A DNA stretch of 64,000 nt, taken from positions 620,001 to 684,000 of the forward strand of contig NZ_BMKD01000001.1 of the NCBI RefSeq assembly GCF_014643835.1, in the 5' to 3' direction. The notes under the pieces were generated by a model. The model was not told where the DNA came from and ran no database searches. It saw only the letters and a program-made list of their open reading frames with translations. Position 1 is the first letter of the stretch; every line of letters begins with the position of its first letter. Of this stretch, positions 1 to 64,000 are shown one piece after another. The stretch is from Mucilaginibacter rubeus. GTDB lineage: Bacteria; Bacteroidota; Bacteroidia; Sphingobacteriales; Sphingobacteriaceae. A program made the position numbers and the translations under genes.

Positions 1-1
1 A

Positions 2-436
2 GTTAACCTGGCGCCGAAGCCTCATTGGTTAAGCTGGGCACCTGATTGGATGTGGAGCTTCAAATTTCCGCACAACGTGAACGACGAAGGTGTGCAGATG
101 ATGGATTGCGTGGGTAAATTTTGCCATGAACTTCAATATCCGGTTTATCCAACCTCGTTTTACGAATCTGTAATTTGTTTATTACTGTTCTTTGTATTGT
201 GGAAAATAAGGCACATTTTTAAAGCTCCGGGCGTTTTGTTTGGTATATACATGATATTAGCAGGCGTTGAGCGTTTCTTTATTGAGCTCATCAGGGTTAA
301 TACAAAGTATGTTGTTGCGGGTGTTTCATTTACCCAGGCCGAAATGATCTCTGTGATCATGGTTTTAGGCGGTATTACACTTATTGTAACCGGATTAAAC
401 AAAGAAAAGAAAGCGCTGGGCACAACAAATGGCTGA
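2..436 (+). CDS. lgt: Prolipoprotein diacylglyceryl transferase, C-terminal part (5' end outside window)
   Basis: Lgt transfers a diacylglyceryl group from phosphatidylglycerol to the lipobox cysteine of prelipoproteins in the inner membrane. The frame is open from base 2, so this is the last 144 codons of a longer gene. Visible family features are a PTSFYES segment (Lgt proteins carry PTxxYE-like motifs), three hydrophobic segments, and ERFFIELIR between the last two, matching the conserved arginine/glutamate region. The ATG at position 50 is internal, not the start. The stop overlaps the ATG of the next gene by 8 bases, so the two are probably co-transcribed. Identification rests on motifs and topology; the N-terminal half cannot be checked here. 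Confidence 0.88.
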   Translation, partial: VNLAPKPHWLSWAPDWMWSFKFPHNVNDEGVQMMDCVGKFCHELQYPVYPTSFYESVICLLLFFVLWKIRHIFKAPGVLFGIYMILAGVERFFIELIRVNTKYVVAGVSFTQAEMISVIMVLGGITLIVTGLNKEKKALGTTNG

Positions 437-917
437 TAACAAATCAAAAGGCAGTTTAATCCATAACCAGGTATTCAGATTTGTAGTTTCGGCCGGTGCC
501 GGCTTTTTGGTGGATGTTTCGGCGTTTTATCTTTTTTACCACAACCTTTTAATACAGCATACTTATAGGATATTCGGGCTTACCGTTCGTAACTATACCG
601 TATCATTGGCATTGTCGTTTTTTATGGGCGTGGTAGTTAATTTTTTAATTACCCGTTACATGGTGTTCAATGAATCTAAATCGGCACCGCGCAAGCAGTT
701 TTTTCGCTTTGTAACGGTGGCTATAATTGGGTTCTTCGCTAACTTATCTGTTGTGAAAATATTGATCCAGGCATGCAGTTTTAACCCTACGGTAGCGCGG
801 ATCTCGGCGGCGCTAAGCCTGTTCTTCGCAAGTTTTTTTATTCATAAAGTTTTTTCATTTAGCCTCTCATTAAAACGTAACCATGCAAACAGCGAACATC
901 ATAAACCAGGTAATTGA
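429..917 (+). CDS. GtrA-family membrane protein
   Basis: A 162-residue protein with four hydrophobic segments, the size and layout of the GtrA family. Members are small four-helix membrane proteins proposed to move lipid-linked sugars or otherwise help surface-polysaccharide synthesis. Typical traits seen: an N-terminal stretch RFVVSAGAGFLVDVSAFYLF, a central NFLITRYMVF segment (the family usually has N-F-x-x-x-R-x-W/Y-x-F), and FFIHKVFSF near the end. It overlaps lgt by 8 bases and suhB by 35 bases, so translational coupling in a three-gene operon is likely. The exact substrate cannot be told from sequence. Confidence 0.8.
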   Translation: MADNKSKGSLIHNQVFRFVVSAGAGFLVDVSAFYLFYHNLLIQHTYRIFGLTVRNYTVSLALSFFMGVVVNFLITRYMVFNESKSAPRKQFFRFVTVAIIGFFANLSVVKILIQACSFNPTVARISAALSLFFASFFIHKVFSFSLSLKRNHANSEHHKPGN

Positions 918-1674
918 AGTTTCAAAACAGGCGGGTGATTTCATCAGGCAGGAACGTAAAGCATTTGATCCTGATAAGATAGAATATAAAGGCCTTAACG
1001 ATATGGTGTCCTACGTTGATAAAACCGCCGAAGAAACTATAGTAAAAGGCCTGAGCAAAATTTTGCCTGAAGCAGGGTTCATCACCGAAGAAAAGACAAC
1101 AACCAAAATAGGCGAGCGTTACAACTGGATCATTGACCCTCTGGATGGTACTACCAATTTCATTCATGGAGTACCCGCTTTTTCAGTAAGTATCGCGTTG
1201 AAAGAATATGATGAGCTGATAGCCGGTGTAATATATGAAATAAATCTTGATGAGTGTTTCTATGCCTGGAAAGATGCGCCCGCATACCTGAACGGCAAAG
1301 AGATCAGTGTAAGCAAAAACAACACAGTTGGCACCAGCTTATTGGCAACCGGTTTCCCATATTACGATTTTACAAAGCAGGCAGCCTATATCGAATTATT
1401 TACCGAGCTGATGCGCAGCAGTCATGGCTTGCGCCGTTTAGGTTCTGCAGCTGTTGACCTCGCTTATACTGCCTGCGGTCGTTTTGATGCTTTTTACGAG
1501 TATAACCTTAACGCCTGGGATGTGGCCGCCGGTATTGTGATTGTAAAACAAGCAGGAGGCGAAGTGGTGAACTTTAAAGGCGGTTCTGAGGTATTGGATA
1601 CCCGGGAGCTGTTGGCTACTAATAGTAGGATAACAGGGGAGATGTTGCAGGTAATTCAGAAGTATTTTAGGTAA
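883..1674 (+). CDS. suhB: Inositol monophosphatase family protein
   Basis: A 263-residue Mg-dependent, Li-sensitive phosphatase of the inositol monophosphatase/SuhB fold. It probably hydrolyses myo-inositol-1-phosphate or a related sugar phosphate in the cytoplasm. Metal-binding motifs are present: the glutamate of ITEEKT, the motif WIIDPLDGTTNF, and WDVAAG near residue 213. Length is normal. The ATG at 883 lies inside the preceding GtrA gene (35-base overlap) and gives a full N-terminus. The last 31 codons reappear in diverged form at 2167-2256, so the 3' end has been an insertion or recombination boundary. The symbol is a family name; the true substrate is not shown. Confidence 0.9.
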   Translation: MQTANIINQVIEVSKQAGDFIRQERKAFDPDKIEYKGLNDMVSYVDKTAEETIVKGLSKILPEAGFITEEKTTTKIGERYNWIIDPLDGTTNFIHGVPAFSVSIALKEYDELIAGVIYEINLDECFYAWKDAPAYLNGKEISVSKNNTVGTSLLATGFPYYDFTKQAAYIELFTELMRSSHGLRRLGSAAVDLAYTACGRFDAFYEYNLNAWDVAAGIVIVKQAGGEVVNFKGGSEVLDTRELLATNSRITGEMLQVIQKYFR

Positions 1675-1697
1675 TTGTTACTTTAACCCCAAATGTT

Positions 1698-2066
1698 ATG
1701 GATAAGTGGAAGCCCATATCTTTAGGAGAACTTTTTGACAAAATTCATAAGACAGAAGCTAATTTAAATGGAGACTTGTGGAATTTTTGGCAGTTAATTA
1801 AAGTTTATCCGACAAAGTGGATTGAAAATGAACTTGGTAACGAGGGGGGCGGATTTTGGGTTGTAGCAATTTGTGGAACAAAAGTTATTTGGTATAATGA
1901 TATTGAAGAAGGGTTCAATATTTCTAACTATAAGGTCTTTGGGGAAATTGACGGATATTATTGCAATCAAGACGAACTTAGTTGGTCGGTTATTAGATTG
2001 TTTAATTTGGTGAAATTTGGCGGAGATATCATTGGGCAGGCTGGTCCACCTCAATCGTTAGATTAG
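1698..2066 (+). CDS. Conserved-looking small soluble protein of unknown function
   Basis: I do not recognise a named family. The 122-residue product has no signal peptide or membrane segment and is rich in aromatic residues, with stretches such as GGGFWVVAICG, VIWYNDIEEGFN and YCNQDELSW. These look like a compact alpha/beta protein of the general kind seen among small bacterial immunity-like proteins, but that is only an impression. It begins 23 bases after suhB and is visibly AT-richer than its neighbours. It sits between the real suhB 3' end and a diverged duplicate of that end, so it appears to be acquired cargo. Start chosen at ATG 1698, the first in frame after suhB. Confidence 0.6.
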   Translation: MDKWKPISLGELFDKIHKTEANLNGDLWNFWQLIKVYPTKWIENELGNEGGGFWVVAICGTKVIWYNDIEEGFNISNYKVFGEIDGYYCNQDELSWSVIRLFNLVKFGGDIIGQAGPPQSLD

Positions 2067-2086
2067 TAGTATAAAAGAAGTCCTTC

Positions 2087-2125
2087 ACTCGTGACTTTCC
2101 TAATATCAAATTAATGTTCACGAGT
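2087..2125. repeat. 8-bp inverted repeat downstream of the 1698 gene
   Basis: ACTCGTGA at 2087-2094 pairs perfectly with TCACGAGT at 2118-2125 across a 23-base AT-rich loop, 20 bases after the stop of the preceding gene. No T-run follows closely, so a terminator role is weak. It could be an end structure of the inserted block. Confidence 0.4.
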
Positions 2126-2166
2126 ACACCGGGTTTTTCCCAACGCTACATACTCGCGCCAGTTGA

Positions 2167-2256
2167 GGCTCTGAAGTTTTGGATACCAGGGAACTGTTGG
2201 CTACTAATGGTAAGATAACAGGGGAGATGCTGGGGGTGATTGGAAAGTATTTATAA
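2167..2256 (+). pseudogene. Diverged duplicate of the suhB 3' end (29 codons plus stop)
   Basis: These 90 bases read in frame as GSEVLDTRELLATNGKITGE followed by MLGVIGKYL and a TAA stop. They match the last 31 codons of suhB (1582-1674) at about 72 of 87 aligned bases, with most differences at third codon positions. No start or upstream suhB sequence accompanies it. The simplest reading is the displaced end of a suhB allele left when the 1698-2150 block was inserted or exchanged. The synonymous-biased divergence says the two ends came from different, once-functional alleles rather than a fresh duplication. Confidence 0.85.
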
Positions 2257-2307
2257 GTAAGGGTACTTGTTTATCTTAGTTATTTTTTTTTATCTTAAAA
2301 CCTTATC

Positions 2308-3153
2308 ATGAACTTTAAAAATTACCGCAATTGTCAAGGTTTTGACCAACATCTGTCGTTGGTATGTGTTGCATTGATAGCTGTATTAATGAGTATGGGC
2401 TGTAGTTGCAATACACAACATAAAAGTGATAGGAAAACAATAATCACTGCTAAACGGAAACTAAATACCCAGACAGAAAAACAATCTTCTGTTGATTACA
2501 ATATGGTTTTTGACAATGCTATTGTAGATGGTACAAAAATAGAATTGCTCGAGATGGGCAAGCTTAGTATTCCTACGGGAAAGGTCGTTGCTTGCGATCC
2601 CCTTACTACTCCCAATCCCAAGCCTTTTACTAAAACCATCACACCCGGACAATATCCAGTTAAAATATATATAGCTAAGACTGAAAAGTCCGGAGATAGA
2701 TATGCAATTGCTAAATTGGAATTTAGTTCGGAAAAAGCAGATCGATGGATTCTTGCGACTCAGGATGGCGATGATATTTCTAAGTTGACAGATAAAGATG
2801 ATTTTTTAGGTTTTCCTGTTGATGCGGGTTTAGCATGTTTTTTTGATGATAAGGTCGGCCGGGAATATAGAAAATTTGAAAATGATTTAATGACAAAGCA
2901 TCCTGGGGGGAATATTTATGATGATTTTCTTGCCGCTGAATTCAAAAAGAATGCAAAAGAACCCAATAATCCAAATGATGCAGGAGATTGGGTGAATTTG
3001 AAAATTCCCAATACTAATGATAACATTGTGATGTTTCAATCAGGTTATGGTGATGGAACTTATCCTTCGTATTGGGGTGTTACTAAAAATAACAAAATAG
3101 TTTCATTGATAATTGACTTCCTTGTTTTGCCACTAAAATCAGAAAAAAAATAA
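2308..3153 (+). CDS. Putative lipoprotein of unknown function
   Basis: A 281-residue protein starting with a hydrophobic stretch (about residues 16-30) ending in MSMGC, a plausible lipobox with Cys32 as the lipidated residue. It would be exported and anchored to a membrane. The mature part is lysine- and aspartate-rich, has no motif I recognise, and ends with a hydrophobic tail VSLIIDFLVLPL. Base composition is AT-rich like the 1698 gene, and a strong terminator follows at 3254-3284. It lies just beyond the duplicated suhB end, so it may be native to the locus or part of the acquired block. Confidence 0.65.
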   Translation: MNFKNYRNCQGFDQHLSLVCVALIAVLMSMGCSCNTQHKSDRKTIITAKRKLNTQTEKQSSVDYNMVFDNAIVDGTKIELLEMGKLSIPTGKVVACDPLTTPNPKPFTKTITPGQYPVKIYIAKTEKSGDRYAIAKLEFSSEKADRWILATQDGDDISKLTDKDDFLGFPVDAGLACFFDDKVGREYRKFENDLMTKHPGGNIYDDFLAAEFKKNAKEPNNPNDAGDWVNLKIPNTNDNIVMFQSGYGDGTYPSYWGVTKNNKIVSLIIDFLVLPLKSEKK

Positions 3154-3253
3154 AGCTTTTTTCAATCACTCAAGAACCTATTGGGTATATAAATTATTTT
3201 GTTTTTAAGCTTCTGATAGTAAACGCTTCATTATAGATCTTTAGTGAAAATCC

Positions 3254-3284
3254 AAAGCCTTTCATTTTCATGAAAGGCTTTTTT
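3254..3284 (+). terminator. Rho-independent terminator
   Basis: AAAGCCTTTC and GAAAGGCTTT form a perfect 10-bp stem around an 8-base loop, followed by more T residues. It ends the lipoprotein transcript and sits between convergent genes, so it may also act on the minus-strand nfu gene. Confidence 0.85.
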
Positions 3285-3319
3285 GTAAACAATAGGGCTC
3301 GAACCTCCAATCTTCAATA

Positions 3320-3871
3320 TTATAAAGCTTCTGAAACCACCTCAGTAACTTCAGGCACCATACGCTTAAGCAGGTTTTCGATACCGGCTTTAAGTGTTAC
3401 GGTTGATGACGGGCAACCGCTGCATGAACCGCGAAGTTCAACAGTTACAACACCCTCGTTAAATGAGCGGTAAGAGATAGCGCCGCCATCCTGCTCAACA
3501 GCCGGGCGAACGTAATCATGCAGGATCTGCTGAATTTTCACTTCGGTTTCAGTGCCTTCAAAGTTTCCGGCTTCAGCTTCTTCCTCTAACTGGATCTTTA
3601 ACTCTGATTCGACGGCGCCTTTAACAAACTCTTTCATTATCGGCTCAACATCCGCCCAGTCGCTGCCTTCAGTTTTGGTAATGGTAACAAAATTGCTGGC
3701 AAAGAAAACACCATTTACAAACGAAAACTTGTACAGTTCCTTTGCAAAAGGTGAATGTTCGGCACTTTCCTTAGTAGGGAAGTCAACACTGCCATTAATA
3801 AGCAGTTTATTAACTATGAATTTCATAGTTGCCGGGTTCGGCGTTAATTCGGTATATACGTTGATGTTCAT
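3320..3871 (-). CDS. NifU-family iron-sulfur scaffold protein (Nfu type)
   Basis: A 183-residue Nfu-type protein thought to carry and deliver Fe-S clusters to client proteins in the cytoplasm. The N-terminal half (about 1-85) starts MNINVYTELTPNPATMKFIV, matching the Nfu_N domain. The C-terminal half is the NifU-like domain with the cluster-binding CSGC motif (Cys150 and Cys153) in GSCSGCPSS. Length and order match Nfu proteins. It is transcribed away from purB's end with a 216-base gap holding repeated words (3957-4086). No other isc/suf genes are nearby. Confidence 0.9.
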   Translation of the reverse strand: MNINVYTELTPNPATMKFIVNKLLINGSVDFPTKESAEHSPFAKELYKFSFVNGVFFASNFVTITKTEGSDWADVEPIMKEFVKGAVESELKIQLEEEAEAGNFEGTETEVKIQQILHDYVRPAVEQDGGAISYRSFNEGVVTVELRGSCSGCPSSTVTLKAGIENLLKRMVPEVTEVVSEAL

Positions 3872-3956
3872 CGTCTCGTGTTTTTATTCAATCTAATTAA
3901 CAAATTTAACTACCTTTTTTATTAAAAGCTACCCTAAACTTTGTTATGACATTTCT

Positions 3957-4086
3957 TTGATGTGACTTCCGATGTGCAGATGAGTAAATTTCAAATGTGC
4001 AGATTTCAGATGTGCAAATTGATGTATAATTAAAGCATCAAAAAATCATAATATAATTTGCACATCTGCACATTTGAAATCTGCAG
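3957..4086. repeat. Intergenic word repeat with an imperfect inverted repeat
   Basis: The nfu-purB gap is built from recurring words: GATGTGCAGAT, TTTCAAATGTGCAGATTTC, AGATGTGCAAATT, then in opposite orientation AATTTGCACATCTGCACATT and TGAAATCTGCAGATT. The left and right blocks are inverted copies, the right one lacking a 7-base unit, and could fold into a long hairpin. It carries no ORF. It resembles other word-like strings in gaps of this window (15.46, 48.8, 51.8, 54.2 and 61.9 kb). Confidence 0.7.
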
Positions 4087-4087
4087 A

Positions 4088-5431
4088 TTAAATACCAGTA
4101 TAGTTCAACGGCGTTATCTTTTTGATCTCATCTTTAATAGCATCACTTATATCTAACGTATCAACAAACTCTGCTATTGTGTTGGCGTTGATCTGCTGAT
4201 TGGTGCGGGTAAGATCTTTCAGGGCTTCGTAAGGGTTAGGGTAGCCCTCACGCCTTAATATGGTTTGGATGGCTTCTGCAACAACCGGCCAGTTAGCTTC
4301 CAGATCGGCATTAATGGCATCGGTATTCAATAACAGCTTGTTTAATCCCCTTACGGTTGATTTAATGGCGATCAATGTATGTGCAAAAGGTACACCGATG
4401 TTCCTTAATACGGTCGAGTCGGTAAGGTCGCGCTGTAACCTTGAAATTGGCAATTTGGCCGCAAGGTGCTCAAACAAAGCATTAGCGATGCCCAAGTTAC
4501 CTTCCGAATTTTCAAAATCGATAGGGTTAACCTTATGCGGCATGGCCGATGAGCCAACTTCGCCCGCTTTGATCTTTTGTTTAAAGTAGTTCATGGATAT
4601 GTAGGTCCACATATCACGGTCAAGATCAATCAGGATATTGTTAATGCGTTTCAAAGCATCACATTGTGCGGCAAAATTATCGTAGTGCTCAATTTGGGTA
4701 GTAAACTGCGAGCGTTTTAAACCCAATATTTCGTTCACAAAATGATTACCGAATGATTTCCAGTCCTTATCAGGATAGGCGATAAAGTGAGCGTTAAAAT
4801 TACCGGTAGCGCCACCAAACTTGGCTGAATTTGGAATAGGTTTTAGCAACTCAAGCTGGGCTTCCAAACGTTCAACAAATACCAGGATCTCTTTGCCTAA
4901 CCGGGTTGGAGAAGCTGGCTGGCCATGCGTATGCGCCAATAACGGAACATTTTCCCACTCGGCAGCAAATGCTTTCAGGATACTAATCAGGTTATTAATG
5001 GCAGGGTAGTAGCTGTTATTCAGAGCAAGCTTAAAGGTATATGGAATAGCAGTGTTGTTGATATCCTGAGAAGTAAGGCCAAAGTGGATAAACTCTTTGT
5101 AGGGCTCCAAACCTAATTTATCAAACTCTTTTTTAATGAAATATTCAACCGCTTTAACATCGTGATTTGTCGTTTTTTCAATCACTTTAATGCTTTCAGC
5201 GTCATCTTCCGAAAAAATCCTGTAAATATCGCGTAACTTTTCTGATAGATTTTTATCAAATGATTGTAACTGAGGTAGTGGATATTCGGCAAGTGCTATA
5301 AAATATTCTATCTCAACAAATACGCGGTACTTGATAAGGGCATATTCTGAAAAGTACGCGGCAAGTTCGGCGGTGGTGTTTCTATAACGGCCATCAATAG
5401 GCGAGATCGCTGAAAGTGGAGTAAGCGTCAT
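4088..5431 (-). CDS. purB: Adenylosuccinate lyase
   Basis: Catalyses two fumarate-releasing steps of purine synthesis: SAICAR to AICAR and adenylosuccinate to AMP. The 447-residue protein begins LTPLSAISPIDGRY, typical of the Escherichia coli-type PurB. It contains THGQPASPTRLGKE (catalytic histidine region) and the fumarase/aspartase superfamily signature GSSAMPHKVNP at about residues 291-301, which includes the catalytic serine loop. Length is normal. It is monocistronic as far as can be seen; its promoter must lie in the 204-base gap shared with the divergent TetR gene. Confidence 0.96.
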   Translation of the reverse strand: MTLTPLSAISPIDGRYRNTTAELAAYFSEYALIKYRVFVEIEYFIALAEYPLPQLQSFDKNLSEKLRDIYRIFSEDDAESIKVIEKTTNHDVKAVEYFIKKEFDKLGLEPYKEFIHFGLTSQDINNTAIPYTFKLALNNSYYPAINNLISILKAFAAEWENVPLLAHTHGQPASPTRLGKEILVFVERLEAQLELLKPIPNSAKFGGATGNFNAHFIAYPDKDWKSFGNHFVNEILGLKRSQFTTQIEHYDNFAAQCDALKRINNILIDLDRDMWTYISMNYFKQKIKAGEVGSSAMPHKVNPIDFENSEGNLGIANALFEHLAAKLPISRLQRDLTDSTVLRNIGVPFAHTLIAIKSTVRGLNKLLLNTDAINADLEANWPVVAEAIQTILRREGYPNPYEALKDLTRTNQQINANTIAEFVDTLDISDAIKDEIKKITPLNYTGI

Positions 5432-5585
5432 ATTAAAAGAGTGGTATAATTTTTTGCAAAGGTAATCATTTTTGATGTGCCATCGGCAGATTAAAAGCTT
5501 TGCAAATAAGCCACTACAACAAACAATAACTAACTGATGTTAAAAAAAGCAAATAAGTATTTGTAATGAAAAAGTAAAAATGAAT

Positions 5586-5613
5586 GGAAACTTTTTATTC
5601 AAAAAATGTTTCC
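5586..5613. promoter_or_regulatory. Large palindrome, likely TetR-type operator
   Basis: GGAAAC (5586-5591) and GTTTCC (5608-5613) flank a T-run/A-run core, giving a nearly symmetric 28-bp element. It ends directly before the TAGTTTTG box at 5615 and 22 bases before the TetR start. The position fits autorepression by the product of the next gene. Confidence 0.6.
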
Positions 5614-5614
5614 T

Positions 5615-5622
5615 TAGTTTTG
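5615..5622 (+). promoter_or_regulatory. Bacteroidetes -7 promoter box TAGTTTTG
   Basis: Matches the Bacteroidetes -7 consensus TAnnTTTG and lies 13 bases before the TetR ATG at 5636, so the transcript would have a very short leader. No clear -33 TTTG was found; the palindrome occupies that region. Confidence 0.5.
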
Positions 5623-5635
5623 ACCCGGAAAGTCA

Positions 5636-6247
5636 ATGAGTCAAACAGAAAGAATTATAAAAGGTGCTGAAGACCTGTTTTTAACGGCGGGGATTAAAAG
5701 TATCACGATGGATGATATAGCCAGGCACCTTGGCATGTCAAAAAAAACGATCTATCAATTTTTCAAGGACAAAAACGAATTAGTTGTTGCCCTTACAAAA
5801 AAGAAATTGAAGGAAGATGAGGATCAAATGAATGAGATTATCAGTAAATCAGCTAATGTGATTGAGGAGATGATCAACATGACCAAATGCTCAGAAGAGA
5901 TATTTTCAAGGATCAACCCGATTGTTATTCATGATTTGCAAAAATATCATGCTGAAGCCTGGGAAGACTTTCAAAGATTCAAGGCCGGGGTACTGATCCA
6001 AAAAATGGAAGAACTTTTAACTAAAGGCATGGGTCAGGGTTACATTCGTAAGGATATTGACGTAAAGATAATGGCACGGATGCGGGTTAACCAGGTGGAG
6101 TTGGGTTTTAACACTTCAATATTCCCGGTAACTGAATTTAGCCCCTGGAAGGTACAAGTTCAGTTTTTAGATCATTTTAACTATGGCATTTGTACGCTTG
6201 AGGGCTACAAGCTGCTTAACGAATATAAAAATATTAATAATGAATAA
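5636..6247 (+). CDS. TetR/AcrR-family regulator of the adjacent RND efflux operon
   Basis: A 203-residue one-component regulator. The N-terminal helix-turn-helix is clear: IKSITMDDIARHLGMSKKTI followed by YQFFKDKNELV (residues about 20-50). The remaining helical part would bind ligand and dimerise. It lies 80 bases upstream of, and in the same direction as, a TolC-adaptor-RND pump operon, a standard arrangement for a local efflux repressor. A palindrome just upstream (5586-5613) suggests it represses itself and possibly the pump. The inducing compound is unknown. Confidence 0.88.
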   Translation: MSQTERIIKGAEDLFLTAGIKSITMDDIARHLGMSKKTIYQFFKDKNELVVALTKKKLKEDEDQMNEIISKSANVIEEMINMTKCSEEIFSRINPIVIHDLQKYHAEAWEDFQRFKAGVLIQKMEELLTKGMGQGYIRKDIDVKIMARMRVNQVELGFNTSIFPVTEFSPWKVQVQFLDHFNYGICTLEGYKLLNEYKNINNE

Positions 6248-6327
6248 CCGGCTGCTGACACAAGGTTGTCAATAGCTAAAAGAAATTTGTATCAGTTTAA
6301 GTAAATCACTCAACCACAATATATATA

Positions 6328-7677
6328 ATGAAATATCTATTTTTTACGGCAACTGTATTTTGTGCCATAGCCTTTAAAAGCTACGCGCAGGAGGCGACGC
6401 CAAATGGACAAACCTATAACTTTACAGTTCAGGATTGTGTCAATTATGCTTACGAGCATCAAAGCGCAGTTGTGAACTCGGGTCTTGATATCAAAAGTGC
6501 GGAGTATAAGGTTAAAGAAACAACCGGCATTGGCTTACCACAAATCAGCGGCTCAGCCTCATTCCAGGATTATCTTAAAATACCAACCACGTTATTACCG
6601 GGTGAGTTTTTTGGAGCCCCTGGTACCTTTGTGCCGGTTAAATTTGGCGTAAAGTACCAATCAAACCTTGGTGTTAGTTTAAACCAGATCCTTTTTAACG
6701 GGAGTTATCTTGTTGGTTTAAAGGCTTCAAGAACATATCGTGAGCTTTCACAGCGTAATTATACCCGCTCAAAAATTGAAGCCAACGTTGCTGTCACCAA
6801 AGCATATTATCAGGTTTTGGTTAGCGACGAACAAATTAAACTATACGATGCTAATATAACCCAGTTAAAACAGCAGGTTGACCAAACCGTAGCACAAAAT
6901 AAGCAAGGCTTTGTTGAAAAAATTGATGTAGACCGCATTACTGTGCAATACAATAATTTAATAACTAACCGCGAAAACGTTGTACGTTCATTGGCTTTGA
7001 ACTATCAAATGCTGAAGTTTCAGATGGGAATGCCTGTTGATGAAAACCTTGTGTTGAAAGATAAGCTAAGCGACGTTAGCCTTGATAATAACGTTGCAGA
7101 AATGTCGGTAGATACAGGCTTTTACCATAATCGTATAGAGTACTCCTTGCAGGAAACTCAGAAAAAACTAAATGAGCTTGATCTGCAAAACAAAAAAACA
7201 ACTTATTTGCCAACATTAAGCGCGAATGGCAGCTATGCGGCATCATATCAGAATAATAATTTTAGTAAGCTTTACAGCCAGGTTTTTCCTTCAAGTTATA
7301 TCGGTTTAACGCTCAACGTTCCTATTTTCAGTGGCGGGCAAAGACTAAACCAGGTAAGACAGGCAAAAATTGAGGTGCAAAAATCAACAAACGACCTCGT
7401 AAACCTTAAAAATACGATAAATCTTGATGCAAAGGTGGCAACTGTGTCATACATTAATGGCTTACAATCACTTAATAATCAAAAACGTAACCAGGAGCTT
7501 GCACAGGAAGTACTGCGTGTATCAAAAGTAAAATATCAGCAGGGGGTAGGCTCAAGCATTGAGGTTACACAGGCTCAAACATCTCTTGAAGATGCCGATA
7601 ACAAATATATACAAGGTCTTTATGATGCCCTGGTTAGTAAAGTTGACCTTGACAAAGCTTACGGACGAATTAAATAA
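6328..7677 (+). CDS. TolC-family outer-membrane efflux protein
   Basis: The outer-membrane channel of the tripartite pump. The 449-residue protein has a signal peptide (MKYLFFTATVFCAIAFKSYA, cleavage before QEA) and then the usual OEP duplication: two long alpha-helical coiled halves alternating with beta-barrel strands, with QVRQAKIEVQKS and YQQGVGSSIEVTQAQTSLED in the helical part, as in TolC relatives. Length is typical. It is followed by the adaptor gene after 24 bases. ATG 6328 is the right start because it begins the signal peptide. Confidence 0.92.
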   Translation: MKYLFFTATVFCAIAFKSYAQEATPNGQTYNFTVQDCVNYAYEHQSAVVNSGLDIKSAEYKVKETTGIGLPQISGSASFQDYLKIPTTLLPGEFFGAPGTFVPVKFGVKYQSNLGVSLNQILFNGSYLVGLKASRTYRELSQRNYTRSKIEANVAVTKAYYQVLVSDEQIKLYDANITQLKQQVDQTVAQNKQGFVEKIDVDRITVQYNNLITNRENVVRSLALNYQMLKFQMGMPVDENLVLKDKLSDVSLDNNVAEMSVDTGFYHNRIEYSLQETQKKLNELDLQNKKTTYLPTLSANGSYAASYQNNNFSKLYSQVFPSSYIGLTLNVPIFSGGQRLNQVRQAKIEVQKSTNDLVNLKNTINLDAKVATVSYINGLQSLNNQKRNQELAQEVLRVSKVKYQQGVGSSIEVTQAQTSLEDADNKYIQGLYDALVSKVDLDKAYGRIK

Positions 7678-7701
7678 CAACACTAAACTCACTATATAAC
7701 A

Positions 7702-8811
7702 ATGAAAATGAAAAAACTCATATACATACCTTTCCTGGTTTTACTGGCTGCATGCTCAAGTAAGCCCAAAGATAAAAAGGCCGAACTGGCCTATCTGCAA
7801 AAGCAACAATCGGATATCAATTCAAAAATAGCGAAGCTGCAGGCTGAAATGGGTACTACCGATTCGGTTAAAACAACTGATGTAAGTGTTACAGAAGTGA
7901 AAAATGGCAGTTTTACTAACTATGTACAGATCCAGGGTAAAATAGATGCGCAGGATAACGTTACTGCCTATCCGCAGGCATCGGCTGTTATTACTGCTAT
8001 TTACGTAAAACCAGGCCAGCATGTAACTAAAGGCCAGGTGTTAGCACAACTGGATAATAGTGTTATGCAACAAAATATAGCACAAGCCGAAGCACAGGTT
8101 AGCTTAAGCCAACAGTTGTTTGATCGTCAAAAAAACCTTTGGGATCAGAAAATTGGCACTGAAGTACAATATCTGCAAGCTCAAACCGCATTGCAAAGCA
8201 ATCAGAAAGCTTTGGCTTCCTTAAAAAGGCAATCGGGTTTATACCGCATCATATCGCCAATTTCTGGTACCGTAGATCAAATGGACCTGAAACTCGGACA
8301 GGGTGCCACGCCGGGGCAAACAGGGATCCGTATTGTGAATGCCGATGTTTTAAAAGTTAAGGCCGATGTCCCTGAATCATATGCAAGTAGCGTAAATACC
8401 GGTAACGATGTCAAAATATTAATTCCGGATGCTAAGGACTCGTTGGTTACTAAAGTTACTTTTGCGGCCAAAGCCATCGACCCAACATCGCGTAGTTTCG
8501 GTGTGGAGGTCAAATTACCTCAGCGCAGCACACTTCGCCCTAATATGACTGCAATTTTAAAAATTGCTGATTATTCAAAAACAAATACCATAGCAGTACC
8601 GGTTAAAGCTATACAGAAATCAGAGAATGGCGACCATGTTTTTGTTAATCAGAATGGTATTGCCAAACAGGTGAATGTAAAATCGGGTGTTACCTATGGT
8701 GGCCAAACAGAGATATTATCAGGCTTAAAAGCCGGCGACCAGCTGGTTGTTGAAGGTGCAACTGAAATAGAAGACGGCGATAAGATCAAAGTTGTTCAGT
8801 CGGCCAATTAG
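7702..8811 (+). CDS. RND efflux periplasmic adaptor (membrane fusion lipoprotein)
   Basis: A 369-residue adaptor that bridges the inner-membrane RND pump and the TolC-type channel. It has a lipoprotein signal (IPFLVLLAACSS, lipobox LAAC), then a short coiled coil, a lipoyl/barrel-sandwich segment (ITAIYVKPGQHVTKGQVLAQ), an alpha hairpin (about residues 115-165), the second lipoyl half (ISPISGTVDQMDL) and a beta-barrel/MP-proximal C-terminal part. Tightly placed between tolC (24 bases) and the pump gene (25 bases). Substrate unknown. Confidence 0.93.
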   Translation: MKMKKLIYIPFLVLLAACSSKPKDKKAELAYLQKQQSDINSKIAKLQAEMGTTDSVKTTDVSVTEVKNGSFTNYVQIQGKIDAQDNVTAYPQASAVITAIYVKPGQHVTKGQVLAQLDNSVMQQNIAQAEAQVSLSQQLFDRQKNLWDQKIGTEVQYLQAQTALQSNQKALASLKRQSGLYRIISPISGTVDQMDLKLGQGATPGQTGIRIVNADVLKVKADVPESYASSVNTGNDVKILIPDAKDSLVTKVTFAAKAIDPTSRSFGVEVKLPQRSTLRPNMTAILKIADYSKTNTIAVPVKAIQKSENGDHVFVNQNGIAKQVNVKSGVTYGGQTEILSGLKAGDQLVVEGATEIEDGDKIKVVQSAN

Positions 8812-8836
8812 TTATTAATCAATTGATCTGTTCATT

Positions 8837-11800
8837 ATGAAAGATGTAAAAAAAGAATTTGGCCCTTCAAGCTGGGCCATTGATAACAAAACAGCCATTT
8901 ACGTGCTCATGTTCCTGATCACTGCGCTGGGGCTGATAAGTTATAACCGTTTACCAAAGGAAAACTTCCCGGACATAGCGCAATCAAAGGTGTTTGTCAC
9001 AACACAGTTTCTGGGGCAATCACCGCAAAATATTGAAAATTTGGTAACCAGGCAAATCGAAAAACGCCTGAAATCATTAAAAGGTTTAAAAAAGGTAACA
9101 TCTAATTCAATTCAAAACGCTTCGGTAATTACTGCGGAGTTCAATGCTGATATTGATATAAAAGATGCGAAAACAGATGTTAAGGAAGCTGTTGATAAAG
9201 CGAAGCAGGATCTTCCGCAAGGAGATCCAAATCTTAAGGAATCGACCATTTCAGATATTAATGTGGCTGATATCCCTATCCTTTATATAAATATATCGGG
9301 TAATTACGACCTCAAAAAGCTTAAAGAATATGCAGACGCGTTAAAAGATGAAATAGAAGGATTTAAAGAAATCTCTAAAGTAGACGAGGTGGGCGCATTG
9401 ACTCCAGAAATTCAAATAAATGTCGATATCAATAAAATGGCTGCCGCGCAGCTTACCTTCAATGATATTACTACAGCTGTAGGAAACGAAAATATATTAG
9501 CTTCTACGGGCACAGTGAAAACAGATGGAGTACGACGTACCATTGATATCAAGCAGGATTTTAAAAATGCTGATGAAGTAAAAGCAATGGTAATCAGGAA
9601 CCCTAAAGGACAGCCAATATATCTTAGGGATATTGCGGAAGTGAAGGATTCATTTCTTGAGCAGGAAAGCTATGCTCGTTTGAAAACTAATGCCAACCCT
9701 AATTTTAAAAATGTAATTACTCTTAATGTAAGTAAAAGGGCGGGGGAAAACTTGATAGAAGCCTCAGACAAAATCAACGACCTGATCAAACTTAAGCAGA
9801 AGACAGTATTTCCCAAAGGATTAGATATTACAGTAACCGGGGATCAATCTGACAAAACCCGCACAACGTTAAACGACTTAATCAACACGATTGTTATTGG
9901 TTTTTTGCTGGTTACCGTTATCCTGATGTTTTTCATGGGCACAACCAATGCTATTTTCGTTGCGCTCTCGGTTCCGTTGTCATGCTTTATAGCCTTTTTG
10001 GTGATGCCTGCTATTGGCTTTACGCTCAATATGATCGTGTTGTTCTCGTTTTTGCTGGCGCTGGGTATTGTGGTAGATGATGCTATTGTGGTGATAGAAA
10101 ATACACACCGTATTTTTGCTAACGGAAAGGTTCCGATTAAGGAGGCCGCAAAAATGGCTGCAGGCGAGGTTTTCTTGCCAGTGTTTTCAGGGACCATGAC
10201 CACTTTGGCTCCATTTATACCATTGGCATTCTGGAATAGTTTGATTGGCCATTTCATGTTTTTCCTGCCTATAACACTGATCATTACTTTGTTGGCATCG
10301 TTGGTGGTAGCCTATATCTTTAACCCTGTATTTGCGGTTGATTTTATGAAACCTCATCATGATGGTGAGCATGATAACCCTAAGTTTGACAGGCCTACAA
10401 AAAGGGCTATGATATTTTTGGCCATCGCTGCGGTAATCGGTTACTTGATCAATATTGGTTTTGGCAACCTGATGGTGCTGATCATGGTATTATATCTGAT
10501 CAATCATTTCTTCCTGCTGCGGATTATTGACAAATTTCAGAAAAACGCCTGGCCCAAATTTCAAAATTGGTATGCCAAATGGCTTGAACGCGCTGTCCGC
10601 AGACCAGTAACCGTTTTGGTAGGAACCATTGGCTTATTCGGTTTTGCTATTTTCCTGATGGCAGTACGAGGAAAGACTCCGGAGTTTTTTCCTTCCGGCG
10701 ACCCTAACTTTGCATACGTCTATATTACTTTGCCTATCGGTACCGATCAAGCTTATACTAATGAAGTAACCAGGCAGATAGAAAAAAAGGTTGCAACAGT
10801 TGTTGAGCCCGATAAGGATATTGTGTCGTCAGTTATTTCAAATGTTACAAAGGGAGTAAATGATCCCACAGATGAAGACCAAAGTGACTACCAGAATAAA
10901 GGCAAAATAACAGTTGCTTTTGTTGAGTTTGGTAAGCGAAACGGAAAAGATACTAAAGCAATACTCAAACGTATACGTGAAGCTGTACAAGGTGTCCCTG
11001 GCGCTAAAATATCAGTAACCCAAGAAAATAGTGGCCCGCCTGTACAAAAGGATATAAGTATTGAAATTGTTGGTGATAATTTAGATACTTTGGTAGCGAC
11101 AGGCACGCGACTGAAAAATTATTTAGCAAAACAGAATATTGCTGGTATCGAAAATCTTATTGCCGACGTGCAAAGTGATAAGCCTGAAATAGTATTTGAT
11201 GTTGACCGTGAGCGTGCCAACAGGGAAGGAATATCGTCCGGGCAGATTACTGATAATTTGGCAACCGCTATTTTTGGAAAAAAAGCAGCTGATTTTAGAA
11301 ATACTAAAGAGGATGATTATCAAATAAAAGTAAGAGCGCTCGAAGATCAGCGAGGCAGTATTGATGAGATCAAAAACTTAAAAATAACCTATCGCGATAT
11401 GGCAATGAATGGAACAATACGCCAGGTGCCAATATCAGCTTTCACTGATGTACGTTATACAACTACGTACAGCAATATCAGGCGTAAACAGCAACGCAGG
11501 GTTTTAACACTTGGCTCAAATGTTATTAAGCCTAACAACCCTAATGATGTTAACGCCAATATTTTAAAAGCTATTAATAACTTCAAAAAGCCGGATAACG
11601 TTATCATACGCCAGGGTGGTGGCCAGGAAGACCAAATGGAAGCCATGACATTCCTGCTTTCTGCCCTTGGTGTGTCATTTGGACTTATTCTTGTTATTTT
11701 AATGATCCAGTTTAACTCTATTGGCAAAACGCTTATTATTATCAGCGAGATCCTCTTTAGTATTATTGGTGTGTTGCTGGGGGTTAGCGTATTTGGCATG

Positions 11801-12259
11801 ACCATGTCTATCGTAATGACAGGTATTGGTATCATCGCGCTGGCAGGTGTGGTTGTTCGTAACGGGATTTTATTGGTTGAGTTTACCGATATGCTGTTGG
11901 AGCAGGGGGTAAGCATCCACGATGCGGTGGTTGAAGCCGGTCATACCCGTATGACTCCTGTATTGTTAACCGCAACAGCTGCTATTTTAGGTTTAATACC
12001 GCTGGCAGTTGGTTTCAATATCGATTTCGTTGGCTTGTTTACCCATTTTGCACCGCATATCCATTTTGGTGGTGATAACGTTGCTTTCTGGGGCCCATTA
12101 GCCTGGACAATGATCTTTGGTTTAGGTTTCGCTACCATCATTACATTGATCCTTGTACCTTGTTTATACCTCATCCGCTATAATCTTAAAGCAAGGCTGT
12201 TCGGTAAAAAATCGGTTGAAACCAAACATGTGGAGGTATTGGAAACAGAAACAGTTTAA
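8837..12259 (+). CDS. RND-family efflux permease (AcrB-like) with extended central linker
   Basis: The proton-driven inner-membrane pump, 1140 residues, longer than AcrB (about 1050). N-terminal TM1, large periplasmic loop, TM2-6 with the conserved TM4 segment GIVVDDAIVVIEN (proton-relay aspartates), a central linker, TM7, second loop and TM8-12. Two departures are visible. The linker between halves (about residues 523-566) carries an extra strongly hydrophobic stretch long enough for two more membrane helices. In TM10 the usual relay lysine is arginine (R1008 in GVVVRNGILLVEF). The last periplasmic loop has a His-rich HFAPHIHF segment. Third gene of the pump operon; a terminator follows. Confidence 0.93.
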   Translation: MKDVKKEFGPSSWAIDNKTAIYVLMFLITALGLISYNRLPKENFPDIAQSKVFVTTQFLGQSPQNIENLVTRQIEKRLKSLKGLKKVTSNSIQNASVITAEFNADIDIKDAKTDVKEAVDKAKQDLPQGDPNLKESTISDINVADIPILYINISGNYDLKKLKEYADALKDEIEGFKEISKVDEVGALTPEIQINVDINKMAAAQLTFNDITTAVGNENILASTGTVKTDGVRRTIDIKQDFKNADEVKAMVIRNPKGQPIYLRDIAEVKDSFLEQESYARLKTNANPNFKNVITLNVSKRAGENLIEASDKINDLIKLKQKTVFPKGLDITVTGDQSDKTRTTLNDLINTIVIGFLLVTVILMFFMGTTNAIFVALSVPLSCFIAFLVMPAIGFTLNMIVLFSFLLALGIVVDDAIVVIENTHRIFANGKVPIKEAAKMAAGEVFLPVFSGTMTTLAPFIPLAFWNSLIGHFMFFLPITLIITLLASLVVAYIFNPVFAVDFMKPHHDGEHDNPKFDRPTKRAMIFLAIAAVIGYLINIGFGNLMVLIMVLYLINHFFLLRIIDKFQKNAWPKFQNWYAKWLERAVRRPVTVLVGTIGLFGFAIFLMAVRGKTPEFFPSGDPNFAYVYITLPIGTDQAYTNEVTRQIEKKVATVVEPDKDIVSSVISNVTKGVNDPTDEDQSDYQNKGKITVAFVEFGKRNGKDTKAILKRIREAVQGVPGAKISVTQENSGPPVQKDISIEIVGDNLDTLVATGTRLKNYLAKQNIAGIENLIADVQSDKPEIVFDVDRERANREGISSGQITDNLATAIFGKKAADFRNTKEDDYQIKVRALEDQRGSIDEIKNLKITYRDMAMNGTIRQVPISAFTDVRYTTTYSNIRRKQQRRVLTLGSNVIKPNNPNDVNANILKAINNFKKPDNVIIRQGGGQEDQMEAMTFLLSALGVSFGLILVILMIQFNSIGKTLIIISEILFSIIGVLLGVSVFGMTMSIVMTGIGIIALAGVVVRNGILLVEFTDMLLEQGVSIHDAVVEAGHTRMTPVLLTATAAILGLIPLAVGFNIDFVGLFTHFAPHIHFGGDNVAFWGPLAWTMIFGLGFATIITLILVPCLYLIRYNLKARLFGKKSVETKHVEVLETETV

Positions 12260-12281
12260 AATAGAGAGCCATTAGTAACAC

Positions 12282-12317
12282 AAACAGCCGCGGTCGAAAG
12301 ATTGCGGCTGTTTTGTT
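12282..12317 (+). terminator. Rho-independent terminator of the RND operon
   Basis: AAACAGCCGC (12282-12291) pairs with GCGGCTGTTT (12304-12313) across a 12-base loop, followed by TGTTTT. It lies 22 bases after the pump stop codon. Confidence 0.85.
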
Positions 12318-12347
12318 TTATGACAGTTTTTTAAATAAAACATAATA

Positions 12348-12890
12348 ATGTATTTATGGTTCTTTATGCAAACGTTTATCACAGCCATGAAACTTGAAAT
12401 ATCAAAACCGCTTTGGCCGGTAATAGGCCTTGGTACATTAGCCGGTATGCGTACCTTATCTGCCCCTGTTGTAACAACGCATGTATTAAGTCATCATCCA
12501 TCAAAGCAACTTGAAAAATCACCGCTAAGGTTCATGCAATCAACAACCGTGGCTGCTGTTTTAAAGATCTTATCGGTTACTGAAGTTATTGCGGATAAAT
12601 TACCTTCAACTCCAAACCGTATAGAACCCACCGGGTTAGCGGCAAGGGGGCTATCAGGTGCTTTGGCCGGCGCAAGTATTTACAAAGCTGTTGGCGGTAA
12701 AGCATTAACCGGAGCACTGATAGGAGGGGCAGTGGCAATAGCAGCCACCTACGGAAGCTACTTCCTGCGAAAAAACACAGTTAAGGCAAATCATATTGCC
12801 GATCCATTAATTGGCGCGATTGAAGATGCTTTGGTAATAGGATCGGGTTTTGGCTTAAGCAAGCTGATTTATGCCCCGGTTGCAGGCTGA
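12348..12890 (+). CDS. DUF4126-type membrane protein
   Basis: A 180-residue protein with hydrophobic, glycine-rich segments: PVIGLGTLAGMRTLSAPVV, LAARGLSGALAGASIYKAVG, ALTGALIGGAVAIAATYGSY and a C-terminal AIEDALVIGSGFGLSKLIY. This pattern matches the DUF4126 family of small membrane proteins of unknown function. The start could be ATG 12348, 12366 or 12390; the conserved part begins at the last, so the first 14 residues are uncertain. Its 3' end overlaps the 3' end of the convergent MscS gene by 22 bases. Confidence 0.7.
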   Translation: MYLWFFMQTFITAMKLEISKPLWPVIGLGTLAGMRTLSAPVVTTHVLSHHPSKQLEKSPLRFMQSTTVAAVLKILSVTEVIADKLPSTPNRIEPTGLAARGLSGALAGASIYKAVGGKALTGALIGGAVAIAATYGSYFLRKNTVKANHIADPLIGAIEDALVIGSGFGLSKLIYAPVAG

Positions 12891-13996
12891 ACATATTTTT
12901 CAAGTTCTCCCAGGTTACTGATCTCATTACGCGATCGGGGCAGGCTGTCAGGATAGTTCTTTTGAATAAAGGTTACCAGGTTTTCGCGGATATAGCAGCG
13001 CAGGTCAAAAGCATCTGATGAGGTTCGGGAGCTCATTAACACCCTGATCTCAATGGTATGTTCTTTAACATCAGTTACCTGTACTACTTTAACCCGTTTA
13101 TCCCATAAGTTTGATTTAACTATCAGACGTTCAAATTCTTCGCGTATAGCATCAATAGGGGCGGTATGGTCCATGTATAAAAATACGGTGCCCAAAATGT
13201 CGGCAGATGTCCTTGTCCAGTTCTGAAAGGGTTTTTGAATAAAGTAATTGATGGGAAGTATCAGCCTACGTTCGTCCCAGATCTTTAAAACCACATAAGT
13301 AAGCGTGATCTCTTCTACGCGCCCCCATTCGCCCTCTACAACCAAAACATCATCAATACGAATAGGCTGAGTAAACGCTATCTGGAAGCCGGCCAGCAAA
13401 TTACCTAATGAGCTCTGTGCTGCAAACCCAACTATGATACCGCCTATACCAACGCCGGTAAGTAAACCGGTACCTATCTTGCGCATACTTTCAAAACTGA
13501 GCAAGATAATGGCAATTGTTAAAAAGATGATGGTCACTACAATGATCTTACGGATAAACTGGATTTGGGTGCGTACCTTACGTTCCTTCAGGTTATCCAC
13601 TTTATTAAGGTCGTAAGTGTGATAGATGTAATCTTCCAGGATCCTTACCGAACGTACAAGCAGGCCCGCGAAAGATATGGTAAGTAAAATCTCAAAAGTT
13701 TTGTCAAGAGGTTTGTAATAAACCGGATTCATTCGCATTAATGGCGAAAGGATATTGAATAGAAACAGTGGGATGAAATAAGCTACAGCCGGCCCAAGGT
13801 TAACCAGTATCGATCTTAAGATTGAGTAGGATGTATCTGCTTTTTTTGCATAAAATTTAAATAGACAGGTTATTATGAATTTTATAATAAGGCCAACAAG
13901 TACGGCTACCAGCGCGATGATCAGGTTCCAGGCAAATGACGGTATGCGCTGTGAAAATGTAAGCAGGTCGGGGGGTAAGCTGTTTTCAATATTCAT
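12869..13996 (-). CDS. MscS-family mechanosensitive ion channel
   Basis: A 375-residue small-conductance mechanosensitive channel that would release solutes on hypo-osmotic shock. There are four or so N-terminal membrane segments. The pore helix and beta domain follow, with GVGIGGIIVGFAAQSSLGNL and GFQIAFTQPIRIDDVLVVEG, the classical MscS glycine/alanine-packed TM3 and SNLF-like region, then the cytoplasmic alpha/beta cage (RRLILPINYFIQKPFQNWTR). Convergent with the DUF4126 gene and overlapping its end by 22 bases. Confidence 0.92.
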   Translation of the reverse strand: MNIENSLPPDLLTFSQRIPSFAWNLIIALVAVLVGLIIKFIITCLFKFYAKKADTSYSILRSILVNLGPAVAYFIPLFLFNILSPLMRMNPVYYKPLDKTFEILLTISFAGLLVRSVRILEDYIYHTYDLNKVDNLKERKVRTQIQFIRKIIVVTIIFLTIAIILLSFESMRKIGTGLLTGVGIGGIIVGFAAQSSLGNLLAGFQIAFTQPIRIDDVLVVEGEWGRVEEITLTYVVLKIWDERRLILPINYFIQKPFQNWTRTSADILGTVFLYMDHTAPIDAIREEFERLIVKSNLWDKRVKVVQVTDVKEHTIEIRVLMSSRTSSDAFDLRCYIRENLVTFIQKNYPDSLPRSRNEISNLGELEKYVQPATGA

Positions 13997-14174
13997 AGCA
14001 AGGCAAATGTTTTCTACAGTAAAATAGTTGGAATGTAAAATTGTTTTAGCAAATGCCGCGGTACCGGGTGTTGTTACATATGTTTAATGAATTTTTGATA
14101 GTTTTGTTAAAAAAGTCAGGAAATCGATTGTCTTAACTTTTTGTTTACCTGTTTAAATAAAACTTAACGAGCAC

Positions 14175-14792
14175 ATGGCAGCAGTGAATGACCAGCAGGA
14201 TATTAAAAGAGAGAAAATTTTAGAAGCCTCGCACCAGCGCTTTTTACATTACGGTTATTCAAAAACTACCATGAACGAAATAGCCGGCGACCTCTCTATG
14301 TCAAAGGCCCTGCTTTATTATTATTTCCCGGATAAAAGCCAGTTGTACATTGCTGTAATGCGTAAGCTTGCTACTGATTATCTTAAAACACTTGAAAACA
14401 GGCTAAATACATTTACCAATTTAAAAGAAGCTTTCACCTTCCAGGTAAATACCCATCATGAGTTTATAGTAAACAATTATAACTTTTTTGATTTTTTCAG
14501 GCTTAACGAACAAAACCTCCCCGAAACCATTTGGCAAATAGTTAGCGAAGTTCACAGTGCCGAGCTAAACTTGTTAAGCAATGCTATTAAATCGGAAGTT
14601 GAAAAAGGAGCCATTAAGCCTGTAGAAAATCCTGACGAAGTTGTTGATGTATTGATGGATGCTTTGCACGGCATCAGGGTGGGGGCGATATCTCAAAAGA
14701 AAACTAACTTTCCGCGCAAGGAACACCTGGAAGAAATTCATCATAAAAAACTACTCCTGCTTGATATTTTTATCAAAGGATTGATGTACTAA
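14175..14792 (+). CDS. TetR/AcrR-family transcriptional regulator
   Basis: A 205-residue regulator with an N-terminal HTH: REKILEASHQRFLHYGYSKT followed by TMNEIAGDLSMSKALLYYYF (residues about 12-50). The C-terminal part is helical and acidic. No efflux or enzyme gene follows in the same direction, so the target is not evident. Next downstream come a palindromic element and possible small transcript (14861-15015), then a convergent OsmC gene. Target and ligand cannot be stated. Confidence 0.85.
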   Translation: MAAVNDQQDIKREKILEASHQRFLHYGYSKTTMNEIAGDLSMSKALLYYYFPDKSQLYIAVMRKLATDYLKTLENRLNTFTNLKEAFTFQVNTHHEFIVNNYNFFDFFRLNEQNLPETIWQIVSEVHSAELNLLSNAIKSEVEKGAIKPVENPDEVVDVLMDALHGIRVGAISQKKTNFPRKEHLEEIHHKKLLLLDIFIKGLMY

Positions 14793-14860
14793 AGTCATCT
14801 TAAGGTATAAATACTCCATACTGTCAGTTAGCCGTCAAATGAATTGGCTGTTAAATATTA

Positions 14861-14909
14861 TGGCTATTATTTATGGGTACATTTGTACTTACAAATAATT
14901 TAATAGCCA
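14861..14909. promoter_or_regulatory. Nested palindrome overlapping a TACATTTG promoter box
   Basis: An inner dyad ATTTGTA-CT-TACAAAT (14881-14896) is enclosed by TGGCTATT (14861-14868) and AATAGCCA (14902-14909). The box TACATTTG (14878-14885) fits the Bacteroidetes -7 consensus and overlaps the inner dyad. Either an operator over a promoter or a hairpin in RNA. Confidence 0.45.
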
Positions 14910-15015
14910 GGTAATTACCTCCCTGTTTAGTTATTTATAAAATACTTCTTTTTTAAGAGGTGATTGTTTTAGAGTGATTTAGCCTGCATAGCTTTTTGCC
15001 GTGCGGGCTTTTTTA
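14892..15015 (+). ncRNA. Candidate short orphan transcript
   Basis: A -7-like box (14878-14885) and a hairpin followed by a T-run (14981-15015) frame about 125 bases with no ORF of note, between the TetR gene and the convergent OsmC gene. The start is an estimate from the box. It could equally be the trailer of the TetR transcript. Confidence 0.25.
14981..15015 (+). terminator. Terminator hairpin
   Basis: AGCCTGCATAGC pairs with GCCGTGCGGGCT through one mismatch and G-T wobbles, followed directly by a run of T. It touches the end of the convergent OsmC gene. Confidence 0.65.
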
Positions 15016-15426
15016 TGGGTTGATATTTGTACGGATAGCAATATTGCCGGTCAATATTTTATGTACCGGGCATGCATTTGCTATTTTCAATAACCGGTCT
15101 CTTTGTTCGTCATTTACTTCACCTTTAAAGCTAATTTTAGTTTCAATGCGTGTACCACTTAAAGTCTTAAACATTTCAACATCGGCTTTAATTTCCTCTA
15201 TAGGCCACATTTTACGGTTAATGTACATGCGCAGGGTGATTGCAGTGCAGCTTGCGAGGCTCGCCAGTAACAAACTAAATGGGTTCATGCCTGTATTGCT
15301 GCCTTCGGCCTCAAGGGGTTCATCGGTTATAAGGCCATGCCCACCGCTGTTAACTACTGTTTGATATTGAGTGAGTCCTATAAGTGCAGTAGCTGTTTCT
15401 ATCAACTCAATTCCGGTTTCTTCCAT
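15013..15426 (-). CDS. OsmC-family peroxiredoxin-like protein
   Basis: A 137-residue OsmC/Ohr-superfamily protein, usually a thiol peroxidase acting on organic hydroperoxides. Both expected cysteines are visible: LASLASCTAITLRMY (first Cys) and NACPVHKILTGN (second Cys). A glutamate/arginine-bearing N-terminal strand region is also present. Length is normal. It is isolated from the other OsmC gene at 18321 and differs clearly from it, so they are old paralogues. Role in oxidative stress is inferred from family. Confidence 0.88.
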   Translation of the reverse strand: MEETGIELIETATALIGLTQYQTVVNSGGHGLITDEPLEAEGSNTGMNPFSLLLASLASCTAITLRMYINRKMWPIEEIKADVEMFKTLSGTRIETKISFKGEVNDEQRDRLLKIANACPVHKILTGNIAIRTNINP

Positions 15427-15463
15427 AAGGCGTTTAAATAGAGTATTGTTATTAATAAATTAA

Positions 15464-15499
15464 GCTTAGTCCTTAGTCCTAAGGCATGAGTTCTAAGTA
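15464..15499. repeat. Intergenic word repeat with palindrome
   Basis: The gap holds CTTAGTCCTTAGTCCTAAGG then GAGTTCTAAG, a repeated word, with CCTTAG-TC-CTAAGG (15471-15484) as a palindrome. It carries no ORF and resembles other word strings in this window. Confidence 0.5.
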
Positions 15500-15558
15500 T
15501 AGAAAAGCAAAAAAACAGATTGGCGACTTCCGACTCAATACTATCGACTTAATTTTCT

Positions 15559-15978
15559 TTATTCGGGTGTTTCATTAATATCAACCAGGTTCCAGTTCTT
15601 TTTCAGAAATTTGGGGCCGCCATTATATTTCAGTATCACTTCAAAATTGGTACGGTTTGTTTCACCCTGGCTATCTGTTGAAAGAACATACGATTTGATA
15701 ATAAAAACAGAGTCGGCCTTTTTGCCAAATTGATATCTGTCATCAGGAAAAGAGATATTTCCCGAACGTATGGTTGGGATTACAAATTCCTTCGCAATTT
15801 TATAAGCATCATCGGCATTAGGCATTTTGCTAAATGAAAGCACCTCCGTAACATCACCGGATATGGCAAACTTTACCATAATAAAAATAAATACTACACC
15901 AGCGATGATAATAGCGTAGACGCCTTTCATAGCGCGCTTTTTTTTTAGCTGCTTTTCTTTAAGATAAGTTTGAGTCAT
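15559..15978 (-). CDS. Membrane-anchored protein of unknown function
   Basis: A 139-residue protein with a very basic N-terminus (KEKQLKKKRAMK), one hydrophobic helix (GVYAIIIAGVVFIFIMVKFA, about residues 19-38) and an extracytoplasmic or cytoplasmic domain of about 100 residues with a pattern like NADDAYKIAKEFVIPTI and LKYNGGPKFLKKNWNL. I recognise no named family. It follows the SpmAB-fusion gene on the same strand after a 69-base gap and may be co-transcribed with it. Confidence 0.65.
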   Translation of the reverse strand: MTQTYLKEKQLKKKRAMKGVYAIIIAGVVFIFIMVKFAISGDVTEVLSFSKMPNADDAYKIAKEFVIPTIRSGNISFPDDRYQFGKKADSVFIIKSYVLSTDSQGETNRTNFEVILKYNGGPKFLKKNWNLVDINETPE

Positions 15979-16047
15979 TAGTTTATAAAGGGTGCGATAA
16001 AATTAGCAATTAATTTGATGAATAAACACCCCTTTGTTAAGCGGTAA

Positions 16048-17295
16048 TTATGGCTGATGGCCGAAGAACAAATAAGCAATAAAAATAGCCGCAATAACGC
16101 CGGCCAAATCGGCAATAAGTCCTGCCGGAATAGCATAACGCGATTTTTTAATACCCACCGAACCAAAGTATAAAGCAACGATGTAAAAAGTAGTATCGGC
16201 CGAACCGTTAAAGATCCCGGCAAGCCGCCCCGCAAATTTATCGACACCAAAATTTTGCATTACCGTTATCATCATACCTTTTGAGCCCGAACCGCTAAGT
16301 GGTTTTAAGTAAGCCACGGGCATAGCATCTACAAAGCGTGTATCTAAATTAAACTGAACACAAACCCAGCGTAAGCCTTCATTCATATAATCCAACGCGC
16401 CGCAATTCCTGAACACGCTGATCCCAACCAGCATAGCTACCAGATAGGGAATTATCTTTACTGAGGTTTCAAAGCCGCCTTTAGCGCCCTCTACAAAAAC
16501 TTCAAATACGTTTACCTTTTTTATAAGGCCACCCACGATAAATATTACCGGTATGGTAAACAACATCACATTGCTTATAACTGATGATACCGTACTGATC
16601 TGCTCTTTGGTTAGCTGCGTGGTAAAGTACCATACCACCAATGTAATGAAAGCGGTAACGCCGCCAAGCCAGCCAATAATAACCCTGTCAAAAAGATTGA
16701 TTTTTTGCTTAATGGCCACTGCTATTAAGCCAACTACCGTGGCTACATAGGTAGCAATGATACAAGGTAAAAATACTTCGGCCGGATCTTTTGAATTAAG
16801 GATGGCCCTTTGTGCGATGATGGTAACGGGTAATAACTGCAAGCCGGATGTATGCAGCACCAGGAACATGATCTGGGCATTTGAAGCTGTTTCTTTATCT
16901 GGATTCAGCTCCTGCAGGCTACCCATCGCTTTTAAGCCAAGCGGTGTAGCTGCGTTATCGAGGCCCATTAAATTGGCCGAAAAGTTCATCATCATCTGGC
17001 CCGTAGCGGGGTGATCTTTAGGTACATCGGGAAACAATCGGCTAAAGAAAGGTCTTACTATCCGTGATAAAAAATTAATAGCTCCAGCTTTTTCGCCAAT
17101 GTTCAGAATGCCGAGCCAGAATGCCATAGAGCCAATCAGCGGCAAAGCGATATCCATTACCGATGATTTTGACGAATTAAATAATCCTTCAACCAATAAT
17201 TTGAAAGCTTCTGTATCGCCAAAAAAAACTAATTTTATGAGTGAAACTACAAATGCAATTACAAAAAAAGCTATCCAGATATAGTTAAGCGCCAT
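16048..17295 (-). CDS. Nucleoside-recognition (Gate) domain membrane protein, SpmA-SpmB fusion
   Basis: A 415-residue membrane protein that joins what are two separate proteins in Bacillus, SpmA and SpmB. The N-terminal half has MALNYIWIAFFVIAFVVSLI and the central ANLMGLDNAATPLGLKAM motif of SpmA. The C-terminal half has the SpmB-like gate region VEGAKGGFETSVKIIPYLVA and a final GRLAGIFNGSADTTFYIVAL. Bacteroidetes do not sporulate, so the spore-maturation name is historical; transport of a small solute is a guess. Start ATG 17295 gives a complete first helix. Confidence 0.87.
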   Translation of the reverse strand: MALNYIWIAFFVIAFVVSLIKLVFFGDTEAFKLLVEGLFNSSKSSVMDIALPLIGSMAFWLGILNIGEKAGAINFLSRIVRPFFSRLFPDVPKDHPATGQMMMNFSANLMGLDNAATPLGLKAMGSLQELNPDKETASNAQIMFLVLHTSGLQLLPVTIIAQRAILNSKDPAEVFLPCIIATYVATVVGLIAVAIKQKINLFDRVIIGWLGGVTAFITLVVWYFTTQLTKEQISTVSSVISNVMLFTIPVIFIVGGLIKKVNVFEVFVEGAKGGFETSVKIIPYLVAMLVGISVFRNCGALDYMNEGLRWVCVQFNLDTRFVDAMPVAYLKPLSGSGSKGMMITVMQNFGVDKFAGRLAGIFNGSADTTFYIVALYFGSVGIKKSRYAIPAGLIADLAGVIAAIFIAYLFFGHQP

Positions 17296-17378
17296 AGTAA
17301 TGTTTAAGGCTTTGAAGTTAGTGCTTTTGCTGTTTAATATGAAATACTGATACTTTTATACTATCGATAAACCAATAA

Positions 17379-17813
17379 ATGAACGACACTATCCATAAAC
17401 TCAACGGAATTATAGATAATGTAAGGCAACTAAAAGGCCGCGACATTGACTGGGCCTATAAGGCATCGCCCGCTAAATGGTCAAAAAAAGAAGTGATTGG
17501 CCATTTGATTGACAGTGCTCAAATTAATCTGCAGCGTTTTGTGCGTTGCACCTATGAAGAAAACTTCAGACTTACCTACCAACAGGTAGAATGGGTTGCT
17601 GCCGCACGTTACCAGGATGCTGACATTAACGAATTGATTGAACTTTGGGCCTTGCTGAACCTGCAGATTGTACGGGTGTTAGAGAATTACCCTGCCGACA
17701 GATGGAGTGCCCGCTGTGACAACAGCAAACAGGAACCAAACCTGCAAACTGTAGAATGGCTTGCCGCCGACTATGTTGATCATATGCTGCATCATCTAAA
17801 AGATATATTGTAA
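17379..17813 (+). CDS. DinB-family protein
   Basis: A 144-residue DinB/DfsB-like four-helix bundle, a family of metal-binding proteins related to thiol-dependent transferases. The three expected histidines are visible: one in KKEVIGHLIDSAQ and two in YVDHMLHHLKDIL at the C-terminus. The specific reaction is unknown. Its stop codon overlaps the ATG of the next gene by one base (TAATG), so the two are coupled. Confidence 0.83.
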   Translation: MNDTIHKLNGIIDNVRQLKGRDIDWAYKASPAKWSKKEVIGHLIDSAQINLQRFVRCTYEENFRLTYQQVEWVAAARYQDADINELIELWALLNLQIVRVLENYPADRWSARCDNSKQEPNLQTVEWLAADYVDHMLHHLKDIL

Positions 17814-18229
17814 TGGCTGGCTATTCGGGTACACCACTGGCAAAGAAACTGGGTATAAAAGCAGGCGGGAAGCTGTTGCTTGTTAATGCCCCTGACCATT
17901 ACCTTGATCTGTTTAGCGACATGCCTCCTGATGTTTATTTTACAGATGATATTTCATTTGAAATTGATGTGATCCATTTCTTTAGCAAAAGTGCGGATGA
18001 ATATCGGGTTAAGCTGCCTGAACTGATAAAGCAAATTAAACAGGACGGCATGATTTGGGTATCCTGGCCCAAAAAGGCTTCAAAAGTAGTTACTGATATT
18101 ACAGAAGATTTGATCAGGAACTTTGCTTTGCAAATGGGGTTGGTTGATATCAAGGTTTGCGCGGTTGATGAAGTGTGGTCGGGTTTAAAGCTGGTGATCC
18201 CCGTTAAAAACAGGAAATATGTGGTATAG
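17813..18229 (+). CDS. DUF3052-like protein
   Basis: A 138-residue soluble protein matching the DUF3052 pattern: MAGYSGTPLAKKLGIKAGGK at the start, a middle IDVIHFFSKSADEY, then DGMIWVSWPKKASK and a C-terminal VDEVWSGLKLVIPVKNR. Function is unknown; the fold hints at a nucleotide-binding or SAM-like alpha/beta unit, which is only inference. It is translationally coupled to the DinB gene. Confidence 0.8.
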   Translation: MAGYSGTPLAKKLGIKAGGKLLLVNAPDHYLDLFSDMPPDVYFTDDISFEIDVIHFFSKSADEYRVKLPELIKQIKQDGMIWVSWPKKASKVVTDITEDLIRNFALQMGLVDIKVCAVDEVWSGLKLVIPVKNRKYVV

Positions 18230-18320
18230 GTCATTTTTGGTTAAAACCAGTTAAACAAACGGCACTGCGTTTTAGCATAAGCACTTAATTGTATAACTTA
18301 GCGCAATAATACCCGATAAT

Positions 18321-18749
18321 ATGGCTCAGATTGAATTAAAACGTGTACATGGCGATTTTGGCTTTGAAGCTGTTGACGCTAACGGTCACACCGTAAAAAT
18401 GGACAGCAGTCCGGAAAGTGGCGGCCAGGATTTTGGCATCCGCCCAATGCAAATGCTTTTAATGGGCCTGGCTGGTTGCTCGGCAATTGATGTGATCAGT
18501 ATCCTGAAAAAACAGCGCCAGGAAATTACCGACTATAAAATGGTGGTTAATGGCGAGCGGGAAGCCGGTAAAGAACCTTCATTATGGGAGGATGTGGATA
18601 TTGAATTTCATATTTATGGCAATGTTGATGAGGATAAAGCTGTACGAGCTGCCGAGCTTTCTATTAATAAATACTGCTCAGTTGCTGCAACACTTGCAAA
18701 AGCCGGTGCTGAAATTAACTGGAAAGTAATTGTTCACCCTGCTCAATAA
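18321..18749 (+). CDS. OsmC-family protein
   Basis: A second OsmC-superfamily protein, 142 residues. The two conserved cysteines appear in LMGLAGCSAIDVISILKKQR and in SINKYCSVAATLAKAG. Members reduce organic peroxides or act as general redox stress proteins; the actual substrate is not shown. It is followed after 28 bases by a maleylpyruvate-isomerase-like gene, probably in one transcript. Confidence 0.88.
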   Translation: MAQIELKRVHGDFGFEAVDANGHTVKMDSSPESGGQDFGIRPMQMLLMGLAGCSAIDVISILKKQRQEITDYKMVVNGEREAGKEPSLWEDVDIEFHIYGNVDEDKAVRAAELSINKYCSVAATLAKAGAEINWKVIVHPAQ

Positions 18750-18777
18750 TATAGTTATTACTCGTTGAAAATACCAG

Positions 18778-19617
18778 ATGGCGGAACAGGAAGTACCTAT
18801 TAAAACAGTTCACCTGTTCCCCCTGTTGGACCAAAAGCTAATAGAACTGCTTAGATCCTTATCAACCGACGACTGGAACAGGCCTACATTAGCAAAGCTT
18901 TGGACTGTAAAGGATATTGCCGCTCATTTACTTGATGGTAACATGCGCGTCATTTCTTCCGCTCACCAGTTTGCCGGCGACCCTCCTTCAAATCCCATTA
19001 ATAACTATAGTGATTTAGTTGTTTTTTTGAACGGATTAAACGCTACCTGGGTAAACGCTATGAAGCGTGTAAGCCCACAGTTGCTTACCGATCTTTTAGA
19101 AACTACAGGCAAACAATACAGCGAAATAATGACTGCTGCTGATTTGTTTGCGCCTGCACCATTTTCAGTAGCCTGGGCAGGTGAAGATGAATCTGTTAAC
19201 TGGTTTCACATAGCCCGCGAATACACCGAAAAGTTTCATCACCAACAACAGATCCGTGAAGCGGTAGGCAAACAAGGTATCCTAACTGCCGAATTATTTT
19301 ATCCCTGCATCGATACCTTTATGTGTGGGCTTCCGCATACATATCGTACGGTCAACGGAAACACTGGTATGCTAATTCAAATTACTGTAACTGGCGAAGC
19401 CGGCGGTAACTGGTACCTGCTTAAAATGGCTGAGGGCTGGACACTCATCAAAAATGCCGGATCAGTGCCGGATACTACAGTAACTTTATCGCCTGATATT
19501 GCCTGGAGGGTTTTCACCAAAGGTATCGATCCACAAACAGCATTGGAGGTATCTAATATCAGCGGCAATATTAACCTTGGCGAAAACTTGTTTAATATGG
19601 TTGCCGTGATGGCTTAA
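18778..19617 (+). CDS. Maleylpyruvate isomerase N-terminal (MDMPI/DinB-like) domain protein
   Basis: A 279-residue protein. The N-terminal bundle (about 1-160) has the TVKDIAAHLLDGNMR segment and EYTEKFHHQQQIREA, placing the histidine ligands of the DinB/mycothiol-dependent isomerase superfamily. The C-terminal part (about 190-279) looks like the small sterol-carrier-like domain often attached to it (GNWYLLKMAEGWTLI, ALEVSNISGNINLGENLFNM). Bacteroidetes lack mycothiol, so the literal isomerase name probably does not describe its reaction. Confidence 0.8.
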   Translation: MAEQEVPIKTVHLFPLLDQKLIELLRSLSTDDWNRPTLAKLWTVKDIAAHLLDGNMRVISSAHQFAGDPPSNPINNYSDLVVFLNGLNATWVNAMKRVSPQLLTDLLETTGKQYSEIMTAADLFAPAPFSVAWAGEDESVNWFHIAREYTEKFHHQQQIREAVGKQGILTAELFYPCIDTFMCGLPHTYRTVNGNTGMLIQITVTGEAGGNWYLLKMAEGWTLIKNAGSVPDTTVTLSPDIAWRVFTKGIDPQTALEVSNISGNINLGENLFNMVAVMA

Positions 19618-19927
19618 CAACTATTTTGTTTAATTACTCTTTAACTGTACAAAACTGTATTCTTTTTAACTCATTAATCAGTTTGTACAAAAGGTTAAAA
19701 ATTTGGCTGTTATTGCTTGTTTAAAGCAACCTTAATCGCATTATAAAAACATAAGCGCTTGACTTAGTTAACCAGCATTTTATCTCAAATTTCATATGCT
19801 TTTTTTGTTTGATTAGCCTGCCTTTTGGCCATGGGCTTTCTGGATTAACAAATATTGATGGCATCAATGTTGGATTAACCAGTGTACGTTTTACTTGAAT
19901 GTTAAACGTATAATTAAACATATAAAT
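19618..19927. other. Intergenic region with dyads upstream of ompA
   Basis: About 310 bases without a gene. TGTACAAAACTG (19646-19657) and CAGTTTGTACA (19679-19689) form a hairpin-capable inverted repeat just after the previous gene, perhaps a terminator. Nearer ompA are ATTGAT-GGC-ATCAAT (19854-19868) and two copies of TGGATTAAC around it (near 19841 and 19871), a possible operator. No clear TAnnTTTG box was found. Confidence 0.5.
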
Positions 19928-21304
19928 ATGAAAACAAATTTAAAAAAAGCCTCATTGCTTCTTACGGGAGTTATGATTGGCAGTAAATTATTCGCTCAGT
20001 CAACAGATACCTCAGCTACAGCAAAAGATTACGTGAGGCCCTTTTCGGGTGGTGGTGAATTGCGCACATGGTCAATAGGTGTACATGGTGGTTTGTTAAC
20101 CCCTTTTACCATATTTGGACGCAATAACAGGCAGGATTTTACCAGCCCAACCGAACAGTTTGGTTACGGCGGATACATTAAAAAACAAATATTGCCATCC
20201 TTGGGCTTACAGGCCGACTTCCTTCGCGGTAAATTAACTTCATCAAACAGTCAACCTAACGCAGCAGGTACTTCTCCCTATGATTCATACTCTACTAAAT
20301 TAAACTGGTCGGCAGCTTTAAGTGCTAATATTACGCTGGCTAACATCAATTGGCGCCATGAAAAGCCGTTTATTCAGCCTTATTTAACCGCAGGTGTTGG
20401 TAATTTGAATTACACACCAAGGATTACCCCGGTTGGCGGGCAACAGGAAAACTTTAAGAAAACCGATAACGGCCATATCAACGAATTGTTTATCCCGGTT
20501 GGCTTAGGTTTGAAATTTGACCTTGCACCAGGTATAAACCTTGATTTAGGTTACCAGGTTAACTTTGTACAGGCCGATAACCTTGACGGATATAAGTATG
20601 GGGCGGGTGATGACAGGTTTTCATACGCGCATATTGGTTTAGAGTTTGCCCTTGGTAATAAGAAAAAACACCAGATGGCAACTCATAATCCCGTATCGTC
20701 AATGCGTACAGAGTACCAATGGGAAAACCAGCGTACCCGCGCCGAACTACAGCAACAGATTGATGCTGAAAAAGCAAAAAATGCGCAGCTGGCCAGCGAC
20801 CTTGCAACAACCAATGCCAATCTTGCCAAATTAACTACCGACAGCGACGGTGACGGTGTTGTGGACGTAAACGATAAATGCCCTAACACACCAGCCGGCC
20901 AAAAAGTTGATGGCTCAGGTTGTCCTTTGGCTAAACCGGTAGTTTATGTTACTGAAGAAGATAAAAAAGTGGTTAAAGACGCTATCAAAAACCTTGAGTT
21001 TGATTTGGGTAAAGCTACCATTCGTGCGCATTCATATCCAAGTTTGGATAGGGTAGCACAGTTATTAGTTGATAAAAACTTTAGCCTGAAACTTGCTGGC
21101 CATACTGACAATACAGGTTCGGCTGATTTAAACATGCGTTTATCAAAAGATCGTGCTGAATCGGTTAAATCATACCTCGCAAGCAAAGGTGCAAATCCAT
21201 CGCGTATTGAAGCAACCGGCTATGGTCAAACACAGCCAATAGCTACAAACAAAACAGCTGCAGGCCGTCAGGCTAACCGCAGGGTTGAATTTACCTTGTA
21301 TTAA
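19928..21304 (+). CDS. OmpA-family outer-membrane porin with TSP3 linker
   Basis: A 458-residue outer-membrane protein that links the outer membrane to peptidoglycan. Order: signal peptide (KASLLLTGVMIGSKLFA, cleavage near AQS), an eight-strand-type beta-barrel domain (about 30-245), a short coiled coil rich in A/Q/K, a thrombospondin type 3 calcium-binding repeat (DSDGDGVVDVNDKCPNT), and a C-terminal OmpA domain with LAGHTDNTGSADLNMRLSKD and ANRRVEF, including the peptidoglycan-binding aspartate and arginine. ATG 19928 is preferred over 19895 because it starts the signal peptide. A terminator follows. Confidence 0.93.
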   Translation: MKTNLKKASLLLTGVMIGSKLFAQSTDTSATAKDYVRPFSGGGELRTWSIGVHGGLLTPFTIFGRNNRQDFTSPTEQFGYGGYIKKQILPSLGLQADFLRGKLTSSNSQPNAAGTSPYDSYSTKLNWSAALSANITLANINWRHEKPFIQPYLTAGVGNLNYTPRITPVGGQQENFKKTDNGHINELFIPVGLGLKFDLAPGINLDLGYQVNFVQADNLDGYKYGAGDDRFSYAHIGLEFALGNKKKHQMATHNPVSSMRTEYQWENQRTRAELQQQIDAEKAKNAQLASDLATTNANLAKLTTDSDGDGVVDVNDKCPNTPAGQKVDGSGCPLAKPVVYVTEEDKKVVKDAIKNLEFDLGKATIRAHSYPSLDRVAQLLVDKNFSLKLAGHTDNTGSADLNMRLSKDRAESVKSYLASKGANPSRIEATGYGQTQPIATNKTAAGRQANRRVEFTLY

Positions 21305-21330
21305 CAAAGGTTGTTAAACCTTAAATAAGT

Positions 21331-21359
21331 AAAAAGCTGCTCAATTGAGTGGCTTTTTT
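21331..21359 (+). terminator. Terminator after ompA
   Basis: AAAAAGC and GCTTTTT flank a CTCAATTGAG inner palindrome, followed by T residues, 27 bases after the ompA stop. Confidence 0.75.
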
Positions 21360-21810
21360 GCTTTCATATTTAGCAACCAAACCAGGGATTGGTTGAATAG
21401 GCAGGATTTTAATCGATTCGCCAATACCATCATCCCGTGTAATTTCTTGTAGCAGGAGCGGGTAACGGTTGTGATACGAGGGAATCGTTAACAGCGATCA
21501 AGTGTTGAGTATGTGCGCTCAATTTTGTTGCAAATTGATCTGTATTTATTTATCGGTGACATTTATAAGCAACGTTATTTAATATCAGTGTAAATTAAAA
21601 CAAAGTCATTTTAAAGATTACTCAACATAACCGTTTATTGCAGCGGGTGGTGAATAATATCCGCTTTTTAGTTAAGGTTAAAGGTTATATGCTGCCGGTA
21701 ACTCTTGAGCGTATCAAACTGACTTTTTTATGACTTTTTTAATTACAAATTAAGAAACAGCTCTTGTTATCACTTGTTCAAATCATACATCTCATTATTA
21801 TAAATTAGCT
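21360..21810. other. Intergenic region, 450 bases, no gene seen
   Basis: No ORF longer than a few dozen codons and no recognisable RNA. It contains the dyad TCAATTT-N6-AAATTGA (21519-21538), and the AT-rich last part upstream of the Usp-like gene is likely promoter and leader. I could not place a confident -7 box. Confidence 0.4.
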
Positions 21811-22578
21811 ATGAAAGCAATCCTGGTAGTTCACAATCTCAAAAAAGAAAGCAATTATGCACTTACTTACGCCGGTAATTTAGGTGATAAATTAAAAACC
21901 AAAGTAATTGTTATGAACACGGTACCGGAGCCGATGAGTGTTCAGTTATCTGATACTACCAAGCAGGATATATTTGATAATGAGGAATTCAGTTTTAAAG
22001 ATCAAAATAAAGGCATCGAAAAGATAGTTTTCCTTAACTATCTGGATACTTTGGGGATGTCGCTCCACGCAATTATAGCTAAATATGATATAGGTTTAAT
22101 TATCAAAGGGGTTGGCGGAACTGCAAAAGAAATTAATGAACAGCTTGTGCCTGTTTTAAATCATTCATGCTGCCCCTTACTGGCCGTTCCGGAAGGTGCC
22201 TCATTCAATATTACGAATATGGGATACCTTGCCGATCTTCGTTATGCCAAAAAGGATATCGTAAGCCTTTTAAGTAAAATGAGTGAAGCAATGGATGTAA
22301 AGGCATCACTTTTTAATATAACTGAATCGGGATTACCCCATATGCATAATGATTATGCTGATGCTGTGTTCAGGCAATTGTTCTCCGGTTCAAGGCTGAA
22401 CCTGGTGAATATCAAGGAGCGGGATATCATGAAAACCGTTGATGTACTGGCCAATATAATGCGGGTTGATTTTTTTGTATTGAGCAACCGCAGCTCACAA
22501 TTAAATGGGTTATGGGATTGGGAGAATATGGAGAATGAAGAACATGCCCATCTACCGGCGCTTATCTTTCCATGCTGA
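21811..22578 (+). CDS. Universal stress protein-like protein
   Basis: A 255-residue protein whose N-terminal half resembles a Usp domain: MKAILVVHNLKKESNYALTY (first strand and helix), KLKTKVIVMNTVPEP, then HAIIAKYDIGLIIKGVGGTA and CCPLLAVPEG. The usual ATP-binding GxxG-9x-GS/T pattern is poorly kept, so it may not bind ATP. The second half is a divergent Usp-like repeat ending EEHAHLPALIFPC. Tandem-Usp architecture is common in this phylum. Function inferred only from fold-level resemblance. Confidence 0.7.
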   Translation: MKAILVVHNLKKESNYALTYAGNLGDKLKTKVIVMNTVPEPMSVQLSDTTKQDIFDNEEFSFKDQNKGIEKIVFLNYLDTLGMSLHAIIAKYDIGLIIKGVGGTAKEINEQLVPVLNHSCCPLLAVPEGASFNITNMGYLADLRYAKKDIVSLLSKMSEAMDVKASLFNITESGLPHMHNDYADAVFRQLFSGSRLNLVNIKERDIMKTVDVLANIMRVDFFVLSNRSSQLNGLWDWENMENEEHAHLPALIFPC

Positions 22579-22590
22579 AAATAGCGTAAA

Positions 22591-22628
22591 TATAAAGGGA
22601 AGATACTGTGATCGATCTTCCCTTTATA
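22591..22628. terminator. Bidirectional terminator between convergent genes
   Basis: TATAAAGGGAAGAT (22591-22604) pairs perfectly with ATCTTCCCTTTATA (22615-22628), a 14-bp stem with 10-base loop, between the Usp-like gene and the convergent esterase gene. Confidence 0.8.
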
Positions 22629-22644
22629 TATTCAATTTGGTCTT

Positions 22645-23508
22645 TTATAAAACGTAAACACCATTTGCTTTCAGAACTTTGCTGAAAAACAACAAATGCC
22701 CCGGCAAGGCGTTTTGCCAAAACTCCCAGGTATGGCCTCCTGGTTGTTCGGAATAATCATGTGGAGTATGGTTATAAACCAATCTGCGGTGTAATTCACG
22801 GTTGGGCTCAAGCAAAAAGTCATCAACTCCTATATTAATAACCAATGGCAGCCCGTTTTTACGGATCTGATCTGCCATGTTCACAACAGAATATTGCAGA
22901 TAAGTATCGGGCGTCATAGGCCCCCAAATCTTATCAAGCATTTTGCTAAGCATCTCAAACCTGTCGGGCGGAAGTTTCCAGGTTGTCATGTTGGGGTCAA
23001 GGGCTCCGCTCATGCTCCCTGCTGCTGCGAAAAGGTCAGGATGTTTGGTCGAGAGATACAACGAACCAAAGCCCCCCATGGATAAACCTGTGATAAGCCT
23101 GCCTTTTTTATCATTGATAGTGCGGTATTTGCTATCGATAAAAGGGATCACCTCTTTAATAATATAAGTTTCAAACTTGCTGTTAGGATCAATCGGGCTA
23201 TCAACATAGTAGCTGAAGATTTCACCTTCCGGCATTACAATAATGATATTATACTGATCGGAGAGATCTTTCACCAGTGATTTATCCGGTGTTTTCGACA
23301 GCCAGTCGTCAAAATGGCCGTAGCCGCCATGCAGAAGATAGAGTACCGGGAAACTGGCTTTACTTTTTGCATATGCCTTCGGAAAGACAATCGCCGCTTT
23401 GTAAGTTTTGTTCATAGCTGCGCTGGGGATTTGTACCGTGTCAACTTTGGCAGCAAATACCCATACGCAGCAAAACAACAGCGTAAATGTTAGAACTATT
23501 CTTTTCAT
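22645..23508 (-). CDS. Secreted alpha/beta-hydrolase, esterase D/antigen 85 type
   Basis: A 287-residue exported hydrolase. Signal peptide RIVLTFTLLFCCVWVFAA at the start. The fold shows VLYLLHGGYGHFDDW (oxyanion region) and the nucleophile elbow GLSMGGFGSLYL with its serine. The likely acid and histidine are near INIGVDDFLLEPN and PGGHTWEFW. It resembles the putative esterase family that includes feruloyl esterases and S-formylglutathione hydrolase, so a role in removing acyl groups from plant polysaccharide is plausible but unproven. It starts 4 bases after the stop of the upstream type-B carboxylesterase gene, so the two share an operon. Confidence 0.88.
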   Translation of the reverse strand: MKRIVLTFTLLFCCVWVFAAKVDTVQIPSAAMNKTYKAAIVFPKAYAKSKASFPVLYLLHGGYGHFDDWLSKTPDKSLVKDLSDQYNIIIVMPEGEIFSYYVDSPIDPNSKFETYIIKEVIPFIDSKYRTINDKKGRLITGLSMGGFGSLYLSTKHPDLFAAAGSMSGALDPNMTTWKLPPDRFEMLSKMLDKIWGPMTPDTYLQYSVVNMADQIRKNGLPLVINIGVDDFLLEPNRELHRRLVYNHTPHDYSEQPGGHTWEFWQNALPGHLLFFSKVLKANGVYVL

Positions 23509-23512
23509 ATAC

Positions 23513-25129
23513 TTAGGGTTTAGGGGCAGCTGCTACTATTTTTAATAATTCATCATCAGGGTGGTTTTTAACTACGCATTGGTTGTCCAATATCATTGTT
23601 GCACCATTTTCGGCAGTATATGCCGGCCAGTTAGGTAATGATGGCGTATTCGGGTTGCCGGTTTTGGAAAAATTTATCCATGCGCTGCTTATTTTATCGG
23701 CAAGGGCATATGCTTCCTTACCGCCGCCGGTCATTTCCTGGCAACGGGCTATGTTATTAAACTGAAAAGCAATATCCATACAGTGCATGGCTTTATACAT
23801 ACCTCCATTTACGGGCGATTGCCAGGTAAACAGGTACATATACACCGGGGCCGCGCCACTAACAGCCTTTTCATTGGCCTGTTTAATGGCTAATGAGCGG
23901 AAGTTAAATTCAATGTCGGTATATTCTGATGGTTTTGAGATTGTTGGATACGCTTTTTGAGCAGCAGCGATATAAGCGTCGGTTTTATCGCCGTATTTCT
24001 TTTGCAGGGCAGTCTTTAACTCATCCATTGTTTGGCTTTTGGGGCCGGGAACAAATGGAGCAAACTCGTTTTTGGTAGTGCCTACCAGCAGCGGAACATT
24101 TTTAGACAATGCCTTGGCGGCAGCATCAGAGGGCTGATAAGGCAGAAAATCGCCGTCTAAAGCAGGGCCCCAGCCGTTCATGGTTCTGCCTTCTTTCTTT
24201 AAATCGGCTGAAACCTTGCGCATTGCTTTTTTACCCGCTTCGTTCAGTACATCATAAGGCAGTTTTTGAAGAGAATCAACCTGTGAAGGCTGCAGGTGAA
24301 GTTCTTCCAATAATGCAGCGGCAATTTTTTGGGTAACCGGTTTTTCATTAAAATTGGTGATATAGCTGCCGCTTTCAACAATGGCATTTTTAAATAAACC
24401 TTTTACTGATGGCGCGTTCATTAAACAGGTAACCTTGCCGCCGCCGCCCGACTGCCCAAAGATGGTCACATTATCAGGATCGCCGCCAAACTGGGTTATA
24501 TTTTGTTTTACCCATTCCAGGGCCAATTTCAAATCAAGCAGGCCCGCGTTTGCAGAGCCCTTATATTTATCACCATAGGCTGAAAGATCAAGAAAGCCCA
24601 AAATGTTTAACCGGTGATTTACCGACACCAGTACCACATCTCCCTTTTTAGCCAGGTTTTCACCATCATACGATGGAAGCTCAATTGATGAACCGGCAGT
24701 AAAGCCGCCACCATGCAGCCAAACCATTACCGGGCGTTTTTTGCCATCGTTCAGTTTCTGTGTCCATACATTGAGCGACTGGCAGTGTTCATTTGAATAA
24801 CCCAGATCATGCTGAAAGGCAAATTCAAATTCGTCGTTAACAGTTGTAGTTGGATCGGTAGGACAAACCGGACCGTAAGTTTTTGAACTGCGTACATCTG
24901 TCCATGGCGCAGGTTTTTCGGGCGCCATAAACCGGTCGGCTTTGGCGTAGGGGATACCTTTAAATGTAAAAATGCCATTGTGAAGATAGCCTTTTACTTT
25001 TCCGCTTTCGGTTGATGTTACAGCCACATCGTTCCCGGCGACAACTGGTTCGTTGCTGCTTTGGCAAAACGCCGTTACGGGTAAAAAGCAAATGAGTAAA
25101 AGCAGCATGAGGGTACTGTTTTTTTTCAT
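23513..25129 (-). CDS. Secreted type-B carboxylesterase
   Basis: A 538-residue exported carboxylesterase/lipase. Signal peptide LMLLLLICFLPVTAFCQ, then the family's early GKVKGYLHNGIFTFKGIPYA, VMVWLHGGGFTAGS (oxyanion hole) and NVTIFGQSGGGGKV, the nucleophile elbow. The usual family form is GESAGG; the Gln and extra glycines here occur in a para-nitrobenzyl-esterase-like subgroup. The C-terminal histidine region is YKAMHCMDIAFQF. First gene of a two-gene operon with the esterase that follows 4 bases later. Confidence 0.9.
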   Translation of the reverse strand: MKKNSTLMLLLLICFLPVTAFCQSSNEPVVAGNDVAVTSTESGKVKGYLHNGIFTFKGIPYAKADRFMAPEKPAPWTDVRSSKTYGPVCPTDPTTTVNDEFEFAFQHDLGYSNEHCQSLNVWTQKLNDGKKRPVMVWLHGGGFTAGSSIELPSYDGENLAKKGDVVLVSVNHRLNILGFLDLSAYGDKYKGSANAGLLDLKLALEWVKQNITQFGGDPDNVTIFGQSGGGGKVTCLMNAPSVKGLFKNAIVESGSYITNFNEKPVTQKIAAALLEELHLQPSQVDSLQKLPYDVLNEAGKKAMRKVSADLKKEGRTMNGWGPALDGDFLPYQPSDAAAKALSKNVPLLVGTTKNEFAPFVPGPKSQTMDELKTALQKKYGDKTDAYIAAAQKAYPTISKPSEYTDIEFNFRSLAIKQANEKAVSGAAPVYMYLFTWQSPVNGGMYKAMHCMDIAFQFNNIARCQEMTGGGKEAYALADKISSAWINFSKTGNPNTPSLPNWPAYTAENGATMILDNQCVVKNHPDDELLKIVAAAPKP

Positions 25130-25339
25130 GATTGTATTTGGTTAAATTGGTTTAAACTTCGTGATCCGAAACTGGCTTCCGGAATTGAAAGATAGCTAAT
25201 TACCAATAATTGGCGAGGATCTTTATCCACTGGTAATAGCTATTGTGTAAATATAACACAATGGATTAGCCAAATACAACTATATCATACTTTTTACTTT
25301 AAAAAAATTTCAGCTGAAAACGTAGTTAATTTAATATAA
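25130..25339. other. AT-rich gap, no gene seen
   Basis: About 210 bases between the carboxylesterase start and the end of the MBL-fold gene. It probably contains the promoter of the esterase operon; no terminator-grade hairpin or consensus box was identified. Confidence 0.35.
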
Positions 25340-26143
25340 TTATAATCCATAGCTATCCTTATACCGCTGCATCGAAGTTTCAAATATTTCCATCGCGTTG
25401 CCCTCGATATCCTGGTTTTCAAATGCTCCATACACAGTATCAAAATTAAGCATGGATGCTTTTTGATATGCTTTGACAAATTCTTCCTTGGCGAGTAATA
25501 TAATATTAGGATAGCTGTACATAATAGCCATATGCCGTTTGCTTCTGGCTATATTAAATGTATCACCACAAAGCATAGTTCCATTAGGTGTAAAGCCTGC
25601 AATGTGCAACACACAGCTGCCCGCAAAATGACCGCCGATATGTACTACGCTTATGCCATCCCAAAGTTGTGTGGTGTTACCACCCCATAAGTAGATATAC
25701 GGAGAATTAAAAGGTATCCATTCGGCGTCATTTTGGTGTATATAGATTGGGCAGCCAAATTCGGCGGCCCAGTCATTCATATTACTATAATAATGCGGAT
25801 GTGAAAACGCGATAGCTTTTAATCCGCCTTTAGCCCGGATAAATTCAATTGTAGCATCATCCAGGTACGGAATACAATCCCACAAAATGTTACCTCCCGG
25901 AGAGATAAGGAGCAGGGCCCTTTGGGCAATTGCAAAGTCTGGTTGTATTTTGAGTGCATACAGATGTTTATTTAACTGTGTTATTTTGATGGTGCGGTTC
26001 TTAAGTTCGGCTGGCGTATTCCATTGCTGTCCACTCTCCGGAACGTATTGTCGATCATCGGTACAAATTGGACAAAATTGGGGTGTTACCGGCCCGGCTA
26101 AAAGCTGGGTGCCGCATGTGCTACATATGATGGTTTTATTCAT
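25340..26143 (-). CDS. MBL-fold protein with N-terminal zinc ribbon and altered metal motif
   Basis: A 267-residue protein. The first 30 residues hold two CxxC pairs (Cys7/Cys10 and Cys24/Cys27), a zinc-ribbon or rubredoxin-like knuckle. The rest reads as a metallo-beta-lactamase fold: RALLLISPGGNILWDC, AFSHPHYYSNMNDW, VVHIGGHFAGSCVLH and TMLCGDTF. The hallmark HxHxDH is HPHYYSN here, so the usual Asp and third His are missing; the later His and Asp are kept. It may bind metal differently or hydrolyse nothing. Last gene of the DoxX-DMT-MBL operon, 32 bases after the transporter gene. Confidence 0.8.
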   Translation of the reverse strand: MNKTIICSTCGTQLLAGPVTPQFCPICTDDRQYVPESGQQWNTPAELKNRTIKITQLNKHLYALKIQPDFAIAQRALLLISPGGNILWDCIPYLDDATIEFIRAKGGLKAIAFSHPHYYSNMNDWAAEFGCPIYIHQNDAEWIPFNSPYIYLWGGNTTQLWDGISVVHIGGHFAGSCVLHIAGFTPNGTMLCGDTFNIARSKRHMAIMYSYPNIILLAKEEFVKAYQKASMLNFDTVYGAFENQDIEGNAMEIFETSMQRYKDSYGL

Positions 26144-26175
26144 TGTTTTATAAAGTGTTATTTAGGGAGATGATT

Positions 26176-27219
26176 TTAGATCCGGTAAGCTATTTTAGCC
26201 AATGCTTTGATCTGTTCCAAATCGGAAGCAGGGTTGAGGTGGTTGCAGTTACCTGTTTGTTCAACTGTTTCGGTCACAGGTTTTTTAAACGTAAGCTTCC
26301 CATACTTTGAAAGATTTACAAGCAATACGCTGAGCAAGATCACAATTAACCCCAAAAACTGCATTAACGAAATACTTTCATGTGCAAAGCAAACCCCAAG
26401 TAATACGGCGATAACCGGATTTACATACGAATGGGTGCTCACCTGCGTTGCAGGCCTTACCTGCAGCAGCCATACATAAGCGCTGAATGCCCCAATTGAT
26501 CCGAATATGATAAGGTAAACGATAGCCATCCATGACTGAGCCGGAACAGTAGCGAGATCAAATCCGTTAAACTCCTGGTGAATAATGGCAGCCGGTACAA
26601 AAGCCAAACCGGCAATGATCATTTGCCAGGAAGTATTTACCCTTGCCGGAGCTGTACCGCCCCGCTTTTTTGAATATAATGATCCTGCCGACCATGCGAC
26701 AGGACCAGCCAGTAACAATAGTAATCCTGTTAATTTTGCATGGTCCATAGTACCGGTAACTGATTTTAGGAAGGCTTCACCAAAAAGGAGCAGGATTCCT
26801 GCAAAGCCGATGATGAGGCCGAATATGGTCGATTTATTTTTTAGGTTTACCCGCCAGTTAGCTTTATCTAATATGATGAACCATATCGGGTTCACGGAAA
26901 CCATAATGGCAACCATGGCACTGGGGATATTGCGCTCGACCCAGATCACTATACCTGTAGCTATGAATAGGGTAAGCAGCCCGCAGATACCGGAGGTAAT
27001 GATATCGCGCTTAACAAATATGTTGTCGCCCTTAATGTAGCACCAGCCAAGTAATAAAATACCCGCGGTAAAAAAACGAAATGCACCCATCAGCATGGGA
27101 GGGAAGCCCTGAATTGCCATTTGTATAAAGAAATAGGTTGACCCCCATACTATATAAACAGTAGCAAAGGCTATGATCACTAAAAGGGGGAATGCTTTTG
27201 TATTTGCTGTAATTGCCAT
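26176..27219 (-). CDS. EamA/DMT-superfamily transporter
   Basis: A 347-residue drug/metabolite transporter with ten hydrophobic segments and the EamA duplication: FATVYIVWGSTYFFIQMAIQ in the first half and FGSIGAFSAYVWLLQVRPAT in the second, then SYVNPVIAVLLGVCFAHE. This is the YedA/RhaT-like metabolite exporter type. A hydrophilic tail of about 35 residues (SDLEQIKALAKIAYRI) extends beyond the last helix. Middle gene of a minus-strand operon: 33 bases after doxX and 32 before the MBL gene. Confidence 0.9.
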   Translation of the reverse strand: MAITANTKAFPLLVIIAFATVYIVWGSTYFFIQMAIQGFPPMLMGAFRFFTAGILLLGWCYIKGDNIFVKRDIITSGICGLLTLFIATGIVIWVERNIPSAMVAIMVSVNPIWFIILDKANWRVNLKNKSTIFGLIIGFAGILLLFGEAFLKSVTGTMDHAKLTGLLLLLAGPVAWSAGSLYSKKRGGTAPARVNTSWQMIIAGLAFVPAAIIHQEFNGFDLATVPAQSWMAIVYLIIFGSIGAFSAYVWLLQVRPATQVSTHSYVNPVIAVLLGVCFAHESISLMQFLGLIVILLSVLLVNLSKYGKLTFKKPVTETVEQTGNCNHLNPASDLEQIKALAKIAYRI

Positions 27220-27252
27220 GATTATTTTATTGGTTAAAGATGTTTGCTGATT

Positions 27253-27738
27253 TTAATTGGTTTGCAATGATTGGTAAGCCGTAAGCTTTTTGTTCACAAT
27301 ACGTGAGGCGAACCATTTATCCAAGCTCCATGAATATTGGGACGTCCCGGCCAGCAGAAAACTTGCGGCGCTCAAAGTAAACACTGAGTAACCTAAAGGC
27401 GATTCGACGCCGAAGGAAATTGCCATCGCGATAGCAAAACATAAACTAAGGATACCGCTGCCGATAGCTGCCACGCGGGTAAATAAGCCAAGGATGAGTA
27501 ATATGCCAAAACCGCCTTCGCCAATGGTTGCAATAGTTGCCAGCGGATTTATGATGCCATTGGGCAGGAAACTCATTACCTGTTTGGCATAGGCAATAAA
27601 ATGTTTCCAGTCGCCCCAGCTAACGTGTGCGTGACCGTTTGGGCCAAATAAGCCGAGGCGGTCGGCTACTTCCCACAGGTAGCTTACTCCAATGGCTAAC
27701 CTTAGGTATATGGATGATATTTTTTGATTGAGTTGCAT
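27253..27738 (-). CDS. DoxX-family membrane protein
   Basis: A 161-residue DoxX-like four-helix membrane protein. Visible features are ISSIYLRLAIGVSYLWEVAD at the start, GILLILGLFTRVAAIGSGIL in the middle and FTLSAASFLLAGTSQYSWSL near the end. DoxX relatives are linked to quinone or thiol redox, but the function here is unknown. The start is taken at 27738 rather than 27771 because the -7 box TATTTTTG (27760-27767, minus strand) and the A-rich leader lie between them. First gene of the MocR-adjacent operon. Confidence 0.82.
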   Translation of the reverse strand: MQLNQKISSIYLRLAIGVSYLWEVADRLGLFGPNGHAHVSWGDWKHFIAYAKQVMSFLPNGIINPLATIATIGEGGFGILLILGLFTRVAAIGSGILSLCFAIAMAISFGVESPLGYSVFTLSAASFLLAGTSQYSWSLDKWFASRIVNKKLTAYQSLQTN

Positions 27739-27759
27739 AAGTTTTATTTTTTTGATGAT

Positions 27760-27767
27760 CAAAAATA
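27760..27767 (-). promoter_or_regulatory. -7 promoter box of the doxX operon
   Basis: TATTTTTG on the minus strand fits TAnnTTTG and sits 21 bases upstream of the chosen doxX start. The inverted repeat at 27777-27796 covers the region where the -33 element would be. Confidence 0.55.
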
Positions 27768-27776
27768 CCATGCTTT

Positions 27777-27819
27777 TGGACTATACTTGTAGTCCAGAAA
27801 ATAGATTAAAGATAGTCCA
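27777..27819. promoter_or_regulatory. MocR-type operator with three half-sites
   Basis: TGGACTA (27777-27783) and TAGTCCA (27790-27796) form a perfect inverted repeat with a 6-base spacer. A third half-site TAGTCCA (27813-27819) repeats the second arm 23 bp on, two helical turns, and ends 2 bases before the MocR ATG. An inverted repeat plus a direct repeat is the site form reported for MocR/PdxR-type regulators. Confidence 0.75.
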
Positions 27820-27821
27820 GG

Positions 27822-29315
27822 ATGATGCTCATTGAAAGTTTATTAAGTGTAGATAAAAGCAGCCAGGTGCCTGTGTATTTGCAAATTAGCAACGGTATTA
27901 TCAATTATATCAGGCAGGGGACCTTAAAACCAGGCTCTGCGCTTCCTGCCAGTCGTGTGTTGGCAGCATCGTTAAACGTACATCGTAAAACAGTAGTAGC
28001 TGCTTATGACGAACTTTATGCGCAAAGCTGGGTTGATGTTATAGCGCGTAAGGGGATTTACATAGCTAAAAACCTGCCCGATGTTGCACCCCGGCCTATT
28101 GAAAAAGCTGTTCTGAAACATAGCCTGGCAAATGAAACTTCGTTCAATGTTGATGACAACAGGATCAACCCTCAGCGCATGTTTGTGGAAATGCCTGATG
28201 GCAATATTACATTTACCGAAGGGTTTCCCGATACCCGCATTGCGCCTGTCGACCTGATGGTGCGCGAATACAGACGGATGGCAGGTTATCATTTTACGCA
28301 TAAATACCTGATGTACGGGCTGGAGCAGGGTTCCGAAAATTTAAGGAACGAACTTGCCCGTTTTTTGGGTGAAACCCGTGGCCTGCATGTAACACCTAAT
28401 GATATTTTAATAACCAAAGGCGTTCAAATGGCACTTTACCTGTGCGCACAGGTACTGATTAATAAAAATGATATTGTAATTGTAGGTAACCCAGGCTACA
28501 GTGGTGCAAATGAGGTGTTTGAGCAAGCCGGTGCCAGGTTGGAATTTGTCCCTGTAGATGAACATGGTATTGATATTAATGCCGTTGAGACTATTTGTAA
28601 AGCACAAAAGGTACGTATGCTGTACGTGGTGCCGCATCATCATCAGCCTACTACAGTAACGCTGAGTTCGGAGAGGCGTATGCGTTTACTCGAACTGGCA
28701 GCAAAATATCAGTTTGCCATTATTGAAGATGATTACGACTTTGACTTTCATTATACAAGCGGCCCTATTTTACCGCTGGCCAGTGCCGATTATTATGGAA
28801 ACGTAATATATGTAGGTTCATTTTGCAAAACCATTGCGCCGGGCATCCGCATTGGTTTTATGGTTGCGCCGGCAAATTTTTTACGCCAGGCCACCCGCTT
28901 ACGCAGACTGATTGACCGCCAGGGGGAGCACCTGTTAGAAGAAGCTATGGCAAGTTTATTAAAGAATGGAGACATTAGCAGGCACCTGAAAAAAGCCAAT
29001 AAGCTGTATCACGAACGGCGGGATATTCTTTGCAAATTACTGCAGGAGCAATTGGGCGATTATATTTCCTTTAAAATACCATGTGGCGGTTTTGCCATAT
29101 GGGTTAAATACCTCCATGATCTGGACACTGCCGTTGTTTCAGAAAAAGCTAATGAACTGGGGCTGTCTATAGGTGCGGGACATGATTATTATTATGATAA
29201 AACATTTAAACACAGCTTTGTACGAATAGGGTTTGCCTCATTAAACGAAAAAGAAATGCATGAAGCGGTAAATATCTGGAAAAAGGCCATTCTTAAATGC
29301 CTTCCAAAAGTTTAA
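27822..29315 (+). CDS. MocR/PdxR-type regulator (GntR HTH fused to aminotransferase)
   Basis: A 497-residue PLP-sensing regulator. The N-terminal winged HTH (about 12-75) has VPVYLQISNGIINYIRQGTL, PASRVLAASLNVHRKT and VVAAYDELYAQ. The C-terminal fold-type I aminotransferase-like part has NPGYSGANEVFEQAGA, AIIEDDYDFDFHY and the PLP-lysine motif GSFCKTIAPGIRIGF (Lys336). It is divergent from the DoxX-DMT-MBL operon and almost touches the operator at 27777-27819, so it probably controls both directions. Which PLP-linked amino compound it senses is not evident. Start could be ATG 27822 or 27825. Confidence 0.93.
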   Translation: MMLIESLLSVDKSSQVPVYLQISNGIINYIRQGTLKPGSALPASRVLAASLNVHRKTVVAAYDELYAQSWVDVIARKGIYIAKNLPDVAPRPIEKAVLKHSLANETSFNVDDNRINPQRMFVEMPDGNITFTEGFPDTRIAPVDLMVREYRRMAGYHFTHKYLMYGLEQGSENLRNELARFLGETRGLHVTPNDILITKGVQMALYLCAQVLINKNDIVIVGNPGYSGANEVFEQAGARLEFVPVDEHGIDINAVETICKAQKVRMLYVVPHHHQPTTVTLSSERRMRLLELAAKYQFAIIEDDYDFDFHYTSGPILPLASADYYGNVIYVGSFCKTIAPGIRIGFMVAPANFLRQATRLRRLIDRQGEHLLEEAMASLLKNGDISRHLKKANKLYHERRDILCKLLQEQLGDYISFKIPCGGFAIWVKYLHDLDTAVVSEKANELGLSIGAGHDYYYDKTFKHSFVRIGFASLNEKEMHEAVNIWKKAILKCLPKV

Positions 29316-29954
29316 AAGTTTGGCATAGGGATTAAACGCCATAATAGGATGAATTTGCTAAATGTTATGTCATGCTTTGGCAGCTACTGTCATGCTTTTA
29401 AGTTAGAGATTTTCTGCCAAAATTTGCGTTTGTCATGCCGGTGACAAATTGTCGGTTAATTTTTTTAAAAAAGCTAAGACCTATAATATGTAAAAATCAG
29501 GGAATAGTTTTTTTACAAAAAAAAGTTTGGCGATGAGTTTTTATAGCCGCAAAGCAGGCTAAGAAATTAATGAGCGAAATAATTTTCTCCAAAAATAAAT
29601 TTGTGCTTGTTTGCCCGCTTTTTTTTAAATAATTCGGCGAAAAACAATTTTTCGGCTTTTTTTGCCTCGATTTAAGCCCATTTTTTTTCGTTATGCGCAA
29701 AACTCTGGGTTAAATTTAATAAACACCAGTTTTTGAAGGTAGTTTCAAAGAAAAAATCCATTTTGAAAATGACGTTTTTGAGCTTAAAGTATTGATTTAT
29801 AGGGCTTATTTTTTAATGGCATGTTTTTAGCCGAACCGGTGACAGGAATGATACAATTGTTCTTGCATCCCTGCCACAGCATACCTGTAGGAACGGTTGT
29901 ATTTCCTGAAAACATTGTTAGTTCAGTAATTAAAACATTAAAAAAATTAAAGTT
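29316..29954. other. AT-rich noncoding gap upstream of a small-peptide gene
   Basis: About 640 bases with no convincing ORF. It contains two CTGTCATGCTTT-like words (29352-29400), the dyad TGTCA-TGCCGG-TGACA near 29433-29448, a TAAATTTG box (29596-29603) and long A/T runs. The length and composition suggest a regulatory or untranslated leader region for the small gene at 29955, or an undetected RNA. Confidence 0.4.
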
Positions 29955-30035
29955 ATGTTAACCGTATTAGAAGTTGCCCTTTTCTTAGCTGTTATTATCG
30001 TTCCATTAATCCCTGCAAGAAAAACTGCAAAATAA
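29955..30035 (+). CDS. 26-residue single-helix membrane peptide (sORF)
   Basis: ATG to TAA encodes 26 residues: MLTVLEVALFLAVIIVPLIP followed by ARKTAK. It is one continuous hydrophobic helix with an acidic residue near the start, a proline pair, and a basic tail, the usual form of a small inner-membrane peptide. It has an A-rich leader and is followed 23 bases later by a strong terminator (30059-30092). No homologue is claimed. It is too short for ordinary gene calling; the matching terminator and amino-acid pattern are the support. Confidence 0.6.
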   Translation: MLTVLEVALFLAVIIVPLIPARKTAK

Positions 30036-30058
30036 TTGGACATTAAAACCAGTTAATG

Positions 30059-30092
30059 AATGGGCGGCCTTTGGTTGCCCATTTTCGTTTTT
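30059..30092 (+). terminator. Terminator after the 26-residue sORF
   Basis: AATGGGC (30059-30065) pairs with GCCCATT (30077-30083). The stem extends inward through GGCC/GGTT with wobble pairs to a TTT loop, followed by TTTCGTTTTT. Confidence 0.8.
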
Positions 30093-30215
30093 ATAACATT
30101 TGTGATCAGTCGTACTCATTGCTAACCAATCTGCTCCGCGTTTTTTCCGTCGCTTCCAAAACCCCCTTCTTTCCCAATTTGCTGAATTTTTTATTTATAT
30201 ATAATGTTACCTGTG

Positions 30216-30238
30216 GTAGTAGTGATGTAGTGCTATAA
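30216..30238 (+). promoter_or_regulatory. Site A: direct-repeat element upstream of DUF5009 gene
   Basis: Two half-sites, GTAGTAGTGA and GTAGTGCTAT, start 11 bp apart (one helical turn). It aligns with sites at 32137-32159, 32312-32334 and 39407-39429 (16 of 23 identical to the last). The element ends 26 bp before a TAGATTTG box (30265-30272). Confidence 0.65.
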
Positions 30239-30264
30239 TAAAAGCATCAGATCATGCTATCGGA

Positions 30265-30272
30265 TAGATTTG
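30265..30272 (+). promoter_or_regulatory. -7 promoter box TAGATTTG for the DUF5009 gene
   Basis: Fits TAnnTTTG, has no -33 TTTG partner, and lies 26 bp after site A, the same spacing as the GH9 promoter. A start near 30279 would give a leader of about 135 bases. Confidence 0.55.
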
Positions 30273-30412
30273 TGCATCAATGATCCATTGGATTTATACC
30301 AGTGCTTTATAAACGAGGTTGGCATTTGGCATGCACGGCGATAATATTTTATATACCGCAAGCCATAATTCACTATTTTCCAGAAAAATTAAATGAAAAC
30401 TCTTAAATAAGC

Positions 30413-31672
30413 ATGCAGCAATTACCCAAACGCCTTTTATCAATAGATGTATTGCGTGCGATTACTATGCTCCTGATGATATTTGTTAACGATGCGGGCG
30501 GTGTACAGCATATTCCCGAATGGATAGACCACGCCAAAGGTCTTGAAGACAGGATGGGTTTTGCTGATACTATTTTCCCGGCGTTTTTGTTCATTGTGGG
30601 CTTGTCGTTACCATTTGCCATTAATAACAGGATCAAAAAGAGTGATAGTACGAGACAGGTGTTATTTTATATCCTGGTGCGCAGTGCGGCGCTGCTCATT
30701 ATGGGTTTTTACCATGTAAACCTTGAAGAATATAATTCATCGGCGGCATTAATTCCGAAGGCTGCATGGGCACTGGTTATTACTATGGCATTCTTCCTGA
30801 TCTGGCTTGACTATCCGGAATCTATGGCAAAGACTAAAAGATATGCCTTGCAGACATTGGGAATTGCTATGCTGATAGGCATGGCGGTGATTTATAAAGG
30901 TGGCGAAGATGGCGAGGTACGGGGTATGGAGCCTTCATGGTGGGGGATATTGGGTTTGATAGGATGGGCATATTTGGTTTGTGCTTTGATATTTTTCGCA
31001 GTTAAAGGCAAATTGAATAGCCTTATCGTAGCATGGATAATGTTTGCCGCCATTAATATTTTGGCACACTCTATATTAAAGATAGAGGTGTTGCACGACG
31101 AAACGATGGTAGCCATCGCAGGAAAAGATGTTACAGGCGGTTTCCTCGGCAATGCTATTATCTTTTTAAAACCGTTTTGGATAATCAACGACGCGTCAAC
31201 AATGACTTTAACTATGGGAGGCGCGGTAATATCGGGGATCTACGCCAAATTGGTTGAGCAGGGTAAAACGCAACATATTTGGGGCACACTGATTGTCGTC
31301 GTTATTTTATTCCTGATAGCAGGTTTTGCTTTAAGGCCTTATACCGAAGGTGTTTCCAAGATCCGTTCAACACCTGCATGGGTATTCATTTGTTCCGGAA
31401 TTACCACGTTAGTTTTTTTGATGCTGATATATATGGTAGATGTTAAAGGAAAAATAGATGCCTTTAACTGGATCAAACCGGCAGGTACCAGCACACTAAC
31501 CTGCTACCTGATCCCGTATTTTCAGGTGTTTACACTGGAACTGTTCCAAATTAACTATCCCGGCGTTATCAATAACGGATTTCCGGGACTATTGCGCTCT
31601 TTTCTGACGGCTGTGATCATCGTTTTATTTGTTGGATTACTTGAAAAGAAAAGATTGCGCTTAAAAATTTAA
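30413..31672 (+). CDS. DUF5009-type membrane protein related to glucosaminide acetyltransferases
   Basis: A 419-residue protein with about ten membrane helices. The N-terminal KRLLSIDVLRAITMLLMIFV with the following ND and MGFADTIFPAFLFIVGLSLP match the NagX/HGSNAT-like acyltransferase superfamily and the DUF5009 subgroup. Relatives transfer acetyl groups to terminal sugars across the membrane; that activity is inference here. It is preceded by site A and a -7 box, and followed by a strong terminator, so it is its own transcription unit beside the GH9 operon. Confidence 0.83.
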   Translation: MQQLPKRLLSIDVLRAITMLLMIFVNDAGGVQHIPEWIDHAKGLEDRMGFADTIFPAFLFIVGLSLPFAINNRIKKSDSTRQVLFYILVRSAALLIMGFYHVNLEEYNSSAALIPKAAWALVITMAFFLIWLDYPESMAKTKRYALQTLGIAMLIGMAVIYKGGEDGEVRGMEPSWWGILGLIGWAYLVCALIFFAVKGKLNSLIVAWIMFAAINILAHSILKIEVLHDETMVAIAGKDVTGGFLGNAIIFLKPFWIINDASTMTLTMGGAVISGIYAKLVEQGKTQHIWGTLIVVVILFLIAGFALRPYTEGVSKIRSTPAWVFICSGITTLVFLMLIYMVDVKGKIDAFNWIKPAGTSTLTCYLIPYFQVFTLELFQINYPGVINNGFPGLLRSFLTAVIIVLFVGLLEKKRLRLKI

Positions 31673-31824
31673 TTATTATACATACCTAAAATGTCATGGC
31701 AACAATTTCATCATTATTGTAACCATGGCTGGTGAAATATGCCGGGAGATGTTGGTGAAAAAATGAGTGCTTACTTGATGCGGCTATCAGAAACTTGGAT
31801 TAAAAGAACCTTGAAAGCATCTTC

Positions 31825-31858
31825 AAAAGAGGCCCCCTGAAATCAGGCGGCCTCTTTT
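31825..31858 (+). terminator. Strong hairpin terminator
   Basis: AAAAGAGGCC (31825-31834) pairs with GGCCTCTTTT (31849-31858); the inner CCTG/CAGG lengthens the stem. It is 153 bases after the DUF5009 gene and can act in both directions. Confidence 0.75.
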
Positions 31859-32136
31859 AGGTTTAGGCTGATTATAATAAAAGCTACTAATTATAATTGC
31901 GTTCTTTGGCATAATCGGCAATCAATGTGCCCGCATTGGCGTCAGGCAAAACCTCGCAATTAGGATGTAGCTATACTAATGATGTCGGGATGTCCGTACT
32001 TACACGGCCAGGAATAGCCTGTTTAACAATTTTAACTTTACGGCAGTCCCGTAGACTATATTTCATGTTGGATTTATATAAGAGATGAAATTTTATATTC
32101 TGCAATTATCAGCCAAACTTTACTCAATTGCTATTT

Positions 32137-32159
32137 GGAAGCCACTACAATACCACTAC
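32137..32159 (-). promoter_or_regulatory. Site B: direct-repeat element, inverted, upstream of GH9
   Basis: On the minus strand it reads GTAGTGGTAT then GTAGTGGC, half-sites 11 bp apart. Over 19 bases it differs from site C (39407-39429) at one position. It lies 266 bp upstream of the chosen GH9 start and about 150 bp before site D in the opposite orientation. Confidence 0.65.
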
Positions 32160-32311
32160 TATTATGTTATCGATAAAGTGCTACGTGGTCATTAGCCCAA
32201 AGTCGTAGTTTCTAAGCACAGAATTTTAAAAACGACTTTTCACACCCCACTTAGCACTTGCCGGGTAATCGGCGAAGGTAACTTTGTAACAAATTGAGGT
32301 GTTTAATCACG

Positions 32312-32334
32312 GTAGAGCTAATGTAGTGGCATAA
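32312..32334 (+). promoter_or_regulatory. Site D: direct-repeat element adjacent to the GH9 promoter
   Basis: Half-sites GTAGAGCTAA and GTAGTGGCAT start 11 bp apart. It matches site C at 18 of 23 positions. The element ends 26 bp before TAGCTTTG at 32361, the same spacing as site A to its box. Confidence 0.7.
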
Positions 32335-32360
32335 AAATATCCGGTCGAAACTTAATCTTT

Positions 32361-32368
32361 TAGCTTTG
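32361..32368 (+). promoter_or_regulatory. -7 promoter box TAGCTTTG of the GH9 operon
   Basis: Fits TAnnTTTG, lacks a -33 TTTG, and lies at a fixed distance from site D, as expected for an activator-dependent promoter. A start near 32375 would precede both candidate GH9 start codons. Confidence 0.6.
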
Positions 32369-32424
32369 ACCAACATTGCAAAACCATCATGCTTAAACCG
32401 CAGGGCAATTTCTTAACTTTATAT

Positions 32425-34269
32425 ATGAGTCTGAAAAAACACATCAATATCCTGTTTAAGGCCACCGCCTTGTTTTGGTTCGGTCTGCCGATTTTTGTAC
32501 AGGCACAAAATATTAAAGTGGTAACCAATCACGTTGGTTATGAAGACAACAAGACAAAACATGCCGTTATAGTTGCCGACAACCGTCTTACATTTACATC
32601 ATTTAACCTCATTGATGCAGATAAGGGTAAAGCTGTATTTACCGGAAAGATCTCTTACAGCGGCCCGGTTGGCAAATGGAAAAAATTTGAGTTTTGGACT
32701 CTTAATTTCAGCAGTTTTACCGTGCCGGGGACTTATAAAATTCAATTCGCTTCACCTAAAGGAATAATTTCATCATACCCTTTTACCATTGGCAAAAATG
32801 TGCTTGAAAAAGCTACTATATCCGATGTAATATATTATTTTAAAGGGCAGCGCAGTTCGGGCCTGCTGGATAAGGCCGATCATCATCTGGTATTACCGGG
32901 CACAACGGATACTATTGACGCGCACGGCGGTTGGTATGATGCCACCGGCGATTATGGCAAGCATTTGTCGCATTTATCATTTTCCAATTATTTTAATCCG
33001 CAGCAGATCTGTTTAACAGCCTTTAGCCTGTTTAAAACATATGAGCTGCTAAACGCCCGCCCGGGAACTGATTTCCGCCAGTTTAACCGCAGGATTTTAG
33101 ACGAAGCCATGTATGGCGCTGATTATTTAGTGCGGATGCAGGCTAAAAATGGCTCATTTTATCGCTCTGTGTCATCGCCCGGCCCCGGGAAATTGCCTAA
33201 GGATAGGGTGATCCAGGCAGATGAAGGCAATTACCGGATTAAACAAACCAAAGACCAGTCGTTTACCAAAACCACCGGGGGCAAAAACTGGCGTGCTTAT
33301 CAGGTCAGTTACCGATCGGGCGGGGGGATTGCTATTGCGGCGCTGGCTATGGCTTCGGCTTATCAAGCGTCGGGTGAGTTTAGTAACGCCGATTATCTGA
33401 AAGCTGCCGAAAATGCCTTTGCTTTTCTGGAAAAGGAAAACCCGCAAATGGACTATGATAAAAAAGAAAATATCCTTGATGATTATTGTGCGCTGAGTGC
33501 CGCTACCGAATTATACAAAGCAACTCACAAGGATATATATAAAGCTGCTACAGAAAAGCGTGCTAACAACCTGCTTAACCGCCTAACCTCATGGAATAAA
33601 TACCAAAATTTTTGGCGCGCTGACGATCGCGACTGGCCTTTTTTTCATCCATCAGATGCTGGCTTGCCTGTAGTAAGCCTGTTGTATTATTATCCCTATG
33701 CTTCTGCGGATCTGCAGGCAAAGATCAAAACAGCAGTAAGAAAGTCAATGGAATTTGAATTGGCTATTACCCACGAAGTGAACAATCCCTTTGGTTACAG
33801 CCGCGAACTGGTGCAGGATACATTGGGCAACCGGCACAGCGCTTTCTTTTTCCCGCATGGCAGTGATGCTTCACCCTGGTGGCAGGGCGAAAACGCGAGA
33901 TTAGGTTCAGTAGCCACTGCTGCACGAATGGCTGCCAGCCTGTTTAAAGATGATAAGACTTTCCATGACCAGCTCTCCGGCTTTGCGATAGATCAGTTGA
34001 ACTGGATCCTGGGCCTGAACCCCTTTGACGCCAGTATGCTGCAGGGCACAGGACATAACAATCCGGCGTATGGCTTTTTTGGCACGTTTGAATATACCAA
34101 CGCACCGGGCGGTATTGTAAATGGCATTACTTCAGGGTTTGATAATGAGGATGATATTGATTTTAATATCCCTTATGTAGTGTCAGGTAAAGATTCCGAC
34201 TGGCGCTGGGCCGAGCAATGGCTTCCACACACGGCCTGGTACCTGCTGGCAGTATCGACGAGTGATTAA
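32425..34269 (+). CDS. Secreted glycoside hydrolase family 9 protein
   Basis: A 614-residue exported glycosidase of the GH9 type (endoglucanase/cellulase superfamily; inverting). Order: signal peptide (ILFKATALFWFGLPIFVQAQ), an N-terminal Ig-like CelD_N domain (about 30-110), then the (alpha/alpha)6 catalytic domain. The catalytic-base region is GGWYDATGDYGKH, with one extra residue between the two aspartates compared with the common GGWYDAGD form. WILGLNPFDASMLQGTGHNN is the substrate-cleft motif, and the proton-donor glutamate is in GFDNEDDIDFN. ATG 32425 begins the signal peptide; 32389 is an alternative. First gene of a three-gene operon; the true glycan is unknown. Confidence 0.9.
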   Translation: MSLKKHINILFKATALFWFGLPIFVQAQNIKVVTNHVGYEDNKTKHAVIVADNRLTFTSFNLIDADKGKAVFTGKISYSGPVGKWKKFEFWTLNFSSFTVPGTYKIQFASPKGIISSYPFTIGKNVLEKATISDVIYYFKGQRSSGLLDKADHHLVLPGTTDTIDAHGGWYDATGDYGKHLSHLSFSNYFNPQQICLTAFSLFKTYELLNARPGTDFRQFNRRILDEAMYGADYLVRMQAKNGSFYRSVSSPGPGKLPKDRVIQADEGNYRIKQTKDQSFTKTTGGKNWRAYQVSYRSGGGIAIAALAMASAYQASGEFSNADYLKAAENAFAFLEKENPQMDYDKKENILDDYCALSAATELYKATHKDIYKAATEKRANNLLNRLTSWNKYQNFWRADDRDWPFFHPSDAGLPVVSLLYYYPYASADLQAKIKTAVRKSMEFELAITHEVNNPFGYSRELVQDTLGNRHSAFFFPHGSDASPWWQGENARLGSVATAARMAASLFKDDKTFHDQLSGFAIDQLNWILGLNPFDASMLQGTGHNNPAYGFFGTFEYTNAPGGIVNGITSGFDNEDDIDFNIPYVVSGKDSDWRWAEQWLPHTAWYLLAVSTSD

Positions 34270-34287
34270 TTGTAAACCATATCTACT

Positions 34288-35421
34288 ATGAAGGAGTTTA
34301 AGATCAGTTTGTGTTTCATCTTCGGGTTACTGTTGGTTTTGCCGATGTTTTCTTTCGCCTTTGATGAACATAAAACACTGGCGATAGGAGCAGCGGCACC
34401 CGATTTTAGTCTGCCCGGTATTGATGGCAAAACTTACACTTTGCAGTCGTTCAGAAATGCTAAAGTGTTAGTTGTGGTTTTTATGTGCAACCATTGCCCT
34501 ACCTCGCAGGCTTATGAAGACAAGGTAATCAAACTAACCAGCGACTATGCACCAAAGGGAGTTGGTGTGGTAGCAATCAATCCTAATAATCCTGCCTCAT
34601 TGCGCTATGATGAATTGGGCTACAGTGATTTAGGCGATTCATTTGAAGAGATGAAAATACGTGCGAAAGATAAAGGCTTTAACTTCCCATATCTGTATGA
34701 TGGCGAAACCGAATCAGCTTCCAATAAATATGGCCCGGTTGCTACCCCTCATATTTTTGTTTTTGATAAAGACAGGAAGCTGCGTTACAATGGACGAATA
34801 GATGATATGGAAAACCCTGCCAAAATACCTAAATCATTGGATGCTCGTAATGCTATTGATGCGGTACTTGGAGGCAAAGAAATAGCAGTACCGGTTACCA
34901 AAACCTTTGGCTGCTCAGTTAAATGGGCGGAGAAAATGAATTGGATAGATAAGGCGCAAATTCAATGGGCAAAGGAGCCGGTAAAACTTGATACCATTAG
35001 CGCCAGCGGAATTGCAATAGTGGTAAAAAATCATTCGGATAGGTTAAGGCTTATCAACCTTTGGGCTACCTGGTGCGGCCCCCGCGTTGCGGAGTTTGAC
35101 GATCTGGTTACCCTAAACAGGCTTTACCGCGACAGGGGACTGGAATTTGTAAGCATCAGCGCTGATGACCCGGCTAATAAAGATAAAGCTCTGAAGTTTT
35201 TACAACGCAAGCAGTCATCAGGTATCAACTACATTTATACAGGCGATGACAAATATAAAATGATAGAGGCAGTAGACCCTAAATGGCATGGAGCTTTACC
35301 TTATACCATGCTGATTGACCCGGATGGGAAGGTTGTATACAGCCATCAGGGCGCTCTCGATCTGGAGGAAGTTAAGAAAGTGATCTGGAATAACCCGATG
35401 ATGGACAGGATCTATAAATAA
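34288..35421 (+). CDS. Exported tandem thioredoxin-fold protein (AhpC/TSA plus TlpA-like)
   Basis: A 377-residue exported protein (signal peptide FKISLCFIFGLLLVLPMFSF) with two thioredoxin-like domains. Domain 1 (about 30-190) is redoxin-like: AAPDFSLPGIDGKTYTLQSF and VVFMCNHCPTS with Cys67 and Cys70. Domain 2 (about 235-377) is TlpA-like: LINLWATWCGPRVAEFDD, where the resolving cysteine of WCxxC is arginine (C263, R266), a one-base TGC to CGC change. Domain 2 is thus monothiol. It sits 18 bases after GH9 and 24 before ThuA, so all three are one operon. Its partner is not known. Confidence 0.85.
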   Translation: MKEFKISLCFIFGLLLVLPMFSFAFDEHKTLAIGAAAPDFSLPGIDGKTYTLQSFRNAKVLVVVFMCNHCPTSQAYEDKVIKLTSDYAPKGVGVVAINPNNPASLRYDELGYSDLGDSFEEMKIRAKDKGFNFPYLYDGETESASNKYGPVATPHIFVFDKDRKLRYNGRIDDMENPAKIPKSLDARNAIDAVLGGKEIAVPVTKTFGCSVKWAEKMNWIDKAQIQWAKEPVKLDTISASGIAIVVKNHSDRLRLINLWATWCGPRVAEFDDLVTLNRLYRDRGLEFVSISADDPANKDKALKFLQRKQSSGINYIYTGDDKYKMIEAVDPKWHGALPYTMLIDPDGKVVYSHQGALDLEEVKKVIWNNPMMDRIYK

Positions 35422-35445
35422 ATCATCAATGCAGAAATTATCGAT

Positions 35446-36204
35446 ATGAAAAAAATAGCCCTGATCTTCAATTTTTGCCTGTTAACTGTCATCAGCGCGT
35501 GGGCACAAAACGCCCCGCGTTTTAAAGTAATAGCTCTGTATGAAAACGGGGGGCATCATATTGAGTATTCAAAAGTGGCAAAAGTATGGCTGGATAAGCT
35601 GGCTGCTGATAGTAATTTTTTTGTCGATTATATTCAAAGTACTGATGGAATTGATGATGCTTTTTTGTCTAATTATCAATTATTTATTCAGCTGGACTAC
35701 CCGCCGTATGCCTGGAAGGAAAAAGCCGTAAAAGCCTTTGAAAAATATATTGATGAGGGTAAAGGAGGCTGGATAGGTTTTCATCACGCAACCCTACTGG
35801 GCGAGTTTGATGGTTACCCGATGTGGAACTGGTTCTGGAATTTTATGGGGGGGATCCGCTATAAAAACTATATAGCTACATTTGCCAAAGGTACTGTCAA
35901 TATCGAAGATCAAAGCCATCCGGTAATGCAAGGCGTTTCACCATCTTTCCTGATTCAGAAGGAAGAGTGGTACACTTATGACAAAGATCCAAGGCCTAAT
36001 GTACATGTGCTGGCCTCGGTAGATGAATCAACCTATGAACCTAAAGACGGCATTACTATGGGTGACCATCCTGTAGTATGGATTAACCCCGGAAAAAAAG
36101 CCCGGAACGTTTACATCTTTATGGGACACTCGCCAGTGCTTTTTGATAGTAAGGATTATACCAGGCTTTTCAGCAATGCTATATTCTGGGCTGCCGGAAA
36201 ATAA
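35446..36204 (+). CDS. ThuA-domain protein, exported
   Basis: A 252-residue exported protein of the ThuA (trehalose-utilisation) class I glutamine amidotransferase-like fold. Signal peptide IALIFNFCLLTVISAWAQ. Family features: ALYENGGHHIEYSKVAKVWL at the start, GGWIGFHHATLLGE in the middle, HPVMQGV, and DHPVVWINPGKKARNVYIFM then GHSP at the end. The catalytic role of ThuA proteins is not settled, but they are common beside glycoside hydrolases. Last gene of the GH9 operon; convergent with the regulator gene after 113 bases. Confidence 0.88.
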   Translation: MKKIALIFNFCLLTVISAWAQNAPRFKVIALYENGGHHIEYSKVAKVWLDKLAADSNFFVDYIQSTDGIDDAFLSNYQLFIQLDYPPYAWKEKAVKAFEKYIDEGKGGWIGFHHATLLGEFDGYPMWNWFWNFMGGIRYKNYIATFAKGTVNIEDQSHPVMQGVSPSFLIQKEEWYTYDKDPRPNVHVLASVDESTYEPKDGITMGDHPVVWINPGKKARNVYIFMGHSPVLFDSKDYTRLFSNAIFWAAGK

Positions 36205-36317
36205 ATACGAAAGTAGCCGGGATTGAGCAAAAGCATTTTTAAAACAAGATGCCTATCGGGGCAGCACTTGTTCGATGTTTAATAGTAGCTGGAAAATAGT
36301 GAAATCTGGAAGCAGTT

Positions 36318-39239
36318 TTACCCGGATTGTTTAGTAACCTCCATCAAAAAGTCGTATAGGTTAGTTTCGGTAGCTAACTGCAGTTTTTTGCGTACCCGGT
36401 AACGGCTGATCTCCACGCCTTTCAACGAAATATTAAGCAACTGCGCTATCTCCTTTGATGAAAGGTTTAACCGCAGGTAAGCACACAGCTTCAAATCGGT
36501 TGAGCTTAAACCGGGGAATTTGGCTTTCATGGTGGTTAAAAAGTTATTATGCACCTGGTCAAAATACATGGAAAAGTTGTCCCAGTCATCATCACTTTTC
36601 CCGGTATCGTTTAATAATTTAAACACACCCCTGAACTGGTATGATGCATCAGGGATATTAAGTTTTTTGATCAATATCATCAGCTCGTCCTTAATATTGA
36701 GCAATAGTTTTCCCCTGTCAACCATTTGCATGGTTAAGGTAGCCAGCTCCTTATTTTTATGAGATAGTTCGGCTTCAAGTTTTTCGTTTTTAAGAGCTAT
36801 GATCTCTTTATCATTCCTGTCAAGTTCAAGACTATGGAGGTAGCTGAGCCTTTTCTGTTCATCTGCATGGCGTTGTTGATACAGCTCGAAACGTTTTTGC
36901 TGTGCCTTTATGCCGATATAAACAATGCAGGCAATGATCAGGAAATAAGCCAGGTAAGCCCAAATAGTTTGGTACCAGGCCGGCTCAACAATAAAAGTAT
37001 AATTGACAGCAGCAGATGCAGTGCCCAAATTATTACGGGCCTTTACCGAAAACGTGTATTTGCCATAAGGAAGGTTGGTGTAATCCTTCTCTGTTTTAAC
37101 CGACCATTGTGACCAGTCTTTATCAAAACCTATCAATTTATAGCTAAACTCTTCATTGCTTTTTTGTGCGAACAGGGTAGATGTATATTCAAAATGAAAG
37201 GAATTCCAGTGGTTGGACAGCGAGGCAATAAGTTGCGTGTTTTGTGCTGATGCGATCCGGTTGTTTTTAACAAAATATCCTCCAAAAATAAGGCTGTCTT
37301 TTTCAGCTATAGCTTTTACTGTAGTAAGCAATACCTTGAGTTTGTTGTTGGAAGATACATACTGTCGGTAATTTAAATGAAATACGCCATTGTTTGAGCC
37401 GATAAAGATGTTCTCCATGTCGTACGGATAAATATACTCTGCCCCCTTTACTGTTTGCCCGGCCAGTTCAGGGAAATAGATCACCTTATAAGATACGTTA
37501 GATGATCTTTTGCCAAAATCAATTACGCCAACCCGCTGGTTGCTGATAAACCAGATATTACCCTTATTGTCTTCTGTAAGGAACTCGATTTTTGCTTTGC
37601 CAAATATAGGTTTGTAAAAAACAGACCGAGCAAAGTCACCCTCGGTGACATTATACTCATAAGCACCTTTTTCGGTGACAGCGATTACTTTGTTTTTAAT
37701 AAAATACACATGATTATTCAGCGCCGATGGTAAGCCGCTTTTTTCGGTATATTGTGTATAGCCAACTACCTTTTTCCTGTCGGCGGATAGCTGCACTTTA
37801 AAAATGCCCCTGTAGGGGTGCGTTGCCCACACGAAGTTGCCCTTATCCACCGCGAGGTTTCCTAACGATTCATAAATACCATTTATTTTTCCTTCAAAGG
37901 TAAATCCGGCACCATTGTATTTTAAGAGTTGAAAGCCGGTGTAAGTCCCCGCTATCACATCTTGAGTAGCAGGGAAAGCTTTCACCATCCACGCCCCCGG
38001 GCCGGGAGTAATCAGTTTAGCCTGGTTATCGTCTACCTGTAAAACACCATCCTGATGACCGGCCAATAAATGCCCGTTAATTTGCGTAAGGCTTAAAACC
38101 TGTCCTTTAGTGTTTGGCACTTCTGCAAAAGCACCTGTGGCCGTGCTGATATCTTTTTGCTGCGCGCCTATCGGTACAGCATATAAGCCGTTCGATGTTC
38201 CGATGAACAGTTTATTGTTGAAGATACTTACCGCATTGCTTTTTACCAGGTTTTCGCGATTGGGATAAATATTTTTAACTGAAGTGTTATAACTGATAAA
38301 ATCGAGCCCATTTTCCAGTCCGAGCCATAAATTACGATCTCTGTCTAACAATATACCATGCACATTATTGTTTTGTAACCCCTGATTGTTGGAGAACTGG
38401 TCTATCGGCTTGCCTTTGCCATCAATAATAATCAGCCCTTTTGCTGATGTACCAATGGCGTACCTGTCGGTGCCAATTTTTTGAATGAAGTTTATAAGAT
38501 CAGTAAGCAGGATTCCATCAATAGCCGTGTTTTTTTTAACCAGTGACGAGCCAGCGACGATAAAGAGGCCATTTTTGCGGGTACTTACCAGTAAGGTGTC
38601 TTTATTAAACTCAGTGATGCCGGTGATGCTCAGCGCCGTTGTGGGTTGTTGAACGGAGGCTTGCCAGCGCGAATCTTTAAAAATAACCAGTCCAATAGCT
38701 TTATCATAAGCAAACAATTTACCGCCGGCCTGGTTTAGCAGCATCCAGCCACCGGGTGCATCAAAGGTGTGCATGGTATTGTTCTTCAGCTCAAAGATAC
38801 ACTCTATGGTCCTGAAGAACACCTCATTATTATGGATAACGATATCCCAGATATCGGCAAACTGCCTTGCTTTTTTGGGCAGGAGTTGTTTAAGCGAATG
38901 AAATTTGAGGATGCCTGCATTGTCAGGAAAAAAATAGCCTACTTCATCCTGTCCGCCAACATAAATACGTCCCCAGGCATCAATAGCTACAGATTTTATG
39001 GCGCTTTTATTAGGAAGCGGATATGTTTTCCAATAACTCCCGTCGAATGTCAGCAGGCCTTCATCATTGGCAAAATAAAGAATCCCATTCTTATCTTGTT
39101 TAATATTCCAAATCTCGCTCCCTGCATTATATTCATTATGCGTGTAGCTTTTGATAGCGGGTGTCCCAATGGTTGTTTGAGCAGAAGATGCGCAGATCGA
39201 CATGCGCAGAACAATAACAAATAGTATGCTTTTTTTCAT
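36318..39239 (-). CDS. Membrane-tethered regulator: propeller sensor, Y_Y_Y domain, TM helix, LuxR-type HTH
   Basis: A 973-residue one-component-like regulator. A signal peptide is followed by a two-component-regulator-type beta-propeller (repeats such as IWNIKQDKNGILYFANDEGL and GILLDRDRNLWLGLENGLDF), a Y_Y_Y domain (EFSYKLIGFDKDWSQW then PYGKYTFSVKARN, about residues 690-750), one TM helix near 766, a coiled coil (about 795-850) and a LuxR/GerE-like HTH (LSSKEIAQLLNISLKGVEIS, about 930-950). There is no histidine kinase or receiver, so periplasmic sensing would act directly on the HTH. It lies next to the GH9 operon and site C is 168 bp upstream of its own start, making it the prime candidate to bind sites A-D. 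Confidence 0.9.
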   Translation of the reverse strand: MKKSILFVIVLRMSICASSAQTTIGTPAIKSYTHNEYNAGSEIWNIKQDKNGILYFANDEGLLTFDGSYWKTYPLPNKSAIKSVAIDAWGRIYVGGQDEVGYFFPDNAGILKFHSLKQLLPKKARQFADIWDIVIHNNEVFFRTIECIFELKNNTMHTFDAPGGWMLLNQAGGKLFAYDKAIGLVIFKDSRWQASVQQPTTALSITGITEFNKDTLLVSTRKNGLFIVAGSSLVKKNTAIDGILLTDLINFIQKIGTDRYAIGTSAKGLIIIDGKGKPIDQFSNNQGLQNNNVHGILLDRDRNLWLGLENGLDFISYNTSVKNIYPNRENLVKSNAVSIFNNKLFIGTSNGLYAVPIGAQQKDISTATGAFAEVPNTKGQVLSLTQINGHLLAGHQDGVLQVDDNQAKLITPGPGAWMVKAFPATQDVIAGTYTGFQLLKYNGAGFTFEGKINGIYESLGNLAVDKGNFVWATHPYRGIFKVQLSADRKKVVGYTQYTEKSGLPSALNNHVYFIKNKVIAVTEKGAYEYNVTEGDFARSVFYKPIFGKAKIEFLTEDNKGNIWFISNQRVGVIDFGKRSSNVSYKVIYFPELAGQTVKGAEYIYPYDMENIFIGSNNGVFHLNYRQYVSSNNKLKVLLTTVKAIAEKDSLIFGGYFVKNNRIASAQNTQLIASLSNHWNSFHFEYTSTLFAQKSNEEFSYKLIGFDKDWSQWSVKTEKDYTNLPYGKYTFSVKARNNLGTASAAVNYTFIVEPAWYQTIWAYLAYFLIIACIVYIGIKAQQKRFELYQQRHADEQKRLSYLHSLELDRNDKEIIALKNEKLEAELSHKNKELATLTMQMVDRGKLLLNIKDELMILIKKLNIPDASYQFRGVFKLLNDTGKSDDDWDNFSMYFDQVHNNFLTTMKAKFPGLSSTDLKLCAYLRLNLSSKEIAQLLNISLKGVEISRYRVRKKLQLATETNLYDFLMEVTKQSG

Positions 39240-39406
39240 TAACGGTTTTCCTGGCGAGGGTTAAAACCCATTGATAATTAGTATTGCCCGGCAAATGCGA
39301 GCCTAATTAACAGCCGTAAATTAATCAACATTTTACATATAATATGTAGTTCGCTAATATTGCTAAGCGAAAAAAACGCATATGTGGTAAACCTGCAATA
39401 GATTGC

Positions 39407-39429
39407 GTAGTGGTATTGTAGAGGCATAG
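39407..39429 (+). promoter_or_regulatory. Site C: direct-repeat element upstream of the Y_Y_Y regulator
   Basis: Half-sites GTAGTGGTAT and GTAGAGGCAT start 11 bp apart. It lies 168 bp upstream of the regulator start and points away from the gene, the same relation as site B to GH9. No clean -7 box was found at the 26-bp distance on either side. Confidence 0.6.
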
Positions 39430-39462
39430 ACTATCTATAAAACCAAAATAGCAATTCTCCAT

Positions 39463-39479
39463 TGTTTGGCTGTCAAACA
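39463..39479. repeat. Small palindrome
   Basis: TGTTTG-GCTGT-CAAACA, between the regulator promoter region and the end of the YeiH-family gene. It may be a weak terminator for the minus-strand YeiH gene or an operator; it has no T-run. Confidence 0.35.
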
Positions 39480-39505
39480 TCTGCAGCGGCATAGAATAGC
39501 ATGAC

Positions 39506-40480
39506 CTAAGCTAAATGCATAACTGCATACAATGCTGCCCCTGATATCGCAATCCAAAGCGCTACTCCCTGCAGAAGCGGCTTCAACCCAACCGATGCCA
39601 ATACCCTGCGTGAAAGGCCTGCACCTATTAAAAATAAGGTAAGCGTTAAACCAGCTTTTGCTATGTTGACTATAAACGGGCTTACCGACTTTATAACGGG
39701 CACATAAGTATTAGCTATCATAGCCAATATGAACAAGCCAATAAAATAAGGAATGCTTACTTTTTTCGATCGGTTCCTGAACAGAAAGGTAGATAGAAAT
39801 GCTACCGGGATGATCCACAGAGCCCGGGCCAGTTTAACAGTAGTGGCTACTTCAAGCGCGTGAGCTCCGTATTTACTTGCTGCACCCACTACTGAGCTGG
39901 TATCATGTATGGCAATAGCGCACCATAAACCAAACTGCGTTTGTGATAAATTAAGATAATGACCTATCAGCGGGAAAACAAACAAGGCTATTGAGTTGAG
40001 GATGAATACGCAACCTAATGCTACAGAAATCTGCTTTTCTTCGGCTTTAATAACGGGCGAAATGGCTGCGATGGCACTCCCGCCACAAATAGCGGTTCCT
40101 GATGAGATTAAAAATGATGTCTTTTTTTCGATGTTTAGCCATTTGCCCATTAGTGTACCAAAGAGTAAAGTTCCGGTTATGGAAGCGATGGTAAACAGAA
40201 TCCCTTCTTTGCCGGCTTGCAATGCGCTGTGTACATTCATGCCGAAACCTAAGCCTACTACTGACACCTGTAATAAAATATGGGTTGCCCTGTGATTAAG
40301 GTGCAGATAGGGATGACCGGAACATTGCGCTACTACCAAACCCAAAAACAATGCTACTGCCGGGCTCATAAAAGGCATCAGGCATAATACAATACAAACT
40401 GCGAATATAATTTTGCGGGCATTTTCATTGATATTCAATAAAAGGCCGCCGGTATTGTTTAGTTGATGTTGGGTATTCAT
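39506..40480 (-). CDS. YeiH-type putative sulfate/anion exporter membrane protein
   Basis: A 324-residue membrane protein with about ten hydrophobic segments, matching the YeiH/Cons_hypoth698 family. Seen features are SFLISSGTAICGGSAIAAIS, CAIAIHDTSSVVGAASKYG (family signature of the central re-entrant region) and the C-terminal KAGLTLTLFLIGAGLSRRVL. Sulfate or sulfonate efflux is the usual annotation but is not well tested. No regulator or sulfur-metabolism gene is adjacent. Confidence 0.88.
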   Translation of the reverse strand: MNTQHQLNNTGGLLLNINENARKIIFAVCIVLCLMPFMSPAVALFLGLVVAQCSGHPYLHLNHRATHILLQVSVVGLGFGMNVHSALQAGKEGILFTIASITGTLLFGTLMGKWLNIEKKTSFLISSGTAICGGSAIAAISPVIKAEEKQISVALGCVFILNSIALFVFPLIGHYLNLSQTQFGLWCAIAIHDTSSVVGAASKYGAHALEVATTVKLARALWIIPVAFLSTFLFRNRSKKVSIPYFIGLFILAMIANTYVPVIKSVSPFIVNIAKAGLTLTLFLIGAGLSRRVLASVGLKPLLQGVALWIAISGAALYAVMHLA

Positions 40481-40576
40481 TTTTCCTTTGTTTTAATGAT
40501 ACAAAGGTGTGAGGAATTACCGCTGGTTTTTTATCATAAAACGCAATCTGTGATAACTAAAAGTTATTATGAACTC

Positions 40577-41431
40577 TTAATAATTTAATGTGCCAAATAC
40601 GCCGTTTTGATAATCGGATAATGCCTGCTCAATTTCTTCGGGTGTGTTCATCACAAAATTATCCTTAGCTGATACGGGTTCGTCAATAGGTTCTGCTGAG
40701 AGGAATAATACCTGCGAATCTTCGGTAGCCATCACTGAAATCTCTTCGTTATTTTTTTCAAATACGATTAGATTATATTGGTTGATGGTTTGTTCATTTA
40801 CATTAACACAGCCATTTATAATATAAAGTAATGCCCAGTAGCCGGGTATGGCTTCAAAGTTTGCCTTTTTACCTTCGGCTATTTTTCCAACTATAGAAAT
40901 AACCGGGGTGAAGTTTTTGATAGGTCCGGTTTTGCCCTCATAATCTCCGCTGGCCAAACTGAAGTCGAGGCCTTCACCAATAAGTACTTTCGGTAGTTCG
41001 CTTGCTTTGGCCGACTGGTAAAAAGGCTCATCCCACTTTTTACTTTTAGGCGCATTGATCCAAAGTTGAATAAGTTCCTGAACGCCACCCTGCTGCAGTA
41101 ATTCGGCAGTGGGGCCCTCGCTGTGCATAATACCTTTGCCTGCAAACATCCATTGTACATCGCCGGCTTTGATGATCTCATCGTTACCCGCATTGTCTTT
41201 ATGGTAACCTTCGCCCTGCAGCATAATAGTGTAAGGGCTAAAGCCTCGATGCGGGTGTGGATGGATGCGCAAGGTTTGACCGGGCGTTATTATCTCCGGC
41301 CCCATGTGATGCAATACAATGAACGGGTTTGCAAACCTAAAATCTTTATGGGGCAGCGGTTGGCGAACGGTTTCTTCGGCAGGAATTTTCTTCTCACGAC
41401 CGGCGAGAATATGAGTGATGACTTTTTTCAT
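40577..41431 (-). CDS. Pirin-family cupin protein
   Basis: A 284-residue bicupin of the pirin family. Metal ligands are visible: HPHPHRGFSPYTIM (two His) and GKGIMHSEGP (His and Glu). It also has FIVLHHMGP and VQELIQLWINAPKSKK typical of pirins, which include quercetin dioxygenases and redox-sensing proteins. Function here is unproven. A pirin beside the YeiH gene, same strand, 96 bases apart, may share its transcript. Confidence 0.92.
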   Translation of the reverse strand: MKKVITHILAGREKKIPAEETVRQPLPHKDFRFANPFIVLHHMGPEIITPGQTLRIHPHPHRGFSPYTIMLQGEGYHKDNAGNDEIIKAGDVQWMFAGKGIMHSEGPTAELLQQGGVQELIQLWINAPKSKKWDEPFYQSAKASELPKVLIGEGLDFSLASGDYEGKTGPIKNFTPVISIVGKIAEGKKANFEAIPGYWALLYIINGCVNVNEQTINQYNLIVFEKNNEEISVMATEDSQVLFLSAEPIDEPVSAKDNFVMNTPEEIEQALSDYQNGVFGTLNY

Positions 41432-41507
41432 TAGGATGATGTTATCGGAATAAAAATAGTTTATTCAGCACATAATACAGCTTGCCAACAAGAAAATTAC
41501 TGTTGTT

Positions 41508-42197
41508 TTACTTGCTCATTGTTAACCGCACCAGATACTGCTTAAATTCATCCTCCAATAACACCTCCATATCAAATTCTGCTTCTGCAACGATGGGCTC
41601 AAGTGTTTTTTCATCAACATATAGCCAACGGAACCAGTCAGTTTTTTGGCGATTGTATTCATATTGATAAAGTAGCTCACCGTAATAACCTTTTTCCGGC
41701 AGGCCATCTTCATATAAATAAGTGATATCTGATGAATCAAATAAGATTTGCCCGCCTGGCTTGAGCAGCAGTTTAATGTGTTGTAAAAACACCTTTAGGT
41801 TTGCAAGCGTTCCGGTAAGGCCAATCCCGTTCATGAGCAAAAGCAGGGTATCGTATTTACATTCGTCATAAACAAAAATGTTACCTTTGATTACTTTGTT
41901 TACTTTGCGCAGTTTCATTACATCACAGGCTAACGGGGAAATATCAAGCGCGGTGCAATCAAAGCCACGTTGCTGCAATACTAAAGCATGACTGCCTGCT
42001 CCTGCGCCAATATCCAGCACGCTTCCGCGGCATTCGTTCATGGCCAGCCATTCTATATCCGGCATGTCATCCTCATCCCTGAAGTAAACATCAATGGGCA
42101 TCTCCTCTTTAGGTCCATATTGATTATTGATCCAAAGTTTATGGTTAGCTGATTTATGATAATGATCATGTATGGCCTGGCCCAGTATATCTTTCAT
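41508..42197 (-). CDS. Class I SAM-dependent methyltransferase
   Basis: A 229-residue methyltransferase. Motif I is GSVLDIGAGAGSHALVL (SAM binding, about residues 59-75), followed by the acidic end of strand 2 in CTALDISPLACDVM and motif LLKPGGQILFDSSDITYLY. The substrate is not identifiable; a C-terminal segment EAEFDMEVLLEDEFKQYLVR is not diagnostic. Its start is 60 bases from the divergent DUF92 gene. Confidence 0.86.
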   Translation of the reverse strand: MKDILGQAIHDHYHKSANHKLWINNQYGPKEEMPIDVYFRDEDDMPDIEWLAMNECRGSVLDIGAGAGSHALVLQQRGFDCTALDISPLACDVMKLRKVNKVIKGNIFVYDECKYDTLLLLMNGIGLTGTLANLKVFLQHIKLLLKPGGQILFDSSDITYLYEDGLPEKGYYGELLYQYEYNRQKTDWFRWLYVDEKTLEPIVAEAEFDMEVLLEDEFKQYLVRLTMSK

Positions 42198-42257
42198 GTG
42201 CCCAAAAGTATGAATTGAAAGTTTAATTTAGCGCCACATTAATCCCTTTGATCGACT

Positions 42258-42965
42258 ATGTGGTTAAGTTATGGTTTGCTGGCACTTATTTTAGTAGCTG
42301 GTGTAGCATACAGTATATCGGCCCGTAAGCTAACTGTTATAGCAGCATTAACCGGTGCCGCTGTTGCCATCCTGGTATTTGCCGGTGCCTGCTTTACAGG
42401 TTTAGCCATGATGACCACCTTTTTTATCTTAGGCTCGGCGGCTACCTCAGTGCAAAGCAAAGTTAAGCAGGATTTAAATGCGGCGGAAAAAGGTGGAAGA
42501 ACAGCCGGACAGGTTTTGGCCAATGCAGGTACCGCTGCCTTATGCGGAATTTTGATCTTCGTTTTTCCGGCCCAAACTCAAGTTTTACAATTGATGATTG
42601 CCGCCAGCTTCGCTTCGGCAACAGCCGACACATTGTCATCGGAGTTAGGGACGGTTTACGGAAAACGTTTCTTCAATATTATAACCCTAAAGCCGGATTT
42701 ACGCGGACTTGATGGGGTGATCAGCTTAGAGGGTACTTTAATTGGCGTAATTGGCTCAGTTATCATTGCTGTTGTTTATGCCATAGGAATGGGTTGGACA
42801 GCGGACCTCATCTTGATAGTTGTTGCCGGCATATTGGGGAATGTAGCCGACTCTGTGTTAGGTGCTGTATTAGAAAGAAAAAATCTGATCAACAACAATA
42901 CCGTTAATTTTTTAAATACCCTGATAGCCGCTTTGTTTATGTTGTTGTTGTACTTTGTTTTATAA
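42258..42965 (+). CDS. DUF92 membrane protein
   Basis: A 235-residue membrane protein of the DUF92/TMEM19-like family with six or seven helices. The conserved segment FASATADTLSSELGTVYGKR and the later LRGLDGVISLEGTLIGVIGS are family marks. In plants and some bacteria this family is linked to phytyl-phosphate or lipid kinase-like steps, which I cannot show for this protein. It is followed 18 bases later by an MtfA-like gene. Confidence 0.85.
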   Translation: MWLSYGLLALILVAGVAYSISARKLTVIAALTGAAVAILVFAGACFTGLAMMTTFFILGSAATSVQSKVKQDLNAAEKGGRTAGQVLANAGTAALCGILIFVFPAQTQVLQLMIAASFASATADTLSSELGTVYGKRFFNIITLKPDLRGLDGVISLEGTLIGVIGSVIIAVVYAIGMGWTADLILIVVAGILGNVADSVLGAVLERKNLINNNTVNFLNTLIAALFMLLLYFVL

Positions 42966-42983
42966 TTTAATCTGTAAATAAAA

Positions 42984-43766
42984 ATGGTTCCTATCCTGAT
43001 ATTGATCGTTGTTGCGTTGGTGGTGTTCGTTTTCCTCAATAAAAAGAAAATGGTAAATGAAACGCCTGCTGCCACATTGAATTATAAAGCGCTTTTAGAA
43101 TTGCACATTCCATATTATCAGCACCTTGATGCTGATCGAAAACTGTTGTTTGAGAGAAAGGTTGCCGGACTTTTAGCGGATATTACTATCGAGGGTGTTG
43201 GTACAACGGTAAGCGATGCTGATAAAGTAATGATAGCTGCCAGTGCCGTGATCCCGATATTTGGCTTTAACGATTGGAAATACCGTAACCTCACCAACGT
43301 GATCCTTTACCCAGATACTTTCGACAGCGAGTTTCGGTTTGAAGGAGAAAACAGGAACATTTTAGGAATGGTAGGCTCAGGATATATGAACGGGCAAATG
43401 ATCCTGTCGAGAGCGGCGTTGACAAAAGGTTTTAGTAAATCGGCAGGGAAAGGGAACACGGCTATTCATGAGTTTGTACACCTGCTTGATAAATCGGACG
43501 GGGCTACTGACGGTGTGCCCGAAAGTCTGCTTGCTCATGAATATGTAATGCCGTGGCTGAAGATGATTCACCAGGAAATTCACAAAATAGAAGCGGGTCG
43601 TTCTGATATTAATCCATATGCAATAACCAATGAAGCCGAGTTTTTAGCCGTTGTTTCCGAGTACTTTTTTCAAAAGCCAAACGAGTTGAAACATAAACAC
43701 CCCGAACTGTATGATATGCTAAGCACCATCTTCTTGCAGGATCTGGCTGATAATGATGTTGCCTGA
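42984..43766 (+). CDS. MtfA-like zinc peptidase
   Basis: A 260-residue M90-type zinc-dependent peptidase. The N-terminal helix (VPILILIVVALVVFVFL) anchors it to the membrane; the rest is cytoplasmic or periplasmic. The zinc motif is NTAIHEFVHLLDKSDG (HExxH), with the downstream AEFLAVVSEYFFQKP region supplying the third ligand. In Escherichia coli MtfA binds the Mlc repressor; that role need not apply here. Its TGA lies directly against the TCA-complement stop of the next gene. Confidence 0.9.
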   Translation: MVPILILIVVALVVFVFLNKKKMVNETPAATLNYKALLELHIPYYQHLDADRKLLFERKVAGLLADITIEGVGTTVSDADKVMIAASAVIPIFGFNDWKYRNLTNVILYPDTFDSEFRFEGENRNILGMVGSGYMNGQMILSRAALTKGFSKSAGKGNTAIHEFVHLLDKSDGATDGVPESLLAHEYVMPWLKMIHQEIHKIEAGRSDINPYAITNEAEFLAVVSEYFFQKPNELKHKHPELYDMLSTIFLQDLADNDVA

Positions 43767-44576
43767 TCAAAAGCTCAGGCCAAGCTGCCCTAACGACTCA
43801 TGCTGAACAACCGTATTGCTGATATAATAAACCGGCGTTTCCTCGTGCCTCGAAGCTACGATGATATTGATACCATCGGCACAATTGGTAAACAAATCTT
43901 TCACCAGTTTAGGGTCGTTGTTATTTTTAGATAGGTGTGAAAGCAGCAAGTGGGTCATGTGCGGTGGGCGGTGTGTTGTAAATAACCCCAGGGCCTGCTT
44001 GTTTGATAAATGTCCTTTTCCCCCGCGGATGCGTTGTTTTAAATAATAAGGGTAACCGCCTTTATCAAGCATGTTATCATCGTAATTGGCTTCCAAAAAA
44101 GCGGCGTGGCACTGGCTAAAGTAGCGGATCAGTTGGTCGCACACTATTCCCAGGTCGGTAAACACGCCTACCTTAACATTGCGACAGCTTACAATAAAGC
44201 TATGCGGCTCAGACGCATCATGCATTTTGGGGAAGGATGTTACTTCGAGGTCACCAATAACAATTGTTTGAAATGCGGTAAGGTGATGGACCTTAAAATG
44301 ATCAACACCGCTAAGGTGCATCAACGTGCCGGGGGTGATGTAAACCGGCAGCTGATATTTTTTGGCTAATACCGGTATACCACGAATATGATCAGAATGT
44401 TCATGCGATACAAAAATGGCTTTTACCTTTTGCATGGACAAGCCCAGCCGGGTCATGCGTTTTTCAGTCTCGCGGCATGAAATGCCCACATCAACCAATA
44501 TAGCCTCCTGGTCGTTCCCTACGTAATAGCAATTGCCATTACTTCCCGAATTTAATGATGTAATGAATAAAGACAT
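43767..44576 (-). CDS. MBL-fold hydrolase of the WalJ/YycJ type
   Basis: A 269-residue metallo-beta-lactamase-fold hydrolase. The full metal motif SHEHSDHIRGIPVLAKK is present (HxHxDH), plus HLSNKQALGLF and the C-terminal HLLLSHLSKNNNDPK. This matches YycJ/WalJ, thought to be a nuclease or phosphodiesterase linked to cell-wall or DNA processes. It starts MSLFITSLNSGSNGNCYYVG, the typical beginning. Convergent with the MtfA gene; their stops share the palindrome TGATCA at 43764-43769. Confidence 0.92.
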   Translation of the reverse strand: MSLFITSLNSGSNGNCYYVGNDQEAILVDVGISCRETEKRMTRLGLSMQKVKAIFVSHEHSDHIRGIPVLAKKYQLPVYITPGTLMHLSGVDHFKVHHLTAFQTIVIGDLEVTSFPKMHDASEPHSFIVSCRNVKVGVFTDLGIVCDQLIRYFSQCHAAFLEANYDDNMLDKGGYPYYLKQRIRGGKGHLSNKQALGLFTTHRPPHMTHLLLSHLSKNNNDPKLVKDLFTNCADGINIIVASRHEETPVYYISNTVVQHESLGQLGLSF

Positions 44577-44654
44577 TGCAATGCAAAGTAAACTATTTTG
44601 GTGTTATTATTTTAATCCTAATGATTTTAGCATTCAGAAAATCAGCATTTTTTT

Positions 44655-44683
44655 TTGACGCTATAAAAACCTGCTTATATTTA
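44655..44683 (+). promoter_or_regulatory. Promoter of yceH, short or absent leader
   Basis: TTG (44655-44657) and TATATTTA (44676-44683) with an 18-base spacer resemble the -33/-7 Bacteroidetes promoter (last G shifted). The box ends 3 bases before the ATG at 44687, so the transcript may be leaderless. Confidence 0.4.
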
Positions 44684-44686
44684 GCC

Positions 44687-45346
44687 ATGGATTCACCGCA
44701 AACTTTACCCGTACTTGATGCAGAAGAACTACGTGTGCTTGGTACTTTAATGGAAAAGGCCAAAACCACGCCCGATTATTATCCTATGACCCTTAACGGA
44801 TTGGTGGCCGCCTGTAACCAGAAAACATCGCGCAAACCTGTTGTTAATTATGACGATGATACTGTTATCAATGCGCTAAACTCATTAAAACGACGGGGGT
44901 TGACATCTACCGCTACCGGTGGTTCTATTCGCAATATTAAATACAAACACAATTTTGCGATAGTTTTCCCGGTGATCCCGTCAGAAGTAGCACTGATTTG
45001 CCTGTTGATCCTTCGCGGTCCTCAAACACCCGGTGAATTGAATACCAACAGCGGCCGCATGTACGAATTTGATTCGATAGAAGAAGTACAGGAGATCCTG
45101 GATAAACTAGCTGGCGGCGAGACGCCTTACATTGTACAGTTGCCAAAACGCCCCGGCCAAAAAGAGGTTAGATATGCCCATCTATTAAGCGGAACACCCG
45201 AAATTAACGATGATGATTTTGCAGATGAGCCAAGTGGTCGCCCATCTTCATCAGTAATGGAGGCCCGTTTAACAAAAGCCGAACAGGAAATTGCCGAATT
45301 GAAAGAAACCGTGGGCAGGTTGATGAGGGAATTGGGAGTGGAGTAA
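44687..45346 (+). CDS. YceH-type DUF480 protein
   Basis: A 219-residue cytoplasmic protein of the DUF480/YceH family, a conserved winged-helix-like pair of domains. Motifs: LDAEELRVLGTLMEKAKTTP, YYPMTLNGLVAACNQKTSR and the second unit VALICLLILRGPQTPGELN. The C-terminal coiled coil is RLTKAEQEIAELKETVGRLM. The conserved part starts at ATG 44687; an upstream ATG at 44576 would add a non-conserved hydrophobic stretch and is rejected. Function is unknown. Confidence 0.9.
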   Translation: MDSPQTLPVLDAEELRVLGTLMEKAKTTPDYYPMTLNGLVAACNQKTSRKPVVNYDDDTVINALNSLKRRGLTSTATGGSIRNIKYKHNFAIVFPVIPSEVALICLLILRGPQTPGELNTNSGRMYEFDSIEEVQEILDKLAGGETPYIVQLPKRPGQKEVRYAHLLSGTPEINDDDFADEPSGRPSSSVMEARLTKAEQEIAELKETVGRLMRELGVE

Positions 45347-45358
45347 AAATTATGGTCT

Positions 45359-45449
45359 ATGGAACTTGTTTCAACACCTCATTTGCTAAGCCGCCTGCTA
45401 ATCTGGGCGTCTGCCTGTCCTGTGGGGTGCTGAAATAAATTCAGCATAT
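45359..45449. repeat. REP-like dispersed palindromic element
   Basis: Ends are imperfect inverted repeats: ATGGAACTTGTTTCAACACC at the left and a complement of GGTGCTGAAATAAATTCAGC at the right, with TGCTGAA-ATAAA-TTCAGCA (45428-45446) inside. The middle holds TTTGCTAAGCCGCCTGCTAA and GGGCGTCTGCCTGTCC. It looks like a lineage-typical dispersed intergenic repeat, from memory only. It carries no coding capacity. Confidence 0.55.
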
Positions 45450-45467
45450 GGTGCAGTTTTTTCATGG

Positions 45468-45998
45468 CTATATTTCTTTTAAAAATACTTCCATTACATC
45501 CCGCAAAGCCCTCTCCGTTTGCTCATCTGTAATATTCCCATTCACATCTATTTTACTCCTGATAAAAGGAATAAGCAAAGTTGCTCCTGCTGTTACTTTT
45601 GCTGAAAGCGCCCCAAGTGTCAGCAGCAATGCAGCGTGAGCATGACTGCCAACTGATGACGCGGTAACTAAAGCTACAGGTTTATCAACCAACGAACCGC
45701 TCGAAACCATCCAATCCAACATATTTTTAAGCTGACCGGGAACTCCAAATGCATACTCAGGTGTACAAATGATAATGCCTGATGCATTTTTAATTAATTC
45801 TCGCAATTCTGCAATTGCTTCTGGTGGATGTTCATGATCCAATCCCGGATCAAATGGCGGGATATCTGCCAGTTTGCCGTACACAAAAAAGCTTATATCA
45901 GTTGGAACCAATCCGCTTAAAAATTGAAGGATTTTATGATTAGATGATCCCGACCTTAAACTGCCGGAAATGGCGAGGATATTACCTTTATAATTCAT
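45468..45998 (-). CDS. NAD(P)H-dependent FMN reductase
   Basis: A 176-residue flavodoxin-like FMN reductase. The first strand and phosphate loop read ILAISGSLRSGSSNHKILQF, and the second signature is ICTPEYAFGVPGQLKNMLDW. Members reduce quinones, FMN, azo compounds or chromate with NAD(P)H; the physiological acceptor is unknown. Length is normal. A perfect 15-bp palindrome lies 20 bases upstream of its ATG, in the leader or promoter. Confidence 0.9.
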   Translation of the reverse strand: MNYKGNILAISGSLRSGSSNHKILQFLSGLVPTDISFFVYGKLADIPPFDPGLDHEHPPEAIAELRELIKNASGIIICTPEYAFGVPGQLKNMLDWMVSSGSLVDKPVALVTASSVGSHAHAALLLTLGALSAKVTAGATLLIPFIRSKIDVNGNITDEQTERALRDVMEVFLKEI

Positions 45999-46018
45999 GA
46001 AGCAGACGTTATTAAACC

Positions 46019-46051
46019 AAACTTACGAAGTTTTGGAAACTTCGTAAGTTT
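46019..46051. repeat. Perfect 15-bp inverted repeat
   Basis: AAACTTACGAAGTTT (46019-46033) and AAACTTCGTAAGTTT (46037-46051) with a 3-base loop TGG. Each arm itself contains near-palindromic AAACTT/AAGTTT. No T-run follows, so it is a dispersed palindrome or operator rather than a simple terminator. Confidence 0.75.
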
Positions 46052-46079
46052 TCGGAATGTCATATAAAGGATGCTAATC

Positions 46080-46111
46080 AAAAGCTCCCCTTCAGGGGGC
46101 TGGGGGGTTAT
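46080..46111. repeat. AAAGCTCCCC/GGGGGCT-type repeat
   Basis: AAAAGCTCCCCTTCAGGGGG then CTGGGGGGTT, a G/C-block palindrome next to the stop of the histidine kinase. It matches in style the hairpins at 56864-56882 and 56924-56939. Confidence 0.45.
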
Positions 46112-47454
46112 ACGAATGACAAAATAAACGCCGAACCTTTACCTTCGGTTGATTGTACCTGGATATTGCCCTTGTGCAACAGCATGATCTGTTTACACAG
46201 GCTTAGGCCAATACCGCTGCCTGTTTTACGGGTACTGAAGAAAGGGATAAAGATTTTGTCGAGCAGTTCGGGTGGCATGCCTAATCCGTTATCGATAACT
46301 TTTACAAAGGTTTTTCCACCCTGAATCTCAGCTGTAAGCGTTATGCGCGGTGTTTCGCGGTCTTTTACAGCTTCAATAGCGTTGACCAGCAAATTGATCA
46401 TCACCTGTTCGATGAGGTTAATATCGGCTTCAATGGCAAGTGTCGGATCGCGCAGGATGATCTCCAGTTCTATCTTCTTTTTCTCCAGTGTAGGCGTCAT
46501 CAAGCTGTTGAGGTTTTCAAAGATATTACGCACCATGATCTTGTTCAGATCAAGTTTGGTGATCTTATTGAGGCTGCGGTAGCTTTCGGTAAACTTAAGC
46601 AGGCCTTCGCTGCGGCGCTTGATGGTATCGATACCGAGCTCAATATCTTCCAAATCGCTATGAGGCAGGCTTTCGGCAATATCAGGGCTTTGCAGGCGGT
46701 TCTTGAGCGTATCCGCCAGTGAGGAAATAGGAGCTACGGAGTTCATGATCTCATGCGTCATTACATTAAGCAATTTCGACCACGCTTTCGACTCCGTTTC
46801 GTCCAAAGCTTCGTTCACGTTTTGAAATGCTATTAGCTTGTATAGTTTATCATCGCTGCGCATCAGGCTCGCATTCACTAATATTTTAACCTGTTGCTGG
46901 TTACGGGTAACAGTGATAATCTTACTATCTCCGGGTTTGAGTTTAATAAGTTCAGCATACAATGATGGCTCACGCTTTTCAAGTGAGTGCACAGTCTTAA
47001 GATAAGGTACGCCTATAATGGTTTTAAAAGCTTCATTGATCCAGCCGGTTTCGCCGGTTTCTTCTTCGTAAGATAAAATGCCGGTATCAACCAGCTCAAG
47101 GATTTTTTGCAGGTAATGATATTGTGTTTCGCGTTCGCGGCTTATCAGTTTAAATGTGGTATTGATATCGTTAAAACCTTTACGCAGGGGCTTAAGCTCA
47201 TTGGGGGCCTTGCGTACATCAAAATGGCGGGAAAAATCACGGTAATGGATCGACTCTACAAATTGATTTACTTCGTCCTGTGCTTTTTTCTGAAAACGGA
47301 TCATATCCACCACCGAGTAGGCAACCAGCGGCAACAGGATCACGAGATACAACAGCTGATTAAGGCTTACTATGACAAAAGCCGTGACGGTAAGTACAAT
47401 CAGCAATAAAAATACACGCAGCAAAAGCCGCCACTCGTAACGGTTAAATATCAT
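46108..47454 (-). CDS. NtrY-like membrane sensor histidine kinase
   Basis: A 448-residue sensor kinase. Two N-terminal TM helices (LLLRVFLLLIVLTVTAFVIV and QLLYLVILLPLVAYSVVDM), a linker and a PAS-like domain (about 115-225), then a His-kinase core: H-box MTHEIMNSVAPISSLADTLK, N-box EQVMINLLVNAIEAVKD, G1 VIDNGLGMPPELLDKIFIPF and G2 STRKTGSGIGLSLCKQIM. It overlaps the response-regulator gene by 11 bases (minus strand, downstream of it), so the two are one unit. The signal sensed is not evident. Confidence 0.93.
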   Translation of the reverse strand: MIFNRYEWRLLLRVFLLLIVLTVTAFVIVSLNQLLYLVILLPLVAYSVVDMIRFQKKAQDEVNQFVESIHYRDFSRHFDVRKAPNELKPLRKGFNDINTTFKLISRERETQYHYLQKILELVDTGILSYEEETGETGWINEAFKTIIGVPYLKTVHSLEKREPSLYAELIKLKPGDSKIITVTRNQQQVKILVNASLMRSDDKLYKLIAFQNVNEALDETESKAWSKLLNVMTHEIMNSVAPISSLADTLKNRLQSPDIAESLPHSDLEDIELGIDTIKRRSEGLLKFTESYRSLNKITKLDLNKIMVRNIFENLNSLMTPTLEKKKIELEIILRDPTLAIEADINLIEQVMINLLVNAIEAVKDRETPRITLTAEIQGGKTFVKVIDNGLGMPPELLDKIFIPFFSTRKTGSGIGLSLCKQIMLLHKGNIQVQSTEGKGSAFILSFV

Positions 47455-48802
47455 ATTTACTTAGTCTTCGGTATAAGGCGGTGCGGGTGAGGCCAAGTTC
47501 TTTGGCTGCGCGGGTAATATTGCCATTGTGTTTTTCAATAACCCTTAATATAGCGTTCTTTTCAAGGGCGCTTAACGGAATATTGTCGGCATCAACCACG
47601 CTCTCTGTTGATGTTTCCAGTATTGAAAAGATCAGGTCGTCGGGCCTTAAGGTATTGTCGTCGGCCATAATCACTGCACGTTCAATAGTATATTGTAATT
47701 CACGAACATTGCCCGGAAAATTGTATGATTTAAGCTTGTTAATAGCTGCCGTATCAAAGTCCATTGATGGCTTAAGATATTTACTCGCGTACAATTTCGC
47801 AAAATGGCGAGCCAATATTACAATATCCTCATTACGACGGCGTAGCGGTGGCATATTGATCTCGACAGTATTGATACGATAGATCAAATCCTTACGGAAC
47901 TTGTTTTCGTTTGCCAGTTCGCTCAAAGGCACATTGGTAGCGCAAATGAGCCTGATATCCACATCAACAGGTTTGTTGGTGCCCAAACGGGTTACCTGGC
48001 GGTTTTGTAAAATGGTAAGCAGCTTGGCCTGTTGCTGCAAACTGATGTTGCCAATTTCATCTAAAAATAAAGTACCGCCCTGGGCTTCTTCAAAACGCCC
48101 CATACGGTCTTCCCGGGCATCGGTAAAGGCGCCTTTTTTGTGGCCGAAGAGCTCACTTTCAAACAGGGTATCTGTTAACGCGCCAACATCTACTTTAATA
48201 AAAGGTTTATCAGCGCGGAGCGAACGTTCGTGGATAGCCTTTGCCATAAGATCTTTACCGGTACCGTTCTCTCCAAGGATCAGGATATTGGCATCGGTAG
48301 GGGCTATCTTGTTCACCTTATAAAAAATATCCTGCATCACGTCCGATTCACCAAGGATAGAAGTGTCTCCCGCGGTGCTTTTTACAGGGGTTTTGGTGGT
48401 TTTTGTTCCACCTTCTTTTTTATCCAAAAGATCTTTTATCGTATTTATGAGCTTTTCGTTGTGCCATGGCTTTACCACAAAGTCATTTGCTCCTTCTTTA
48501 AGCGAACGGACAGCCAGGTCAATATCACCATAAGCCGTTATCATAATTACGCAAACATCAGGCTTCCATTCTTTTACCTTGCGCAGCCAGTAAAGCCCCT
48601 CATTGCCCGTGTTAATTGCGCTGTTGAAGTTCATGTCAAGCAAAATCAGATCAACCTCGTTACGTTGCAGCAGCCAGTTCAGGTTTTCGGGGTTCTTTTC
48701 GGTGATGATTTCACGGGCTTCGGGTTTTAGCAAAAGTTTAACCGCGGTAAGTACGTCCGGATCGTCATCAACAATTAAAACGGTGGCTTTTTTTAGTATC
48801 AT
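47444..48802 (-). CDS. Sigma-54-dependent response regulator (NtrC/NtrX family)
   Basis: A 452-residue regulator. Receiver domain (about 5-125): VLIVDDDPDVLTAVKLLL, phospho-acceptor in DLILLDMNF, and VVKPWHN. AAA+ domain (about 150-385): Walker A ILGENGTGKDLMAKAIHERS, the sigma-54 contact motif GAFTDA (family norm GAFTGA), Walker B GTLFLDEIGNI, and R-finger region RLGRFEEA-like (MGRFEEAQ). C-terminal Fis-type HTH: GNITRAAKELGLTRTALYRR. It is divergent from the adaptor/ABC operon and is the obvious activator for a sigma-54 promoter there (50591-50605). Confidence 0.95.
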   Translation of the reverse strand: MILKKATVLIVDDDPDVLTAVKLLLKPEAREIITEKNPENLNWLLQRNEVDLILLDMNFNSAINTGNEGLYWLRKVKEWKPDVCVIMITAYGDIDLAVRSLKEGANDFVVKPWHNEKLINTIKDLLDKKEGGTKTTKTPVKSTAGDTSILGESDVMQDIFYKVNKIAPTDANILILGENGTGKDLMAKAIHERSLRADKPFIKVDVGALTDTLFESELFGHKKGAFTDAREDRMGRFEEAQGGTLFLDEIGNISLQQQAKLLTILQNRQVTRLGTNKPVDVDIRLICATNVPLSELANENKFRKDLIYRINTVEINMPPLRRRNEDIVILARHFAKLYASKYLKPSMDFDTAAINKLKSYNFPGNVRELQYTIERAVIMADDNTLRPDDLIFSILETSTESVVDADNIPLSALEKNAILRVIEKHNGNITRAAKELGLTRTALYRRLSKYDI

Positions 48803-49313
48803 TTATTTTTAGTTAATAGTTCATAGATAATTGTTCATGGTCTTCAAAACGATGCCACTTGATCATTTAAGTTCAAAATAAAAATAGCATCTTATTTATT
48901 GAGGGTGTCAATTTAATAAAAGTTATAAATTTAAATTAAATTGTATCTCTTTACCGAAGCTGCCTAAATAAACTTTTAGCATTGTTGCCATCAACTATGA
49001 ACTATACGCTAAAACCATTTAACTATGAACAATAAATTAAAGACTCGCTAATTATGCCACATGTTACAATTTTTGTGCTAAATACCCGCACTTTATGCAG
49101 TATATGATATAAATACTTCACAATGAAGCGCTAACCTGTATTTGCCTATAACAGGCTATTAATACGTAAAAAAACATTGTATCAATACCGTACACCTGAT
49201 GTAACAGAAGCGTACGCTCAAATATGGTGTTTTGTGTTTAAGTTATTGAAAAACAGTATCTTAATTTGTGGCATATCTTTTTGTTATAACATTCAAAATA
49301 TTATAGAAATACA
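48803..49313. other. Divergent control region between RR gene and adaptor operon
   Basis: About 510 bases with no gene. Word repeats of the type ACTATGAAC/TAGTTCAT occur near 48818 and 48990-49031. Palindromes seen: CCTGT-N11-ACAGG near 49136-49158 and AGCGTACGCT (49209-49218), possible activator sites. A weak sigma-54-like TGGCAT...TTTGTT at 49269 has the spacing off by one. Confidence 0.45.
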
Positions 49314-50570
49314 GTGGACAGAAAAATTGAGAAAAAGACCTGGAACAGCAAAAAGATACTTACCATTGCAGGTATTACAGGCATTATTTTACTAATAGGC
49401 GGCAGTATTTATCTTACATCGGGTAAAAGCAAGCTTGATGTTGATACTGAACGCTTAACTATAAGTACTATTACTAAAGGTCCTTTCCAGGAGTTTATAC
49501 CGGTTAACGGCGTGGTTATGCCGCTAACTACCATATTTCTTGATGCATCTGAAGGCGGTGTTGTTGAAGAAAAATACGTTGAAGACGGAGCTAACCTTAA
49601 AAAAGGCGATCGGATTTTGAGAATGTCTAATACCGATCTTGAGCTTACTTTAGCTAACCAGGAAACCGCGGTTTATGCCGAGCAAACCCAAATGCAGATC
49701 TCCCATAACAATGCACAGCAAAACACCATCAGCAAGCTAAATACTATGGCCGATGTAGAGAATGCATATAAAGAGGCTGAAAGGATTTACAAGTTGGACA
49801 AACATTTATATGATCAGAAAGCCATCGGCCTGCAGGAATATCAATCAGCTAAAAATACTTATGATTATCAGGTAAATCGTTACAAATTGGCTAAACAGAT
49901 TCTTAGGCAGGATACAGCGTTGGTTAAGCAACAGGCTTCACAATCACAGGAACAATACGCCCACATGAAAACTACGCTTGAACTGATGCGAAAAAAAGTG
50001 GCCGGTTTAGTATTGGTGGCGCCTACCGATGGCCAGTTAACCTCAATGGATGCCGAAGTAGGTCAGAGCAAAAATAAGGGCGAGCATTTGGGGCAGATAG
50101 ACGTACAATCGGGCTTTAAGGTTAGGGTTGATATCGATGAGCATTACCTGTCACGTATTTACACCGGCCTGAAAGGCGATTTTCAGTTTGCCGATCAAAC
50201 ATATAACCTGGTCATAAAAAAGGTATATACCCAGGTTAAAACAACAGGTAGTTTCCAGGTTGATATGCAATTTGTTGGTAAAGTGCCTACAGGGATCCGT
50301 AAAGGGCAAACACTGCAGGTGAGGTTGGCGTTGAGTGATCAGATGCAGGCGGTATTGGTGCCTAAAGGTGGTTTCTTCCAGCAAACAGGCGGCAATTGGA
50401 TCTTTAAGGTAAGTGAAGATGGTTCAAAAGCATACAGGGTAAACATCCAGCTTGGACGCCAGAGCCCTGATTACTTCGTGGTAACAGAAGGCTTAAATCC
50501 GGGCGATAAGGTTATTACCTCAAGTTATGAAACCTATGGTGATATTCAGGAGCTTGTGCTAAAAAAATAA
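49314..50570 (+). CDS. Periplasmic adaptor (HlyD/MacA-type) for the ABC permease array
   Basis: A 418-residue inner-membrane-anchored adaptor. Start codon is GTG at 49314 (MDRKIEKKTWNSKK). One TM helix (ILTIAGITGIILLIGGSIYL), lipoyl half-motifs (EGGVVEEKYVEDGANLKKGD and LVLVAPTDGQLTSMDAEVGQ), a long alpha-hairpin (about 125-220), then a beta-barrel and MP-proximal tail. This is the MacA-type adaptor that bridges a MacB-like ABC transporter to an outer-membrane channel. No TolC-type gene is beside it; the nearest in the window is at 6328. Followed by the ATPase gene after 132 bases. Confidence 0.9.
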   Translation: MDRKIEKKTWNSKKILTIAGITGIILLIGGSIYLTSGKSKLDVDTERLTISTITKGPFQEFIPVNGVVMPLTTIFLDASEGGVVEEKYVEDGANLKKGDRILRMSNTDLELTLANQETAVYAEQTQMQISHNNAQQNTISKLNTMADVENAYKEAERIYKLDKHLYDQKAIGLQEYQSAKNTYDYQVNRYKLAKQILRQDTALVKQQASQSQEQYAHMKTTLELMRKKVAGLVLVAPTDGQLTSMDAEVGQSKNKGEHLGQIDVQSGFKVRVDIDEHYLSRIYTGLKGDFQFADQTYNLVIKKVYTQVKTTGSFQVDMQFVGKVPTGIRKGQTLQVRLALSDQMQAVLVPKGGFFQQTGGNWIFKVSEDGSKAYRVNIQLGRQSPDYFVVTEGLNPGDKVITSSYETYGDIQELVLKK

Positions 50571-50590
50571 CGTAACCAAGCTGCAACGCC

Positions 50591-50605
50591 TGGCACTGTT
50601 TAAGC
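50591..50605 (+). promoter_or_regulatory. Sigma-54-type promoter (-24/-12)
   Basis: TGGCAC at 50591-50596 is a perfect -24 element; the GG at 50592-50593 is exactly 10 bases from the GC at 50604-50605 (family spacing GG-N10-GC). The -12 reads AAGCG instead of TTGCA. It lies 98 bp upstream of the ATPase ATG. Confidence 0.6.
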
Positions 50606-50702
50606 GTCATATATAATATATAACAGAGCTAATTAATAAATTAAAATAAACAAAAAATAAAATCATATCGCCATAAAGGCGGGATGAATAACGGAGGCAC
50701 CA

Positions 50703-51380
50703 ATGATAAAAATTTCTAATCTTGAGAAATTCTACCGTACCGAAGAGGTAGAAACCATCGCATTAAACAAGCTATCTATGGAAGTGGCTACAGGTGAGTT
50801 TGTAGCCATTATGGGCCCATCGGGCTGCGGTAAATCAACCCTGCTTAATATTTTAGGAATGCTTGATGACCCGGATGCCGGCAGCTATGTTTTTAATGAA
50901 ATTGAAGTAGCGCATTTTAATGAGCGTAAACGCGCCGATCTGCGTAAACACAACATCGGTTTCGTGTTCCAGAGCTTTAACCTTATTGATGAACTTACTG
51001 TGTTTGAAAACGTTGAATTGCCGTTGATTTACACAGGAGTGGCTGCTTCAGAGCGTGTTAAAAGGGTGGAAGAGGTGTTAGACAAAATGCAGATCATGCA
51101 CCGTCGCAACCACTATCCGCAGCAGTTATCAGGTGGTCAGCAACAGCGTGTGGCCATTGCCCGTGCAGTTGTTAATAAACCCAAACTGATCCTTGCGGAT
51201 GAGCCTACCGGTAACCTGGACAGCAGCAATGGTAACGATGTGATGGAACTGCTTACCGACCTGAACGAACAGGGAACTACCATTATCATGGTTACCCACT
51301 CTGAACATGACGCCCGTTACAGTCACCGCATTATACGCCTGCTTGACGGACAAACGGTTATGGAAAATATCATGGTGTAG
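50703..51380 (+). CDS. ABC transporter ATP-binding protein (LolD/MacB type)
   Basis: A 225-residue ABC ATPase. Walker A GPSGCGKST (residues 38-46), Q-loop region FVFQSFNLIDELTVFENVEL, ABC signature LSGGQQQRVAIARAVVNKPK, Walker B LILADEPTGNLDSSNG and H-loop IIMVTHSEHDARYSHRI. It is the LolD/MacB type that works with FtsX-like permeases. A GGAGG Shine-Dalgarno-like sequence at 50693-50697, 5 bases before the ATG, is stronger than usual in this phylum. It is the only ATPase seen for at least five permease genes that follow. Confidence 0.95.
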   Translation: MIKISNLEKFYRTEEVETIALNKLSMEVATGEFVAIMGPSGCGKSTLLNILGMLDDPDAGSYVFNEIEVAHFNERKRADLRKHNIGFVFQSFNLIDELTVFENVELPLIYTGVAASERVKRVEEVLDKMQIMHRRNHYPQQLSGGQQQRVAIARAVVNKPKLILADEPTGNLDSSNGNDVMELLTDLNEQGTTIIMVTHSEHDARYSHRIIRLLDGQTVMENIMV

Positions 51381-51513
51381 TTTGTTGAGTTCATAGCTGA
51401 TGGTTTTATAGCTCTCTTGGTAAGAAAAGAACTTCCGGTTTAAAACTGACGATTTTGACTTAGACCAACGCCCCCGAAATCAGTTTATAGATAAGTTAAT
51501 AATTGCCTCTGCT

Positions 51514-51541
51514 GCCCTTCTCTGCATTTGTAGAGAAGGGC
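51514..51541. repeat. 10-bp hairpin, dispersed-type
   Basis: GCCCTTCTCT (51514-51523) pairs perfectly with AGAGAAGGGC (51532-51541). A T-run follows only 10 bases later, so it is a poor terminator. It is similar in style to the CCCTCTCC/GGAGAGGG hairpin at 56864-56882. Confidence 0.5.
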
Positions 51542-51575
51542 ATGTTAGAGAATTTTTTTATTCAGAGCTATTCCT

Positions 51576-51740
51576 ATGTTTAAAAACTACTCGAAAACCA
51601 CATAGCAAAATTTAGTTAACGCCAAGCTTTAGCGCCTTAAGTATCACCGGCCTTACCGTTATTATAGCTTTTGTTATATCAGTTTCCAAGCATTGAAGGC
51701 GGCGTTGACTAACCCGGTGAAGAGTTTACGATCTGAATAA
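51576..51740 (+). pseudogene. Decayed remnant of an FtsX-type permease gene
   Basis: Only 165 bases remain of a gene whose intact relatives are about 2.4 kb. The start reads MFKNYSKTT then a stop, like MFKNYLKT of the neighbours. After a large internal deletion, one frame reads ALSITGLTVIIAFVIS (last TM helix), then after a frameshift SFQALKAALTNPVKSLRSE and TAA, matching the family C-terminus (SFQSIKAALANPV-SLKNE). It lies directly after the ATPase gene, where a first permease would be expected. Confidence 0.85.
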
Positions 51741-51754
51741 TTATTATTAAGTCA

Positions 51755-51843
51755 TTAGCTACGCGTCATAAAGTCATTTTGATTGGCTAATTGCGCAAGT
51801 GACAGGTAATGACTTAATGGCCAATGACTAATGAAATAAAACA
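51755..51843. repeat. Intergenic TCATTA/AATGAC word string
   Basis: TCATTAG, TCATAAAGTCATTT, AATGACTTAATGG, CCAATGACTAATG and similar words repeat up to the next start codon. It is the same class as 54218-54265 and 61877-61975. Confidence 0.5.
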
Positions 51844-51844
51844 T

Positions 51845-54211
51845 ATGTTTAAGAACTATTTAAAAATCGCGTGGCGGAGTTTGATTAAAAACAAACTTTA
51901 TTCGACCATCAATATTGGAGGTTTGGGTGTAGGCATGGCAGTGAGCTTTATGTTGCTGTTATATGTTTATAATGAATTTACTTACGATGGGTTTCATGAA
52001 AATAAAGACAGGTTGTATAAGGTAATGCGTAACCAGCCTTCAAATGGCGAAATAAACACGGGGGATGCCACGCCCGTGCAGATTGCTGCCGCGCTGCAAA
52101 AAGACTATCCGGAGGTTGAGTATGCAGCCCGTGCAAACTGGTCATATGATCAACTGTTTAATTACAACAACAAACCGTTAAAAGTTAATACAATTGCGAC
52201 CGACGAGTCATTTCTGAACATGTTTACACTTGATTTTGTGAAGGGTAACAAAAAAGATGCTTTTAGGGATATGTCGTCAGTTATCATGTCCGAATCGGCA
52301 GTAAAGGCCGTTTTTGGCGATGTCGATCCTATAGGTAAAACTGTTAAGTTAAATGGTTCGCGGCTGGTAAAAGTGAGTGCTGTTTACAAAGATCTGCCCC
52401 GGAATTCTACGTTCAGGTTTAATGCACTAATTCCATGGAAACTTTATGAAGCTGATAATGGCTGGGTGAAAACATCGGGTTGGGGTAACTATTCGTTTAA
52501 AACTTATGTTATGCTTAAGCCTGGTGTTAATGTAGATAAGCTTAATCTGGAAATCAAAAAGTTAATTGGTCGCTATGACGATCATAATAAAGAAAATCAG
52601 TTGTTCTTGTTTCCATTTGCCAAATGGCACCTGCACAGCGAGTTCAAAAATGGAGTGAATACAGGTGGCGCAATCGAATACGTGCGTTTATTCCTTTTTC
52701 TGGCAATAGGTATTTTGCTTATTGCGTGTATCAACTTTATGAACCTTTCTACTGCGCGGTCTGAGCGCCGCTCCCGTGAAGTTGGGATCCGTAAAGTTGT
52801 GGGTGCACGGAGAATAGCCATTGTTCAGCAGTTTTTAGGCGAATCAATCCTAACCGCTATAATTTCGCTTGTTGTTGCACTGGTAATAATAGCATCAACG
52901 CTTGGTTATTTTAACGAAATCATACATAAGCAACTAACAATTCCTTATAGAAATGCGTGGGCATGGGGTGCCGCTATATTAGTAACGCTGATAACAGGTT
53001 TATTGGCAGGTAGTTACCCGGCTTTGTTTTTATCGTCGTTTAAACCGGTAAAAGTTTTAAAGGGCACTAACAAAACTGGTAGAAAAACGCTGCACTCAAG
53101 ACAGGTATTGGTTATTGTGCAATTTGTATTTGCTACATGTCTTATACTTTCAAGTATCCTAATTTATAAACAGATCAACTACATTAAAGACCGCCCGGTA
53201 GGTTATTCACAAAATGGACTTATCGAAATCTCATTAGATGGAAATTTATATAAAGAGTACGAAAACTTCAGAACGGATATAATTAATGCAGGAGCCGCTG
53301 TTGATGCTGCAGAGACATCGGGCAGTATAGCCAGTAACGGCAGCAGCAGTTGGGGCATCAACTGGCCCGGACAGCTACCTGGCGAGGATAAAATACCTAT
53401 CGACCAGATTGTTACTTCATTTCATTTTATTTCAACTTATAAGCTTGAATTGATAAAAGGCCGTGATTACATACCTGGTCGTATGGCCGATTCACTGTCG
53501 CTCATTATGAACGAATCGGCTGTTAAACTGATGCGGTTAAAAGATCCGCTTGGGCAGATAGTGAAATGGCAGGGCCGTAATTGTACCGTGGTTGGTATTG
53601 TTAAAGATTTTGTTTGGGGATCGCCATATGAGCCTGTCAAGCCTGCCATTATTGGTTTTGATAAAGGTTGGGCAGGTCAGCTTGGTATTCGTTTAAATCC
53701 GAACGCTTCGGTATCAAAGAGCCTTGCTACAATTGGCAATATTTATAAAAAATATAACCCCGAATACCCATTTGAATACAAGTTTGTTGACGAAAACTTC
53801 AGCGGCAAATTTGAGAATGAAAAGCTGTTGGGTACGTTGTCGAGTTCGTTTACGGTGTTGGCCATTATTATATCCTGCCTCGGCTTGTTTGGTTTAGCTT
53901 CGTTCTCGGCCGAGCAGCGTAAAAAGGAAATCAGTATCCGTAAAGTATTAGGCGCAAGCATCAGTAGTTTGTGGTTCAACCTGTCGAAAGAGTTTTTAAT
54001 ACTCGTGGTTATTTCATTTATTATTGGTTCGGCCCTGAGCTGGTACAACATGAGCAAATGGTTACAGCATTATACCTACCGTACAGATATAAGCGCCTGG
54101 GTATTTATAGCTACCATCAGCATTAGTATGATAGTTTGTTTACTCACCGTGAGCTGGCAGGCTATCAAAGCAGCGTTGAGTAACCCGGTTAAGAGCCTAA
54201 AAAATGAATAA
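51845..54211 (+). CDS. FtsX/MacB-type ABC permease (array member 1)
   Basis: A 788-residue permease for export of a substrate driven by the ABC ATPase. N-terminal TM, first MacB_PCD-type periplasmic domain, three TM with SERRSREVGIRKVVGARRIA, a second periplasmic domain, and the C-terminal FtsX module with AEQRKKEISIRKVLGASISS. Two FtsX halves make it double the size of a MacB permease unit. The start is set at ATG 51845 (MFKNYLKIAWRSL), matching the paralogues, not the ATG at 51824. It ends in ALSNPVKSLKNE. Confidence 0.92.
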   Translation: MFKNYLKIAWRSLIKNKLYSTINIGGLGVGMAVSFMLLLYVYNEFTYDGFHENKDRLYKVMRNQPSNGEINTGDATPVQIAAALQKDYPEVEYAARANWSYDQLFNYNNKPLKVNTIATDESFLNMFTLDFVKGNKKDAFRDMSSVIMSESAVKAVFGDVDPIGKTVKLNGSRLVKVSAVYKDLPRNSTFRFNALIPWKLYEADNGWVKTSGWGNYSFKTYVMLKPGVNVDKLNLEIKKLIGRYDDHNKENQLFLFPFAKWHLHSEFKNGVNTGGAIEYVRLFLFLAIGILLIACINFMNLSTARSERRSREVGIRKVVGARRIAIVQQFLGESILTAIISLVVALVIIASTLGYFNEIIHKQLTIPYRNAWAWGAAILVTLITGLLAGSYPALFLSSFKPVKVLKGTNKTGRKTLHSRQVLVIVQFVFATCLILSSILIYKQINYIKDRPVGYSQNGLIEISLDGNLYKEYENFRTDIINAGAAVDAAETSGSIASNGSSSWGINWPGQLPGEDKIPIDQIVTSFHFISTYKLELIKGRDYIPGRMADSLSLIMNESAVKLMRLKDPLGQIVKWQGRNCTVVGIVKDFVWGSPYEPVKPAIIGFDKGWAGQLGIRLNPNASVSKSLATIGNIYKKYNPEYPFEYKFVDENFSGKFENEKLLGTLSSSFTVLAIIISCLGLFGLASFSAEQRKKEISIRKVLGASISSLWFNLSKEFLILVVISFIIGSALSWYNMSKWLQHYTYRTDISAWVFIATISISMIVCLLTVSWQAIKAALSNPVKSLKNE

Positions 54212-54217
54212 ATCTGC

Positions 54218-54265
54218 ATTGGGTCACTGAGTCATTAAGCCATTGAATGCTGAATAATGACTTAA
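54218..54265. repeat. Intergenic TCATTAAG/AATGAC word string
   Basis: GGGTCACTGAGTCATTAAGC, CATTGAATGCTGAATAATGA and so on, no ORF. Same class as 51755-51843. Confidence 0.45.
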
Positions 54266-54272
54266 TAATATA

Positions 54273-54315
54273 AAGTCTAAAGTAAAGAATAACTTTGATT
54301 CTCTACTTTAGACTT
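54273..54315. repeat. 18-bp hairpin in permease intergenic gap
   Basis: AAGTCTAAAGTAAAGAAT (54273-54290) pairs with ATTCTCTACTTTAGACTT (54298-54315) with one mismatch and a 7-base loop. It lies between permease genes 1 and 2. Confidence 0.65.
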
Positions 54316-54462
54316 CTGACTTAAACAAACGTTCACATTCGCACTGTAAGTGTTCCATTATCGAACGGTTTTATATTGATTGTATTTTGTTAATTGATTG
54401 ATATTTAATTAATTGTGTAATTGGTATGGGTTTTAATATTTTAGTGGTATAAACCATTTGCC

Positions 54463-56853
54463 ATGTTACGTAATTACATCAAAATAGCCTGGAGAAACCT
54501 TATCAAACACAAGGTTTTTTCGTTTATCAATATCTTCGGTTTAGCTACAGGTATTGCTGCTTTTTGGCTCATTAGCCTTTATGTGGTTGATGAATGGAGT
54601 TACGACCGTTATAACCTTAAAGCCGATCGTATTTTTCGCGTGGTACAGCACGGCACATGGAACGGCGGCAAATTCAATCTCGCGGTTACTTCACCGCCAT
54701 ATGCCCCCGCTTTAAAAAATGATTATGCCGAAGTGGAAGACGCTATCCGCATTGATGCTGAAGGTGGCGGTAAAATCACTTATGGCGAAAAGCAGATTAA
54801 CGAGGGTGCGATGTTGTTTACAGATAAAGGCTTCTTTAATCTTTTTACCCATCACTTTTTATCCGGCGATCCCAATACTGCTTTAACCAAGCCACAAAGC
54901 ATTGTACTTACTAAAACCCTATCCGAAAAAATATTCGGTAACGTTGCGGATGCACTCGATAAAACTGTGCTCATCGAAAATAACCCAAGCACAGTTACCG
55001 GTGTAATTGATGATATAACTGCAAATTCGCATTTTACTTTCAGCGCCCTTCGCTCATTGCCTGATGGTTATACCGATGGTTGGGCTAATTCACACGTTTA
55101 TACCTATGTGCTGCTGAAAAATCATGATGATTTTAAAAAGGTCCAGGCTGGCTCCGATGTGTTTTTTAATAAATACCTAAAAGGGCCGCTTGGAGCTATA
55201 CAATACAGTATGGAACTGCAGCCGCTTACATCAATTCACCTTAACTCTAATCTTGATTACGAGCTGGGCAGCAACGGCAACATAACCTATGTATATGTAT
55301 TTGGCATTGTAGCACTACTGATACTGGCTATCGCAGTTATTAATTACGTAAATCTTACAACAGCACGTTCATCCATAAGGATTAGGGAGATAGGTGTGCG
55401 CAAGGTAATTGGCTCCAGCAAAAAACAGCTGATCATAATGTTTTTTGCCGAATCAGTTTTGTTTACACTCATCGCTGCCTTGATAGCATCAGTGATGGTG
55501 CAATTTTTATTGCCTTATTTTAACCTTCTCTCCGGTAAAAGCCTTGTACTTATGCAGTTTGGATTTAGCAAAACGCTTATCTTATTCAGTCTGTTTGCGT
55601 TTGTTACCGGTATTTTAAGCGGTTTATATCCCGCATTGTTCTTATCGGGGTTCCGCACCATTGCTGCTATGAAGGGGCAAATGGGCAGTCAGGCTGCTAC
55701 TATCATGTTCAGGAAATCATTGGTAATATTTCAGTTTGTTATTACCATTGTTATGATAGCCGGTTCATGCATCATTTACAGGCAACTACGTTATGTGATG
55801 AATAAGGACCTCGGCTTTAATAAAGCCCAAACGCTTACCTTTCATATTAGCGATAAATCGGCACGCACAAAAATTGCCGCTATTAAAAGTCAGCTTTTGC
55901 AAAATCCGGCTGTTGAGGCCGTGGGTATTGCAGGCAATCCTATAGGTAACAATGATATCGGTTTGAGCAATTTCAATATCGGCGCTGACGGAAAGGCCAA
56001 TTCTGAATCAAAAATGGTGGAGAACCTTATAATTGATGAGGATTTTATACCAACCTTACAGGTGAAGCTGGCCAAGGGCCGAAATTTTTCAGCAGAGATG
56101 AGTACCGACCGGCTTGAATCCATTATTGTAAACCAAACGTTAGTTAACGAAATGGGCTGGAAGGATGCCATCGGCCGCTCTGTGAGGGTTGGAGTAGATG
56201 ATAAGGGCAATGTGATCAGCCGGAAAATAATTGGTGTGGTTAAAGATTTTAACACCTATTCGTTACAGCACAAGGTTGCACCAATGATGTTGTACCTGCC
56301 TTTTACAGCCAATGATGAGGATAATATGTATATCCGAATTGGCAGGAATAATATTCCAGCCACGCTCGACTATATCAGCAAAGTTTACAGCCGTTTTGAT
56401 ATCGAAAACAAAGTTGAGTTTCATTTCCTCGATCAGAATTTTGCCAAACAATACCAGTCCGAACAAAAGCAGGGCAACATCCTGCTTATATTCACCATAC
56501 TGGCTATCAGCATTGCTTGCCTGGGCTTGTTTGGTTTGGTGACCTTCACTGCAGAGCAAAGGGTAAAGGAAATTGGCATCAGGAAAGTTTTGGGTGCAAG
56601 TGTAACCTCCATAGTTACCCTGTTGTCAAAAGATTTGATGAAACTGGTGTTGATTGCCACACTGATAGCGTCGCCGCTGGCCTGGTATGGCATGCGGAAA
56701 TGGTTACAAAGCTTTGCTTATCGCGTAGATATTAACTGGTGGATCTTCGCTATAGCAGGTGTTCTTGCAGTAATTATTGCCTTTGTAACGGTGAGCATGC
56801 AATCGGTAAGGGCGGCAAATGCTAACCCGGCTAAAAGTTTAAAAAACGAATAA
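54463..56853 (+). CDS. FtsX/MacB-type ABC permease (array member 2)
   Basis: A 796-residue permease with the same duplicated FtsX architecture. Landmarks are LRNYIKIAWRNLIKHKVFSF (TM1), SSIRIREIGVRKVIGSSKKQ mid-protein and AEQRVKEIGIRKVLGASVTS near the C-terminus, ending NPAKSLKNE. It is the most divergent of the array in the mid section. The long gap before it (251 bases) holds the 18-bp hairpin and AT-rich leader. Confidence 0.92.
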   Translation: MLRNYIKIAWRNLIKHKVFSFINIFGLATGIAAFWLISLYVVDEWSYDRYNLKADRIFRVVQHGTWNGGKFNLAVTSPPYAPALKNDYAEVEDAIRIDAEGGGKITYGEKQINEGAMLFTDKGFFNLFTHHFLSGDPNTALTKPQSIVLTKTLSEKIFGNVADALDKTVLIENNPSTVTGVIDDITANSHFTFSALRSLPDGYTDGWANSHVYTYVLLKNHDDFKKVQAGSDVFFNKYLKGPLGAIQYSMELQPLTSIHLNSNLDYELGSNGNITYVYVFGIVALLILAIAVINYVNLTTARSSIRIREIGVRKVIGSSKKQLIIMFFAESVLFTLIAALIASVMVQFLLPYFNLLSGKSLVLMQFGFSKTLILFSLFAFVTGILSGLYPALFLSGFRTIAAMKGQMGSQAATIMFRKSLVIFQFVITIVMIAGSCIIYRQLRYVMNKDLGFNKAQTLTFHISDKSARTKIAAIKSQLLQNPAVEAVGIAGNPIGNNDIGLSNFNIGADGKANSESKMVENLIIDEDFIPTLQVKLAKGRNFSAEMSTDRLESIIVNQTLVNEMGWKDAIGRSVRVGVDDKGNVISRKIIGVVKDFNTYSLQHKVAPMMLYLPFTANDEDNMYIRIGRNNIPATLDYISKVYSRFDIENKVEFHFLDQNFAKQYQSEQKQGNILLIFTILAISIACLGLFGLVTFTAEQRVKEIGIRKVLGASVTSIVTLLSKDLMKLVLIATLIASPLAWYGMRKWLQSFAYRVDINWWIFAIAGVLAVIIAFVTVSMQSVRAANANPAKSLKNE

Positions 56854-56863
56854 ACCTCACCAA

Positions 56864-56882
56864 CCCTCTCCAAAGGAGAGGG
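56864..56882. repeat. CCCTCTCC/GGAGAGGG hairpin
   Basis: CCCTCTCC (56864-56871), loop AAA, GGAGAGGG (56875-56882), then CTTAATG. It is directly after the permease-2 stop. It could end transcription partly or be a dispersed hairpin. Confidence 0.55.
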
Positions 56883-56923
56883 CTTAATGTGTGGACTATG
56901 ATATAAAATAATTAATTAAAATT

Positions 56924-56939
56924 CCTCCCCTTGGGGAGG
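56924..56939. repeat. CCTCCCC/GGGGAGG hairpin next to a start codon
   Basis: CCTCCCC-TT-GGGGAGG ends 13 bases before the permease-3 ATG at 56953, so it may influence translation or act as a boundary. Confidence 0.5.
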
Positions 56940-56952
56940 TTAGAAGGGATTT

Positions 56953-59373
56953 ATGTTTAAAAATTACTTAAAAACAGCATTCCGTACCCTGCGTAAAAAC
57001 GTGGGGTTTACGGTTATAAATATATTGGGGCTGGCCCTTGGCCTGGCTACCTGCCTTATGATTGTGCTATATGTAGCTGATGAACTGAGCTATGATCGGT
57101 TTAATGAGAAAGCCAGCCGCACCTATCGGGTTAATGAAGACCTTAAATTTGGTAATAATAATGTACTTTATGCCGTTGCGATGCCACCGTTGGCTCAGGC
57201 TTTAAAGACGGATCTCCCTGAGGTTGAAGAAGCAACCCGGCTTAAAGCAGCGGGAGGGTTTCATGTCAAAAAATGTAATGAAAGCATCCTTGAGTACGGT
57301 ACCGTTTATGCCGATCCATCGGTTTTTAACGTGTTTACGCTGCCCATGATTAATGGTAACCCGGCTACGGCTTTGAAGGAGCCTAACACCGTGGTTATTA
57401 CCGAAACTATCGCCAAAAAGTACTTTAACAGTACCAATGTTGTAGGACGAACACTTACCATCGATAACAATCAACTATTAAAGGTTACGGGGGTGATCAG
57501 GGATTTACCGAAGCAATCGCACTTTCATTTTGATTTTTTCATGTCGATGATAAGCTGGCCTGATAGCAAATCTTCTGAATGGTTGAGAAGTGATTATAAT
57601 ACTTACGTGGTGTTGAAACCGGGCACAGATTACAAGTTATTTGAGAAGAAATTAATTGCCCTCCTAAAAAAATACAGCGAAGGGCAAATGCAAACGGCCT
57701 TACACGTCAACATTGCCGATTTTGAAAAAAGCGGCAGTTATTTCAGGCTTAACCTAACTCCGTTAACCGATATCCATTTACACTCAAACCGTACCGGCGA
57801 ATTAAGCGGCAACAGTTCGGTGCAGTATGTTTATATATTTTCGGCCATTGCCATATTTATATTACTTATAGCAGGCATCAACTTTATGAACCTTTCAACA
57901 GCTCGTTCGGCCAGCAGGGCAAGAGAGGTAGGAGTACGTAAAGTTTTAGGTTCCCCACGTAAATATTTAATAACCCAGTTTTTAACAGAATCGATATTGG
58001 TGACCCTGGCATCAGCAGTTATCGCTTTTTTTGCCGTTTTACTTTTATTGCCGCTATTTAATCAAGTGTCCGGAAAAGAATTGGTTGTAGGTTCGCAAAC
58101 CTTAACCTGGTTGTTGCCGGCCTTACTATTAATTGTACTGGTGGTAGGTTTTGCTGCCGGATCATATCCTGCTTTTTTTCTTTCAGCATTTCAGCCAATT
58201 AATGTGCTTAGCGGTAAACTGGCCGGTGGTTTCAAAGGCAGCTGGCTCAGGAGTGTACTGGTTGTCTTCCAGTTTTCTATTTCAATATTCCTCATCATTG
58301 GCACCATTGTTATTTATAATCAGCTCAATTATATTCAAACCAAAAACCTGGGTTATAACCGTAACCAGGTGCTTATTATTAATAATGCGTTTGAGTTGGG
58401 CAGCCATGCCAAAACCTTTAAAAATGAGGTGAAGCAATTACAAGGCGTGGTTAACGCTACATTGACGGGTTATTTACCAACCGGTAAAAACAGGGGAACG
58501 TCCATTTTTTACAAAGAAGCGGCAGCCGATCAAAAAACTGCTTTGTTTCCACAAAGCTGGCGGGTAGACGCAGATTACATCAATACCCTGGGTATGAAGA
58601 TCTCAGCCGGGCGCGATTTTTCCGCAGGCATGCCAACGGATTCCACCGGATTAGTGATAAACGAAACAGCGGCCAAGTTTTTAGGCTTTACTAATCCCGT
58701 TAATAAAATCCTGTACCGCAATATGGATGGCAATCGTGATCATGTAAAAGCTTATCACATCATTGGCGTGGTTAAGGATTTTAATTTCAATTCGCTGAGA
58801 GAAAATATCAGTCCGATGATTTTTTTAATGGACGAAGACAGTGGAAATCTGAGTATCAGGGTAAATACAACTAATTTACCGGCTCTCGTCGATCAGATAA
58901 AAAGCAAATGGCAGGGCATGACCCAAGGCCAGTTTAGCTACTCTTTTATGGATCAGGACTTTGACGCTAACTATCGGGCCGAGCAGCGCACCGGCACCAT
59001 ATCTATCATATTTACCGTATTAGCCATCTCCATTGCCTGCCTTGGCCTATTTGGCTTAGCTGCGTATGCCGCCGAGCAACGTACCAAAGAAATCGGGATC
59101 CGTAAAGTACTCGGTGCAAGTGTATCTGCCATAGTAAATACCTTATCCAAAGATTTTATAAAGCTGGTATTGATCTCCATAGCCATTACAACCCCTTTAG
59201 CCTGGTATTTAATGAACAAATGGCTGCAGGATTTCGCTTACCGCATCACTATACAATGGTGGGTGCTGGTGCTGGCAGGTGCAGGCGCCATGTTAATAGC
59301 TATTGTGACAGTAAGTTTCCAATCTATAAAAGCAGCATTGGCAAACCCGGTTAACAGCCTTAAAAATGAGTAG
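56953..59373 (+). CDS. FtsX/MacB-type ABC permease (array member 3)
   Basis: An 806-residue permease with the same architecture. Landmarks are FKNYLKTAFRTLRKNVGFTV at the start, SASRAREVGVRKVLGSPRKY mid, and AEQRTKEIGIRKVLGASVSA at the end, finishing NPVNSLKNE. It resembles the next gene closely in the PKQSHFHFDFF and LAGSYPAFFLSAFQPI regions, suggesting a recent tandem duplication. Confidence 0.93.
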   Translation: MFKNYLKTAFRTLRKNVGFTVINILGLALGLATCLMIVLYVADELSYDRFNEKASRTYRVNEDLKFGNNNVLYAVAMPPLAQALKTDLPEVEEATRLKAAGGFHVKKCNESILEYGTVYADPSVFNVFTLPMINGNPATALKEPNTVVITETIAKKYFNSTNVVGRTLTIDNNQLLKVTGVIRDLPKQSHFHFDFFMSMISWPDSKSSEWLRSDYNTYVVLKPGTDYKLFEKKLIALLKKYSEGQMQTALHVNIADFEKSGSYFRLNLTPLTDIHLHSNRTGELSGNSSVQYVYIFSAIAIFILLIAGINFMNLSTARSASRAREVGVRKVLGSPRKYLITQFLTESILVTLASAVIAFFAVLLLLPLFNQVSGKELVVGSQTLTWLLPALLLIVLVVGFAAGSYPAFFLSAFQPINVLSGKLAGGFKGSWLRSVLVVFQFSISIFLIIGTIVIYNQLNYIQTKNLGYNRNQVLIINNAFELGSHAKTFKNEVKQLQGVVNATLTGYLPTGKNRGTSIFYKEAAADQKTALFPQSWRVDADYINTLGMKISAGRDFSAGMPTDSTGLVINETAAKFLGFTNPVNKILYRNMDGNRDHVKAYHIIGVVKDFNFNSLRENISPMIFLMDEDSGNLSIRVNTTNLPALVDQIKSKWQGMTQGQFSYSFMDQDFDANYRAEQRTGTISIIFTVLAISIACLGLFGLAAYAAEQRTKEIGIRKVLGASVSAIVNTLSKDFIKLVLISIAITTPLAWYLMNKWLQDFAYRITIQWWVLVLAGAGAMLIAIVTVSFQSIKAALANPVNSLKNE

Positions 59374-59449
59374 GCAGTTTGTAGTGGCAGTTAGCAGTTA
59401 TGTAACAGGAGGATACCAATGAACTAACGAACAATTGAACCAATGAACC

Positions 59450-61873
59450 ATGTTTAGAAATTACCTTAAAACTGCATTTCGCACATTGAAAAAAAATGTG
59501 GGTTTCACCGCAATTAATGTATTTGGTTTGTCCCTTGGGCTGGCCACATGTTTACTCATTATATTTTATGTGGTTGATGAGCTAAGTTATGACAAGTTCA
59601 ATGTTAAGGCCGACAGGATCTATCGCGCCAATATGCAGATTAAATTTGGCGGTATCGATCAAAGCTATGCATCGTCTCCGGCGCCGCTGGGGGCTGTATT
59701 TCAAAACGATTATCCCGAGGTTGAACGTGCCTGCCGTTTGTTGCAACGCGGCGGTTATAACGTGAAAAAAGGTAACCAAACCATTCACGAAAACAGAATG
59801 GTACTTGCAGATTCGACATTGTTTGATGTATTTACCCTGCCTATCATAGCCGGTGACCCAAAAAAAGCGCTTGTTGAACCTAATACCGTGGTTATCACTG
59901 AAAGTACGGCTAAACGTTATTTTAACAACACACAGGCAGTGGGTAAAACATTTACGTTTGATGAAAAGCTGCTTTATAAGGTTACCGGCGTAATTAAAGA
60001 CCTGCCAAAGCAATCGCATTTTCGTTATGATTTTTTCCTGTCGATGGCATCAAATGCCGAAAGCAAAGATGGGGCATGGTTCAGCAATAATTTCAATACC
60101 TATGTGCTGCTAAAACCAGGTGTGGATGCCAAAAAATTTGAAGCGAAGTTTCCTGCATTGATGCACAAATATGCGGGTCCGCAATTGCAAAGTATCTTAC
60201 ATCTTACTTTTGATTCGTTTGAAGGTTCAGGCAACAAATACCAATTGAGCCTTATACCATTGAAGGATATCCACCTTAAATCAAATCTCGTGTCGGAGCT
60301 TGACCATAACGGGAATATCCAGTATGTGTACATTTTTGGCGCGGTGGCAATTTTTATCTTACTGATAGCCTGTGTAAACTTCATGAACCTTTCAACCGCC
60401 CGTTCTGCAAACCGGGCCCGTGAGGTAGGTGTACGCAAGGTTCTTGGTTCAAGGCGTCAGTCGCTTATAGCTCAATTCCTGTCCGAGTCAATCATGGTAA
60501 CGTTTATCGCAACAATGATAGCCATGCTGATGGCTTATTTCCTATTGCCGGTATTCAATAATATAGCGGGTAAAAACATGGAGCTTAATATAGGCTCACT
60601 GGTTTGGCTGATTCCTGCTTTGCTGGTAATAGTTTTGGTGATCGGCTTCCTGGCCGGTTCATATCCCGCATTTTTCCTTTCGGCATTTCAGCCAATTGAT
60701 GTTTTAAAAGGAAAGCTTTCCTCAGGCTTTAAGGGCGGGATGTTAAGGAGTTCATTGGTGGTGTTCCAGTTTTTTATATCGATAGTGCTCATCATTGGTA
60801 CGCTGGTGATCTATAATCAGCTTAAATATATTCAGAATAAAGACCTTGGTTATAATCGCAGCCAGGTATTGGTGATTCATGGTGTGTATGACCTTGGCGA
60901 CAAGAGCAAAGTGTTAAGAGATGAAGTAAAGCAGTTGCCCGGCGTAATAGGTGTAACTATGACAGGCTTTTTGCCAACTTCTGATTACCGGAACAGCAGC
61001 AGCGTTTTCCAGGAACGCGGGCTCGACCCCAAAAAAGCAGTGCTTGCACAAACCTGGGTAGTTGACGACAACTACCTGCCAACCCTCGGCATAAAACTAA
61101 CCAAAGGCCGTAATTTCTCAAACCAGATGCCTACCGATTCGGCGGCTATGATCATTAACGAAACGGCGGCGAAACTGATGGGCGTACGTGACCCGCTTAA
61201 CAAATCCATGTTTTTGCCTATGGACAATATGGCCAAAACGTTTAAAGAATATCATATAGTAGGTGTTATTAAAGATTTTAATTTCGCTTCGCTGCGCAAT
61301 AATGTAAGCCCGGTGATATTGATGTACGGACAGGATACCGGCGCCTTAAGTGTAAAAGTAAATACCGCTAATATCACCGCACTTATGGCAATGATCAGCG
61401 ACAAATGGAAATCCATAAAGCCGGGTAAGGAGTTTGAATATTCATTTATGGATGACGATTTTGATTCATCATACCGTGCGGAACAGCGGATGGGTACCAT
61501 ATTCATCATATTTACAAGTTTAACAATTGTGATAGCCTGTTTAGGTTTGTTTGGCCTTGCTGCATATGCCGCCGAACAGCGCACTAAGGAGATAGGCATC
61601 CGTAAAGTGCTTGGCGCTAATGTAGGCGCTATAGTAGGTATGCTGTCAAAAGATTTTATCAAACTGGTAATGATAGCAATAGTGATAGCCATTCCGGTTG
61701 CCTGGGTCGCCATGCAGCAATGGTTGCAGGGTTTTGCCTACCGGCAAAACATACAATGGTGGGTGGTAGTATTGGCCGCGGTTTTGGCCGTGTTGATCGC
61801 TTTCGTAACCATCAGCTTCCAATCTATCAAGGCGGCACTGGCCAACCCGGTTAGGAGTTTAAAAAATGAATAA
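59450..61873 (+). CDS. FtsX/MacB-type ABC permease (array member 4)
   Basis: An 807-residue permease, closest to member 3 (shared FRNYLKTAFRTLKKNVGFTA-type start, PKQSHFRYDFFLSM, SANRAREVGVRKVLGSRRQS and AEQRTKEIGIRKVLGANVGA). It ends NPVRSLKNE. The 76-base gap before it carries AGTGGCAGTTAGCAGT and AACTAACGAACAATTGAACC words rather than a clear promoter, so it is likely part of the same transcript. Confidence 0.93.
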   Translation: MFRNYLKTAFRTLKKNVGFTAINVFGLSLGLATCLLIIFYVVDELSYDKFNVKADRIYRANMQIKFGGIDQSYASSPAPLGAVFQNDYPEVERACRLLQRGGYNVKKGNQTIHENRMVLADSTLFDVFTLPIIAGDPKKALVEPNTVVITESTAKRYFNNTQAVGKTFTFDEKLLYKVTGVIKDLPKQSHFRYDFFLSMASNAESKDGAWFSNNFNTYVLLKPGVDAKKFEAKFPALMHKYAGPQLQSILHLTFDSFEGSGNKYQLSLIPLKDIHLKSNLVSELDHNGNIQYVYIFGAVAIFILLIACVNFMNLSTARSANRAREVGVRKVLGSRRQSLIAQFLSESIMVTFIATMIAMLMAYFLLPVFNNIAGKNMELNIGSLVWLIPALLVIVLVIGFLAGSYPAFFLSAFQPIDVLKGKLSSGFKGGMLRSSLVVFQFFISIVLIIGTLVIYNQLKYIQNKDLGYNRSQVLVIHGVYDLGDKSKVLRDEVKQLPGVIGVTMTGFLPTSDYRNSSSVFQERGLDPKKAVLAQTWVVDDNYLPTLGIKLTKGRNFSNQMPTDSAAMIINETAAKLMGVRDPLNKSMFLPMDNMAKTFKEYHIVGVIKDFNFASLRNNVSPVILMYGQDTGALSVKVNTANITALMAMISDKWKSIKPGKEFEYSFMDDDFDSSYRAEQRMGTIFIIFTSLTIVIACLGLFGLAAYAAEQRTKEIGIRKVLGANVGAIVGMLSKDFIKLVMIAIVIAIPVAWVAMQQWLQGFAYRQNIQWWVVVLAAVLAVLIAFVTISFQSIKAALANPVRSLKNE

Positions 61874-61876
61874 TTG

Positions 61877-61975
61877 TCATTAGGTCATTTAGGTTCGCCT
61901 CATTAGGTCATAAAAAGAAAATGACAAAAGTGGCCAAATGACTTAATGAGTACGCAGTAATGACACAATGATATA
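61877..61975. repeat. Intergenic TCATTAGGTCATT/AATGACTTAATG word string
   Basis: TCATTAGGTCATTTAGG, CTCATTAGGTCATAAAAAG, AATGACTTAATGAGTACGC and AATGACACAATG fill the gap between permeases 4 and 5. No ORF. The words are inverted relatives of one another. Confidence 0.5.
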
Positions 61976-61978
61976 AAT

Positions 61979-64000
61979 ATGATACGTAACTACATAAAAA
62001 CAGCATGGCGGAACCTTTATCGGAATAAGGCATTTTCGCTGATCCATATTTTGGGATTAACCATGGGGATAACCGTTTGCCTCATGATATTCCTGTATAT
62101 TATGAATGAGTTTAGCGTGGATAACTTTCATAAGCAGGGAAAAAATATTTACAGGGTAATGCGCGGTTTTGATAAATCGAAAGCGCCCACGTCGTACCTC
62201 TCGGGGCCTTACGGCCCTGCCATGCTGAATGATTATCCGCAGGATATAAAGATGGCAGTGCGAGTTTCTCCACGAAATAACCTGGTTTCTTTTGGCGAAA
62301 AATCGTTCAATGAGAAAAAGGTTTACGCGGTTGACTCCAACTTTTTTAGCCTCTTTACCTTCCCGTTGCTGAGGGGGGATGCTACTTCGGCACTAAACCA
62401 TCCGGGCAGCGTGGTGCTAACTGAAACCACCGCCAAAAAATATTTCGGCAATATTGATAATGCCATGGGCAAAGTGGTGCAGATGGATAAACGCCTGCAG
62501 TTAAAGGTAACCGGTATTGCCAAAGATGTACCTTCCAACTCGCATCTTGATTTTGATTTGGTGATGCCAATAGCCAATTACACCCGCGATCAGGGTTTTA
62601 ATGTATGGATTAACAATAGCCTGTTTGTTTACCTGTTATTGAATGAGCATAGCAGCCCGGCTGCATTGGAAAGCCGCTTTCCGCAGTTTATGGATAAGTA
62701 CATGGGCAAGGATATGCAGCGTTTCGGTACCAAATTTAACCTGAGCCTCAGACCATTCAAGGATATCTATTTTGAAAATGCCTCTTCGTTTGATAATGTA
62801 AAGCATGGCGATAAAACTGTAGTATTCATCTTTATTTCGATAGCAGTGCTCATCATGATCATTGCCTGTATCAATTTTATGAACCTTGCCACTATCCGCG
62901 CTGTTGAACGCTCAAAAGAAGTAGGGATGCGTAAGGTTTTAGGCGCGTTAAGAAACCATCTGGTATGGCAATTCATAGGCGAATCTATTTTGCTGGCGCT
63001 GGTTTCATGCGCACTTTCTATTGGTTTGTTACTCTTGCTGATGCCATCATACAATAGCCTGCTGGGGTATGAACTCACTGTATCATGGAACAGTGCACCG
63101 ATTTACTTGTTTCTTTTTGGGGTTATTTTATTTGTGGGTTTTCTTGCCGGAAGCTACCCGGCTATATTCATGTCGGCGTTTTCGCCTATTGAGGCTTTAA
63201 AGGGTAAGCTTAAATTAGGTAAGGGCGGGGCATTCTTCAGGCAATCGCTGGTGGTGTTCCAGTTCAGTATTTCGGTATTACTTATTATCGGCACTATCGT
63301 GATAGTTAACCAGATGCGGTATGTCAAAAACAAATCATTAGGTTATGACAAAGAGCAAACGGTTATTGTGCAGATTGATAATAATGACATCTATGATCAC
63401 AGGCAAACATTTAAACACCAGCTGCAAAATTCGGACTATGTGAAGTCGGTATCCCTGATGTCGGGCGAACCGGGCGGCTTTTTTGATATGCAGGGCTTTG
63501 AGGTTGAAGGCCAGCATGAAACGTTCAAATCCAGGTCGGAATTTGCCGACTTTGAATATGTAAAAACATTTGGCCTGAAAATTATTGCCGGCAGGGATTT
63601 TTCATCACAGTTTGCTACTGATACTACGAACTCGGTATTGATCAACCGTACAGCGTCTAAAGAACTGGGCTTTACGCCGCAGCAGGCTATCGGTAAATGG
63701 ATTAAAAATACGGTGCGTGATAGTAGTCGCCGCACTATCATTGGTGTAGTTGAAGATTTTAACTTCCTTTCACTTAAAGAAAACATGGATGCCCTGGTGA
63801 TATCGCCAAGCGAAGACAGGCGTGTAGCCGTAATCAAATTAAAATCCGGGAATATCCAGGCTGGTTTGGCGGCTATCAAAAACATTTATGCCGAAGTTGC
63901 GCCCGTTTATCCGTTTGAATACAGCTTTCTTGATCAGCAGTTTGATACTACCTATCGCAACGATATCAGGCAGCAAACCATGTTAAGTATATTTTCAGGC
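61979..64000 (+). CDS. FtsX/MacB-type ABC permease (array member 5, cut by window end)
   Basis: At least 674 codons of a further permease, still in frame at base 64000. It starts MIRNYIKTAWRNLYRNKAFS, has AVERSKEVGMRKVLGALRNH mid-protein, and stops being visible at FDTTYRNDIRQQTMLSIFSG, just before the C-terminal FtsX module. It differs more from members 3 and 4 than they do from each other. Whether further members follow cannot be seen. Confidence 0.9.
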   Translation, partial: MIRNYIKTAWRNLYRNKAFSLIHILGLTMGITVCLMIFLYIMNEFSVDNFHKQGKNIYRVMRGFDKSKAPTSYLSGPYGPAMLNDYPQDIKMAVRVSPRNNLVSFGEKSFNEKKVYAVDSNFFSLFTFPLLRGDATSALNHPGSVVLTETTAKKYFGNIDNAMGKVVQMDKRLQLKVTGIAKDVPSNSHLDFDLVMPIANYTRDQGFNVWINNSLFVYLLLNEHSSPAALESRFPQFMDKYMGKDMQRFGTKFNLSLRPFKDIYFENASSFDNVKHGDKTVVFIFISIAVLIMIIACINFMNLATIRAVERSKEVGMRKVLGALRNHLVWQFIGESILLALVSCALSIGLLLLLMPSYNSLLGYELTVSWNSAPIYLFLFGVILFVGFLAGSYPAIFMSAFSPIEALKGKLKLGKGGAFFRQSLVVFQFSISVLLIIGTIVIVNQMRYVKNKSLGYDKEQTVIVQIDNNDIYDHRQTFKHQLQNSDYVKSVSLMSGEPGGFFDMQGFEVEGQHETFKSRSEFADFEYVKTFGLKIIAGRDFSSQFATDTTNSVLINRTASKELGFTPQQAIGKWIKNTVRDSSRRTIIGVVEDFNFLSLKENMDALVISPSEDRRVAVIKLKSGNIQAGLAAIKNIYAEVAPVYPFEYSFLDQQFDTTYRNDIRQQTMLSIFSG

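Follow-up and report, generated by a model that had tools for sequence, protein, structure and literature searches.

Tandem GTAG direct repeats as probable operators of a membrane-tethered propeller/Y_Y_Y/LuxR-type regulator in Mucilaginibacter

Background

The HTCS of Bacteroides carry a histidine kinase, a receiver and an AraC HTH in one chain. Like the system analysed here, they (e.g. BT4663) connect a periplasmic propeller/Y_Y_Y-type sensor and direct-repeat operators with glycan genes; the passages of PMC3878776 used here call them AraC-like and place their half-sites on average 21 bp apart. SusR-like regulators of Bacteroides also resemble it, being membrane proteins with a periplasmic sensor, a cytoplasmic DNA-binding domain and direct repeats. 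In the same passages, their predicted half-sites are 67 or 77 bp apart and their DNA-binding domain has no significant similarity to other known transcription factors (PMC3878776). Among other glycan systems, the excerpts cited name an AraC-family regulator for the Zobellia carrageenan regulon (PMC5698469) and XylRA for a xylan system (PMC12125979). According to the sections of PMC6096475 consulted, exo-acting GH9 enzymes of Vibrionaceae (VC0615, PBPRA0520) belong to a subgroup active on chitosan oligosaccharides, were proposed to act following PTS import of (GlcN)2, and have catalytic roles assigned to Asp140, Asp144 and Glu546 of VC0615.

Here, we analysed a 64 kb stretch of Mucilaginibacter rubeus DNA (the window), in which tandem GTAG sites stand beside a membrane-tethered regulator. 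Neither the domain set nor the roughly 21 bp spacing of HTCS was found: the window regulator has a LuxR-type HTH and the half-sites are 11 bp apart. This spacing also differs from the 67 or 77 bp of the SusR-like regulators, and the window protein has a Pfam GerE match. The combination of propeller, Y_Y_Y, membrane helix, LuxR HTH and 11-bp direct repeat is thus unlike the HTCS and SusR repeats printed in the cited passages, and among the papers and excerpts returned by a literature search, no operator is described for such a protein. With the Vibrionaceae chitin pathway, as far as the cited sections describe it, Mucilaginibacter shares the GH9 subgroup and the PTS link. However, its PTS is of the mannose family, is predicted to stand under a membrane-tethered LuxR-type regulator, and is gone from the window lineage.

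Results

Four operators and their neighbouring genes

The earlier note had described four tandem GTAG sites (A to D; Table 1), and reading the letters confirmed them. Its counts were also correct: B and C differ at 1 of 19 positions, D and C agree at 18 of 23, and 26 bp separate A and D from their boxes. The half-site spacing is 11 bp in all four. Using a 22-base consensus with at most 3 mismatches, B, C and D were matched in the window and nothing in 100 shuffles. A 21-base consensus with at most 5 mismatches found exactly A to D, while 100 first-order Markov sequences gave 0.14 matches on average and never four; at most 6 mismatches gave 7 matches vs a Markov mean of 1.6. The contrast is weaker for a looser pattern (3 matches vs 0.42 expected, with 1 of 100 shuffles equally high). 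The four sites are real, and a chance origin is ruled out by the shuffle and Markov controls. Site A is weak on its own (5 mismatches to the consensus); in G006, G118 and G123, the three relatives closest to the window, the DUF5009 gene is preceded by a site that departs from the core at no more than one position. GTAG-7-GTAG occurs a fifth time, at 59370, but without the remaining motif letters.

Table 1. Operators, boxes, genes and gene relics in the window
Feature	Position	Strand	Sequence or evidence
Operator A, tandem GTAG 11 bp apart	30216..30238	+	GTAGTAGTGATGTAGTGCTATAA
-7 box	30265..30272	+	TAGATTTG; offset +49 from operator A
Lyase-like gene relic, last 27 residues (PF12708)	30313..30393	+	tblastn 63% identity, E 0.001
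DUF5009/HGSNAT-like membrane protein	30413..31672	+	PF16401 26.0 (cut-off 25), PF07786 24.6 (cut-off 22)
nagB relic, C-terminal 54 residues, internal stop	31890..32051	-	tblastn 59% identity, E 1e-16
Sequence at the box distance from operator B	32103..32110	-	GATAATTG; +49 from operator B; likewise in relatives' intact PTS promoters
Operator B	32137..32159	-	GTAGTGGTATTGTAGTGGCTTC, read from 32159 downward
Operator D	32312..32334	+	GTAGAGCTAATGTAGTGGCATAA
-7 box	32361..32368	+	TAGCTTTG; offset +49 from operator D
GH9, exo-glucosaminidase-type	32389..34269	+	Pfam GH9 and CelD_N; best PDB 3h7l, 6gdt, 5dgq
Redoxin/thioredoxin-like protein, GH9 operon	34288..35421	+	Pfam
ThuA-family protein, GH9 operon	35446..36204	+	Pfam PF06283
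Membrane-tethered regulator: propeller repeats, Y_Y_Y, TM about 755-780, LuxR-type HTH	36318..39239	-	Pfam, hydropathy, HTH
Operator C	39407..39429	+	GTAGTGGTATTGTAGAGGCATAG; flipped vs regulator gene, 168 bp from regulator start

In relatives, a lyase-like gene (PF12708) sits downstream of the counterpart of operator A. Its 27-residue tail remains in the window, and site A originally served this gene, ahead of DUF5009; the relic also occurs in L006 (tblastn E 2e-4) and L200 (E 8e-4). Site B, beside which the tail of nagB remains, is an orphan promoter, left behind when a PTS-nagB operon was deleted. The regulon of the window lineage has shrunk, with these two units lost and their tails left beside kept operators.

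The GH9 protein matches 3h7l, 6gdt and 5dgq at E 1e-127 to 1e-134, and in the alignment to 6gdt it has the same letters at VC0615 Asp140, Asp144 and Glu546, by chain position. By sequence and catalytic residues, it is predicted to be of the exo-acting glucosaminidase type; its start codon may be 32426 instead of 32389.

The regulator is a Reg_prop/Y_Y_Y sensor by its propeller repeats and Y_Y_Y domain (PF07494 41.3, cut-off 20.4; PF07495 47.9, cut-off 26.6), and its PDB matches are the HTCS sensors 4a2l, 3v9f, 3va6 and 3ott. The C-terminal GerE match (PF00196) places it marginally within LuxR/GerE (23.6 bits vs a cut-off of 23.5), and no histidine kinase, receiver or AraC HTH was found with Pfam at E<=0.001. 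Many genomes of the family encode a relative of it (116 of 251 at E<=1e-200), and paralogues of 32-48% identity are frequent among the genomes compared.

Operators track the regulator

The regulator was counted as present at at least 60% identity, a line placed at the gap seen in the identity data. The window-derived consensus (at most 3 mismatches) occurs in 32 of the 41 regulator-bearing genomes vs 5 of the 108 others (Fisher 3e-19, a value that takes no account of kinship); its reversed control gave 24 matches in 22 genomes vs 67 real ones. A core pattern, drawn after these results were seen, is found in 41 of 41 regulator-bearing genomes vs 4 of 108 without, and the reversed pattern gave 8 matches vs 150 real sites, all with 11 bp spacing by construction of the pattern. 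None of the 146 core sites in the 41 regulator genomes lies inside a called ORF of at least 120 aa, vs 3 of the remaining 4 in regulator-less genomes. The single window-consensus match in G080 is without the first GTAG.

Orthologous genes were then compared at identities of at least 65% (GH9), 55% (EIIA), 60% (DUF5009) and 45% (lyase-like), with at least 150 upstream bases required, duplicate upstreams removed, and EIIA below 55% and the regulator-less G086 left out of the counts. A site with at most 1 mismatch precedes GH9 in 32 of 39 regulator-bearing rows vs 0 of 8 regulator-less ones, and EIIA of the PTS has an upstream site in 24 of 24 vs 0 of 5, the best site being the divergent GH9-facing one in 5 of the 24. 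Six of the seven site-less GH9 rows sit behind a lyase-like gene carrying a site; G108 has a GH9 upstream without one. All 12 lyase-like rows have a site, as do 7 of 13 DUF5009 rows, the other six being downstream of a lyase-like gene. Across 6 independent pairs in the GH9 tree, site and regulator agree in about 5 and disagree in none (sign test p 0.0625); here, the six rows behind a lyase-like gene were scored as site present and G108 and G116 as 0, although the GH9 of G116 begins at a contig end and its upstream is missing.

From the above, the operator recurs in Mucilaginibacter, tracking the regulator and adjoining its gene across the family, which is the recurrence that the earlier note had proposed to look for. 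Its view that one operator is shared by the DUF5009, GH9 operon and regulator loci gains support from this recurrence and co-occurrence. The glycan regulon was also thought to have no SusC/SusD nearby; this holds locally, but in 13 of the 41 regulator-bearing genomes the operator is present at SusC genes.

Distance from operator to box

A fixed operator-to-box distance, as originally suggested, is supported by the GH9, lyase-like and DUF5009 promoters (+49); PTS, ECF sigma and regulator promoters deviate from it. Of the 150 core sites, 36 have an exact TAnnTTTG at +49, counted from the first GTAG, with every other offset at 1 or fewer. A box with 5 or all 6 of its letters stands at this offset for GH9 (28/32), lyase-like (11/12) and DUF5009 (3/3). 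In PTS promoters, a box at +38 (15/18) outscores +49, and a common clean PTS box at +49 was dropped for this reason. ECF sigma promoters have a box at +65 (7/11) or +58 (6/11) rather than +55, and the box-offset scan found no fixed box in regulator promoters. The proposed lack of a -33 element was borne out: of 47 forward sites at GH9, lyase-like and DUF5009 genes, 40 have no TTG in the -33 region.

Flipped operators, we infer, serve other promoters (SusC, some ThuA), with a box near +55. Between DUF4468 and ThuA genes lie 8 operators; all 8 have a forward box at +49/+50 and 3 of them a reverse box at +54/+55, which gives only partial support to the idea that one operator serves two divergent promoters.

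Operators before the regulator gene

Among 104 regions upstream of the regulator or a relative, 62 contain a tandem site within 450 bp (61 flipped) vs 4.7% in shuffles, regions below 200 bases and duplicates being left out; L060, L062, L066 and L073 have no site ahead of the regulator. Flipped, directed away from the regulator gene and with no box at the standard distance, site C is probably an autoregulatory operator, of either sign.

A GTAGTA variant has 12 matches in 251 genomes, 9 of them 107-464 bp before a regulator relative and all 9 flipped; the control gave 10 matches, so the support lies in position only. The variant comparison covered 40 regulator places, from the upper part of the relatives list and the genomes with motif matches. 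By recognition helix (SRYR), a front site is found in 60 of 68 Ser types vs 2 of 36 Gly/Ala types, though this trait shows no more than two changes along the regulator tree. In some Gly/Ala types, a site follows shortly after the regulator gene, and these two observations weakened the idea that Ser in the helix decides whether an operator exists. The helix classes carry different half-sites, though not independently.

Discussion

The sites are very probably operators of the regulator at 36318-39239, acting as a one-component membrane sensor. Its periplasmic propeller/Y_Y_Y part would bind a glucosamine-type oligosaccharide, and ligand binding would pair the cytoplasmic LuxR-type HTHs. The pair would sit on two GTAGTG half-sites, spaced by one turn of the helix (11 bp), and recruit RNA polymerase to the TAnnTTTG box at +49 from the first GTAG, at target promoters mostly without a -33 TTG, while the flipped copy before the regulator gene would probably serve autoregulation. 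Binding, activation and ligand we infer from sequence. The target gene families (exo-glucosaminidase-type GH9, mannose-family PTS, nagB, GH18) suggest that the sugar is of the glucosamine or GlcNAc type.

That the adjacent Reg_prop/Y_Y_Y/TM/LuxR protein is the likely binder, as first predicted, agrees with the co-occurrence, the natural controls and the family-wide adjacency. It is quite unlikely that another co-travelling factor (a paralogous Y_Y_Y/LuxR, DeoR or ECF sigma regulator) reads the operators. Paralogues of the kind described above are indeed common, but the 74 paralogue-only genomes (115 matched minus 41) hold 2 core matches, both in long ORFs. DeoR and ECF sigma genes adjoin the operator in some genomes; they do so in only 4 and 15 of the 41, respectively, and therefore look like targets, while it is the regulator gene that the operator flanks across the family.

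Repression by the same protein, with the ligand freeing it from the DNA, seems unlikely. The flipped site before the regulator, having no fixed box, could be a repression operator. At target promoters, however, a fixed distance separates the box from the operator upstream of it, and a -33 TTG is missing at 40 of 47 sites; an upstream operator at a fixed distance together with a missing -33 element is the usual sign of activation. Most sites in close species are near the regulator locus, as would be expected if they were kept only through shared descent of the locus or belonged to an unrelated repeat element. This explanation is highly improbable, given that sites are also found at loci far from the regulator, that orthologous genes in regulator-less genomes are without them, and that the spacing is fixed across different gene families.

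For the family as a whole, we lean slightly towards a general rule, in which Sphingobacteriaceae propeller/Y_Y_Y/LuxR proteins would read one-turn direct repeats, orientation would set the box distance (+49 forward, about +55 flipped, with one operator able to serve two divergent promoters), a flipped copy would precede their own gene, and helix variants would pair with half-site variants. If true, this would be a readable protein-DNA code for an unstudied regulator class. Knowing an operator and its fixed distance to the promoter makes it possible to recognise such regulons in sequence, and one sensor would link a Bacteroidota sugar PTS with an exo-glucosaminidase-type GH9.

Putative operator sites in the window

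All four sites A to D, in which two GTAG half-sites stand 11 bp apart, were found in the window as the earlier note had described them. Their consensus at up to 3 mismatches matches B, C and D, with 0 expected, and at up to 5 mismatches it matches A to D and nothing else in the 64 kb, while simulated sequences in the same scan gave a mean of 0.14 matches and 4 matches in 0 of 100. The bare GTAG/GTAG skeleton is a weaker signal than the consensus (3 matches vs 0.42 expected). A fifth GTAG-7-GTAG match, which is probably due to chance, and a row of tandem ORFs are listed in the table.

Features of the window and of compared loci (coordinates without prefix are window positions)
Feature	Position	Strand	Remark
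Operator A	30216-30238	+	
Lyase-like gene tail	30313-30393	+	27 residues; between operator A and DUF5009
DUF5009 gene	30413-31672	+	
nagB tail	31890-32051	-	internal stop; adjoins operator B; sole trace found of PTS-nagB operon
Operator B	32137-32159	-	
Operator D	32312-32334	+	
GH9 gene	32389-34269	+	in one operon with redoxin and ThuA genes
Regulator gene	36318-39239	-	
Operator C	39407-39429	+	
Four tandem ORFs	51824-61873		about 800 residues apiece
GTAG-7-GTAG match	59370-59392	+	without remaining motif; close to an ORF end
PTS genes and nagB-type gene	L144:7874-13341		
ECF sigma gene	L118:5098-5679		operator flipped
ECF sigma gene	L133:4338-4949		operator forward
Core match in Solitalea	L007:12945-12965		directly behind regulator gene, ahead of next gene

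Co-occurrence of operator and regulator

The regulator contains propeller repeats and Y_Y_Y, with one membrane helix near 755-780; its HTH is a marginal GerE match. Among solved structures, those closest to it come from the sensor domains of hybrid two-component systems. By its regulator relatives the window belongs to Mucilaginibacter. Genome-wide operator counts were all taken in the genomes of relatives; the regulator is 92% identical to that of the window in M. gossypii, the closest named species (adjoining genes 84-99%), and 94% in G118. In seven genomes with a regulator relative, the consensus (up to 3 mismatches) has 0-3 matches per genome. Every match is at the regulator locus in five of them, G005 has two matches elsewhere, and Solitalea has none at this threshold.

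Among 149 Mucilaginibacter genomes, the consensus was matched in 37 (67 matches vs 24 for the reversed pattern), namely in 32 of the 41 whose regulator is 60% identical or more, a line placed at the observed gap in regulator matches (60% to 48%), vs 5 of the 108 others. The core GTAGWGNTRNTGTAGKG, defined after this result was seen, occurs in 41/41 regulator-bearing genomes vs 4/108 others, with 150 sites vs 8 for the reversed pattern. None of the 146 core sites in the 41 genomes is inside a called ORF of at least 120 aa. Three of the other four are, and the remaining one, on a 9-kb contig of G096, precedes a GH9 paralogue.

GH9 orthologues in eight regulator-less genomes lack the site (0/8; best 4-6 mismatches), while 32 of 39 GH9 rows with the regulator have it ahead, and six of the remaining seven come after a site-bearing lyase-like gene. 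For PTS EIIA the site is present in 24/24 with the regulator vs 0/5 without, the best site in 5 of the 24 rows being the GH9-facing one. On the GH9 tree (48 rows) the regulator label switches six times, and in six independent pairs the site tracks the regulator in about five and opposes it in none (sign test p 0.0625).

When the regions upstream of regulator genes, relatives included, were compared with a relaxed template at no more than 1 mismatch, 62 of 104 held a tandem site vs 4.7% of shuffles. Of these 62 sites, 61 are flipped, i.e. reversed relative to the gene, as site C is. Of 32 sites belonging to GVEI-type helices, 24 have GTAGTG and 6 have GTAGTA as first half-site; sites of RAVEV-type helices have GTAGTA in 9/13 and those of P/S-type helices GTATGG in 5/5; this pairing is a clade-level pattern, whose events are not independent. 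A scan of 251 family genomes gave 12 matches to the GTAGTA variant vs 10 for the reversed control; nine of the 12 sit 107-464 bp ahead of a regulator relative and each of these nine is flipped. For the GTAGWG core there are 40 matches vs 18 in the control. Five genomes whose regulator is 60% identical or more account for 15 of the 40, and 14 adjoin a regulator relative (8 ahead of the gene, 6 behind). The position behind the regulator gene, as in Solitalea, was also found in a further five distant genomes. The two NCBI lineages consulted both belong to the Sphingobacteriaceae.

Promoter geometry

The distance between operator and TAnnTTTG box noted earlier for A and D recurs in relatives: of the 150 sites, 36 have the box at exactly +49, counted from their first GTAG, while each of the other offsets between -300 and +400 occurs at most once. 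With 5 of 6 letters required, it is at +49 for GH9 (28/32), lyase-like (11/12) and DUF5009 (3/3) genes. PTS promoters have their best box at +38 (15/18) and carry GATAATTG or GATTATTG at +49. The claimed lack of a -33 element also agrees with the comparison, as 47 forward sites of GH9, lyase-like and DUF5009 genes include just 7 with a TTG in the -33 zone; the zone consensus of forward sites is A-rich (AAAATA).

For flipped operators the box is at +55 for SusC in 12/12, for ThuA in 7/14, and at +54 for a cytochrome gene in 5/6, from which we infer that a 6-bp box shift offsets the operator flip. ECF sigma genes deviate from this spacing (+65 in 7/11), as do the regulator genes' own promoters. 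Where DUF4468 and ThuA genes diverge from an operator (8 cases), a forward box is always present (+49 or +50) and a reverse box (+54 or +55) is added in three, so a single operator may serve both promoters in some of these pairs.

Putative regulon and gene decay

Counting exact core sites only, without mismatched sites and with some EIIA starts missed in ORF calling, the operator lies next to GH9 in 29 of the 41 genomes, PTS EIIA in 18, ThuA in 17, ECF sigma in 15, the regulator in 14, SusC in 13, lyase-like in 12, DUF4468 in 8, and DUF5009 and DeoR in 4 each. The regulon had been described as having no SusC/SusD nearby; elsewhere SusC itself bears the operator.

Locus L144 of Mucilaginibacter encodes a full mannose-family PTS, made up of EIIA, EIIB, a fused EIICD, Enzyme I and HPr, beside a Glucosamine_iso (NagB-type) gene, and GH18 comes after DUF5009 there. 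The window GH9 belongs by match to an exo-acting bacterial group, and Asp140, Asp144 and Glu546, catalytic in VC0615 according to PMC6096475, align to identical letters in it. The substrate is likely glucosamine or GlcNAc oligosaccharides, which we hold with moderate confidence.

PTS EIICD was found in 41 of the 149 genomes, 6 of them without the regulator, and G006, G118 and G123 are not among these 41. The PTS-nagB operon is retained in other species; given the nagB tail beside B and the lack of EIICD in these three genomes, B is an orphan. Since a lyase-like tail separates A from DUF5009, the present putative target of A is DUF5009. The shared operator first proposed stands, and the reading of A and B is corrected by these gene relics.

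Relation to known systems

According to PMC3878776, HTCS half-sites are 21 bp apart on average, and a spacing of 67 or 77 bp is predicted for SusR-like regulators; those of the window operator are 11 bp apart, which does not fit SusR. The regulator is not an HTCS because kinase, receiver and AraC domain are all missing. No published account of the operator was found in the literature searched, mostly outside subscription papers. Overall, the finding of the earlier note is real, with its account of A, B, C and SusC corrected, and its main idea is well supported by the comparison of genomes, with the regulator as putative binder and activator. The operator at ECF sigma genes suggests a cascade from membrane sensor to sigma factor. 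Like HTCS and SusR, the window regulator would be a sugar-sensing membrane protein that works through a direct repeat.
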